From positions 1-39,249 of the IMG/VR virus record IMGVR_UViG_3300020463_000046: DNA of 39,249 nt; one strand, given 5' to 3'. Positions 1-39,249 of the stretch are shown piece by piece (within the stretch, counting starts at the first letter, position 1; each line of letters starts with the position of its first letter). The stretch is from a virus. The notes under the pieces were generated by a model. It did no database searches. It was not told the origin of the DNA and saw only the letters and a list, made by a program, of their open reading frames with translations. The translations under genes and the position numbers were made by a program.

Positions 1-455
1 TATATTTGTTTATTAGTAAAAATGTTTAGTATAGTATTCCGCAATGAGTGACTATGAGTAATGATATAATAATTATCGCTTAGTAAAGTGAAGTAATTAT
101 TGTAGTAATGTATCATAGTATGTTTCATTTATTATATTATCTTAATCACATTGTATTATTTTTGTATAAATTTTAAGGGGAGTTGCTGAATAGCGGGCGA
201 ATATCTATGGAAATATGATAATATAGGTAAACATCGGGGAAAACAAGGGGGGCTCGGTCAAACTAAAACGATTTTACGTAACTAGTTGATAGTCAAATAG
301 ATAGGTGCTGGGCTACACTTCTATATATATAACTACTTTTAGTGTGACATAAGCCTTATAGAGTATATAAGTAACTACCTAGTGTCACTGTTTTTGTAAA
401 TAACACTCTTTTCCTGTAAGAATATACACTATACTATACAACAAAAGAAAATACA
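1..455. other. Non-coding leader region with iterated short motifs
   Basis: No plausible gene is seen here; all + frames are broken by frequent TAG/TAA. Three kinds of structure are visible: eight AGTA tetramers on the + strand between 15 and 120; a cluster of G-runs between 177 and 252 in otherwise AT-rich DNA; and a repeated TAACTAC...TAGTGT element at 330-349 and 372-389, with a weaker copy at 279-294. A TATTTTTG at 157-164 fits the Bacteroidetes -7 consensus TAnnTTTG, but no TTG lies at the expected upstream distance. The region precedes a long co-directional gene set, so a promoter or regulatory role is likely but unproven. Confidence 0.5.
330..389 (+). promoter_or_regulatory. Direct-repeat element, candidate operator
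   Basis: TAACTAC followed by TTTTAGTGTGAC (330-348) recurs as TAACTAC followed by CTAGTGTCAC (372-388), start to start 42 bases. The second copy includes the odd palindrome AGTG-T-CACT (381-389). A degenerate copy, TAACTA...GATAGTC, lies at 279-294. The pair sits 67-125 bases upstream of the first gene, where a regulator-binding site would be expected. No known binding protein is recognised. Confidence 0.3.
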
Positions 456-1049
456 ATGGCTAAAATCAATACATACCCTAAATTAACTAGTTTAAACCCG
501 AGTGATTTACTTATTATCACTGATGTTACTAGTTCTGAGAATCCAACACGCAACGTGACAGTGCAAGAACTAACCAATGCTTTACAGTTAGGACCATATC
601 CTACGTTTTATGTAATGAATGGTTTAGTCAACAACTTAGCATCGGCAACGGCTGGGTTTGATTATATGGAATGGACATCAAATGTTACAGGATCAGATCA
701 AATACCAGTAGTTAAATCAACCGACAGACTACAATTAATGTATGTTACTTGGGCTTGGATGGGTGAACTACCGGTAACAATAGGACCAGGCGAGTCTGTA
801 GACTTTAGCATTGGAACGTTTGTTGACAATATAAGAACTGAAATAACCAACTATACTAAAGAAGCTGACATATTTAGCATAACAGCTATAGATAATGGTA
901 CATTTCCAACCGGATCTAAAGATACGTCTAGTAATAATATATTTATAAAGAAAGATCAAATGATGGCTGTCGTGGGTAACGAAGTTGGATCATTAACACC
1001 TAATGATGGTGAACTAGCTATATCATTAAAATTTAAAGTAGTACAATAA
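456..1049 (+). CDS. Appendage-like protein with conserved N-terminal anchor
   Basis: A 197-residue protein. Residues 8-45 carry the pattern YPkLxxLnpSDLLiItDvTS...PTrnVtvqeLt, which is nearly repeated at the start of the next gene. In phage appendage proteins a shared N-terminus with divergent remainder usually means a virion-attachment segment followed by a variable distal domain, so a tail- or head-fibre role is inferred. The rest is acidic and beta-rich-looking, with no enzyme motif. The start is the first ATG after an A-rich leader (CAACAAAAGAAAATACA) without a Shine-Dalgarno. It is the first gene after the non-coding region and is separated from the next gene by one base, so the two are surely co-transcribed. 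The role is an inference from architecture only. Confidence 0.55.
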   Translation: MAKINTYPKLTSLNPSDLLIITDVTSSENPTRNVTVQELTNALQLGPYPTFYVMNGLVNNLASATAGFDYMEWTSNVTGSDQIPVVKSTDRLQLMYVTWAWMGELPVTIGPGESVDFSIGTFVDNIRTEITNYTKEADIFSITAIDNGTFPTGSKDTSSNNIFIKKDQMMAVVGNEVGSLTPNDGELAISLKFKVVQ

Positions 1050-1050
1050 C

Positions 1051-1854
1051 ATGGCAATAATATATACATATCCAAGACTAAGTAATTTAGATAACTCTGA
1101 TTTACTATTAATAAGTGACAGTACTTCGAAAAGAAAACCCACTATGAGTGTTAAGTTAGGTGATTTATCAACTCACATTGTACAATCACAAAACATTATA
1201 ACTGGTACAGGCACTTTAGACTCTGTACCTATTTTTACTGGGCCTAACACTATAGGTGATTCTATAATAACTTATGATGGTGCTGGCGCACCACAAAATG
1301 ACTTTATGTCAATAGGAGGAACAAATGTAGGTAACAATGGAGGGGTTGGTTTTGTTTCTACTGATTTTTTGCTTATTAAAGATATTTTCGCACTTGGTGG
1401 TGGTGTTGTTACTTTAAACGGTGATACACAAATAGGCGACGCTAGCACTGATCTTTTGACAGTAAATGCTGAATCAGTTTTTAACGCTAAAGTAAGATTA
1501 ACATCACCAGTATTTATTGAAGACGCAACAAGTTCTTCACTTGGTTTAAAGTTTGTACACCCAGCGGGTGGAGCATCATCAGTGGTTGACATGTATTTTG
1601 CAGGTGCTGGCGTTGGTTCAAAATTTATAATGTCAAGATCCGCTACAGGTGGAGCTGAAATAGAACTACAAGCTAACGGTGATATAAATTTAAATAGAAC
1701 TGGAAACGGCGGTATATTGCTAGGAAATTTACAAAGCTTTGCAAATGATGCTGCAGCAGGTGCCGGTGGACTTGTCTCAAATAAACTCTATCAAACAGAT
1801 GGAACAGCCCCAGCTCCGTTGAATATTGCTGGTATAGTCATGATAAAACAATAA
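1051..1854 (+). CDS. Appendage-like protein, paralogous N-terminus to the preceding gene
   Basis: A 267-residue protein beginning with the same anchor pattern as its upstream neighbour (YPrLsnLdnSDLLlIsDsTS...PTmsV, residues 7-38). After that the sequence differs: it is rich in Gly, Asn, Thr and Val, with short repeating beta-type segments (GTGTLDSVPIFTG, GDTQIGDASTDLLTVNA) like phage fibre or beta-helix proteins, and it ends in a small collapsed domain (LYQTDGTAPAPLNIAGIVMI). The pattern resembles fibre proteins that display a variable shaft or tip. No peptidase-like intramolecular chaperone motif is evident. It probably forms or connects to a receptor-binding fibre; this is an inference, and its partner is unknown. 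Confidence 0.55.
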   Translation: MAIIYTYPRLSNLDNSDLLLISDSTSKRKPTMSVKLGDLSTHIVQSQNIITGTGTLDSVPIFTGPNTIGDSIITYDGAGAPQNDFMSIGGTNVGNNGGVGFVSTDFLLIKDIFALGGGVVTLNGDTQIGDASTDLLTVNAESVFNAKVRLTSPVFIEDATSSSLGLKFVHPAGGASSVVDMYFAGAGVGSKFIMSRSATGGAEIELQANGDINLNRTGNGGILLGNLQSFANDAAAGAGGLVSNKLYQTDGTAPAPLNIAGIVMIKQ

Positions 1855-1911
1855 GTAAAAAATAAAAAAAACAAGTAATAATAAAATTATAAAATATTAA
1901 AAAATAAAATT

Positions 1912-3384
1912 ATGCAAGGATTTATAAACACAACAGCTGGTCTCAGGCCTTTACTTTTAGAGGGTATGGAAAAAGTGACCTATAGCACTATTAGTACAAC
2001 TGGCGGTTCAACTGGTGTGCTATCAATTCAATATATTCCTAACACTGGCATTGGCGGAGGAAACGTTTACGTATATATTCCGTTTTTTGAAAATAGTTCC
2101 TACGTATTAGAGCGTTTTTGGGATTGGGTCTCAACGGTGTCTGCTGGTGGAATAGGAAAAACTTTAAATAGTTTTTATAACAACACACCCTTTACAGGTA
2201 TTAGAACAGTAAGTTTTGACTCAGATTATAGTCAAGCTGACGCCTACGTAGTTAAAGTAGCAGACGATGCAACAATTGCGGAAACATGCGCTGTTTTATT
2301 TCAATCCCAAAGTGTTACAGGAACTTCAAATACTTTTTTAAACGTAGTTACTAATGCTTCTTTTAATACAGATCCTACTATTGGAGCTAAAGTTTATATA
2401 AGTAGTGCTCAAGGTTTTGAAAATTTTCAAGGAGGTAATTTTAATTCAGTTCCAAGCCCAATAAATCCGGCATTAGAAGATGGAACATACGCATGGTTAG
2501 TAGGAGATCCTGAAACTCTTGAAAAAGGTACAAATTTCCCTCAACAAGGTATTGTTTCTAGAGTTGAAATAAAATCCGGATTTATTATTGCGTCCGCAGT
2601 ATGTCCAATAGATTTTTCCGCACCTAATGCTGTAAGTGAAGTACAAGGATATATATACGTAAATTATTTCCCAGCTGGACCAGGTGCTACGACAAGTGGA
2701 GATGTTTGTTTTGATCTTTGGAGCCCGTTTGCTTCTACTACTGGATCTGCAAATATACCCTCTACACATGTAAATAATAGATGGATTCCTGTTAAATTAG
2801 GATTAATAATAGGATCTTCTATTTTACCCGCAACTAGTACTCCACCTAATTTTTATCCACCAACAGCTGGTAATCCCCTGTTCGGCGACTTTACTCAATC
2901 ATGGTTTCAATGTAGTTATTATGGTGGTCTTGGTGGTGATGGTATACCGCCAAATACATTAGTGTATATGAAAGATGAAGCTAGTGGAGAATATAGATTA
3001 CTTGAACCTGGTAACACGTGGACATTACCTCAAGTACCAGTTCCACAAAACCCGCCTTCAAATATGGGAGGTGATGGAAATATACCTGCTGGCGATCCAA
3101 GATTATATATGTATGACCAGTTTTATGGTGGAAATAATAAAGTTATAGCGATTCCAAGCCAGCAAACTCTTCAACAAGATGCTACTGCTGAACCTTATGC
3201 TTTTAGAATTAATTGGGGTGATGTATGGACAGGATATGTACAACAAAATAATGATCCTTTATCTTGTAATTATTTTAAATCAGGTACTAGCAACTTCGGA
3301 AGCACGTTATTTGGCACAAGTATGGTACAAGTTGGTTCTCAAGGTAGAATGAACGGACCAAGCAACACTTGCGACTTTAGTTAA
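1912..3384 (+). CDS. Unknown, probable virion surface or tail protein
   Basis: A 490-residue protein without a recognised domain. It is rich in Gly, Pro, Asn, Ser and aromatics and poor in Lys/Glu-rich helix, so it is probably mostly beta structure, as in phage surface proteins. Three cysteines (in NNDPLSCNYF, WFQCSYY, NTCDFS) lie toward the C-terminus. A Gly/Pro-rich stretch near residues 375-395 (VPVPQNPPSNMGGDGNIPAG) looks like a hinge. The 57-base upstream gap is A/T-only and has no Shine-Dalgarno (AAAAAATAAAATTATG). It sits between the anchor-type fibre genes and small unknown genes, which supports an appendage role, but nothing in the sequence proves it. Confidence 0.45.
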   Translation: MQGFINTTAGLRPLLLEGMEKVTYSTISTTGGSTGVLSIQYIPNTGIGGGNVYVYIPFFENSSYVLERFWDWVSTVSAGGIGKTLNSFYNNTPFTGIRTVSFDSDYSQADAYVVKVADDATIAETCAVLFQSQSVTGTSNTFLNVVTNASFNTDPTIGAKVYISSAQGFENFQGGNFNSVPSPINPALEDGTYAWLVGDPETLEKGTNFPQQGIVSRVEIKSGFIIASAVCPIDFSAPNAVSEVQGYIYVNYFPAGPGATTSGDVCFDLWSPFASTTGSANIPSTHVNNRWIPVKLGLIIGSSILPATSTPPNFYPPTAGNPLFGDFTQSWFQCSYYGGLGGDGIPPNTLVYMKDEASGEYRLLEPGNTWTLPQVPVPQNPPSNMGGDGNIPAGDPRLYMYDQFYGGNNKVIAIPSQQTLQQDATAEPYAFRINWGDVWTGYVQQNNDPLSCNYFKSGTSNFGSTLFGTSMVQVGSQGRMNGPSNTCDFS

Positions 3385-3409
3385 AATATAAAATATAAAA
3401 AATTTAAAA

Positions 3410-3916
3410 ATGAATTACGTTAAAATATATAACAACACAAAAAAATCGCCAGAAAAATTTCTTATAGGTATTATAAACGCTAAACTTGTAGAATCTATTG
3501 AATGGTATAGAAGACCAGCTTCTACCGAGGCAGGAGGACAAGAATATCAAATTCACGGTTCTTATTATGGATCAAGCGCAGATGTAGACTTTAGTTTAAA
3601 CTTACCCATGATTATGAATAGTTTTATTTATGATACAGATGAAAAAAGAGCTAGGATCATGAATATAATATGTGATGGTATGACTAAAGCATGTCAAGCT
3701 ACTTTTACGACACCTGGCCAAACAGTAATAAATTATTATCCACCTCTTAATATTGGAAACGATTTTGTAATAGAAACTAATCCTTTTCAACCTCAACAAC
3801 AAATAGGAGAACCTAGCGAAGGATTTGAAAAAGGTATGCTTGAACATCATGAGGAAATACCTCATCATGAACTTGAAAAAGGTGTGCTTGAAGGATTAGA
3901 ACCAGTGGCTGGATAA
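3410..3916 (+). CDS. Conserved-type hypothetical protein with acidic His/Glu tail
   Basis: A 168-residue unknown. Residues 1-120 look like a compact alpha/beta domain with Tyr/Asn-rich beta segments. The C-terminus is low-complexity and acidic, with an internal near-repeat: FEKGMLEHHEEIPH followed by HELEKGVLEGLEPV. The first HHEEIPH lacks zinc-protease spacing (HExxH is not satisfied). The leader is A/T-only. It shares the transcription unit with the flanking genes, 25 bases after the previous stop and 49 before the next start. No function can be assigned. Confidence 0.4.
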   Translation: MNYVKIYNNTKKSPEKFLIGIINAKLVESIEWYRRPASTEAGGQEYQIHGSYYGSSADVDFSLNLPMIMNSFIYDTDEKRARIMNIICDGMTKACQATFTTPGQTVINYYPPLNIGNDFVIETNPFQPQQQIGEPSEGFEKGMLEHHEEIPHHELEKGVLEGLEPVAG

Positions 3917-3965
3917 CATAAGCTTAAAATAAATAACCAATTAATAACAATTAAAACCAAAACCA

Positions 3966-4250
3966 ATGACAATTTATTATTCGACTAATTCGTGGAGTAG
4001 TCAACCACAAGTATCCGATGAAACCAAAAAACTATGGGAACACGTAGCTGAAAAGAAAAATTGGCGAATTGTTCAATTACCAAATGGATTTTATCAAACC
4101 GAACACCATACTTTAGAAGATGAGTGGGCTGATGTCACTAGACGTGAAACAGTTGAAGGTGCTGAACAAGCAATTGATAGTTCTGTAGAACATTATAGAA
4201 AAAAACTAGATTACTTAAAAGGACCTAAGGTAATAAAAACCTTTGAATAA
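3966..4250 (+). CDS. Small hypothetical protein preceding the chaperonin operon
   Basis: A 94-residue soluble protein with several Trp and charged residues (KLWEHVAEKKNWRIVQLPNG) and a helical C-terminal half (VEGAEQAIDSSVEHYRKKLDYL). The leader AACAATTAAAACCAAAACCA has no Shine-Dalgarno. Similar short Trp-containing proteins are common in marine phage genomes, but the function is unknown. It ends 32 bases before groEL, so it probably shares a transcript with it. Confidence 0.4.
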   Translation: MTIYYSTNSWSSQPQVSDETKKLWEHVAEKKNWRIVQLPNGFYQTEHHTLEDEWADVTRRETVEGAEQAIDSSVEHYRKKLDYLKGPKVIKTFE

Positions 4251-4260
4251 TATTATATAA

Positions 4261-4280
4261 TTAAATTAAATTAAATTAAA
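4261..4280 (+). promoter_or_regulatory. Translation leader made of four TTAAA units before groEL
   Basis: Four perfect TTAAA units end two bases before the groEL ATG (4283), where a ribosome-binding site would lie. There is no purine-rich Shine-Dalgarno. Three TTAAA units stand in the same place before 29844. A/T-only leaders are known in Bacteroidetes, where Shine-Dalgarno use is rare and A-rich upstream sequence aids initiation. Confidence 0.45.
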
Positions 4281-4282
4281 TC

Positions 4283-5830
4283 ATGGCAGAAGCTATAGTA
4301 AAGAATCTTAACTTTGGTAACGAAGGGAGAGATAAAATATTTAAAGGAATAGAAAAACTCACAAAAGCTGTTAGCTCCACACTTGGGGCTAGCGGTAAGT
4401 GTGTTATACTTGAAGATAATAGTGGTAAACCCATTATAACAAAAGATGGTGTAACAGTTGCAGATTCTATATTTCTTAGAGATCCAGTAGAAAATATTGG
4501 AGCAACGTTATTAAAAGAAGCAGCTCGCAAAACAGTTAAAGAAGCTGGAGACGGAACAACAACTGCAACAATACTAGCACACGCAATTATTGACGCTGCT
4601 TATAAGCATGACGACAAAGATGTTAGAGCAGTTAAAGAACAAATACTAAAAGGGGTTGACAAACTAATAAAGCAATTAGAAAAACAATCTGTACCTGTAA
4701 AAGATAAAATAGATGATATAGCAATAATATCAACAAACAATGATAAGGCTTTAGGATCTATTATAGCTGATGCTTTTAAAAAAGTAGGAGACTCAGGTTT
4801 AGTAGTAATGGAACCATCTACAGAAGGTGAGACTCATGTGGAAGTTGTAGAAGGTGTAGAATACAACAAAGGATTATTAAACCCTAATTTTATAACAAAT
4901 AAAGATAGTGGAACTGCTGAACTAGAAAACCCACTAGTTTTAATTATAGATTCTAAAGTTGAATCAATAAGACAAATTCAACCAGTATTAGAACATGTTA
5001 TAAAAACAAAAGAACCTTTATTAATAATTGGTGAAGTAGAATCAAATGTTTTATCTGCTTTGTTAATGAATAAAATGAAAGGTAATATAAAAATAAACGT
5101 TTTAGATCCACCTGCTTATGGATTAAGGCGTAAAGAAATATTAGATGATTTAGCTTTGTTAACAGGTTCCACTATTGTTAACGAAGATCTTGGAGATGAT
5201 TTAAATTCTATTGAAATAGATTACTTAGGACGATGTGTTAAAGTAGTTACTGAAAAAGATAAATCAATAATTAGAGTTGAAAAAGATTCAGAAGAGATTG
5301 AATCAATTATAGATCAAATAAGATCTAAGTTATTAGACAACAATAAAGAACATATAAGGATAGGGTTAGAACAAAGACTAGCTAGATTATCTGCAAAAGT
5401 TGCTGTTGTCAAAGTTGGTGCTAATTCAGCTATTGAATTAAAAGAAAAGCAAGATAGAGTAGAAGATGCTATTTGTGCTACTAAAGCAGCGATAAAAGAA
5501 GGCATAGTGCCAGGTGGTGGTATAGCTTTATTAAACGCTACAAAGGTTTTAGACTCAAATATATCTGGAGAAAAAATACTACAAGAAGCTGTTAAAGCGC
5601 CATATAAAAATATTTTACACAATGCTGGTTTACCAGTAGTTGATCCGGTTAGGAAAGGCATGGGTGTAAATGTGGTTACAGGAAATATGGTAAATATGAT
5701 TAAAGCTGGTATTATTGATCCACTACTTGTTACAAAGAGTGCTTTAAAAAACGCAGCTTCGGTCGCAACAACGATATTATCAACTGATTGTGTAATTAAT
5801 AATATTAGAATTGATGAAAGCAGTAGGTAA
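4283..5830 (+). CDS. groEL: Phage-encoded 60-kDa chaperonin, GroEL family
   Basis: A 515-residue chaperonin that should form the ATP-driven folding chamber, perhaps for phage structural proteins. Hallmarks are present: ITKDGVTVA with Asp55 (E. coli D52), GDGTTTAT at 89-96 with Asp90 (D87), RVEDA with the hydrolytic Asp395 (D398), and EGIVPGGG at 407-413. The apical domain keeps EGVEY..G.L.PNFI and PLLII. Oddities: the ATP-loop LGPKG is LGASG here (34-38), and several hydrophobic apical substrate/GroES contacts are changed (the equivalents of Y199, Y203 and L234 read Leu, Asn and Gln). The segment after GGG is shortened relative to E. coli, and the Gly/Met tail is missing (548 residues in E. 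coli). Stop codon and groES start overlap by 20 bases, implying translational coupling. Phage GroELs are known (e.g. phage EL), so the family call is secure and the substrate is inferred. Confidence 0.97.
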   Translation: MAEAIVKNLNFGNEGRDKIFKGIEKLTKAVSSTLGASGKCVILEDNSGKPIITKDGVTVADSIFLRDPVENIGATLLKEAARKTVKEAGDGTTTATILAHAIIDAAYKHDDKDVRAVKEQILKGVDKLIKQLEKQSVPVKDKIDDIAIISTNNDKALGSIIADAFKKVGDSGLVVMEPSTEGETHVEVVEGVEYNKGLLNPNFITNKDSGTAELENPLVLIIDSKVESIRQIQPVLEHVIKTKEPLLIIGEVESNVLSALLMNKMKGNIKINVLDPPAYGLRRKEILDDLALLTGSTIVNEDLGDDLNSIEIDYLGRCVKVVTEKDKSIIRVEKDSEEIESIIDQIRSKLLDNNKEHIRIGLEQRLARLSAKVAVVKVGANSAIELKEKQDRVEDAICATKAAIKEGIVPGGGIALLNATKVLDSNISGEKILQEAVKAPYKNILHNAGLPVVDPVRKGMGVNVVTGNMVNMIKAGIIDPLLVTKSALKNAASVATTILSTDCVINNIRIDESSR

Positions 5831-6071
5831 TTATTTGTTGATTAAACAAGAAAAAAAAGGTACAACAAAAACCGACGGTGGTTTGTTGTTATCTGAAAAA
5901 GATCGCACAGATATTAGGTATGTTGAAGCCGAGGTTTATGACCCAGGCCAACACGAGATGTTAAATAAAGGCGATAAAATATTTTATGACAGAGTTGCTG
6001 GGCATAAAATAGAGCATAATAATGAAGAATATATTGTTATAAAAATACAAGATATTGTCGTTGTTTTATGA
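5811..6071 (+). CDS. groES: Short co-chaperonin, GroES family
   Basis: An 86-residue co-chaperonin that should cap the GroEL encoded just upstream. The mobile-loop core TKTDGGLLLSE (19-29) matches the GroEL-binding GGIVL of E. coli GroES, and NKGDKIFYDRVAG (52-64) and EEYIVIKIQDIVVV (72-85) match VGDIVIF and the C-terminal strand. It is about ten residues shorter than E. coli GroES; the missing part falls in the roof-hairpin region, which is reduced to DPGQHEML. The start overlaps the last 20 bases of groEL; the second Met (5814) is an equally possible start. Its stop overlaps the next gene's start as ATGA. Pairing with the neighbouring GroEL is strongly implied by the coupling. Confidence 0.9.
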   Translation: MMKAVGNYLLIKQEKKGTTKTDGGLLLSEKDRTDIRYVEAEVYDPGQHEMLNKGDKIFYDRVAGHKIEHNNEEYIVIKIQDIVVVL

Positions 6072-6514
6072 AAAGGCTAGAGGCGGGAGATATTAAAAAT
6101 CTTAATCTGCTAAAACACTACCGGATTATACGCAAGTGGGCCTGTAGAAACAACGACTTAACAGATGCTGAATTAGAATTATTGATATACTTAGACTGTA
6201 TAGACATGTTTACTATTGATGATTTTAAAATGGGTAGTTATTCTTTTAGTTGGAATAATAGAAGATGGAATAAGTTAATTCAAAATGATTGGATTGTAGT
6301 TTGGCGAAAAAGAAACAGAACAACCCAGAAATATAACATATATAAAGTTTCTTTTAAAGGTAAACAATTAATCTCAAGAATATATAGAATTATACTAGGT
6401 GAAGAAGATATACCTACAAGTGAAAGAAGAAACTGTATAATGAAAGGTAAAACATACATGGATAAGGTATTACAAACATCCGTGTATAATGTAAATAAAG
6501 ATAAAAATAGATAA
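6068..6514 (+). CDS. Small basic protein, possible winged-helix DNA-binding
   Basis: A 148-residue basic protein, translationally coupled to groES by an ATGA overlap. Residues 12-105 have the helix-helix-helix-wing order expected of a MarR-like winged helix: LLKHYRIIRKWAC, DAELELLIYL, FTIDDF, WNNRRWNKLIQNDWI, then a basic strand-turn-strand VVWRKRNRTTQKYNIYKVS, and a dimerisation-type helix GKQLISRIYRIILG. The fold is read from pattern, not from a family match. It might regulate phage transcription or bind the genome. The C-terminal tail is Lys/Arg-rich. Function is unproven. Confidence 0.5.
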   Translation: MKRLEAGDIKNLNLLKHYRIIRKWACRNNDLTDAELELLIYLDCIDMFTIDDFKMGSYSFSWNNRRWNKLIQNDWIVVWRKRNRTTQKYNIYKVSFKGKQLISRIYRIILGEEDIPTSERRNCIMKGKTYMDKVLQTSVYNVNKDKNR

Positions 6515-6515
6515 T

Positions 6516-6986
6516 ATGAGTGTAGCTTCAGCAATGGCAACAAGAATGACCTCCATGCAACAAGACTTGCAAGACCAAATAAACCAACCAGGAGGATTAG
6601 CAGGTGCGTTACCAGGAGGAATGATGGGAATGGGTAATGCAAATCTTGCTATGCGGCTAGCACAAAAAGCTAAAGCAAGAAAAGCTGCTAGACAAAAACG
6701 TGGTTTAGGAGGAGCTGCAGGAGCTGTAGGATCTGTTACAGGCGCATTAGCCGGTGGAGATAATGGTAGGTTGGACACTATTGAATCTAGACTAACTGCT
6801 TTAGAAGGTGGAACAGAAGGTGATATTACACAACCATCACCAACAGTTAATGTTCCAGTGTCACCAGAACAAGGTATTGGAGCAGCTCCAGCATTACCAA
6901 AGCCTACAATGGCTACAGCTGAGCAGATGTTTAGCAGAGGAGATTTAAGACAAATAGCTGCAGGCGCGGGTAAATTTAAAAAATAA
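6516..6986 (+). CDS. Low-complexity Ala/Gly/Met-rich protein, probably virion-associated
   Basis: A 156-residue protein of strongly biased composition. It has an N-terminal amphipathic helix (MATRMTSMQQDLQDQ), a Gly/Met segment (LPGGMMGMGNANLAMRL), a basic Ala/Lys/Arg segment (AQKAKARKAARQKRG, about 50-65), a small Gly/Ala hydrophobic patch (LGGAAGAVGSVTGALAGG) and an acidic coiled-coil-like piece (RLDTIESRLTALEGG). A basic-plus-hydrophobic make-up like this is seen in internal or DNA-contacting virion proteins, but no family is recognised. It starts one base after the upstream stop. Role unknown. Confidence 0.4.
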   Translation: MSVASAMATRMTSMQQDLQDQINQPGGLAGALPGGMMGMGNANLAMRLAQKAKARKAARQKRGLGGAAGAVGSVTGALAGGDNGRLDTIESRLTALEGGTEGDITQPSPTVNVPVSPEQGIGAAPALPKPTMATAEQMFSRGDLRQIAAGAGKFKK

Positions 6987-7007
6987 TAATAAACAAAAAT
7001 CAAAATT

Positions 7008-7226
7008 ATGGATCACTACAAAAATGACCCTCATGCTGAGTTGCATGGAAAAGGAAAAGTAGGTATTGTTGGGGAATCTCATATATGGGACGGACCTTTA
7101 AATCAACAAGGTAGACTACACGGTAAGGGTGCTAGTAATGGAATAACTGGAATGAAGTTAAAGCATGCTGGCGTACCTTATAAAGGACTTAACGCTGTTC
7201 TTTGCGCTCAAGGCAGAGAATATTAA
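7008..7226 (+). CDS. Small Gly/His-rich hypothetical protein
   Basis: A 72-residue protein with repeated HGKG segments (AELHGKGKVG near 11-20, RLHGKGASNG near 36-45). The leader is AAACAAAAATCAAAATT with no Shine-Dalgarno. It is one of a run of small genes between the chaperonins and the lysis genes. No domain is recognised. It may be a small virion component like the His-rich protein further along, but this is a guess. Confidence 0.35.
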   Translation: MDHYKNDPHAELHGKGKVGIVGESHIWDGPLNQQGRLHGKGASNGITGMKLKHAGVPYKGLNAVLCAQGREY

Positions 7227-7236
7227 TAAAATAAAT

Positions 7237-7533
7237 ATGGGACAATACGCAAATCAACCAGATTTTGGAACAGAAGCTTTTACTGTAACCCCTAATGACA
7301 CAATATCTCCAGCTAATAATCTAGGAGGAGCTGTTATCTATGTTGGGGATATAAGTGGAGGAACTGAATTAAAAGTAATACTAACAGGTGTTGTTGCTCC
7401 AGGTGGTGGTTTTCCTACCGCTGCAGAAGCAATAACATTTAAAGGTTTACAAGCAGGCACATTCATGCCTGTAATTGTAGATTATGTTTTAGCCACAGGC
7501 ACTAGTGTGACTGAACTTATTGGTGTAAAATAA
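7237..7533 (+). CDS. Spike-base-like protein (GTA Rcc01079-type)
   Basis: A 98-residue protein. The sequence follows the pattern of the RCAP_Rcc01079-type spike base family: an opening F.VTPNDTISPA, a central VIYVGDISGGTELKV, then ITFKGLQAGTFMPV, VDYVLATGTSVTELIGV at the C-terminus. In the Rhodobacter gene transfer agent the homologous protein sits at the base of a head spike. The chosen start is the ATG at 7237: an upstream in-frame ATG (7165) lies inside the previous gene and would add 24 unrelated residues. It ends one base before the PKD/BspA-like gene, so the two may together form a head or tail spike. The family match is from memory. Confidence 0.6.
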   Translation: MGQYANQPDFGTEAFTVTPNDTISPANNLGGAVIYVGDISGGTELKVILTGVVAPGGGFPTAAEAITFKGLQAGTFMPVIVDYVLATGTSVTELIGVK

Positions 7534-7534
7534 A

Positions 7535-9010
7535 ATGGCTTTAGGAGGTTCTTTAAACAAAGGAATAGGTATTGGCATTGGGCCAGGAGGTGGAGGTCCA
7601 TCAACCCCACCAACACCCCCTTTTTCGGGTATGATAATTGATGTAGATACTACCATCTTTCAAAGCCAAGGTTCTGGGACAAATCAAATAAGATTACCAT
7701 TTCAACCTAATAGTTTCAATTATAACGGAAACCCTACAGGATTAAATTTAGATATAATAGTAGATTGGGGAGATGGAACTTCTGATACATATAATACTAA
7801 TCCTACAGTAGACTATGAAGTTTCACATACGTATGCTTCTGCTGGTGTATATACTATAAAAATAGATAGTCCTTCTCAGAGTATTCAAGGTTGGAGTTTA
7901 CACGGAGGAACTTCTCAAGTTAATAAATACGATGGTAGAAAACTTATTGATTTAAAGCAATGGGGTTATTTTGATTTTGCAGGAAATATCTTATCGCCTT
8001 CTGGAGCAAATGTGAGTTATCAAGTTGGTTATAATTTTGCACAAGCAGATAATATGATTATATCAGCTACTGATACACCTATAATAAGTGGAGACTCTTT
8101 AAGAGATGTTTTTGCTAGTTATCAAGGACCAAACGGGACTACATTTGAAATAGCTAATTTAAATAATTGGGATGTTAGTAATGTTACTCTGTTTGAGAAT
8201 ATGTTTTCTGTATCTCAAAGTGGTAGCTATACTTCTCCAATAGGTGATGTATCTAACTGGGATATGTCTAATGCTACAGATATAAGCGGTATGTTTAATG
8301 GTTCAGATTTTACAGGTGATGTATCTAATTGGAATACGTCAAATGTTACAGATATGAGGTCTTGTTTTGCAAGCACTCCAGGTAACCCTGATTTAAGTAA
8401 TTGGGATATAAGCAGTGTAACAGGTAGTGGGTTAGACAATTTATTTGGTGATTGTCAAAATTTCACTGGAGGAACCTGGTTAAACAATTGGGTGTTTAAT
8501 GCTGGATTAAATAAATTACAACGTATTTTTAATAACACTAAAATGAATACGCCTTTAAATAATTGGGGTAGTCAAGTGGGTAATGTTAATTCATTCTACG
8601 GACTTTTTCAAAATAACACAGTTTTCAACCAAGATATTAGTAATTGGGATATAAGTGGAACATACAACACAGGTAATGGTCCATACGGGGTTTTAGATAT
8701 GTTTAGTGGCGCTAGCAGCTTTGATCAAGATTTATCAGCATGGGATATGCAGGCTACATCTTGTATTGCTAGATTCATGGGTAATAATTTATCATTTGAT
8801 CCAGAAGTAAGTCCAGCTAAATATGATAATATGTTAGTAGCATTTGGCGCAAGAATACCTTACACTAATGCTAAAAATAGCTCATGGTGTGGTTCTCAAG
8901 TATGGTCATTTGGAAAAAGTAAATATAACTTAAGTAACTCCGCGGCTGTTGCTGGAAGAAACGCTTTAATCTCAGATATGGGTGGAATAGTTGACGGAGG
9001 AGGAATATAA
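7535..9010 (+). CDS. PKD plus BspA-like (DUF285) repeat surface protein
   Basis: A 491-residue protein. It has a Gly/Pro-rich flexible start (1-32), then a PKD-like domain (about 72-118: VDWGDGTSD, then SHTYASAGVYTIKI), then BspA/DUF285-type repeats between about 208 and 425 (NWDVSNVTLFENMF, NWDMSNATDISGMF, NWNTSNVTDMRSCF, NWDISSVTGSG, NWDISGTYN, AWDMQATSC). BspA-type repeats are found in surface adhesins of Bacteroidetes, mollicutes and others. In a phage they are best read as a receptor- or polysaccharide-contacting spike or fibre. There is no signal peptide, which fits a virion protein rather than an exported one. It directly follows the spike-base-like gene. The domain call is firm; receptor binding is inferred. 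Confidence 0.85.
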   Translation: MALGGSLNKGIGIGIGPGGGGPSTPPTPPFSGMIIDVDTTIFQSQGSGTNQIRLPFQPNSFNYNGNPTGLNLDIIVDWGDGTSDTYNTNPTVDYEVSHTYASAGVYTIKIDSPSQSIQGWSLHGGTSQVNKYDGRKLIDLKQWGYFDFAGNILSPSGANVSYQVGYNFAQADNMIISATDTPIISGDSLRDVFASYQGPNGTTFEIANLNNWDVSNVTLFENMFSVSQSGSYTSPIGDVSNWDMSNATDISGMFNGSDFTGDVSNWNTSNVTDMRSCFASTPGNPDLSNWDISSVTGSGLDNLFGDCQNFTGGTWLNNWVFNAGLNKLQRIFNNTKMNTPLNNWGSQVGNVNSFYGLFQNNTVFNQDISNWDISGTYNTGNGPYGVLDMFSGASSFDQDLSAWDMQATSCIARFMGNNLSFDPEVSPAKYDNMLVAFGARIPYTNAKNSSWCGSQVWSFGKSKYNLSNSAAVAGRNALISDMGGIVDGGGI

Positions 9011-9014
9011 AATT

Positions 9015-9245
9015 ATGAGCATTATAAAATATACAATTAAAAACACATCAAACGACATCATATACTGGTTGTGTTTTGATGACAATGGAGATCCTCAAAT
9101 ATTTGGAAGAGTAGGACCTGGTCAAACTTTTGATACAAAATATGAAGATGTAGAAGAGTATTTAGATTATGATGTTTTTAGAGAAAGACTAGTAGAATTA
9201 AATATAGTACCAGAAGGTGCTGATATAGAACCATTAATAAAATAA
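9015..9245 (+). CDS. Small acidic hypothetical protein
   Basis: A 76-residue acidic protein (SIIKYTIKNTSNDIIYWLCF at the start, then PGQTFDTKYEDVEEYL). The ATG at 9015 is preferred over the in-frame one at 8991: it follows the A/T leader TATAAAATT and avoids overlap with the previous gene. The pattern of a short beta-rich N-terminus and an acidic C-terminus gives no clear family. It may be a chaperone or accessory for the preceding spike gene, from position only. Confidence 0.4.
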   Translation: MSIIKYTIKNTSNDIIYWLCFDDNGDPQIFGRVGPGQTFDTKYEDVEEYLDYDVFRERLVELNIVPEGADIEPLIK

Positions 9246-9247
9246 TC

Positions 9248-9607
9248 ATGGCAGTAAACGAACAAGGACATGCTGGAAAATATTCTGGTAATTCAAGACA
9301 CTCATATAATCACGCACACACAAGAGTGACAGCGGGTAACTATAGAGCAACTAAAAGAGATGATGAAGAGCATATGGAATATCTTAAAAGAGATGTACTG
9401 TATGATGATCATCACGGACATAGCGACGAAAAAATGACGGCTGATGAAAAGCATATTTCAAAACTAGCTGGAGATCTTAAATACGATGAAAAACATCACG
9501 GGCCAGGTAAACACCATGGGCCTGGAGATTTTAAGGGAGGTTTTCATAAAGTTCAACACGCTAGAGGAGAAGCTCATCAAGGACCAAGTAAACATCATGT
9601 AAAATAA
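9248..9607 (+). CDS. Histidine-rich small protein
   Basis: A 119-residue, highly charged protein with about 20 histidines. It includes a tandem KHHGPG repeat (KHHGPGKHHGPG, near residues 85-96) and a HHVK end. The middle is Asp/Glu/Lys-rich (DDEEHMEYLKRDVLYDDHHG). Such sequences often bind divalent metals, but phage virion proteins with His-rich tails are also known and no enzyme motif is visible. It starts two bases after the previous stop. No secretion signal is seen. Metal binding is plausible but unproven. Confidence 0.4.
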   Translation: MAVNEQGHAGKYSGNSRHSYNHAHTRVTAGNYRATKRDDEEHMEYLKRDVLYDDHHGHSDEKMTADEKHISKLAGDLKYDEKHHGPGKHHGPGDFKGGFHKVQHARGEAHQGPSKHHVK

Positions 9608-9667
9608 AACAGAGAAAACTGTAATAAATCAAAACAAATAAAAACTAACAATTAAAAATCAAAAATT

Positions 9668-10012
9668 ATGGCAGCAAGTTTTATTGCATTCGAAGTAGTA
9701 AACTCAGTAGGTGGAGACTTCGATAACGGAGAGTGTTTAATTAATAAAGATAATATTTTATCTGTTCAACAAACAGCAGATCAGACGCTAGTAATATATA
9801 CAGCATCTCCATCACCAAACGACGAAATAACAGTCACTGTATCAACAACTGAAAGTGGAGGAGCAGTGAATCCAGTAATGACTGAAGGTTTAATAACTAA
9901 AGCATTTAATTACGCTTTAACAGCTAATCCAGGTGGAGTAAAAGCTAAAGTTTTCTTAGGAAAAGATGACAATGGCGATCAAATGTATGTTAGAAACGTA
10001 ACCTTTGTATAG
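9668..10012 (+). CDS. Small beta-rich protein, possible decoration protein
   Basis: A 114-residue protein of alternating polar/hydrophobic pattern (FIAFEVVNSVGGDF, ILSVQQTADQTLVIYT, DEITVTVSTTESGG, VKAKVFLGKDDNGDQMYV). This suggests an all-beta fold of the size of phage decoration or fibre-tip proteins. A 60-base A-rich gap without a Shine-Dalgarno precedes it. High Thr/Val content and a short, regular sequence fit a highly expressed structural protein, but no family is recognised. Confidence 0.4.
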   Translation: MAASFIAFEVVNSVGGDFDNGECLINKDNILSVQQTADQTLVIYTASPSPNDEITVTVSTTESGGAVNPVMTEGLITKAFNYALTANPGGVKAKVFLGKDDNGDQMYVRNVTFV

Positions 10013-10022
10013 AAATTAAACA

Positions 10023-10193
10023 ATGAAACCAAAGGGATTAGGAGATAGTATAGCAAATTTTACTAAAAAAACAGGTATTAAGCACGTTGTAGATATTGTT
10101 TCTGACGGGCTTAATATACCCTGTGGTTGTAATAATAGGCAAGAGTGGTTTAATAAAAAATTTCCATATAGAAATGATAACATTAAAAGGTAA
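10023..10193 (+). CDS. Small Cys-containing protein near the lysis genes
   Basis: A 56-residue protein: KGLGDSIANFTKKTGIKHVV at the start, then IPCGCNNRQEW and KKFPYRND. The GLGD...TKxTGI...CGC..R...N..FPY pattern is, as far as I recall, widespread in Bacteroidetes phage and prophage genomes as a short unnamed gene. The CxC may bind a metal. It ends inside the next gene, a 20-base overlap. It starts 11 bases after the previous stop. Confidence 0.6.
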   Translation: MKPKGLGDSIANFTKKTGIKHVVDIVSDGLNIPCGCNNRQEWFNKKFPYRNDNIKR

Positions 10194-10503
10194 TTTTAAA
10201 ATTAAGCCTTTTTATGCAACTAGTGTTACACCAGTTTACGAAAGAGATATGGCAGATGATCCTGCTTTAGGTAGAACTTTAAAAAATGGTGTGATTATAA
10301 TGGATAAGAACTTGTCTCCTGCTATGCGCACTGAAACTCATTCTCACGAAGAGACTCATGTTAATCAAATGAAACACGATGGTTTTTATTGGGACGATAA
10401 TAATATATATTTTAAAGGAAAAAAATATTCAAAAAAACTATTTTTAGAAGGTAAAGGTCCTTGGGAGGGTCCAGCTTATAAAAATGAAATTAAAGCAACA
10501 TAA
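10174..10503 (+). CDS. Small HExxH zinc-metallopeptidase-like protein
   Basis: A 109-residue protein with the zincin signature HEETH at residues 58-62, in the context THSHEETHVNQMKHDG. The histidines would bind zinc and Glu59 would be the catalytic base; this resembles HExxH proteins of the DUF4157 kind. No clear third zinc ligand is visible. The start at 10174 (ATG, 20 bases inside the previous gene) is preferred; an extended reading from 10096 would overlap most of the previous gene and looks like a shadow. It might process a virion protein or act on the host envelope. Peptidase activity is inferred from the motif alone. Confidence 0.6.
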   Translation: MITLKGNFKIKPFYATSVTPVYERDMADDPALGRTLKNGVIIMDKNLSPAMRTETHSHEETHVNQMKHDGFYWDDNNIYFKGKKYSKKLFLEGKGPWEGPAYKNEIKAT

Positions 10504-10517
10504 ATAAACAATTAAAA

Positions 10518-11117
10518 ATGGCAAAAAAAAGCAAAGGCATGGACGGCTTTAGTTATAAAGTTCCTGCTAAAAAATTAGAAAAAATCCAAGATAGTTCTGC
10601 TAAAATGGGATACAGTCAAACTTTTGGTGAAGGAAGAAAATCTCCAGGTAAAATGGGAGACATGACAGCTGCTAAAATGGCACATGGTGCTGACGCAGCA
10701 TCTAAATTCTACGATGGAGGTGGTAAATATATGAATGGCACACCTAAATACGAAGGTGCTTCAAAAGACCCAGTAAGTGGATTTGGTAAAGCATATTCAG
10801 ACGCTAGAGGAAAAGGTGATAAAGAGTTTGATTTTAAAGGTAAGAAATATAGCACTCTTAGTAAAGAAGAAGCTGAAAGAGATCTTAGAGATTCAAATAC
10901 TACTATTTCAGAATTTAAAAATCCTAGCTCAAGAAATCAATTAGACGCGTATGGTGTAGGAGATAAAGGTTATTCTTATTATCCTTTAATGGGTTATGAT
11001 AACAAACAAATATCTTCAAACGTACAAGGTGTTATTGATAGACAAAAGAAAGCTGCTCACGCTTTAGGTAAGCATGACAAAGCTACTAAATTCGAAAACC
11101 CTTTCAAAGGATCATAG
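10518..11117 (+). CDS. Basic, Gly/Lys-rich hypothetical protein
   Basis: A 199-residue hydrophilic protein rich in Lys, Gly, Tyr and Asp, with short motifs such as KSPGKMGDMTAAKMAHGAD and KYMNGTPKYEGASKDP. Its make-up suggests a mostly disordered, nucleic-acid- or virion-associated protein. The leader is AATAAACAATTAAAA. Its stop overlaps the GTG start of the holin by one base. No family was recognised. It may be a small virion protein; nothing indicates a lysis enzyme. Confidence 0.4.
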   Translation: MAKKSKGMDGFSYKVPAKKLEKIQDSSAKMGYSQTFGEGRKSPGKMGDMTAAKMAHGADAASKFYDGGGKYMNGTPKYEGASKDPVSGFGKAYSDARGKGDKEFDFKGKKYSTLSKEEAERDLRDSNTTISEFKNPSSRNQLDAYGVGDKGYSYYPLMGYDNKQISSNVQGVIDRQKKAAHALGKHDKATKFENPFKGS

Positions 11118-11512
11118 TGAAAAAAATATGGGAATGGCTAACTGGTAACGTCATCAAAGAGGTTGGTGACGTTATCGATAAGCTAACTACTACCAAGGAA
11201 GAAAAGTTAGAGGCTCAAAGGCTTATAACTGAAATACTTGAGAAGGCTGATAGAGAAGCTCAAGAGCAAGTAACAGAAAGATGGAAAGCTGATATGTCTT
11301 CAGACAGTAAGTTGTCTAAAAATATAAGACCTATAGTTTTAATATATTTGACTGTTATATTTACCGCTTGTGCTTTTTTTGATGGTAATATAGGTTCATT
11401 TAAAATTGCTGATGAGTACATACCTATATTTCAAACTCTTTTAGTTACAGTGTATGGCGCCTATTTTGTAGGTCGTAGCTGGGAGAAAGCAAAGTCTATG
11501 CAAAAAAAATAA
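11117..11512 (+). CDS. Holin of the GTA_holin_3TM type
   Basis: A 131-residue protein that should permeabilise the inner membrane to release a lysis enzyme. An amphipathic N-terminal region with charged helices (LTTTKEEKLEAQRLITEILEKADREAQ, about 23-49) is followed by ERWKADMSSDSKLSKNIRP, a conserved lead-in for this family. Then come two clear hydrophobic segments: about 71-88 (PIVLIYLTVIFTACAFF) and about 102-121 (IPIFQTLLVTVYGAYFVG), with a basic C-terminus. The start is GTG at 11117, overlapping the preceding stop by one base. No endolysin with a recognisable catalytic motif lies alongside. Confidence 0.75.
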   Translation: MKKIWEWLTGNVIKEVGDVIDKLTTTKEEKLEAQRLITEILEKADREAQEQVTERWKADMSSDSKLSKNIRPIVLIYLTVIFTACAFFDGNIGSFKIADEYIPIFQTLLVTVYGAYFVGRSWEKAKSMQKK

Positions 11513-11532
11513 ATCAAATAAAATCAAATCAA

Positions 11533-11961
11533 ATGAAATATATCTTTTTAACAGCAATGTTAATGTTAAACACATTAGTATTTGCGCAGGACATTAATAT
11601 TAATAACAACAATTCTATAGAGTTTCCTAATACTGAACCAGCTAAATTATTATTAGAAGGAATGTGGGAGGCAAAAGAAACAAGTTATGTTTGTATAATA
11701 ACAGTAAACGAATATAATAGTAAAGTTGAAACAATACATAATGTAAGCTTTGAAGAAGATCTAGTTTTATTAGAAACAATTACAAGTCAAGATGATAATA
11801 AGATTGTTACTAAGTTACACAACAAATTAAATGGTCACAAAGTTACATCTACATACACGTTGGTAGATGATAATACTCTTGAAAGAGTTTTTAAAGGTGA
11901 TTCTAATATGACAGTGTATTACACTAGAAATGATAAAAAATTAAAATACAATAAGAATTAA
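11533..11961 (+). CDS. Exported protein with signal peptide, next to the holin
   Basis: A 142-residue protein with a typical cleavable signal peptide: basic start MKY, hydrophobic core IFLTAMLMLNTLVF, and Ala18-Gln19 as a likely cleavage site (VFA/Q). The mature part is small, acidic and beta-rich (LLLEGMWEAKETSYVCIITV, TYTLVDDNTLERVF), compatible with a lipocalin-like or other small beta-barrel. A leader of AAATC/AAATA repeats precedes it (AATCAAATAAAATCAAATC). No lipobox cysteine is found. A periplasmic role in lysis or superinfection exclusion is inferred only from signal and location. Confidence 0.6.
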   Translation: MKYIFLTAMLMLNTLVFAQDININNNNSIEFPNTEPAKLLLEGMWEAKETSYVCIITVNEYNSKVETIHNVSFEEDLVLLETITSQDDNKIVTKLHNKLNGHKVTSTYTLVDDNTLERVFKGDSNMTVYYTRNDKKLKYNKN

Positions 11962-11971
11962 ATTAAATAAA

Positions 11972-12214
11972 ATGGCTAAATTAAATAAAATCGAAGAAAA
12001 CGAGCTGTCTAAAGTTGTTGAACAACAAGAAAAGCTAAATAATATGCTTGTTAAAATGGGTGTTCTAGAAACTCAAAAACATAGTTTATTACACCAAGTC
12101 GCCACTCTTAATAAAGATATTGACGAAACAAAAAAAGATCTAGAAGGAAAATACGGTCAAGTAAATATTAATTTAGAAGACGGAACGTATACAGACATAG
12201 AAAAAGAAAAGTAA
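11972..12214 (+). CDS. Small coiled-coil protein
   Basis: An 80-residue, highly charged helical protein: residues 5-60 show continuous heptad-like Leu/Met/Val spacing (ELSKVVEQQEKLNNMLVKMG, then HSLLHQVATLNKDIDETKKD). It ends in a short acidic strand-like tail. Comparable small coiled coils act as Rz-like, scaffold or assembly factors, but none of these can be named from the sequence, and there is no signal or membrane segment. It starts 10 bases after the previous stop and ends one base before the next gene. Confidence 0.45.
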   Translation: MAKLNKIEENELSKVVEQQEKLNNMLVKMGVLETQKHSLLHQVATLNKDIDETKKDLEGKYGQVNINLEDGTYTDIEKEK

Positions 12215-12215
12215 A

Positions 12216-12443
12216 ATGGATAACATTATAAGAAAAATCAGTATTGGATCTGATTATAAAAATGATGCCATGCACTATTCTGTTGGACAAGAGGTATATG
12301 GCGGACATACCATATCTCATATATTACTAGAAGATAAGGATTTATCATATAACATTTACATAAAAAAGAGCGATGAAGTGTTGCCTTGGAAAAAATTTAA
12401 TTCCAATATGGCTATATCAATCGAGTATGATCTTAAGTACTAA
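12216..12443 (+). CDS. Small conserved-type hypothetical protein
   Basis: A 75-residue mixed protein (IRKISIGSDYKNDAMHYSVG near the start, then ISHILLEDKDLSYNIYIKK, and ISIEYDLKY at the end). The order of short beta strands is regular, and proteins of this look recur beside packaging genes in marine phage genomes, but no function is known to me. The stop overlaps the ATG of the tandem GroES-like gene by one base (TAATG), so expression is coupled. Confidence 0.45.
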   Translation: MDNIIRKISIGSDYKNDAMHYSVGQEVYGGHTISHILLEDKDLSYNIYIKKSDEVLPWKKFNSNMAISIEYDLKY

Positions 12444-13048
12444 TGAAGAGTGTGTATGATTTTATCGTTAAGCCGATAGGTGAAAGATATGCTAATACAA
12501 AAAAAATAGGCGATAACGAGTTAGTTTTAAATACTAAAGTTGAAAGCTGGAAGTTTGTAAATAGATTTGCCGAGGTAATATCAACGCCTCTTGCAATTGC
12601 AACACCTGTAAAAAAAGGTGATGTTGTTGTAATACATCAAAACATTTTTAGAAGATTTTATAATATGCAGGGTCAACAGGCAGACAGTAGGTCTTATTTT
12701 AAAGATGACTTATATTTTGCTAGTGTAGATCAGGTTTATTTGTATAAAAGGAAAAAACACTGGAAATCTTTGAATGATAGATGTTTTGTAATGCCTATTA
12801 AAAATGAAGACGTTCTAACAAATAAAAAAGAATCAAACAGTATTGGCATATTAAAAATAGGTAATAGTTTCTTAGAAGAGCTAAAAATAACTCCAGGACA
12901 TATAGTTACTTATAAGGCTGGGTCTGAATGGGAGTTTAATATAGACGGAGAACGTTTATATTGTATGAAATCAAATGATATTTTATTAGAACATGGATAT
13001 AAAAAAGACCAAACAGAGTATAATCCAAGCTGGGCAAAAAGCAGTTGA
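12443..13048 (+). CDS. Candidate double GroES-fold (tandem co-chaperonin-like) protein
   Basis: A 201-residue protein that reads as two GroES-like units. Unit 1 (about 5-103): YDFIVKP, ELVLN in the mobile-loop position, FAEVISTP, VKKGDVVVIHQNIFRRF (like VKVGDIVIF), DDLYFASVDQVYLY (like EEVLIMSESDILAI). Unit 2 (about 111-185): NDRCFVMPI (like HDRVIVK), GILKIGN, ITPGHIVTYKAG, then DGERLYCMKSNDILLEH. Unit 2 has no long mobile loop. Two fused GroES domains are known in plant chloroplast Cpn20; here the family call is an inference from alignment by eye. It might aid folding of capsid or terminase proteins together with the GroEL upstream. It overlaps the next gene by 56 bases. The C-terminus YNPSWAKSS is distinct. 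Confidence 0.5.
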   Translation: MKSVYDFIVKPIGERYANTKKIGDNELVLNTKVESWKFVNRFAEVISTPLAIATPVKKGDVVVIHQNIFRRFYNMQGQQADSRSYFKDDLYFASVDQVYLYKRKKHWKSLNDRCFVMPIKNEDVLTNKKESNSIGILKIGNSFLEELKITPGHIVTYKAGSEWEFNIDGERLYCMKSNDILLEHGYKKDQTEYNPSWAKSS

Positions 13049-13268
13049 GGAGTTAATAAAAGTAGCAAAAGAAGCTATTGTAGATTCAGACGATGATATA
13101 TCAGCTGATAGACTTAAAAATGCTGCTGCTACAAAAAAACTAGCTATATTTGACGCGTTTGAAATACTACAACGTATACAGGAAGAAGAAGACATGTTAA
13201 ATGATAAACCTAAAGAAGTTAAAAAAGAAAGAACTTTTAAGGGTTTTGCTGAAGGTAGATCTAAATAA
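12993..13268 (+). CDS. Candidate terminase small subunit
   Basis: A 91-residue, mostly helical protein (IIQAGQKAVEELIKVAKEAI, then AAATKKLAIFDAFEILQRIQ) ending in a basic Lys/Arg tail (KEVKKERTFKGFAEGRSK). Its position directly before TerL, with TAATG overlap of stop and start, and a size and charge pattern like many small terminases, suggest the DNA-recognition subunit of the packaging motor. No helix-turn-helix is distinct. Its first 56 bases overlap the preceding gene in another frame. Confidence 0.5.
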   Translation: MDIKKTKQSIIQAGQKAVEELIKVAKEAIVDSDDDISADRLKNAAATKKLAIFDAFEILQRIQEEEDMLNDKPKEVKKERTFKGFAEGRSK

Positions 13269-15487
13269 TGTATACTCAAACCCTTTATAAAGTTTTAGAT
13301 GATTATATAAAGCCACATGTAATCAAAAAAAACAATAGATATAATAAATGGAAATACGGTTATAACAAAGAACACGACGTTATTGTTATAAGTAAAACAG
13401 GTAAAATAGGTGATATTTATGAAATACAAAACCTAAAAATTGCTTTACCAAAACAACCAAAAGACGTACACAAGTTTAAATCTAATACTTGGGAACAAAG
13501 CCCTATACCTGTTGAATTAAAAAAAATAAAAACGATATTTGATTGGGAAAGATACCCTATTGATTTCAAGGAAAAATGGTATGACTACATTGATAAAGAA
13601 TTTACTCGTAGAGACGAAGGTTTTTGGTTCTATAATAAAGGTGTGGCTACTTACATTAGCGGTACTCATTTTATGTACTTGCAGTGGTCCAAAATTGATG
13701 TTGGGAAACCAGATTATCGGGAAGCAAACAGATTATTCTTTATCTTTTGGGAAGCTTGCAAGGCAGATCCACGATCCTATGGGATGTGCTACCTTAAGAA
13801 CAGACGTTCTGGGTTTTCCTTTATGGCATCAGGAGAGGTTGTTAATATGGCAACCATATCAAGTGACTCTAGATATGGTATATTATCCAAGTCTGGGCCA
13901 GATGCTAAGACCATGTTTACAGACAAGGTGGTACCCATATCGGTTAACTATCCCTTCTTTTTCAAACCGATTCAGGACGGAATGGACCGTCCGAAGACCG
14001 AGCTTGCCTACCGTGTCCCAGCAAGTAAGTTCACCCGTAGAAAACTTACCATTACCCCCGACGAAACCCAACAGGAGTTACAAGGGCTTGACACCACGAT
14101 CGACTGGAAAAATACAGGTGATAACTCCTACGATGGGGAGAAGCTTAAACTCCTCGTCCATGATGAATCGGGTAAATGGGAAAGGCCGAACAACATCCTC
14201 AACAACTGGAGGGTTACGAAAACCACATTAAGATTAGGTAGTAGAATTATTGGTAAATGTATGATGGGTAGTACCTGTAATGCGTTAGACAAAGGTGGTG
14301 ATAACTTTAAAAAACTATATTATGACTCCGACGTTACAAAACGAAACCGCAACGGACAGACTCGCTCGGGATTATATAGTTTGTTCATACCTATGGAATG
14401 GAACTACGAAGGATACATTGATTCTTATGGCGTACCTGTATTCGAAACACCAGAGACTGAAAGTGTTGGACCGCATGGAGATATAATAGATTTAGGTGTA
14501 ATAGAATATTGGCAAAATGAAGTCAACGGTTTAAAGGGAGATCAAGATGCTTTAAATGAATTTTATAGACAATTTCCAAGAACCGAAGAACATGCTTTTA
14601 GAGATGAAGCTAAACAGTCTCTTTTTAATTTAACAAAAATATACGAGCAAATTGATTTTAACGGAGATTTAAAACATAGCTCTTTAGTGACAAAAGGTAG
14701 TTTCCAATGGAGAGATGGAATAAAAGATACTAGCGTTATATTTGTTCCAAATAACAGCGGTAGATTTTTAGTAACCTGGGTTCCACCTGAAAACTTACAA
14801 AATCGTGTAATAGTAAAGAATGGAGTTAAGTATCCAGGTAATGAAGATTTAGGTGCTTTTGGTTGTGACAGTTATGATATATCTGGAACGGTAGACAGTA
14901 GAGGTTCTAACGGATCATTACATGGTTTAACTAGTTTTAGCATGTTAGATGTTCCACCTAATCATTTCTTTTTAGAATATATAGCTAGGCCACAAACAGC
15001 TGAAATATTTTTTGAAGATGTATTAATGGCTTGTGTATTTTATGGCATGCCTATATTAGCAGAAAATAATAAACCTAGGTTGTTATATCATTTTAAAAGA
15101 AGAGGCTATAGAGGTTTTTCAATGAACAGACCAGATAAAATATATAATAAATTATCTGTTACTGAAAGAGATATTGGTGGTATACCAAACTCTAGTGAAG
15201 ATATAAAACAAGCTCACGCAGCCGCAATAGAATCTTATATAGAAAACTTTATAGGTTTACAAGATAAGGGTTATGGAGATATGTATTTTCAAAGAACCTT
15301 AAATGATTGGAGTAGATTTAATATAAATAATAGAACAAAACATGATGCGTCAATAAGTTCTGGACTCGCACTAATGGCTTGTAACAAAAATAGATACAGA
15401 CCTGTACCAAAAAGACAAGTTATATCTTATGATTTGGGTATAAAAAAATACGATAACACCGGTGTTGTTTCGAAAATTATAAAATAA
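13268..15487 (+). CDS. terL: Terminase large subunit (ATPase-nuclease)
   Basis: A 739-residue DNA-packaging motor subunit. The N-terminal ATPase has a deviant Walker A, LKNRRSGFS (176-184), and Walker B LKLLVHDE with catalytic Glu300 (293-300). The C-terminal RNase-H-like nuclease has candidate metal-binding Asp534 in GCDSYD and Asp693 in TKHDASISSGLAL. RRxGFS with a large TerL and this order of domains resembles Bacteroidetes short-tailed phage terminases. The part of the gene from about 13680 to 14220 (codons 138-318, Walker A through Walker B) is about 46% G+C by count against 32% in the flanking 60-base blocks, and uses C/G-ending codons, without breaking the reading frame. Stop abuts the portal start. 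Confidence 0.95.
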   Translation: MYTQTLYKVLDDYIKPHVIKKNNRYNKWKYGYNKEHDVIVISKTGKIGDIYEIQNLKIALPKQPKDVHKFKSNTWEQSPIPVELKKIKTIFDWERYPIDFKEKWYDYIDKEFTRRDEGFWFYNKGVATYISGTHFMYLQWSKIDVGKPDYREANRLFFIFWEACKADPRSYGMCYLKNRRSGFSFMASGEVVNMATISSDSRYGILSKSGPDAKTMFTDKVVPISVNYPFFFKPIQDGMDRPKTELAYRVPASKFTRRKLTITPDETQQELQGLDTTIDWKNTGDNSYDGEKLKLLVHDESGKWERPNNILNNWRVTKTTLRLGSRIIGKCMMGSTCNALDKGGDNFKKLYYDSDVTKRNRNGQTRSGLYSLFIPMEWNYEGYIDSYGVPVFETPETESVGPHGDIIDLGVIEYWQNEVNGLKGDQDALNEFYRQFPRTEEHAFRDEAKQSLFNLTKIYEQIDFNGDLKHSSLVTKGSFQWRDGIKDTSVIFVPNNSGRFLVTWVPPENLQNRVIVKNGVKYPGNEDLGAFGCDSYDISGTVDSRGSNGSLHGLTSFSMLDVPPNHFFLEYIARPQTAEIFFEDVLMACVFYGMPILAENNKPRLLYHFKRRGYRGFSMNRPDKIYNKLSVTERDIGGIPNSSEDIKQAHAAAIESYIENFIGLQDKGYGDMYFQRTLNDWSRFNINNRTKHDASISSGLALMACNKNRYRPVPKRQVISYDLGIKKYDNTGVVSKIIK

Positions 15488-17896
15488 ATGAATATAAATT
15501 ATAATACTAATAGCGCTTTTCCCAATCAGGTAGTACCTTTGGAGGAAAAATTAAGTATGAAATATGGTAGTCAGGTTGCTGATGCTATACAATCAGAATG
15601 GTTTGCGCAAGGTAGAACTAATGGAAATAGGTATTTAACGACCTTTAATAATTATCATACTCGTAGATTATACGCAAGAGGCGAACAATCAACTCAAAAA
15701 TATAAAGATGAATTATCTATAAATGGTGATTTATCTTATTTAAACTTAGACTGGAAGCCAGTACCAATATTATCTAAATTTGTAGATATACTTACTAATG
15801 GTATTTCTAACAAAGACTACGATATAAAAGCTTATGCTAACGATCCTATGTCTGTCAAGAAGAGAACAGACTACGCTACAAGGTTAGCTATGGATATGTA
15901 TGGTCAAGATATTATAGAAGAAGTAAAAGCTACCACAGGTCAAAACATATCACAAACAAATATACCAGCGGTGGATCTTCCTAAAACACTGGAAGAAATG
16001 GAGCTTCACTTACAATTATCTTATAAGCAAGCAATTGAAATAGCTGAAGAAGAAGCCATAACGCAAACATTAGATAAAAATAAATACGACTTACTTAAGC
16101 GTAGATTAAATTATGATTTAGTTACATTAGGTATTGCTGCAGCAAAAACAAATTTTAATACAGCTGAAGGTATAACTTTAGACTATGTAGATCCATCTTA
16201 TATGATTTATTCATATACAGAAGATCCTAATTTTGAGGATATATATTATGTTGGTGAGGTTAAAGCTGTTACTATTCCAGAAATAAAACAACAGTTTCCA
16301 AATATATCTGATGATGAATTAGAAAAAATACAAAAATCTTATAGCAACAACAATTACATTTATGGTTGGGGTGCTTATGATGAAAATACTGTTCAGGTTT
16401 TATATTTTGAATATAAGACTTATATGGACCAAGTATTTAAAATAAAACAAACAGATCAAGGTTTAGAAAAAGCACTTGTAAAGCCTGATACATTTGATCC
16501 ACCTGATAGTAGCAATTTTAATAAAGTTTCAAGAAGTGTAGAGGTTTTATTTGAAGGTGTAAAAGTTTTAGGAACAGATATGATGCTTAGCTGGAAAATG
16601 GCTGAAAATATGACTAGACCAATGGCTGATACTACTAAAGTTGAAATGAACTATGCTATATGTGCGCCGCGTATGTACAAAGGCAGAATTGAATCTATTG
16701 TAAGTAAAACTATAGGATTTGCTGACATGATACAATTAACTCATTTAAAACTGCAACAGGTTATAGCAAGAATGGTACCAGATGGAGTGTTTTTAGACAT
16801 GGACGGATTAGCAGAAGTTGATTTAGGTAACGGTACTAATTACAACCCAGCTGAAGCTTTAAACATGTATTTCCAAACTGGTTCTGTAGTAGGTAGATCA
16901 CTTACTCAGGACGGGACAATGAACGCTGGTAAAGTACCTGTTCAAGAGTTATCTACATCTTCTGGTCAAGCTAAAATAGGATCATTGATAAGTACCTATA
17001 ACTATTACGTACAAATGATACGTGATGTAACAGGTTTAAACGAGGCTAGAGATGGTAGTTTGCCTGATAGAGATACTTTAGTTGGTTTACAAAAAATTGC
17101 AGCTCAACAATCTAATATAGCTACAAAGCATATAAATAATGCTAGTTTATATTTAACATTAAGGTTATGTGAAAATATATCTAAAAAATTAATTGATGTT
17201 CTTAATTTTCCATTAACTGCTGAAGCTTTAAAAAATTCCATATCAACATTTAATGCTAACACATTAAAAGAGGTTTCAAATTTAAACCTACATGACTTTG
17301 GAATATTTTTAGACCTTGAACCAGATGAAGAAGAAAAAGCTCAATTAGAACAAAATATTCAAGTAGCACTACAGTCAGGCGGTATTGATTTAGAAGACGC
17401 TATTGATCTTAGACAAATACGTAATTTAAAATTAGCTAATCAAATGCTAAAACAAAAACGTAGGTTAAAACAAGAAAGAGATCAAAAAGCAGCTCAAGCT
17501 AACATGCAGGCTCAAGCTCAAGCTAACGCTCAATTGGCTGAACAAACTGCGTTAGCAGAAACTCAAAAACAACAAGTTTTAGTTGATCAAAAAATGCAAC
17601 TAGAACAAGCAAAATCTCAATTTGAAATACAAAGAATGCAAGCTGAAGCAGAAATTAAACGACAGTTAATGGCTGAAGAGTTTAATTACAATGTTCAACT
17701 TGCTAAAGAAAAATACTCTAGTGAAGGAAATAAAGAAAAAGAAATAGAGGATAGAAAAGATAAAAGAGCTAGAATAATAGGGACTCAACAGTCTCAAATG
17801 ATACAACAGAGACAAAACGATGGAACGCCTATCGATTTTGAATCTACTAATGATAGTTTAGGTGACTTTGGTTTAGAAGCCTTTGGACCTAGATAA
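15488..17896 (+). CDS. Portal protein
   Basis: An 802-residue protein placed directly after TerL, of the size and layout of the large portal proteins of Bacteroidetes and crAss-like phages. An N-terminal segment (YLTTFNNYHTRRLYARGEQS, then NLDWKPVPILSKFVDIL) is followed by a mixed clip/wing region and then a long helical segment. The C-terminal 170 residues are a Gln/Ala-rich coiled coil (AQANMQAQAQANAQLAEQ near 675), comparable to the barrel or crown of portals. It would form the twelve-subunit ring through which DNA passes and to which the terminase docks. It starts right at the TerL stop (TAAATG). The family match is from recognised pattern and context. Confidence 0.88.
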   Translation: MNINYNTNSAFPNQVVPLEEKLSMKYGSQVADAIQSEWFAQGRTNGNRYLTTFNNYHTRRLYARGEQSTQKYKDELSINGDLSYLNLDWKPVPILSKFVDILTNGISNKDYDIKAYANDPMSVKKRTDYATRLAMDMYGQDIIEEVKATTGQNISQTNIPAVDLPKTLEEMELHLQLSYKQAIEIAEEEAITQTLDKNKYDLLKRRLNYDLVTLGIAAAKTNFNTAEGITLDYVDPSYMIYSYTEDPNFEDIYYVGEVKAVTIPEIKQQFPNISDDELEKIQKSYSNNNYIYGWGAYDENTVQVLYFEYKTYMDQVFKIKQTDQGLEKALVKPDTFDPPDSSNFNKVSRSVEVLFEGVKVLGTDMMLSWKMAENMTRPMADTTKVEMNYAICAPRMYKGRIESIVSKTIGFADMIQLTHLKLQQVIARMVPDGVFLDMDGLAEVDLGNGTNYNPAEALNMYFQTGSVVGRSLTQDGTMNAGKVPVQELSTSSGQAKIGSLISTYNYYVQMIRDVTGLNEARDGSLPDRDTLVGLQKIAAQQSNIATKHINNASLYLTLRLCENISKKLIDVLNFPLTAEALKNSISTFNANTLKEVSNLNLHDFGIFLDLEPDEEEKAQLEQNIQVALQSGGIDLEDAIDLRQIRNLKLANQMLKQKRRLKQERDQKAAQANMQAQAQANAQLAEQTALAETQKQQVLVDQKMQLEQAKSQFEIQRMQAEAEIKRQLMAEEFNYNVQLAKEKYSSEGNKEKEIEDRKDKRARIIGTQQSQMIQQRQNDGTPIDFESTNDSLGDFGLEAFGPR

Positions 17897-17924
17897 TTTT
17901 TTTTTAATTTTATAATATTATATT

Positions 17925-19163
17925 ATGTCAGAAGTAAAAGCGACCCAAGAGGTCAAACAAGAAGGTAGTTTTTCTTTAAAAGGAAAGAAAACAAAACCTA
18001 AAAAATTGGTTGATAATAAAAAAAATGAACCAGTAAAAGTAGATTTAACTAAGCCCGAAGCACAAGGAGAGGTTGTGCAGGATATAGTTAAAGTAGATTT
18101 AACAGATAAAAAACAAGAAGATGCCGTTCAAGCACAAGAGACAAATGTGGGCGATGTTATTGTCGAAAAACCCGAAGACAAAAGCGACAGCAAAGGAGTG
18201 GTTAAAGAAGTACGGGACACCAAAGAGGAATTAGAAAGTCCCATACAAGAAATAACTGAAGAAGAGGTTGATGAAAAAACAGTTGAGTTATACGAAGAAG
18301 CTGAGCAAGCTGTTAAAGAACAAGTTATACAAGGTAAAAAGTTACCTGAAAATATACAATCACTTGTAGATTTTATGTCAGAAACAGGTGGTACAATAGA
18401 GGATTATGTAAGATTAAATCATGATTACTCTAATGTAAACGAAAATGTATTACTAAGAGAATACTATAAACAAACTAAACCTCATTTAAATCAAGAAGAA
18501 GTTGACTTTATTATGGAAGACAGCTTTTCTTTTGATGAGGAAATTGATGAGCCAAGAGATATTAGAAAAAAGAAATTGGCTTTCAAAGAAGAAGTTGCTA
18601 AAGCTCGATTAGAGCTTGATGCTATGAAGGATAAATATTATCAGGAAATCAAGTTGAGACCTGGTATTACCCAAGATCAGCAGAAAGCCACGGACTTTTT
18701 CAATAGATATAAGGAGCAGCAAGAAGTAGCTCAAGAACAAGCTAGTGATTTTAAATCTAAAACTGAACAAATTTTTACTGAAGATTTCAAAGGTTTTGAT
18801 TTTAGTTTAGGTGAAAAAAAGTTTAGATACAAAGTTCAAAATCCAAAGCTAGTCGGACAATCACAAATTGACATTAATAACTTTATTAGTAATTACATAG
18901 ATAAAGAAGGTAGAGTTACTGATCCAAGTGGTTATCACAAAGCGCTTTACGCTGCGATGAATGCGGATAAAATCGCTAATCATTTTTACGAACAGGGAAG
19001 AGCTGACGGCGTTAAAAACGTTGTTGATTCTTCTAAAAATCTAAGTAGTGACAAGCCTAGGCAAGTTGCCGACGGAAACGTCTTTATAAATGGTTTAAAA
19101 GTAAAATCAATAAGTGGTTTGGATTCGTCTAAACTGAAAATTAAAAAACGAAAATTTAACTAA
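17925..19163 (+). CDS. Scaffold-like protein
   Basis: A 412-residue, very charged protein lying between portal and major capsid, where scaffolds sit. The first 130 residues are disordered-looking Lys/Glu/Val/Gln (VKVDLT repeated at about 37-42 and 55-60), then come acidic and coiled segments. A Lys-rich tail ends the protein (SKLKIKKRKFN), as in capsid-binding scaffold C-termini. No protease triad is visible, so a protease fusion is not supported. It would guide assembly of the capsid shell and then leave or be degraded. Confidence 0.7.
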   Translation: MSEVKATQEVKQEGSFSLKGKKTKPKKLVDNKKNEPVKVDLTKPEAQGEVVQDIVKVDLTDKKQEDAVQAQETNVGDVIVEKPEDKSDSKGVVKEVRDTKEELESPIQEITEEEVDEKTVELYEEAEQAVKEQVIQGKKLPENIQSLVDFMSETGGTIEDYVRLNHDYSNVNENVLLREYYKQTKPHLNQEEVDFIMEDSFSFDEEIDEPRDIRKKKLAFKEEVAKARLELDAMKDKYYQEIKLRPGITQDQQKATDFFNRYKEQQEVAQEQASDFKSKTEQIFTEDFKGFDFSLGEKKFRYKVQNPKLVGQSQIDINNFISNYIDKEGRVTDPSGYHKALYAAMNADKIANHFYEQGRADGVKNVVDSSKNLSSDKPRQVADGNVFINGLKVKSISGLDSSKLKIKKRKFN

Positions 19164-19179
19164 TTAAAACTTTTAAATT

Positions 19180-20643
19180 ATGGGAATTTTAACTCCACAA
19201 TTTGGTACAATAGTTCCTTCGCAGTTGCAACAAACTCTTGCGAGTAACTATTTGACTTTTGACGGCGCTGCTGGTGGAAATTTCGCACAACAATACTTAC
19301 CTGAGCTTTATGAGCAGGAAGTTGAAAGATATGGTAATAGAACTTTATCTGGATTCTTAAGAATGGTTGGTGCTGAATTACCAATGACGTCTGACCAAGT
19401 AATCTGGTCTGAACAAAATAGATTACACATTGCATATGACAACTGTATTAATGGTGGTGCTGCTAATACAATACAAATTCCAGTTGCTGCAGATATTAAC
19501 AACGTTGTTTCACCGCAACAAACTATCGTCGTAATGGATGATTTTGGTGGTGAGTCAAAATGTTTAGTTGTTGATTCTGATTTAAGAACAGCTGCTGCGG
19601 GTGGTACTGGTATACTTAATGTACTACCTTACGGTTCTGCTGATTTAGGAACTGAAGGTCTTGTAGGTAACGTAAAGATATTTGTTTACGGTTCTGAATA
19701 TCCAAAAGGAACAAACACTACAATCGCTCCTTCTGCTGCTGGTGTAGCTGTTGCTGGTAATGATTTTCCAATCGCTACTGTAACACCTGACTTTACTCAA
19801 TTTTCTAACAAGCCTATCATTATTAGAAGTCAATATTCAATCAATGGTTCTGACACTGCTCAGATCGGTTGGGTAGAAGTTGCTACTGAAGATGGTACGT
19901 CTGGATATTTATGGTACTTAAAAGCTGAGTCTGAAACAAGACTTAGATTTGAAGATTACTTAGAAATGTCTGTTGTAGAAGGTGAGCAAGTTGATGCTGC
20001 TGGTGGTTCTACTATTGCGAATGTAACTGGTACTGAAGGTTTATTTGCTGCTATTGAAGATAGAGGTAATGTACAAGTTGGATTTGCTGCTGGAACAGGT
20101 ATTAGTGACTTTGATGATATTCTTAGAAACTTAGATACTCAAGGAGCAATTGAAGAGAACATGTTATTCTTAAACAGAAATACTAACCTTGATTTTGATG
20201 ATATGCTAGCTGCTATATCTTCAGGTGCACAAGGTGGTACTGCGTTTGGTTTATTTGAAAACTCTGAGGAAATGGCATTAAATTTAGGTTTCACTGGTTT
20301 TAGAAGAGGTTCTTATGACTTTTATAAAACTGACTGGAAATACTTAAATGATGCTTCTACTCGTGGTGCTATGAGTGGACCTGCTTCTATTGAAGGTGTA
20401 TTAGTTCCTGCTGGAACAAGTACAGTTTACGATCAGATTTTAGGTACTAACATTAGACGTCCTTTCTTACATGTAAGATATAGAGCGTCTCAAGCTGATG
20501 ATAGACGTATGAAGTCTTGGTTAACTGGATCTGTTGGTGGAGCTTTCACTAGCGATTTAGATGCTATGACTGTAAACTTCTTATCTGAAAGATGTTTAGT
20601 AACTCAAGCTGCTAACAACTTTGTATTATTCAAAGGAGTGTAA
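19180..20643 (+). CDS. Major capsid protein
   Basis: A 487-residue protein directly after the scaffold-like gene, followed by a strong hairpin, and with a codon pattern suited to high expression (GCT, GGT, ACT preferred). Features typical of long HK97-fold capsid proteins: an N-terminal helical arm (LPELYEQEVERYGNRTLSGF), large beta domains with Ala/Gly-rich loops, and a C-terminal domain (RRPFLHVRYRASQADDRRMK, then NFLSERCLVTQAANNFVLF). Comparable ~490-residue capsid proteins are found in crAss-like phages. No cleavage site is obvious. HK97 fold is inferred rather than read directly. The leader has no Shine-Dalgarno (CTTTTAAATT). Confidence 0.85.
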   Translation: MGILTPQFGTIVPSQLQQTLASNYLTFDGAAGGNFAQQYLPELYEQEVERYGNRTLSGFLRMVGAELPMTSDQVIWSEQNRLHIAYDNCINGGAANTIQIPVAADINNVVSPQQTIVVMDDFGGESKCLVVDSDLRTAAAGGTGILNVLPYGSADLGTEGLVGNVKIFVYGSEYPKGTNTTIAPSAAGVAVAGNDFPIATVTPDFTQFSNKPIIIRSQYSINGSDTAQIGWVEVATEDGTSGYLWYLKAESETRLRFEDYLEMSVVEGEQVDAAGGSTIANVTGTEGLFAAIEDRGNVQVGFAAGTGISDFDDILRNLDTQGAIEENMLFLNRNTNLDFDDMLAAISSGAQGGTAFGLFENSEEMALNLGFTGFRRGSYDFYKTDWKYLNDASTRGAMSGPASIEGVLVPAGTSTVYDQILGTNIRRPFLHVRYRASQADDRRMKSWLTGSVGGAFTSDLDAMTVNFLSERCLVTQAANNFVLFKGV

Positions 20644-20665
20644 TCACTCAATATTAATGTAATTT

Positions 20666-20692
20666 TTACCCTCGTTGTATAAACGGGGGTAA
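20666..20692 (+). terminator. Hairpin after the major capsid gene
   Basis: TTACCCTCGTT (20666-20676) pairs with AACGGGGGTAA (20682-20692) in an 11-bp stem with one G-T pair and a GTATA loop. It is followed by TTATTACTTTTAC, a T-rich but interrupted tract. It lies 23 bases after the capsid stop, typical of a rho-independent (perhaps partial) terminator that would let capsid mRNA accumulate. Confidence 0.65.
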
Positions 20693-20728
20693 TTATTACT
20701 TTTACAAACTATTTAATTATATTATATT

Positions 20729-21553
20729 ATGGCTAAAAAAGCTAAAGCAGAAGCTGTTGAGGTTGCACCTCAAAAAGAAATAGTAGCTAAAGTTGCTATT
20801 CCAAGTAAACCCACAAAACCAGAGTGGGAAATAAAACCTAGAACATATATTATTAAAGGAAGTAAACAACCTTTAACTATGACTATTCCAGGAAAACACA
20901 CAAGAAAAAGTCCTTTATTGTATTTTGATCCAAAATCAAATTCACAAAGAGAACTAAGATACGCTACTAATATGAACAGTCCTTTTGTTGATGAGCAAAA
21001 AGGAGAAGTTACATTAGGGCATATTACTTTTAGAGATGGAGTGCTATCAGTTCCACAAGAAAATCAAATCTTGCAAAAACTATTAAGTTTATATCACCCA
21101 TTAAAAGGTAAAAAATATTACGAGTTTGACGCTGTTGTAGAAGCAGAAGATGATTTAGATATTATTGAAATGGAAATAGCCGCATTAAACGCAGCTCAAT
21201 CAATGGATGTTGATCATGCAGAAGCTATATTAAGAGTTGAAAAAGGTAGTTCTGTTTCTAACATGAAATCTAAAGAACTCAAAAGAGATTTATTATTATT
21301 TGCTAAACGTAAACCAGGTTTATTTTTAAACTTAGCTAATGACGAAAATGTTCAATTAAGAAACTTTGGTATAAAAGCTGTTGAAGCTAGAATAATAACT
21401 TTATCTCAAGACCAAAGAACTTTTCACTGGGGCTCAAATGATAGAAAATTATTTACAGTACCATTTGATGAAAACCCATACTCAGCTTTAGCCGCTTGGT
21501 TTAAAACTGATGAAGGTGTAGAAGTTTATAAATCTGTAGAAAAAAGAATATAA
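20729..21553 (+). CDS. Head-associated protein of unknown role
   Basis: A 274-residue protein placed between two hairpins, directly after the major capsid. A Lys/Ala-rich N-terminus (AKKAKAEAVEVAPQKEIVAK) is followed by a basic Pro-rich stretch and a beta-type domain (ITFRDGVLSVPQENQILQKL), a short acidic helix (EAEDDLDIIEMEIAALNAAQ) and a globular C-terminus with aromatic residues (RTFHWGSNDRKLFTVPFDEN). This could be a head-completion, decoration or neck protein. It has its own probable transcription boundary on both sides, unlike the rest of the window. No family is recognised. Confidence 0.5.
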   Translation: MAKKAKAEAVEVAPQKEIVAKVAIPSKPTKPEWEIKPRTYIIKGSKQPLTMTIPGKHTRKSPLLYFDPKSNSQRELRYATNMNSPFVDEQKGEVTLGHITFRDGVLSVPQENQILQKLLSLYHPLKGKKYYEFDAVVEAEDDLDIIEMEIAALNAAQSMDVDHAEAILRVEKGSSVSNMKSKELKRDLLLFAKRKPGLFLNLANDENVQLRNFGIKAVEARIITLSQDQRTFHWGSNDRKLFTVPFDENPYSALAAWFKTDEGVEVYKSVEKRI

Positions 21554-21571
21554 ACAAGTGATACTAATATA

Positions 21572-21600
21572 TTAGGGTGTCACTAATAGTGATACCCTAG
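21572..21600 (+). terminator. Strong hairpin, possible terminator or attenuator
   Basis: TTAGGGTGTCACT (21572-21584) pairs with AGTGATACCCTAG (21588-21600): a 13-bp stem (two G-T pairs) with an AAT loop. The flanking bases extend the stem for several A-T pairs. No clean T-tract follows (TGTATTATAATTTAAAT). A further copy of AGTGATAC at 21557-21564 can pair with GTGTCACT (21577-21584) instead, giving an alternative hairpin. The site lies between the head-associated gene and the neck genes and would split the transcript there. Confidence 0.6.
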
Positions 21601-21621
21601 TGTATTATAATTTAAATAAGT

Positions 21622-22437
21622 ATGGCTATAAACGTAAACACTGTATATCAAACAGTCCTGTCTATATTAAATAAAGAGCAGAGAGGCTATTTAACTCCAG
21701 CTGAATTTAACAAAGTAGGCGCTCAAGTACAATTAGAAATATTTGAAAAATACTTTGAAGATTTAAATCAGCAGCTAAGAGTACCTCAAGCAGACGCAGA
21801 TTATTCAGATAGAATAATGAATATTGATGAAAAACTAGCTATATTTAAAACATTTAGTAACGCTACATACGACAATACTACAAGCCCTGGTTTAGCATAT
21901 TTCACACTACCAACAATAGATGCTTATGGTGCTACTGTTGATTTTTACAGACTTGGTACAGTGATATACACTGATGATAGAGGTAATCAAATAGAACTTC
22001 AAAGATTATCCAGAACAGATTTCTACAACATAGAAAGATCTCCACTAACAAAAGCAAGTAAAAGCTTTCCTACATATCTATATGAAAACAGAGGTAATCA
22101 AAACACCCCATCATCTCCTATAGATAATCATATACAAAACATATTATATGTAAATCCTACTAGTATTACTAGTAATATTAAAGTAGATTACATTAGAAAA
22201 CCTGTTCCTCCTATATGGGGTTTTTCAACTGGTACTGTTGGTCAATATATTTTTGATGATAATTTTTTTGATATTACAACTGGGCTAGGTTCTAGAGATT
22301 TTGAATTACATGAAGCTGAACAAACAAATGTTATTTTAAGAATACTAGCTTATTCTGGAATAATAATAGAAGATCCTAATATAATACAGGTAGCAAGTCA
22401 ACAAGTTCAAGGTACAGAAGCAAATAAAAAAAGTTAA
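21622..22437 (+). CDS. Neck/tail ring-like protein
   Basis: A 271-residue protein with an N-terminal helical part (VYQTVLSILNKEQRGYLTPA, then VQLEIFEKYFEDLNQQL) and a middle/C-terminal beta region (IQNILYVNPTSITSNIKVDY and RKPVPPIWGF). Position after capsid and before the adaptor fits a head-completion or ring protein at the portal-tail junction of podoviruses, as in crAss-like phages. It ends three bases before the next gene. The exact place in the neck is unknown. Confidence 0.6.
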   Translation: MAINVNTVYQTVLSILNKEQRGYLTPAEFNKVGAQVQLEIFEKYFEDLNQQLRVPQADADYSDRIMNIDEKLAIFKTFSNATYDNTTSPGLAYFTLPTIDAYGATVDFYRLGTVIYTDDRGNQIELQRLSRTDFYNIERSPLTKASKSFPTYLYENRGNQNTPSSPIDNHIQNILYVNPTSITSNIKVDYIRKPVPPIWGFSTGTVGQYIFDDNFFDITTGLGSRDFELHEAEQTNVILRILAYSGIIIEDPNIIQVASQQVQGTEANKKS

Positions 22438-22440
22438 TAG

Positions 22441-23664
22441 ATGGCAATTATAAATGAAACTAATCAACAATATTACGCAGGAGCTCAAGGCTTTGTAGTC
22501 AAAGAGCTTTTAGGTGAAACTGATTTTACTTTTACTTTTGATACAGATTTAAAATTTGGCTCTTTTGACCCAACCAATATTGATTATCAAAAAAATAATT
22601 TTAAGTTATATTCAAGTATTGATGGATTAACCTATACTGAGTATACTACGCCTTATACGGTTACAGGTAACACTATTTCTTTAGGTGTAGCATTACCATT
22701 TGAACATGTTTTGGTTTGTCAATTAAAAAGATTAGATGGTGGTAGTTATGGTAATCGAGATGCTTACGGATCTACTACAGAGCAAAATTATGGAAGTTAT
22801 GAATATATAACTTTAAATGAAGTTGTTAATAATTTTATAGTAGCTTATGTTGGAGCAGGTAAGTTGATACCTAGTGTTAAGAGAACTGACTTAATATTTC
22901 ATGCAAAAAGAGCTTTGCAAGAGTTTAGTTACGACACGCTTAAAAGCGTTAAATCACAAGAGTTAACTATACCACCAAGCCTAAGTGTGGTAATACCTCA
23001 AGATTATGTAAACTATGTTCGTATGTCTTGGATAGATATGCAAGGCGTACAAAGAATTATATACCCAGCTAATAATCTAACTGACTCACCTTATAGAACC
23101 CCAATACAAGATAGCGAAGGAGTACCTACACAAGATAACTTTGGAGAAAATCTACAAGGAACATCTATTACAGAAGAAAGATGGAGAAATAATAATCCTA
23201 GTTTAATAAATCAAGAGTTTAATCAAGGTCAATACAATGCTGGTTTAGATTGGTGGGGTTATGATTGGGGCTATGGAGGTATGTGGTTCTGGGGTTATGG
23301 TCAGCTATATGGAAACGATCCTCAGTATTCTCAAGTAAACGGATGGTTCAATATGAATGAAAGAGAAGGTAAAATATCTTTCTCTAGCAATTTGGTTGGA
23401 AGGTTAATAATACTAGAATATATATCAGATGGATTAGCTTATGATATGGATAGTAGAGTGCCTAAATTAGCTGAAGCAGCTATATACGCTTACTTGTCTC
23501 ACGCAGTATTATCAAGTAGAATTAATCAGCCTGAATACATTGTACAAAGATTAAAAAGAGACGCAAGCGCTAAATTAAGAAATGCTAAAATAAGATTATC
23601 TAATATTAAACTTGATGAAATAGTTCAAGTTATGAGAGGTAAGTCTAAATGGATAAAACACTAA
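22441..23664 (+). CDS. Head-tail adaptor / tail tubular protein A-like
   Basis: A 407-residue protein. The middle has the layout of podoviral adaptor proteins: KRTDLIFHAKRALQEFSYDT (helix pair), SLSVVIPQDYVNYVRMSWID (conserved turn-strand), then a Trp/Tyr/Gly-rich loop (DWWGYDWGYGGMWFWGYGQL near 265-285). The C-terminus is helical (VPKLAEAAIYAYLSHAVLSS). It resembles the adaptor/ring proteins of T7-like and crAss-like phages, which bind the portal and the tail hub. The aromatic loop is unusually dense. It is followed six bases later by the large tail-hub gene. Confidence 0.65.
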   Translation: MAIINETNQQYYAGAQGFVVKELLGETDFTFTFDTDLKFGSFDPTNIDYQKNNFKLYSSIDGLTYTEYTTPYTVTGNTISLGVALPFEHVLVCQLKRLDGGSYGNRDAYGSTTEQNYGSYEYITLNEVVNNFIVAYVGAGKLIPSVKRTDLIFHAKRALQEFSYDTLKSVKSQELTIPPSLSVVIPQDYVNYVRMSWIDMQGVQRIIYPANNLTDSPYRTPIQDSEGVPTQDNFGENLQGTSITEERWRNNNPSLINQEFNQGQYNAGLDWWGYDWGYGGMWFWGYGQLYGNDPQYSQVNGWFNMNEREGKISFSSNLVGRLIILEYISDGLAYDMDSRVPKLAEAAIYAYLSHAVLSSRINQPEYIVQRLKRDASAKLRNAKIRLSNIKLDEIVQVMRGKSKWIKH

Positions 23665-23670
23665 AATTAA

Positions 23671-26600
23671 ATGGCGGAATTTAAAAATGTTTTTATAAAA
23701 TCTAAAATGAACAAAGATCTTGATGATCGTTTGTTACCACAAGGAGAATATAGAAACGCAGTAAATATACAAGTCAGTAAGTCCGAGTCTGAAGACGTTG
23801 GGGCACTAGAAAATGTTTTAGGTAACGATAAAATCATTAGTTTTGAAAATATTACAGGAGAAGATGATGTAATTTGTATAGGTTATTTAGTGTCAGAAGT
23901 TAATTCTAGTGTTTACTTTTTTTTAACATCAAACACTTTAACCAGCAACTCAAACGGTGTTTACAGTCCTGGTGCTTCAAACTTTATTATTGAATCTATA
24001 ATATCTCAGGGCGTGGCTATAAGTAATACTATACTTGTTGAAGGAGCTTTTTTAAATTTCTGGGAAGGCACACCTATATATGGAGTTAATTTATTAGAAG
24101 ATTTATTGTTTTTTACTGACAACCGAAACCAACCTAGAAAAATAAATATTAGCTTTGCTAAAGATTCACCTGGTTATTATAATATAGAGGACACAATAAG
24201 CGTTGCAAAGTACATGCCTTATAAAGCTCCTTTATTATGGCAAGAAATAACACAGAAAGTTATAGATGATAGTGGTACTCCAGCTGATTTAACACCAGCT
24301 CTTGGAGAATATCAAACAACTATGCAAGATGTTGTTAGTGAGTTTTTACCCGACGGTACTACAAATAACCCATATGAAGATCCTTTGTATCAAGGTGATC
24401 CCGATTATTTAGAAGATAAATTTGTTAGGTTTAGCTATAGATTTAAATTTGACGACGGAGAGTATTCTGTATTTGCTCCTTTTACTCAAGAGTGTTTTAT
24501 ACCTCAACAAGATGGTTATTTTTTATTTAATCCATCAGGAAGTGATAATGATGATAATGACATGTCAGCTGCTTATAGAAGTACAATAGTTGATTTCATG
24601 GAAAACAAAGTTAATCAGTTGACCTTGTTAATTGAAATGCCTGAAAATCAAGATCCAGCTTTTCCAGGTACAAGACTAGATAATGTTACAGATTATTTTA
24701 AAATAACAGAATTAGAAATATTATTTAAACAATCTGACGGTTCAGCTGTTTTAGTTGTAGACACTATAAGTGCAGATCAAATAAAAGCACAATATGATCC
24801 TACTGGTTTAGGTAATACGTATTTATATAAATACTCTGGTACAAAACCATTTAAAACTTTACCTGAAAATCAATTAGTTAGAGTTTATGATAAAGTACCA
24901 GTAAAAGCTTTAGGTCAAGAAGTAATAAGTAACAGAGTTGTATATAGTAATTTTCAAACTAGACATACCCCACCTCCTGGTATTGATTATAATGTTGGAG
25001 CTGGTCCTAAACTAGCTTTTGATGTTACTACTCCAGCAACTTCTGTTTCTTGGAATACAAGCATTGTTGAATATCCTAATAGCACTTTAAAACAAAATAG
25101 AAATTATCAAGCAGGTTTTGTATTGTCTGATAGGTTTGGTAGAACTACTTCAACATTGCTTTCAAATCAAGCAACTGTTTCTGCATCTACAGCATCTCAG
25201 TTATCTACAGTTTATTCTGCTTACAATATACCGCAAGCTGATGGTGGTCCAGATATAGGACAATGGCCTGGTGATGCGTTGTTTGTTCAAGTTAACGACA
25301 CAATTAGTGAAACACCTATTGCTCAAAACTTATATCCAGGCACCTATAAAGGTGACCCAACACAATCAGATTATAATCCATTAGGATTTTATTCATGGAA
25401 AATAGTTGTAAAACAACAAGAACAAGATTATTATAATGTTTATTTACCGGGTATACTAGCTTCATATCCTGAAGATCCAACAAAAGAACTAGGCTTAACA
25501 TCACACATAGTGTTATTAAATGATAATATAAACAAAGTTCCTAGAGATTTAAGCGAGGTTGGTCCCGATCAAAAACAATTTAGAAGTTCTGTTCAGTTGT
25601 TTGGTAGAGTTGAAAATACAACTCAAACACCAGTAGGAGCACCTGCGTTAGACTTTGGTGTTGTTAATCAACAATACTATCCTTCTAGATTTTCAGATAC
25701 AGTATCTACAATATCTACTGAGTTTGAACTTTTTAATATAGATGTAACAGGAGCATTTCCACCAGATATACAAGCTTCTTTTTATGAAGCAGAATCAAAT
25801 CCTTTAATAGGTAGAATTAGTACAACTAATCAAATAGGTCAAATAGAACCAACATCAGGTGGTGGTACTTATTCTATTTTTAATTTAGCAGTGTATGAGA
25901 CAGAGCCTACAGAATCAAGATTAGATATATATTGGGAAACAAGTACGACTGGTACTATAGCGGATTTAAACGAACAAGTTGAGGAAACTGGAGGGCAAAC
26001 TATATTTCAAACTGTAAACTTTAATTTTGAGTTTAATGAATTTTTTGGAATATTTGACCCTGCGGTAACAGGTGCTTGGGATCCAGCTGTACAAGGAACA
26101 CCAGAGCAGCCAGGCCCAGCGTATCCTTCGTGTACACCTACACCTGTAAATGGAGAGTGTGGTAGATATAGAAATATTGTAGCTGGTCCTTTTTTCTTTG
26201 AAGATACAACTTCTACTAATATCGTTGATGTTATAGTAGAAGGTTTTACCGTAACAGATGGCGCCGGTGTAGACGTAACAACTGACTTTGAAATTCTTCA
26301 AATATACGGAACAGGTTCAACAATACCTGGGCCAGGTAACTATATAAAATACGATGGAACAACTGTTCCTGCAGTTGCATATGTGCATGATTCTTTTTTA
26401 TTGGTAAACAAGTCGTACAGATTATGGCAAACAACAACATTAAACTCTCAAGAGTTTGACATAGAGCTACAAGTAAGTGACGCAAGCGTTCCTGCTCCAA
26501 GACCTATTAAAACGTTTACTTACACGCCATTAGGAAATGCAACTCAGCTAGATAATTTAAAAACAATTTTTGTAGGTGGAGAAAGTTTTGGATCTGTACC

Positions 26601-28260
26601 TCAATATTGGGGTCAAAACTCAAGCAACGTACCTCCATCACCTCCTATTTTAGATTACGCACAAGTTTGTCCACCATCTCAAATCATTGTAGATTATGGT
26701 ACGTTAGGTACTTTAGTTAAATTCTACGCCACAAATGGTGCTAACTATGGTGATCCACCAAGTGTTCCACTAAGTGAAAATCAATCTGGCTTACAATTTA
26801 GTATAGTAACACAAGCACAAGGTGGTGTTGCTGTTACAGATTTTCAAATGAATTCAGTTACTGGAGAAATAACAGAAGTTGTTCCCGGTGCTGCTACTGG
26901 TTTGTATAATATAAGAATACAAGTGACAGGTCCTGATGGAACTTTCGATGTATGTAATATTGATTTAAATATAGGCGTACCTCCAACTGATGGATCTTTT
27001 AACGTAGGTGGCTCACTAATAGGTATGGGTTATGATGAAGCTTATATTGTTAGCTTGCATGACAGTATATCTAACGCTTACGATCAAATGACAAATATTA
27101 GTTTAGGAGATACTTATCCTAATCCTTCTTTATTAACCGCCGCGCCATACTCTAATACATTTTTCAATAATGTACAAAATGGATTTTGTAACGATACTAG
27201 TATAGGAATAGGTGGACCTCAATTTTTAAACACTCAGCAAATACCTTTTGGTTCAGCTGGGCCCTTAACTCAAGGTACTGGTTATATATGGTTTGATGCT
27301 GAAATCCCAGGGCCCTATGGTTCAGCTGGGCAATTTAACAGCTGTGAATGGTCATGGGCTATAGAGTACAGACCTACACCTGGGTTACCTTGGCAAGCTG
27401 CTAGAGACATTGAAGGACAATCTTTATCGTTTAATAGTTTAGTACTGAACAATTTAAGTAATCCTATTTTATCTAATAGAGCACATATAGGCGCTTTTGC
27501 TAACGCTAGTTTTAGTTCTAGTTTAGATCAAAATTATGGAGGAGCAACAATTAATATATCATCAGTAGGTATACCTCCTAATAACTTTAACAAAATGACT
27601 TCTCAAAAAGCAACAGGCGCTGGGCTTTCATCAACAGCTGTGTTAAGTAAAATAATTGCTGTTGGAAATAGTCCAACATATGGTTTCCCCGCTGCTTTTG
27701 GTGAATATAGAATTATTGTGCAAAATCTTGGTGGAGATTGTTTTGAGTGTCAAGGGTGTAATTCAAGTGGCCCAAGATCGGTTCAAGGCAGTAACCCAAT
27801 AGTAGGTAGTATTCACTTTGGAGATTTCTTTTATGATTTAGGTCCAAAAAGAGCTTTTTCTTATAGAGTATATCAAACTAAATTTGCCACGCTTCAATCA
27901 GCTTTAAACACAGGAGCTACTGGAGGACCTATGGTAACGCTATACGCTAGAGAACCTGTTCCAAGATATGTAAGTACATTTTTCTCAGATCCACAATTAA
28001 CAACTCCTTACACTAGCTGGCTTAGTCCTGGTAATGACTTTGTAGGTTATCAATGTGGAAATACTATAGGCGCAAGTTGGACGACTCCTTTAAATTCAGG
28101 GCTACCTAGTAATTTTACCAAATCATTTGCTAAAGCTGCTGAAAGTGCAAAATACGATGGCGCTAGTCCTTCGACAACTCAAGATAATAGAAGGTGGGCT
28201 TGTGAGCTAAGCTCAGGAACTGGAACAAAAATAGCTGGAACAGCAGTGTTTAACGACTAA
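23671..28260 (+). CDS. Large tail-hub / stabilisation protein with beta-propeller start
   Basis: A 1529-residue structural protein. The N-terminus (NKDLDDRLLPQGEYRNAVN at 14-32, ALENVLGN at 45-52, LLFFTDNRNQPRKIN at 145-159) fits the beta-propeller tail-stabilisation proteins of short-tailed Bacteroidetes phages, the role of P22 gp10. The middle has an Ig/cadherin-like region at about 1000-1105 (VNSVTG-type turns, VTGPDGTFDVCNIDLNIG). A C-x2-C-x2-C cluster (Cys1357, Cys1360, Cys1363) lies near the C-terminus. A GGTTCAGCTGGGC direct repeat (27250-27262 and 27319-27331) encodes a repeated GSAG turn. It probably forms the tail hub through which DNA passes. It directly follows the adaptor. The functional name is inferred. 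Confidence 0.7.
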   Translation: MAEFKNVFIKSKMNKDLDDRLLPQGEYRNAVNIQVSKSESEDVGALENVLGNDKIISFENITGEDDVICIGYLVSEVNSSVYFFLTSNTLTSNSNGVYSPGASNFIIESIISQGVAISNTILVEGAFLNFWEGTPIYGVNLLEDLLFFTDNRNQPRKINISFAKDSPGYYNIEDTISVAKYMPYKAPLLWQEITQKVIDDSGTPADLTPALGEYQTTMQDVVSEFLPDGTTNNPYEDPLYQGDPDYLEDKFVRFSYRFKFDDGEYSVFAPFTQECFIPQQDGYFLFNPSGSDNDDNDMSAAYRSTIVDFMENKVNQLTLLIEMPENQDPAFPGTRLDNVTDYFKITELEILFKQSDGSAVLVVDTISADQIKAQYDPTGLGNTYLYKYSGTKPFKTLPENQLVRVYDKVPVKALGQEVISNRVVYSNFQTRHTPPPGIDYNVGAGPKLAFDVTTPATSVSWNTSIVEYPNSTLKQNRNYQAGFVLSDRFGRTTSTLLSNQATVSASTASQLSTVYSAYNIPQADGGPDIGQWPGDALFVQVNDTISETPIAQNLYPGTYKGDPTQSDYNPLGFYSWKIVVKQQEQDYYNVYLPGILASYPEDPTKELGLTSHIVLLNDNINKVPRDLSEVGPDQKQFRSSVQLFGRVENTTQTPVGAPALDFGVVNQQYYPSRFSDTVSTISTEFELFNIDVTGAFPPDIQASFYEAESNPLIGRISTTNQIGQIEPTSGGGTYSIFNLAVYETEPTESRLDIYWETSTTGTIADLNEQVEETGGQTIFQTVNFNFEFNEFFGIFDPAVTGAWDPAVQGTPEQPGPAYPSCTPTPVNGECGRYRNIVAGPFFFEDTTSTNIVDVIVEGFTVTDGAGVDVTTDFEILQIYGTGSTIPGPGNYIKYDGTTVPAVAYVHDSFLLVNKSYRLWQTTTLNSQEFDIELQVSDASVPAPRPIKTFTYTPLGNATQLDNLKTIFVGGESFGSVPQYWGQNSSNVPPSPPILDYAQVCPPSQIIVDYGTLGTLVKFYATNGANYGDPPSVPLSENQSGLQFSIVTQAQGGVAVTDFQMNSVTGEITEVVPGAATGLYNIRIQVTGPDGTFDVCNIDLNIGVPPTDGSFNVGGSLIGMGYDEAYIVSLHDSISNAYDQMTNISLGDTYPNPSLLTAAPYSNTFFNNVQNGFCNDTSIGIGGPQFLNTQQIPFGSAGPLTQGTGYIWFDAEIPGPYGSAGQFNSCEWSWAIEYRPTPGLPWQAARDIEGQSLSFNSLVLNNLSNPILSNRAHIGAFANASFSSSLDQNYGGATINISSVGIPPNNFNKMTSQKATGAGLSSTAVLSKIIAVGNSPTYGFPAAFGEYRIIVQNLGGDCFECQGCNSSGPRSVQGSNPIVGSIHFGDFFYDLGPKRAFSYRVYQTKFATLQSALNTGATGGPMVTLYAREPVPRYVSTFFSDPQLTTPYTSWLSPGNDFVGYQCGNTIGASWTTPLNSGLPSNFTKSFAKAAESAKYDGASPSTTQDNRRWACELSSGTGTKIAGTAVFND

Positions 28261-28295
28261 GTAAAGCGTGTTTAAAACATGTAATCTAATATATA

Positions 28296-29828
28296 ATGGC
28301 ATTAATAGAAGTAAAATATTTTAATTCTTTTCTACTTAGAAAAAGTGTAGACTCATTTAACCAGCCACGATGGTATGGCTCTAGAGGTATACCTACAGTT
28401 GTAGGTGGTTGGGAACAGGCGCCTGGTGTTGACCCTGCTAATACTTTAAATTGGGCTATTGAAGAATCTAGAATTAGAGGTGGTTATAATAATACATCAA
28501 CGTCTTTAGGTGCTAAAGCTTATTTAGTAGAAGATGAACCAGAAGGAAGTATTAGAGGTAACACTATGATTTACTCTGGTATATTTAATTCTAGAACTGG
28601 AATAAATCAAACAAATCAGTTCCCTGTGGGTAGTGACATAACTAAATCCACTGATCCTGCAGATGGTAGTATACAAAGATTATACGCAGAAGATACTAAT
28701 TTAATTATATTTTCTGAAAAGAAAGTGAGTAGAGCTTTAATAGATAAAGACGCTATATATACAGCTGAAGGTGGTGGTGTACCGGTAAGTCAATTAAACT
28801 TAGTTATAGGACAAATAGTACCTTACGCTGGAAATTTTGGTATAGCTGATAACCCAGAGAGTTTTGCTGTATATGGTTATAGAAAATATTTTGTAGATAA
28901 GAATAGAAACGCTGTTTTAAGATTATCTAGAGATGGTATTACTGAAATATCTAACTATGGTATGATAGATTATTTTAGAGATACTCTAAGCAATGTTGAT
29001 ACAGGTTTTGGAACAGGTAAAATAATTGGAGGCTGGGATATATATACAAAACAATATACGTTGTCTCTTCAACAAAATAATTCTAACCCAGAACCAAGAT
29101 TTGAAACATTACAGTTTGACGAAAAAGTATTAGGGTGGCCTTCTTTCTATACGTTTAAACCTAGATGGATGTTTAGTTTAGCTAATAGATTTTATAGCGT
29201 AAGCAACGAAGGTGCTACTAATGACAATGTTTTTGTTCATAATTCACCTGACGTTCCTAGAGCAAAATTTTACAATGTGCAGGGTAAATCTAACATAACA
29301 TTTGTTTCTAATCCATCTGTTGATGTAAGTAAAGTTTTTAAAACTATAAACTATGAAGGTAGTAATGGTTGGGAAGTTATATCATTTGTTTCAGATATAA
29401 CTGGTGCAGATAGCTTTGAAGTAGATGGTCTAGGTCAACCAATTTGGCTATTACCACCAAAGCTAAGAGATACAACTAACAATATACATAGTTATTATGA
29501 AGGAGAGTATATTATAGACCCAATACAAGCTAGTCCAACATTTGGACAACCAGTATATAGACCAGGTTATGTAGCTGCTTTTGGCGATGACGATCCTCCT
29601 TATAACAGAGAGTATGGAGGATTTGTAAGAAAAGAAAATAAATATTACGCAAACTTAGTAAATAATAGTTCTGGTCAAACACAGCCAGGTGAAGTTAGAT
29701 TTGGTTCGGAAATGACAGGTATAAAAGCATATTACTGCACTGTTACAATTGAAAATGATGATTACACCGATCCAGGTGGTATGAAAGAATTATTTGCAGT
29801 TAACACTACGTTTGTTAAAAGTAGTTAA
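28296..29828 (+). CDS. Beta-propeller-like tail protein, partner of the hub
   Basis: A 510-residue protein, mostly beta. Repeated blade-like turns are seen: RLYAEDTNLIIFSEKKVSRA, then SFAVYGYRKYFVDKNRNAV, LRLSRDGITEISNYGMIDYF, IIGGWDIYTKQYTLSLQQNN. This set is shared in my memory with crAss-like and related phage tail-hub proteins, in some of which the two parts (this one and the previous gene) are one protein. It likely builds the tail tube or hub together with the preceding gene. A small inverted repeat (GTGTTTAAAACAT near 28268) lies in the 35-base gap before it. Confidence 0.62.
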   Translation: MALIEVKYFNSFLLRKSVDSFNQPRWYGSRGIPTVVGGWEQAPGVDPANTLNWAIEESRIRGGYNNTSTSLGAKAYLVEDEPEGSIRGNTMIYSGIFNSRTGINQTNQFPVGSDITKSTDPADGSIQRLYAEDTNLIIFSEKKVSRALIDKDAIYTAEGGGVPVSQLNLVIGQIVPYAGNFGIADNPESFAVYGYRKYFVDKNRNAVLRLSRDGITEISNYGMIDYFRDTLSNVDTGFGTGKIIGGWDIYTKQYTLSLQQNNSNPEPRFETLQFDEKVLGWPSFYTFKPRWMFSLANRFYSVSNEGATNDNVFVHNSPDVPRAKFYNVQGKSNITFVSNPSVDVSKVFKTINYEGSNGWEVISFVSDITGADSFEVDGLGQPIWLLPPKLRDTTNNIHSYYEGEYIIDPIQASPTFGQPVYRPGYVAAFGDDDPPYNREYGGFVRKENKYYANLVNNSSGQTQPGEVRFGSEMTGIKAYYCTVTIENDDYTDPGGMKELFAVNTTFVKSS

Positions 29829-29843
29829 ATTAAATTAAATTAT

Positions 29844-30251
29844 ATGGATTTTAAAGCAAGAGCATTAAAAGAAGAAGACTATAGTCTTTTAGAAACATGG
29901 TGGAAAGCCTGGGGTTGGCCATCTGTTAATAAAGCTATACTGCCAGACAATGGAACTGGTGGTGTAATGATTGAATATAAAGAAAAACCAATTGTAGCTG
30001 GTTTTATATATTGGAGTAATTCTGGATTATGCTGGTTTGATTGGGTTGTTTCTGATCACGAAGGTAATAAAAGAGCTAGGCCTTTAGCTGTAAAGTTTTT
30101 AATACAAACTGTAGAGCAAATGGTTAAAGATGCAGGTAAATCTTGCATTATGTCAATAAGTAGAAGTAACAGTCTACTTAAGATACATAGAAAATTAGGT
30201 TGGACGGTTGATGAAAAGCCGTCACACGAAATGATAAAAATGATAATTTAA
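29844..30251 (+). CDS. GNAT-like acetyltransferase-fold protein
   Basis: A 135-residue protein of GNAT layout: an opening MDFKARALKEEDYSLLETWW (strand and helix), the central strands GGVMIEYKEKPIVAGFIYW and WFDWVVSDHEG, then an amphipathic helix (PLAVKFLIQTVEQMVKDAGK) and C-terminal MSISRSNSLLKIHRKLGW, as in the acetyl-CoA domain. The usual acetyl-CoA loop (Q/RxxGxG/A) is degenerate (HEGNKRARP), so acetyl-CoA binding is doubtful. Such single-domain GNAT-like proteins recur next to the tail and internal protein genes of crAss-like and marine short-tailed phages. Substrate unknown. The start follows three TTAAA units. Confidence 0.65.
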   Translation: MDFKARALKEEDYSLLETWWKAWGWPSVNKAILPDNGTGGVMIEYKEKPIVAGFIYWSNSGLCWFDWVVSDHEGNKRARPLAVKFLIQTVEQMVKDAGKSCIMSISRSNSLLKIHRKLGWTVDEKPSHEMIKMII

Positions 30252-30260
30252 AAAAATATT

Positions 30261-31010
30261 ATGGCAGTAACAACGGCAATAATTGCTGGAAGTGTAGCAG
30301 TTGCAGGAACTGCAGCGGGTGGTGCTATCCAAGCGGGTAAACAGCATAAATCTATGCGTAAAGCTAGAAATGAAAAACAAGCGGCTAAGTGGAAGGTTGA
30401 AGAACTTCAAGCTGGTAGGCAAGAGATAACAAACCCTTTTGCAGGAGTACAATCATTGTCTGGTATGGCTAAAGATTTGTCTGGCCAAATGAGTAATCCA
30501 TATGCTAGTTTAGGTGTAGCAACTCAAGCTGCAGAAATACAAATGGAGCAAAGTGATATAGCTTTAGCAAACTCACTAGACGCTATGATGGCTACTGGCG
30601 CTAGTGCCGGCGGCGCAACTGCATTAGCGCAAGCAGCATTAAGAAGTAAAAAAGGTGTTGCGGCTAGTATTGAATCTCAAGAAGCAACTAATGAAAAATT
30701 AAGAGCGCAAGGTGAAGCTGAACTACAAAAAGCCAAAATAAGTGAACAACAAAGACTACAAACAATAGCAATATCAGAAGGACAAAGAGTTCAAGCTGCT
30801 GAAGCTCAAGGTAATATATTTGAGTTTAACGCTCAAGAAGACAGAACTAATGCTGATATATCTTATAACATTGCTAAAGAAACTGGTGCCGCACAAAGAG
30901 AAGCACAAGCTAGAGCTAATAGAGACAGCGCAACCGCCGGTATATTTACAGGAATTGGAGGTATAGCCTCAAGCGTTATGAGCGGTGCGTTATCAGGAGG
31001 GCTAGGGTAG
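30261..31010 (+). CDS. Internal virion (ejection) protein, T7 gp14-like in layout
   Basis: A 249-residue protein with a hydrophobic Gly/Ala N-terminal segment (TAIIAGSVAVAGTAAGGAIQ, about 4-23), then a basic helix (KHKSMRKARNEKQAAKWK), a long Ala/Gln/Glu-rich coiled middle (EKLRAQGEAELQKAKISEQQ) and a Gly/Ala hydrophobic C-terminus (IFTGIGGIASSVMSGALSGG). This matches the layout of small ejection proteins that enter the host membrane to form a DNA channel (T7 gp14, P22 gp7). It is followed by two more candidate internal proteins. The name is by layout, not by detectable identity. Confidence 0.6.
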   Translation: MAVTTAIIAGSVAVAGTAAGGAIQAGKQHKSMRKARNEKQAAKWKVEELQAGRQEITNPFAGVQSLSGMAKDLSGQMSNPYASLGVATQAAEIQMEQSDIALANSLDAMMATGASAGGATALAQAALRSKKGVAASIESQEATNEKLRAQGEAELQKAKISEQQRLQTIAISEGQRVQAAEAQGNIFEFNAQEDRTNADISYNIAKETGAAQREAQARANRDSATAGIFTGIGGIASSVMSGALSGGLG

Positions 31011-31042
31011 TAGATAAGTTAAATTTAAAAGAATAAGTTAAT

Positions 31043-32698
31043 ATGGGATATAGAATACCACCACCAGACTTTACATTGCCGCCAATGCAGATAAATGTTG
31101 CGGCAGAAATGGGTAAAACTATTGCCGCAGGTCTAGATAAAGCTTTTGCTATACGAAGACAAGAAAAAGAAAAAGCTCAAAAAATTAAAAACACTCAAAA
31201 CGCATTTAAAAACGGTTTAATACTACAGCAACAAGAATTAAAAAATGAATATTTTAAATCATTAGAAAAAGCTGGTATAATCGATGATCCTGCAAAAGAA
31301 AACGAATTGTTTGATCAGTTTAAAATAGTGGTGGACGAAAAAGCTAAAGCGTCTTTAGAAGCTAGAATGAAAATGGAGTTTGGAACAGATATAGATGATG
31401 AAGAAAGAATGAAGCTTGGTCAAACAGTTACTGACTTTAAATCTTATACTAAAAATAGTTTAACCCAAATGGGTGGACTACTAGCTGATTCAGATCTTGT
31501 AAACGACAGTGATCATGTCGTGGTGGGAGATATATTTAATGGCGAGCAAATAAGTAATACAATTGGTTTAAACAATATAAATGGGGCTAATGCTAGATCA
31601 TTTGACCCTAATGCTAAGAGCAGTAGAACACTTACTATTAAAAACAATCAAAACATAGTTACTTCTACCGTTAAAATACCTGTGAATTCTAATTATTTTA
31701 AAAATGTAAACAAAGTTGGAGGTGGTGACGGTGGAGATATAATGCTACAAAATGGTGTAGAAGCTGGAATTATTAAAACAGAAAATATAGATGGTAAAGA
31801 TTACTATGTGTTTAAAACTGATTTTAATGTTTCCAATTATTCTACTAGAGGTGGAATGGATTTAGTACAATCAAAACTTGCTACAATTAATTCTGATGAG
31901 ACTTTAATGGAATTATCAATGTTAGATTCACAAGGAGCTTTTAGTAAAGGTTATATTGATCCAAAGGAAGTTATAACTCAAGAAATAGAAACAGATATTG
32001 ATGGCACGAAAACAGGTTATATTCAACAAGTAGGGTATAAAATTATAGACGTTGGCTCTATGGTTGAAAGTAAAGCATATCAACAAATGTTGGCTGTTGA
32101 GTATGGTGGTGTTTTTGAAGATACAACAAGAACAGAAGCCCAAAGACAAAAATACTTACTTGATATAGGTATACCTCAAAATATTAAAACAATCAACGGT
32201 TTAGACGAAAACGTTAAAAAAGCTAAGATTATGAGGGCTATAGAACAAAACATGTGGGATGGTTATTTTCCTGGCGCATACAAGTCTTCAGGTAGAGTAC
32301 CTCAACAAGTTCAAATTAAACTAGATGATTCACCTCAAGGCAAAGCGTTACTAGAAGAATTAAATGATAGAGGATATAAAAATCCAACAACAAGTGTAAG
32401 CTATCAAAAAGGTGATTACGTATATGTTATTAGAGATGAACAAAGCCGATCTATAGCTGAAGATTCTGCTCAAAGAATAGATGCTTACTCTGCTTTCTTG
32501 AAAAAATCAGATGCAGAAATATTAAGTGGCTTGAAAAAGATTCCTTTGACGGTTACTGGTAGAGGAAAATTTTACACTAGAAATGGTGAAATATATTTGG
32601 ACAAGGGTGGTGATGATAGGACAGACGATCAATTAATTCCAATGAACATGTTTAGAGACGCTTTAATAATAGCTAGCTCTACAGAAAGAAATAAATAA
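31043..32698 (+). CDS. Candidate internal virion (cargo) protein
   Basis: A 551-residue protein without a recognised domain. It starts with a short Pro-rich tag (YRIPPPDFTLPPMQINVAAE), then a long helical region (AFAIRRQEKEKAQKIKNTQN) and a mixed C-terminal half (VGDIFNGEQISNTIGLNNIN). It lies between the gp14-like gene and the giant protein gene, spaced 32 and 6 bases from them, so an ejection or virion-core role is likely. A similar Pro-rich start is often seen in internal proteins that contact the portal or tail. No catalytic motif is seen. Confidence 0.5.
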   Translation: MGYRIPPPDFTLPPMQINVAAEMGKTIAAGLDKAFAIRRQEKEKAQKIKNTQNAFKNGLILQQQELKNEYFKSLEKAGIIDDPAKENELFDQFKIVVDEKAKASLEARMKMEFGTDIDDEERMKLGQTVTDFKSYTKNSLTQMGGLLADSDLVNDSDHVVVGDIFNGEQISNTIGLNNINGANARSFDPNAKSSRTLTIKNNQNIVTSTVKIPVNSNYFKNVNKVGGGDGGDIMLQNGVEAGIIKTENIDGKDYYVFKTDFNVSNYSTRGGMDLVQSKLATINSDETLMELSMLDSQGAFSKGYIDPKEVITQEIETDIDGTKTGYIQQVGYKIIDVGSMVESKAYQQMLAVEYGGVFEDTTRTEAQRQKYLLDIGIPQNIKTINGLDENVKKAKIMRAIEQNMWDGYFPGAYKSSGRVPQQVQIKLDDSPQGKALLEELNDRGYKNPTTSVSYQKGDYVYVIRDEQSRSIAEDSAQRIDAYSAFLKKSDAEILSGLKKIPLTVTGRGKFYTRNGEIYLDKGGDDRTDDQLIPMNMFRDALIIASSTERNK

Positions 32699-32704
32699 TA
32701 TTAT

Positions 32705-35700
32705 ATGTACAAGTATAACGGAAACACGTATAGCTTAGAAGACTTAAAAATAGTTCTAGGTGTAGAAGAAATTACTCAAGATATTCTAGCTCAGTACGGT
32801 ATAACTGAGGCAGAAGAAGAAGTTAAAATAGACCCACCAACTACAAAAGTAGATAAAGTGGGAAAGAGCAACGATGTTGTAGAGGATGCGATTGCAACAT
32901 CGGACGAAGAAAGAGCATCCATGTTGGAATCAGAATTGGAACGTATTTCATCGGAATTAGAAAAGATAGATCCATATAAAGACGCAGAAACAGTTACATA
33001 TAAATCTTTTGGTGGTTATGAGCAGAAACAAATAGGTGTAGATAATGCTGCTTTAAAAAAAGAACAAAAGTTAAGAGAAAAAAGAAAGAAAACAAAAGAC
33101 GAACTAGAAAGAGTTTTATTTAACATAGGTCCTAATATAGATATACCAGCTACTTTAGTTAGTTCAGATGAGGAAACTGTAGAAAAATATCTACGCCAAC
33201 AAGTACCATGGGCTAGAGTAGAAAAGACAGACGCTGGTGATGGGGTTAATATATATATTGACGAAGATTTTTATGGTTTTGGTGAAGGTGAAATACCAGA
33301 TTGGATGCAAAAACCTAGATCAGAAGGTGAACCTATATATATAGATTTACAACCTAATACAGAAGAAGGTAGAGAAATAGCTATTGATCAATTTAAAAGA
33401 ATAAATGCGTTTAGTAATTCTTTAAGTCCAGACGCTAGAAGAGATTATACTTTAGATGTTGCTATAGCAAAAATGGAAGAACTTAAAGATCCTTCTGACT
33501 TAAATTACTTATTAAAAGGTACTGGCTACAGGATCGATTATGAAAAAACATATAGAGATTCTGGTATGGAAACAAGTGCTTTGAACGAAGGAGATCCTAT
33601 TATGCTTCCTGAACATAACTATGTTTTAGTAAAAGATGGCAGTGCAGAGACGGTAGATTTTGGAATAGAAAATGATGGTGAGCCTATTGTTGTAGCAAGT
33701 GACATAGGAGGTATAAGAACTGCATTAAAAGATAATATTATAGGTAGTGAATTATATGAAAAAATTATAAGTAATAATGCATTTGAAGCTCAAAAAGATT
33801 TTATACTAGCAAAAAACAGAGCTCTTAAAAGAGAATCACAAAAAATAACTAGCGCACCAGATTTTACTTTAGATTATTTTGAGGATCAATTTGAAAAAGA
33901 TTTATTAGAAGCTTTAGGTTATAAAAATAAAAAAGAAGCATACCAAGACCCTAGCGTTAGACCTTTGTTAGATCACTTTAGTTCTTTAACAAAAGCTACA
34001 AGACCTGGTGCTGTATCTACTTGGCAATTAGGTTTGACACAAAAAGTAATGAACTTTATTTTAGGAGTTGAAGAAACACCTGAAGCAGATAAAAGAAAAA
34101 ACAGAATATCAGCTTATCAAAATCTTAGTAATCTACCTGAAGATCTACAACAAAGATTAATAGATGCTGGATTTGGAGGGGATAACTCTAAGTTTTTACA
34201 AGACAATATAAACAAATATGCTCATAACCAACTAATAAATAAAAGTGATAAAATAATAGAAGGGGTTATGAAAAGAACCGGTAATCAGTCTCTTATTAGA
34301 TTATCTCAAAGGTTTTTAGAAGTTGACGAAAATATTTTTAAAGAAGAGGTTGATAAAAAAGTAAAAACAGTTCAAAAAGTAAACGATCAGTATCAAAAAT
34401 TATTTGCTCAAAGAGGAGAAAATATTATGAGCACAGCTCCAAAAGGTACTAAGTTTGACATAAGTACAATAGGTGGTGTTACTCAATTGAATTTAAATTA
34501 TGATGGTCCTGAAAATCCTGAGATCATGAGACAACTTAAAAAAGCAGGAGATGAGTTGTTAGACTTACAGTATGTTATGAATGTTTATCACCAAGATTAC
34601 GCGGGTACTATGCAAAACATACAAACTGAAATTGCTGAATACTATGCTCAAGGTAGAGGTGTAGATGAAGGCACATTTGATTTTGCTGCTAAAGATTATG
34701 ACTTAGGTAGTATTTTAGCTAAAGATATTAGTGATAGTTTTAAAAGCGTTTTTTTAACCGTGCCTACATTACTAGGTGAAGATAGTGCTGTGTTGGAACA
34801 AGAGAGAATGAATAAGAAAAACGAACTCTTTGAAACAATGATAGACTATGATGATGGTAATTTTTTAAGATATGCAATAAGAACTACTGGCCAACAGTCT
34901 GCTAATTTAACTCTAGCAATAGGTACAGCTGGTGGTGGTAGCGCTTTGGGTTTAACAAACGCTGTAACTAGAGTTGCAATAGGTACTACATTTGGTTTAA
35001 GTAGTGGTACTCAAACGTTTAGAGACCTTAAGAGTCAGCAAGAAATATATGACTACGCTGTGTTAAAAGGTAAGCAAGCTGATAGAGCTTTACGTGAAGG
35101 TATAATAGGTCAATATGAACATACTCAAATAATGCTTGATGTAAATAAAACTAAAGCAATGGGTAGACTTACTGATAATCAAATTATAGGAGCTAGCTGG
35201 GCAAACGGTTTTCTAGAAGGTGGAGTTACTACAGCGGTAGGTACAGCGCCTAACTCTATAAAACTATTAAAAGATTTTAAAGCACCAACAAAATTAACTG
35301 AAATAGGTAAAAACTTATTTAAAAGTGATGCTACTAAGTTGTATAACTTTATTGGTAAACCAATTGGTAAAAGAGTTGGTGGTGAGATTTTAGAAGAAGA
35401 ATTAATATATGGTGGTCAACAGTTTGTTACTGAGTATGGTATACTAGGTAGAGACTTTGATTTAAGTAATTGGGACGATGTCGCTGTAGCTTCGCTCGTA
35501 GTTAGCGGTGTTAGTCAAGGTCCTGGAGTTGGTTATTCTGGTATAATGACATATGGTGCAACTTCAAAATATGAATCAGCTATAAATAAACTAAGAATAA
35601 ATACTCAAAATCTAAGTGACTTAGTTGCTGACCCTAATAACAACTTAACAGATAAGCAAAGAAAAGATTTAATTTTTAGTATTGCTGAAAACTTAAAAGA

Positions 35701-38700
35701 ACAAGGTTTAGAAACAGATAAGCTTTCTATTGACGTTATGAACTTAGGTTCTGATAATGTAAAAAGATTAATAGGTAATTCTATAATAAAACAAGACCTA
35801 TTAAGACAGGCTGGAGTAACTCCTGATATGGATGATGTTCAACAAGCGGAGGTGTTAAACTCTTATAAAAAAGGTTTGAAAGAAAGTAATCCTCAAGCTT
35901 TAGAAGATTTTAATAATCAGTTAAATGCTATTGATACTCAAATAAACAATATTAAAAAGAAAGTTGAAAGTCCTGGTAGTTATAAAAGAGCTAAAGAATC
36001 TTTGGGTAATATATATGATGTATATGATGCTCAATATAAAAGAGAAGGTAGAGTTTTTGATAGTGAGTCAGATAAATTAGCAACAATTTTAGAAGACGTA
36101 AGGCAAGATATAAACACGTCTAACATAGATAAAGCTAAAGCAAATCCTGAAATAGTTGAAACTGTAGAAAATATAAGAGTAGATAAAGAAGGTAACGAAC
36201 GTTACACTAAGTCTGGCGAAAGTGATAAGAGGTTTAAACCTTTAAACGACGCACAGAAAGACGCTATGTATTCTGACTTTGGTAGATTAGTAACATTAAA
36301 TTCCGCTAGAGGAGTTGCTAATAAAATAAACATAGAAACATCTGTACAATCTATATTAGGCGATGATGTTAAACTAGAAGTTGCTAGTTGGAAAACTAAA
36401 GAAGATCTAGAAGCATTATTAGAAAACGAAATAAAAGATAAGCAAGAAAGGTTAGATGCTTTTACTAAGTTGAGAGATGGTAAAGTGTTTGGTTTAATTG
36501 TGGGTAATAAAATTATAACTCAAAATGAAAAACAAGCTCAAGAAGATTTAGACAAAGGAATTGTAAGAGCTGGTACGGTTGTGCTTCATGAATTAAACCA
36601 CGCTATTGATGATGGGCGTATTAACACTGCCGAAGGTAAATTAAACTATGCAACAAACTTATTTAAAGCTGCTAGCGAAAGTGACAATGCTCAATTAAAA
36701 GCTTTACATAGTTATACCATGGATTTATTAAATGGTATATACGGGCCAAGAGGAGAAACATTTGAAAACAGTGAAACGTTTAGAGATGAATACACAAAGT
36801 ATCTTCAAGAACAAGCTTTTGCTTATGAAGATCAACTACAATTAGAAAAAGACGAGAGTAGTTTAATAAAAGCTTTTAACAGTATTACTACAAACGCTAA
36901 TGCTTTAAACACACCTCAAAAAGCTTTAAACTACATGGTAGCTAATAACTCTGGATTTAGATCTGGTAAGTTAAGTAAAAAATCTCAAAATGCTTTAAAG
37001 AATAGAAAAGAAGGTGAACTTAAGTTTTCTGAAAAAAATATAAATGATCTTGCTGTAAAGTATAAAGCTGGTGAATTAAATGCAGAGCAGACTATGGATT
37101 TCTATAATCAATATAGAAATACAGCGTTAGCAGCTATGGGCTTTGATACTCGTAAAGGTGATATACCAACCGACAAGGCTTTAGGTTTTGCAACCGATGC
37201 TTTCGGTAGAGTAACTAGAACTTATAAACCAGAAGATGGATCCTTTACTAACTGGATATATAACACTATAGGTAGAGAAGGTAGAGCTAAAATAGGTCAA
37301 GAAATAGAACGTAAAAAAGCTACGTCACGTATTAGCGAAGCTCAAGAACAAACAAGGTTGAAGTCTACAGAAACTGCAGAAACAGGATTAGAACTAGAAG
37401 AAAGAGCCGCGCGTGAAAAGAAAGCTGAACTAAAACTAATTAACCCGTTAAAGTCAAAAGAAGTTGCTAGAAATATAAAAGAAATTGAAGCTGCAGTTGC
37501 TATTACGCCATCTAAAGCACCTATAGCTGACTTTAAGAACATATCTCAAGACTTCGGAGGAAAGGTTGCTAGTATAATTTTTAATGTCCCAGAAACAAAA
37601 ATCACTGATGGCACTAAAAACCTTACTTACGCTAAAAAAATTGTTGATGGTATACCAGAAGCGTCTGAAGCTGGTAATATACAAAACATATATTCTGATT
37701 TACAAGCATTAGCGCGTGATATAAAATTATTGCCTGATACTAATGTAACATCAGAGGAATCTAGAGTTGGTAATGAAAAAGTTACTGTAACAAGAGATGT
37801 GCAAGGTAGATCATTAGGCTTACCTAATAGAATTATAAAATACTTTTATGAAGATACAGGTAAAAGATCTAGAGGTACAACCTCTCAAACAAAAGTATAT
37901 AGAAAGAAAAAGAAATTTAATAACCCTACTTCTCAAGTTTTAAAAGAAGTACAGCGTGAGATGGGTATAACTCCAGCTAGAGAGTTAAATAAATATGACA
38001 GAACAATAGGTCAATTTTTAAAAGGTTTTGCTAAAGTAAAAGGCGCAGTTGCTTCGGTTGCTGTAGCTAAAAACAAAGTAAAAGCTATGGACTTAAAAAC
38101 TGCTAAAGGTAAAAAACAAATCGAAGCAGATGTTGGTGCTGGTAGATCTCGTGTTCAGTTTAGTGAAAAAGGAAAAGTTAGAAGAGCGTTTGATTTAGAG
38201 CTTAGTGGTAGATCTAAGGTAGATAGATTATTGTCTGTTTATAATTTAGCACCCACGCTTGATTTAAAAGTAGATATACTAACAACAGAAGGCAGAGCTA
38301 AAATAATAGACGCGTATAAAAAAGTAGTTGCATTAGGTCCAAAAGAAATGTGGATTGGTAAAAAAGGTGGTAATGTATTTACTACTAGTGGTAAAGACTA
38401 CGGTGTTAGCATGTCTGAATTTAAAAAAGATGGATCTAAAAACCCTAAGTATACTAAACAAAAAGCAGACGCGCTACGCCAGTTAAGAAAAGATATTAGT
38501 GACATGATAAACAATCCTGACACTAAGTTTGGCGCTCCAATAAAAGGTGTTACAGATTTTACTTTATCTTCTTATAGCACTATATTTAAAGGATCTGAGG
38601 CAGATATTAAATCTAAATCTAAAGCGTTTAATGATAAGGTTAGTAAAATACATAGAGCTTTATGGGATAGAATAAATAAATCTAGTAAAAAAGACATACC

Positions 38701-39249
38701 AGCTATAGCTACTTATTTAAAATTAGTTGCAAATCATACTGGTCACTGGCACAAGTTGGGTGCTCAAATATTTGGTTACACTGTTAATCCTAAATTAAGA
38801 TATGAGTATGAACATGCTATGCCTGCTACTTCTGCTTACTTGTATTTAATAGACGCTGTATTAAGTAAAAATAATTTTAATCAAGCGTATGACTTAGTTA
38901 TAGATAACTATAAACTAATAGCGTTAGATAAAGCAGAAGATAATAAACTAAGAAAAGCTGGGCTACAAAGAAATATGCCTTTTGGCTGGGATATTGTAGA
39001 TAATTTTTGGTGGCAGAGATATTTTAATCCTTCTGTTGCTAAGCAAAATAACGGTATTAATCCTACATCTATTGTTGATTTAGACGGAAATAACTTACAA
39101 GATGTATTTAATATAAACAATGATGGATCAACACATGTTAAAGGTTTTAAACCTGAAGCTTCATCTGTTATAACGTTTGACAACAAAGCTGATAAAGCTA
39201 TGGCAGACGCTAGGAATAGCGTTAAGTATTCTGAAAAAACTAAAAAAGC
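32705..39249 (+). CDS. Giant internal virion protein with HELNH zinc-protease-like motif (cut by window end)
   Basis: The reading frame from the ATG at 32705 stays open to the window end: 2181 codons and no stop, so the C-terminus is missing. The N-terminus (about 50-140) is Lys/Glu-rich coiled coil (SELERISSELEKI). Near 733-775 there is a Gly/Ala/Leu/Thr-rich, membrane-compatible stretch (LTLAIGTAGGGSALGL). An HELNH zincin motif at 1295-1299 (AGTVVLHELNHAIDDG) marks a probable zinc metallopeptidase domain. Three short linkers follow: KFSEK (1440-1444), QFSEK (1818-1822), KYSEK (2174-2178). The size, position after other internal proteins and mixed domains fit the giant virion/cargo or polyvalent proteins of short-tailed phages, ejected into the cell. 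No RNA polymerase motif was seen. Start: 6 bases after the previous stop, without Shine-Dalgarno. Confidence 0.7.
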   Translation, partial: MYKYNGNTYSLEDLKIVLGVEEITQDILAQYGITEAEEEVKIDPPTTKVDKVGKSNDVVEDAIATSDEERASMLESELERISSELEKIDPYKDAETVTYKSFGGYEQKQIGVDNAALKKEQKLREKRKKTKDELERVLFNIGPNIDIPATLVSSDEETVEKYLRQQVPWARVEKTDAGDGVNIYIDEDFYGFGEGEIPDWMQKPRSEGEPIYIDLQPNTEEGREIAIDQFKRINAFSNSLSPDARRDYTLDVAIAKMEELKDPSDLNYLLKGTGYRIDYEKTYRDSGMETSALNEGDPIMLPEHNYVLVKDGSAETVDFGIENDGEPIVVASDIGGIRTALKDNIIGSELYEKIISNNAFEAQKDFILAKNRALKRESQKITSAPDFTLDYFEDQFEKDLLEALGYKNKKEAYQDPSVRPLLDHFSSLTKATRPGAVSTWQLGLTQKVMNFILGVEETPEADKRKNRISAYQNLSNLPEDLQQRLIDAGFGGDNSKFLQDNINKYAHNQLINKSDKIIEGVMKRTGNQSLIRLSQRFLEVDENIFKEEVDKKVKTVQKVNDQYQKLFAQRGENIMSTAPKGTKFDISTIGGVTQLNLNYDGPENPEIMRQLKKAGDELLDLQYVMNVYHQDYAGTMQNIQTEIAEYYAQGRGVDEGTFDFAAKDYDLGSILAKDISDSFKSVFLTVPTLLGEDSAVLEQERMNKKNELFETMIDYDDGNFLRYAIRTTGQQSANLTLAIGTAGGGSALGLTNAVTRVAIGTTFGLSSGTQTFRDLKSQQEIYDYAVLKGKQADRALREGIIGQYEHTQIMLDVNKTKAMGRLTDNQIIGASWANGFLEGGVTTAVGTAPNSIKLLKDFKAPTKLTEIGKNLFKSDATKLYNFIGKPIGKRVGGEILEEELIYGGQQFVTEYGILGRDFDLSNWDDVAVASLVVSGVSQGPGVGYSGIMTYGATSKYESAINKLRINTQNLSDLVADPNNNLTDKQRKDLIFSIAENLKEQGLETDKLSIDVMNLGSDNVKRLIGNSIIKQDLLRQAGVTPDMDDVQQAEVLNSYKKGLKESNPQALEDFNNQLNAIDTQINNIKKKVESPGSYKRAKESLGNIYDVYDAQYKREGRVFDSESDKLATILEDVRQDINTSNIDKAKANPEIVETVENIRVDKEGNERYTKSGESDKRFKPLNDAQKDAMYSDFGRLVTLNSARGVANKINIETSVQSILGDDVKLEVASWKTKEDLEALLENEIKDKQERLDAFTKLRDGKVFGLIVGNKIITQNEKQAQEDLDKGIVRAGTVVLHELNHAIDDGRINTAEGKLNYATNLFKAASESDNAQLKALHSYTMDLLNGIYGPRGETFENSETFRDEYTKYLQEQAFAYEDQLQLEKDESSLIKAFNSITTNANALNTPQKALNYMVANNSGFRSGKLSKKSQNALKNRKEGELKFSEKNINDLAVKYKAGELNAEQTMDFYNQYRNTALAAMGFDTRKGDIPTDKALGFATDAFGRVTRTYKPEDGSFTNWIYNTIGREGRAKIGQEIERKKATSRISEAQEQTRLKSTETAETGLELEERAAREKKAELKLINPLKSKEVARNIKEIEAAVAITPSKAPIADFKNISQDFGGKVASIIFNVPETKITDGTKNLTYAKKIVDGIPEASEAGNIQNIYSDLQALARDIKLLPDTNVTSEESRVGNEKVTVTRDVQGRSLGLPNRIIKYFYEDTGKRSRGTTSQTKVYRKKKKFNNPTSQVLKEVQREMGITPARELNKYDRTIGQFLKGFAKVKGAVASVAVAKNKVKAMDLKTAKGKKQIEADVGAGRSRVQFSEKGKVRRAFDLELSGRSKVDRLLSVYNLAPTLDLKVDILTTEGRAKIIDAYKKVVALGPKEMWIGKKGGNVFTTSGKDYGVSMSEFKKDGSKNPKYTKQKADALRQLRKDISDMINNPDTKFGAPIKGVTDFTLSSYSTIFKGSEADIKSKSKAFNDKVSKIHRALWDRINKSSKKDIPAIATYLKLVANHTGHWHKLGAQIFGYTVNPKLRYEYEHAMPATSAYLYLIDAVLSKNNFNQAYDLVIDNYKLIALDKAEDNKLRKAGLQRNMPFGWDIVDNFWWQRYFNPSVAKQNNGINPTSIVDLDGNNLQDVFNINNDGSTHVKGFKPEASSVITFDNKADKAMADARNSVKYSEKTKK

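Follow-up and report, generated by a model that had tools for sequence, protein, structure and literature searches.

The embedded zincin of polyvalent proteins has been proposed to free their domains by autoproteolysis (Iyer et al. 2017, PMC5512222). As far as the accessible parts of that paper describe them, DdrB of phage P1 bears such a zincin and is processed before packaging, no site being named, and the N4 virion RNA polymerase, with the same kind of domain, is packaged uncut. The available portions of PMC5512222 and of the open-licence literature name no cleavage site or junction peptide for polyvalent zincins. For the gp45-gp50 cargo of phi-crAss001, extrusion through the tail has been proposed (PMC10172136); the main text of that paper contains none of the terms "cleav," "proteoly," and "peptidase."

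Here, we analyzed a viral sequence of 39,249 nucleotides (IMG/VR record IMGVR_UViG_3300020463_000046), which we refer to as the window and which ends within the gene for a giant multidomain protein (Table 1). Terminase matches comprised 87 records, from phages of Flavobacterium (68), Cellulophaga (15), Tenacibaculum (2), and Maribacter (1) and one unclassified phage, and Elemovirus, Pervagoviridae, and Pachyviridae appeared in the taxonomy lines of related phage records. The phage probably has a Bacteroidota host. Two genes matched crassvirus muzzle proteins, PF25731 for 23671-28260 (28.9 bits; cut-off, 27) and PF25729 for 28296-29828 (37.8 bits; cut-off, 27).

Table 1. Features of the window bearing on the giant protein and its junction peptides
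Feature	Position	Strand	Basis
Terminase large subunit, portal, virion structural protein	13268..20643	+	PHROGs matches; placed the phage
Two neighbouring genes, crassvirus muzzle-protein matches	23671..29828	+	Pfam
Giant multidomain protein	32705..39247	+	2181 aa, ORF open at 3' contig end
Zincin-like metallopeptidase domain, aa about 1204-1433	36314..37003	+	Fold match, motif
HELNH putative active-site motif, aa 1295-1299; Glu1362, predicted third zinc ligand	36587..36601	+	Sequence
Junction peptide J0, KFSEK, aa 1440-1444	37022..37036	+	Sequence
Sigma-70 region 2-like fold, aa 1443-1534	37031..37306	+	VIA-align 2
Junction peptide J1, QFSEK, aa 1818-1822	38156..38170	+	Sequence
Conserved module with W-H and YEYEHAMPAT motifs, aa 1985-2128 (EHAMP)	38657..39088	+	A1 alignment, 21 proteins; profile match
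Junction peptide J2, KYSEK, aa 2174-2178	39224..39238	+	Sequence; HAD-type phosphatase next in relatives

Like the polyvalent proteins described in PMC5512222, the window protein is large and multidomain, with a zincin, a sigma-2-like fold, and the EHAMP module in a chain of 2181+ aa, and its embedded zincin, recognized by motif and a moderate fold match, combines HEXXH with a downstream Glu. The Asp three residues past the motif is also shared with the polyvalent-protein zincin (PMC5512222). As in a self-processing polyprotein, the protease predicted from motif and fold lies in the same chain. Model residues 25-254 aligned with the zincin-type protease chain 1j7n at a moderate Z of 5.6 (rmsd 5.5 over 176 residues; VIA-align 2), and H116, E117, H120, and E183, the residues of HEXXH and the downstream Glu, were invariant in 32 aligned proteins. 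J0 lies at the boundary between this domain and the sigma-70 region-2-like fold, whose best row was E. coli sigma70 (rmsd 3.5, 90 residues) with a Z of 7.2, moderate for a helical fold, followed by other sigma factors. This block gave no sequence match of value in PDB sequences, NCBIfam, or Pfam; a lectin at E 0.027 was taken as chance. The EHAMP module appears HNH-like by eye. Searches of PDB sequences with profiles A1 and A2 returned nothing under E 0.09, and the sole A1 match in the genome collection scan, a 43-residue partial one (L099), was not used. With Foldseek, the models of the window protein and of a relative, L033, gave no match at E <= 0.001; the window model had weak sigma factor matches, and for L033 the HAD region gave class C acid phosphatases, with E 0.18 or more and prob up to 0.94. 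The domain after J2 in relatives is a HAD-type phosphatase; modules differ among relatives, and one (L096) has a kinase there. A complete homologue of 3156 aa (L031) was found through the sigma-like region (64% there); by comparison with it, the window protein is predicted to continue for about 975 residues, with a HAD domain and another FSEK-type site.

No match of value to the window protein was found in phage records, Pfam, or PHROGs, and none exceeded a Pfam cut-off; PF08385, at 0.0075 and under its cut-off, was dismissed as chance. Named polyvalent domains (LPD, MuF, PBECR) likewise had no Pfam match above cut-off, and a divergent one may still be present. The DxDGD motif of giant RNA polymerase cargo is absent from the window protein, the contig being incomplete at its 3' end, and Pfam searches gave no RNA polymerase match to the protein as it stands, with its 3' part missing. 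Judged from its description in PMC5512222, P1 DdrB resembles the window protein in carrying a zincin. The N4 enzyme is likewise a giant with an HExxH domain and is ejected from the virion; it carries an RNA polymerase and, as reported, is packaged unprocessed (accessible parts of PMC12633501 and PMC5512222). With phi-crAss001, whose gp45-gp50 are described in PMC10172136, the window shares giant genes for cargo (putative in the window) in a muzzle-type podovirus. Elemovirus and the Manatee Spring phage, with terminase identities of 44% and 63%, both have a giant gene with HEXXH at the corresponding place (gp21, annotated as a structural protein, in NC_055852; MW202828). No match between the window protein and these two giants was found by tblastn at E 0.01, and in them and the Gundel_1 giant, HEXXH was present but repeated FSEK-type linkers were not seen by eye. 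HEXXH is missing from the giants of phi38:1 and phi19:3. Nor did seven loci matching the LPD38 profile (from 199 genomes; two of the seven under the profile cut-off) show a repeated FS linker by eye, with 0 to 8 loose matches each, and the idea that such linkers are general to polyvalent proteins was set aside.

The preliminary description of this DNA had pointed to three [KQ][FY]SEK peptides, each following a domain-like block, and all three are found exactly where it placed them. Of 20,000 shuffles of the protein, 208 had a single copy of this pattern, which was picked after the sites had been seen, 1 had two copies, and none had three. In an AlphaFold model of aa 1180-2181, J0 (model residues 261-265) falls within a segment of pLDDT < 50 (258-265), as do four of the five residues of J1 (639-643; segment 640-651) and all of J2 (995-999; segment 992-1002, where the fragment ends). 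The window sites lie outside the confidently folded parts of this model, in which each does follow a domain-like block, and alignment of homologues places the peptides at domain edges, where they recur. A position outside folded parts is seen for the linkers of the window model and, in the L033 model, is clear for J1 only: there, J2 and J3 have middling confidence (block means of 68 and 62) and are not in segments below 50. The spacing of 378 and 356 aa, which had been read as regular, reflects the sizes of two blocks and differs among relatives; successive junctions of L033 are 367 and 178 aa apart.

The pattern [KQ][FY]SEK is narrower than the conserved core: F-S is retained in relatives, the next residue is usually K, E, or R, and the neighbors vary. 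In an alignment of 54 nonredundant uncultured relatives that was not anchored on the motif, the J1 positions were F in 50 and S in 51, compared to 28/54 at the best of 23 other nearby columns that were at least half occupied. At this homologous junction, the linker around FS varies but FS itself persists. Across 55 giants, FS[KRE] occurred 188 times versus 82.9 expected; 244 further ORFs from their loci had it 46 times versus 58.3 expected. At J3, FS is present in only 74 of the 121 proteins that contain the C-terminal domain.

The residues around FS also agree between nonhomologous junctions of the same protein, with 208 matches versus 111.3 (sd 7.8) for 196 pairs from 124 proteins and, for the 64 of the strictest set, 74 versus 42.6 (sd 5.2). 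An FS site within a domain (J4), used as a control, showed no such agreement (36 matches versus 43.4), and random FS/YS sites gave 60.5 versus 54.6 (sd 6.2). Another 63 proteins again showed agreement (26 matches versus 20.0, sd 2.4; 24 pairs; p 0.009). Taken alone, the J0-J1 pair gave no significant agreement (7 versus 5.1). Serine codons of junctions in one protein, in contrast, were alike in 60 of 196 pairs versus 61.7 expected. Since residues agree and serine codons do not, the agreement arises through selection on the peptide. In the main agreement and codon statistics, and in the tracking statistics below other than those of the strict and looser J3 sets, J2 of the window was placed by hand, its HAD anchor being absent from the contig. 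Proteins sharing more 5-mers than the set cut-offs were left out, as were those under 700 aa, or up to 1500 aa in the HEXXH-count, further-protein, and strict-J3 sets.

We regard it as likely that the FS junction peptides are recognized by one common partner. As to its identity, we lean towards the embedded zincin, which would recognize and cut these peptides in a polyvalent-type polyprotein. The giant protein would then be a polyprotein-like cargo, probably packaged in the virion, whose zincin reads linker peptides of roughly the form [K/Q/M/N/A]-F-S-[K/E/R]-[S/T] between domains; cuts at FS would free the zincin, the sigma-2-like domain, the EHAMP module, the HAD-type phosphatase, and the C-terminal domain. 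We infer cleavage as the event, along with the exact bond and the timing (assembly, head, or host cell). Because the peptides are alike within a protein and tend to vary with its built-in zincin, they are probable candidates for cleavage sites. Against this reading count the N4 enzyme, packaged uncut despite the same kind of domain, the cultured giants that have HEXXH without such linkers or have no HEXXH, the proteins with no FS at J3, and the placement of J2 and J3 in the L033 model.

The main alternative, which we consider unlikely but the most serious of those weighed here, is that another common partner reads the peptides, be it a host protein, a phage protease outside this chain, or a factor of the portal or of ejection, since agreement within a protein demands just one such partner. 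Against it, J3 type tracked the zincin above the flanking domains: with the C-terminal domain controlled for, the partial correlation with zincin distance was 0.294 (p 0.0005), compared to 0.105 for the reverse, and HAD, EHAMP, and pre-zincin distances added little once the zincin was known. Under a strict definition of J3, drawn up after the looser set described below had been analyzed, the zincin partial r was 0.274, 0.262, and 0.193 in 67, 54, and 46 proteins (p <= 0.002). The nearest zincin neighbor shared J3 type better in 22 cases and the nearest C-terminal domain neighbor in 5 (sign test, p 0.0015). In the looser combined set of 71 proteins, the advantage of the zincin (0.121, p 0.011) over the C-terminal domain (0.154, p 0.004) was gone, as another partner would allow. 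In the three strict sets, the control J4 followed the zincin weakly (0.109, 0.094, and 0.086; p 0.004-0.027) and the C-terminal domain more (0.177, 0.159, and 0.153). For J2 type, the relation to the zincin had p 0.05-0.07 given the HAD, C-terminal, or pre-zincin region and 0.011 given EHAMP; J1 type followed HAD and the zincin equally well, but HAD better than the zincin in the set with less redundancy (0.184 versus 0.086). That junction type follows the zincin is partly shown.

The presence of the zincin bears on the same question. HEXXH was found in 158 of 173 proteins, which speaks against another partner, and FS at J3 was found in 85/158 proteins with the motif but in 2/11 that had no motif and no profile match (Fisher p 0.029). 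This difference does not count as independent evidence because the proteins lacking both zincin and FS are partly close kin, and their zincin-bearing kin often also have no FS at J3. Two relatives (L271, L264) keep FS junctions with no detectable zincin, and a third (L059), with EELSH in place of the motif, keeps J1 and J2, as expected if something other than the embedded zincin reads them. L032 had prompted the idea that FS is lost along with the zincin, which was dropped when a directed scan gave mixed results. The proposed link between the peptides and the HELNH protease has gained from the agreement within proteins and from that with zincin relatedness, the looser J3 test excepted.

An F-S-x-x sequence is compatible with a helix N-cap. 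FS might thus serve as a hydrophobic staple and N-cap at the first helix of the next domain, with no recognition involved, an explanation that we find improbable. The J3 peptide of L033, where a predicted helix ends, would fit it, and FS sites exist within domains, such as J4 (91 of 121). Yet the J1 serine position holds S in 51, A in 2, and N in 1 of 54 proteins, and never the likewise helix-capping T or D; the sites of the window fall in, or at the edge of, stretches of low pLDDT; and capping does not predict agreement at -1, +1, and +2 between unrelated junctions, of which J4 shows none.

Variation of modules among relatives, like the kinase of L096, could also suggest that the linkers are DNA recombination sites or were copied among junctions through module shuffling by microhomology. 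This is very improbable, as the lack of serine codon agreement rejects copying at the DNA level and the three window serines (TCT, AGT, TCT) use both codon blocks. Chance resemblance, or plain flexible linkers without function, has next to no likelihood: the pattern was chosen afterwards, in a protein rich in K and E from an AT-rich genome (33% G+C), but the shuffles, the 54-protein J1 alignment, and the FS[KRE], J4, and random-site controls all speak against it, and conservation in homologues contradicts it.

Returning to cleavage by the embedded zincin, a wider and more tentative reading is that a large uncultured phage group possesses a self-cutting polyprotein in which zincin and junction peptides may co-evolve as lock and key, with lineage-specific types and swappable cassettes. 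Each lineage would have its own peptide type (e.g., FSEK, QFSKT, or KFSKV); the sigma-like factor, the nuclease-like module, the kinase-phosphatase, and the C-terminal domain would be freed on delivery; and modules could be exchanged as cassettes if they carry the right peptide. The group is large and unstudied, given at least 534 relatives of the C-terminal domain in IMG/VR versus none for its L033 copy among 50,697 phage records, where the L033 giant had no match either. For the autoproteolysis of polyvalent-type proteins, an idea of 2017 (PMC5512222, in its accessible parts), candidate sites are now predicted to the residue, in a chain that also contains a putative zincin amenable to expression and mutation. 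If true, a lineage-specific junction code would account for the exchange of domains without loss of processing.

The three peptides KFSEK, QFSEK and KYSEK (junctions J0, J1 and J2) were found where the preliminary description of the giant protein had placed them and are rare given its composition; the regular spacing claimed for them was unsupported. In an AlphaFold model of residues 1180-2181 (32 sequences, mean pLDDT 77.5, pTM 0.40), 133 of 1,002 residues had a pLDDT of <50, in segments including 258-265, 640-651 and 992-1002 of the model, which overlap the peptides, the third being at the fragment end, where low confidence is expected anyway. Foldseek alone gave no match to this model at E ≤ 0.001. 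VIA-align 2 gave moderate matches to a zincin-type metallopeptidase fold and a sigma-70 region-2-like fold, and J0 thus lies at their boundary. In the model of a relative (L033), J1 fell within a segment of pLDDT <50, and J2 and J3, the latter preceding the C-terminal domain, fell in blocks with mean pLDDT of 68 and 62, compared with 84 for the block of J4, an FS inside a domain.

Coordinates of features in the window and its giant protein
Feature	Nucleotides	Protein residues	Model residues	Remark
GroEL-like ORF (515 aa), then GroES-like ORF	4283-6071			translations read by eye
Giant gene	32705, off contig end			
Zincin-type fold			25-254	Z 5.6
KFSEK (J0)		1440-1444	261-265	
Sigma-70 region-2-like fold	37031-37306		264-355	Z 7.2
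QFSEK (J1)		1818-1822	639-643	
EHAMP module	38657-39088	1985-2128		HNH-like by eye
KYSEK (J2)		2174-2178	995-999	

A first scan for relatives returned one contig, 93% identical, whose giant departs from the frame near aa 1650, through either an error or a genuine frame change. Scanning with the C-terminal module gave 20 relatives, and its profile gave 68 loci, some on contigs already found. A profile of the C-terminal domain matched at least 534 relatives in IMG/VR, of which 80 were kept; a second ordering gave 80 loci among the matches listed, at least one of them (L193) on a contig already in the set (C-terminal domain matches, L114-L192 and L193-L272). The order in relatives, not all parts being present in each, is N-terminal region, zincin, J0, variable block, J1, EHAMP module, J2, HAD-type phosphatase, J3 and C-terminal domain. 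The HAD identity is suggested by a DFDDT motif and weak fold matches. In one giant (L096, aa 2446-2594), a P-loop kinase (PF13671, 4.9e-7), of the polynucleotide-kinase or the zeta type, follows J2 and precedes the HAD domain, pointing to a kinase-phosphatase pair. The EHAMP module has no significant PDB or Pfam match; in alignment A1, its W, H, E-x-E-H-A-x-P, N and R residues are invariant. Several giants (L018, L022, L024, L026) have short Cys/His-rich, zinc-ribbon-like C-terminal tails ending in C-Y-x-H-D. A complete relative (L031; 3156 aa), 64% identical to the window across the sigma-like block, has QYSEK at 1806 (J1) and KFSEK at 2399 (J3), with no FS where J0 and J2 would stand. Judging from this layout, the window protein probably continues with a HAD domain, one more FSEK-type site and the C-terminal domain.

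After a redundancy cut (5-mer sharing up to 0.30), 55 of 70 giants remained. In a J1 alignment not anchored on the motif (n = 54; L031 was left out, having no module match), F occupied 50 rows (Y 2, L 2) and S 51 (A 2, N 1), whereas the best conserved of 23 other nearby columns at least half occupied reached 28/54. FS[KRE] occurred 188 times in giants versus 82.9 expected, and 46 times versus 58.3 in 244 control ORFs; FN, LS, IS and VS ahead of K/R/E were also raised in giants (1.56-1.84), so the excess is in part general to these proteins.

We then compared residues -1, +1 and +2 across different junctions within one protein in 124 non-redundant giants, each J0-J3 site being the [FY]S closest to a fixed offset from domain anchors (53, 64, 50 and 74 sites). 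Matches numbered 208 versus 111.3 expected (sd 7.8), and 119 versus 62.0 and 74 versus 42.6 under stricter redundancy. None of 2,000 permutations reached these sums, a p value that is too small because the shuffles ignore relatedness; the same shuffles yielded no excess at J4, 24 residues past J3 (36 versus 43.4, 32 versus 32.1 and 23 versus 23.0 in the same three sets). Random other FS/YS sites gave 60.5 versus 54.6 (sd 6.2). Among 63 last-scan proteins non-redundant with the first 124, we observed 26 matches versus 20.0 (sd 2.4; 24 pairs, p 0.009; control, 9 versus 12.4), and in the combined set (n = 133) 130 versus 71.4 (sd 6.4; control, 38 versus 38.8), with five of six junction pairs, all except J0-J1, at p 0.025 or less. 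Serine codons agreed between junctions at chance (60/196 versus 61.7). From this agreement beyond the controls, without agreement in codons, we conclude that one common factor appears to read the junction peptides.

We used partial rank correlations between junction type and domain distances to ask whether this factor is the zincin. J3 type followed the zincin given the C-terminal domain (0.294, p 0.0005) more than the reverse (0.105, p 0.0275), and J4 behaved oppositely (zincin 0.061, p 0.07; C-terminal domain 0.198, p 0.0005). Once the zincin was known, HAD, EHAMP and the pre-zincin region had no predictive value for J3. J1 type followed zincin and HAD equally, HAD better in a less redundant set, and J2 type followed the zincin weakly. 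Counting against the zincin, an enlarged set with a loose J3 window gave 0.121 for it versus 0.154 for the C-terminal domain. With a strict linker pattern, which was defined after that result and calls for caution on that account (74 of 186 proteins; 67, 54 and 46 after redundancy cuts), values were 0.274, 0.262 and 0.193 for the zincin versus 0.102, 0.033 and 0.089, and at J4 0.109, 0.094 and 0.086 versus 0.177, 0.159 and 0.153. Among nearest neighbours of the 67 proteins, the zincin predicted J3 type better in 22 cases and the C-terminal domain in 5 (sign test p 0.0015), with 22 ties and 18 shared neighbours.

Among 173 non-redundant 5'-complete giants, 158 had HEXXH, 4 a profile match only and 11 neither; FS stood at J3 in 85, 2 and 2 of these, respectively, one of the last two (L198) being a J4-like site by eye. 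Two giants (L271, L264) have FS junctions and no zincin, and the motif reads EELSH in L059 and HDAFH in L091. Several zincin-bearing proteins of the L032-like clade lack F at J3 and have ASK or SSK instead; this replacement of FSK, seen in the J3 linkers of L201, L204, L209 and L210, is possibly a further specificity type.

Most likely, the zincin would cut its own chain, or a neighbour's, at FS in the linkers. Since many zincins favour a bulky hydrophobic residue on the C-terminal side of the bond they cleave, our guess is that the scissile bond would lie before F. The self-cleaving polyprotein considered possible in the preliminary description is supported by evolution but unproven. Cutting could come before packaging or later: according to PMC5512222, P1 DdrB is processed ahead of packaging and N4 vRNAP enters the virion uncut. 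The part of the preliminary description that concerns ejection was unsupported; for crassvirus cargo, PMC10172136 proposes ejection through the tail by partial unfolding, which would fit freely jointed domains.

Two adjacent genes of this 39,249-base virus record match the crassvirus muzzle protein, and its terminase and portal match phage families. Terminase comparison placed a Manatee Spring phage (63%) and the elemo phages of Flavobacterium (44%) nearest among 87 phage records, ahead of phages of Cellulophaga, Tenacibaculum and Maribacter; together, these matches suggest that the phage is podovirus-like and that its host is probably a member of the Bacteroidota. At the equivalent position, the Manatee, elemo and phi38:1 genomes have a large gene, annotated as structural in elemo and phi38:1. 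In Manatee Spring phage, GroEL and GroES are both annotated.

Neither the window giant (E 0.01) nor that of L033 (E 0.001) had a match among 50,697 phage records, nor did the C-terminal domain as carried by L033 (E 1); with its many IMG/VR relatives, this domain marks a large uncultured group. The sigma-70 region-2-like domain, directly after the first junction and within a probable virion cargo protein, could direct host or phage RNA polymerase early during infection.
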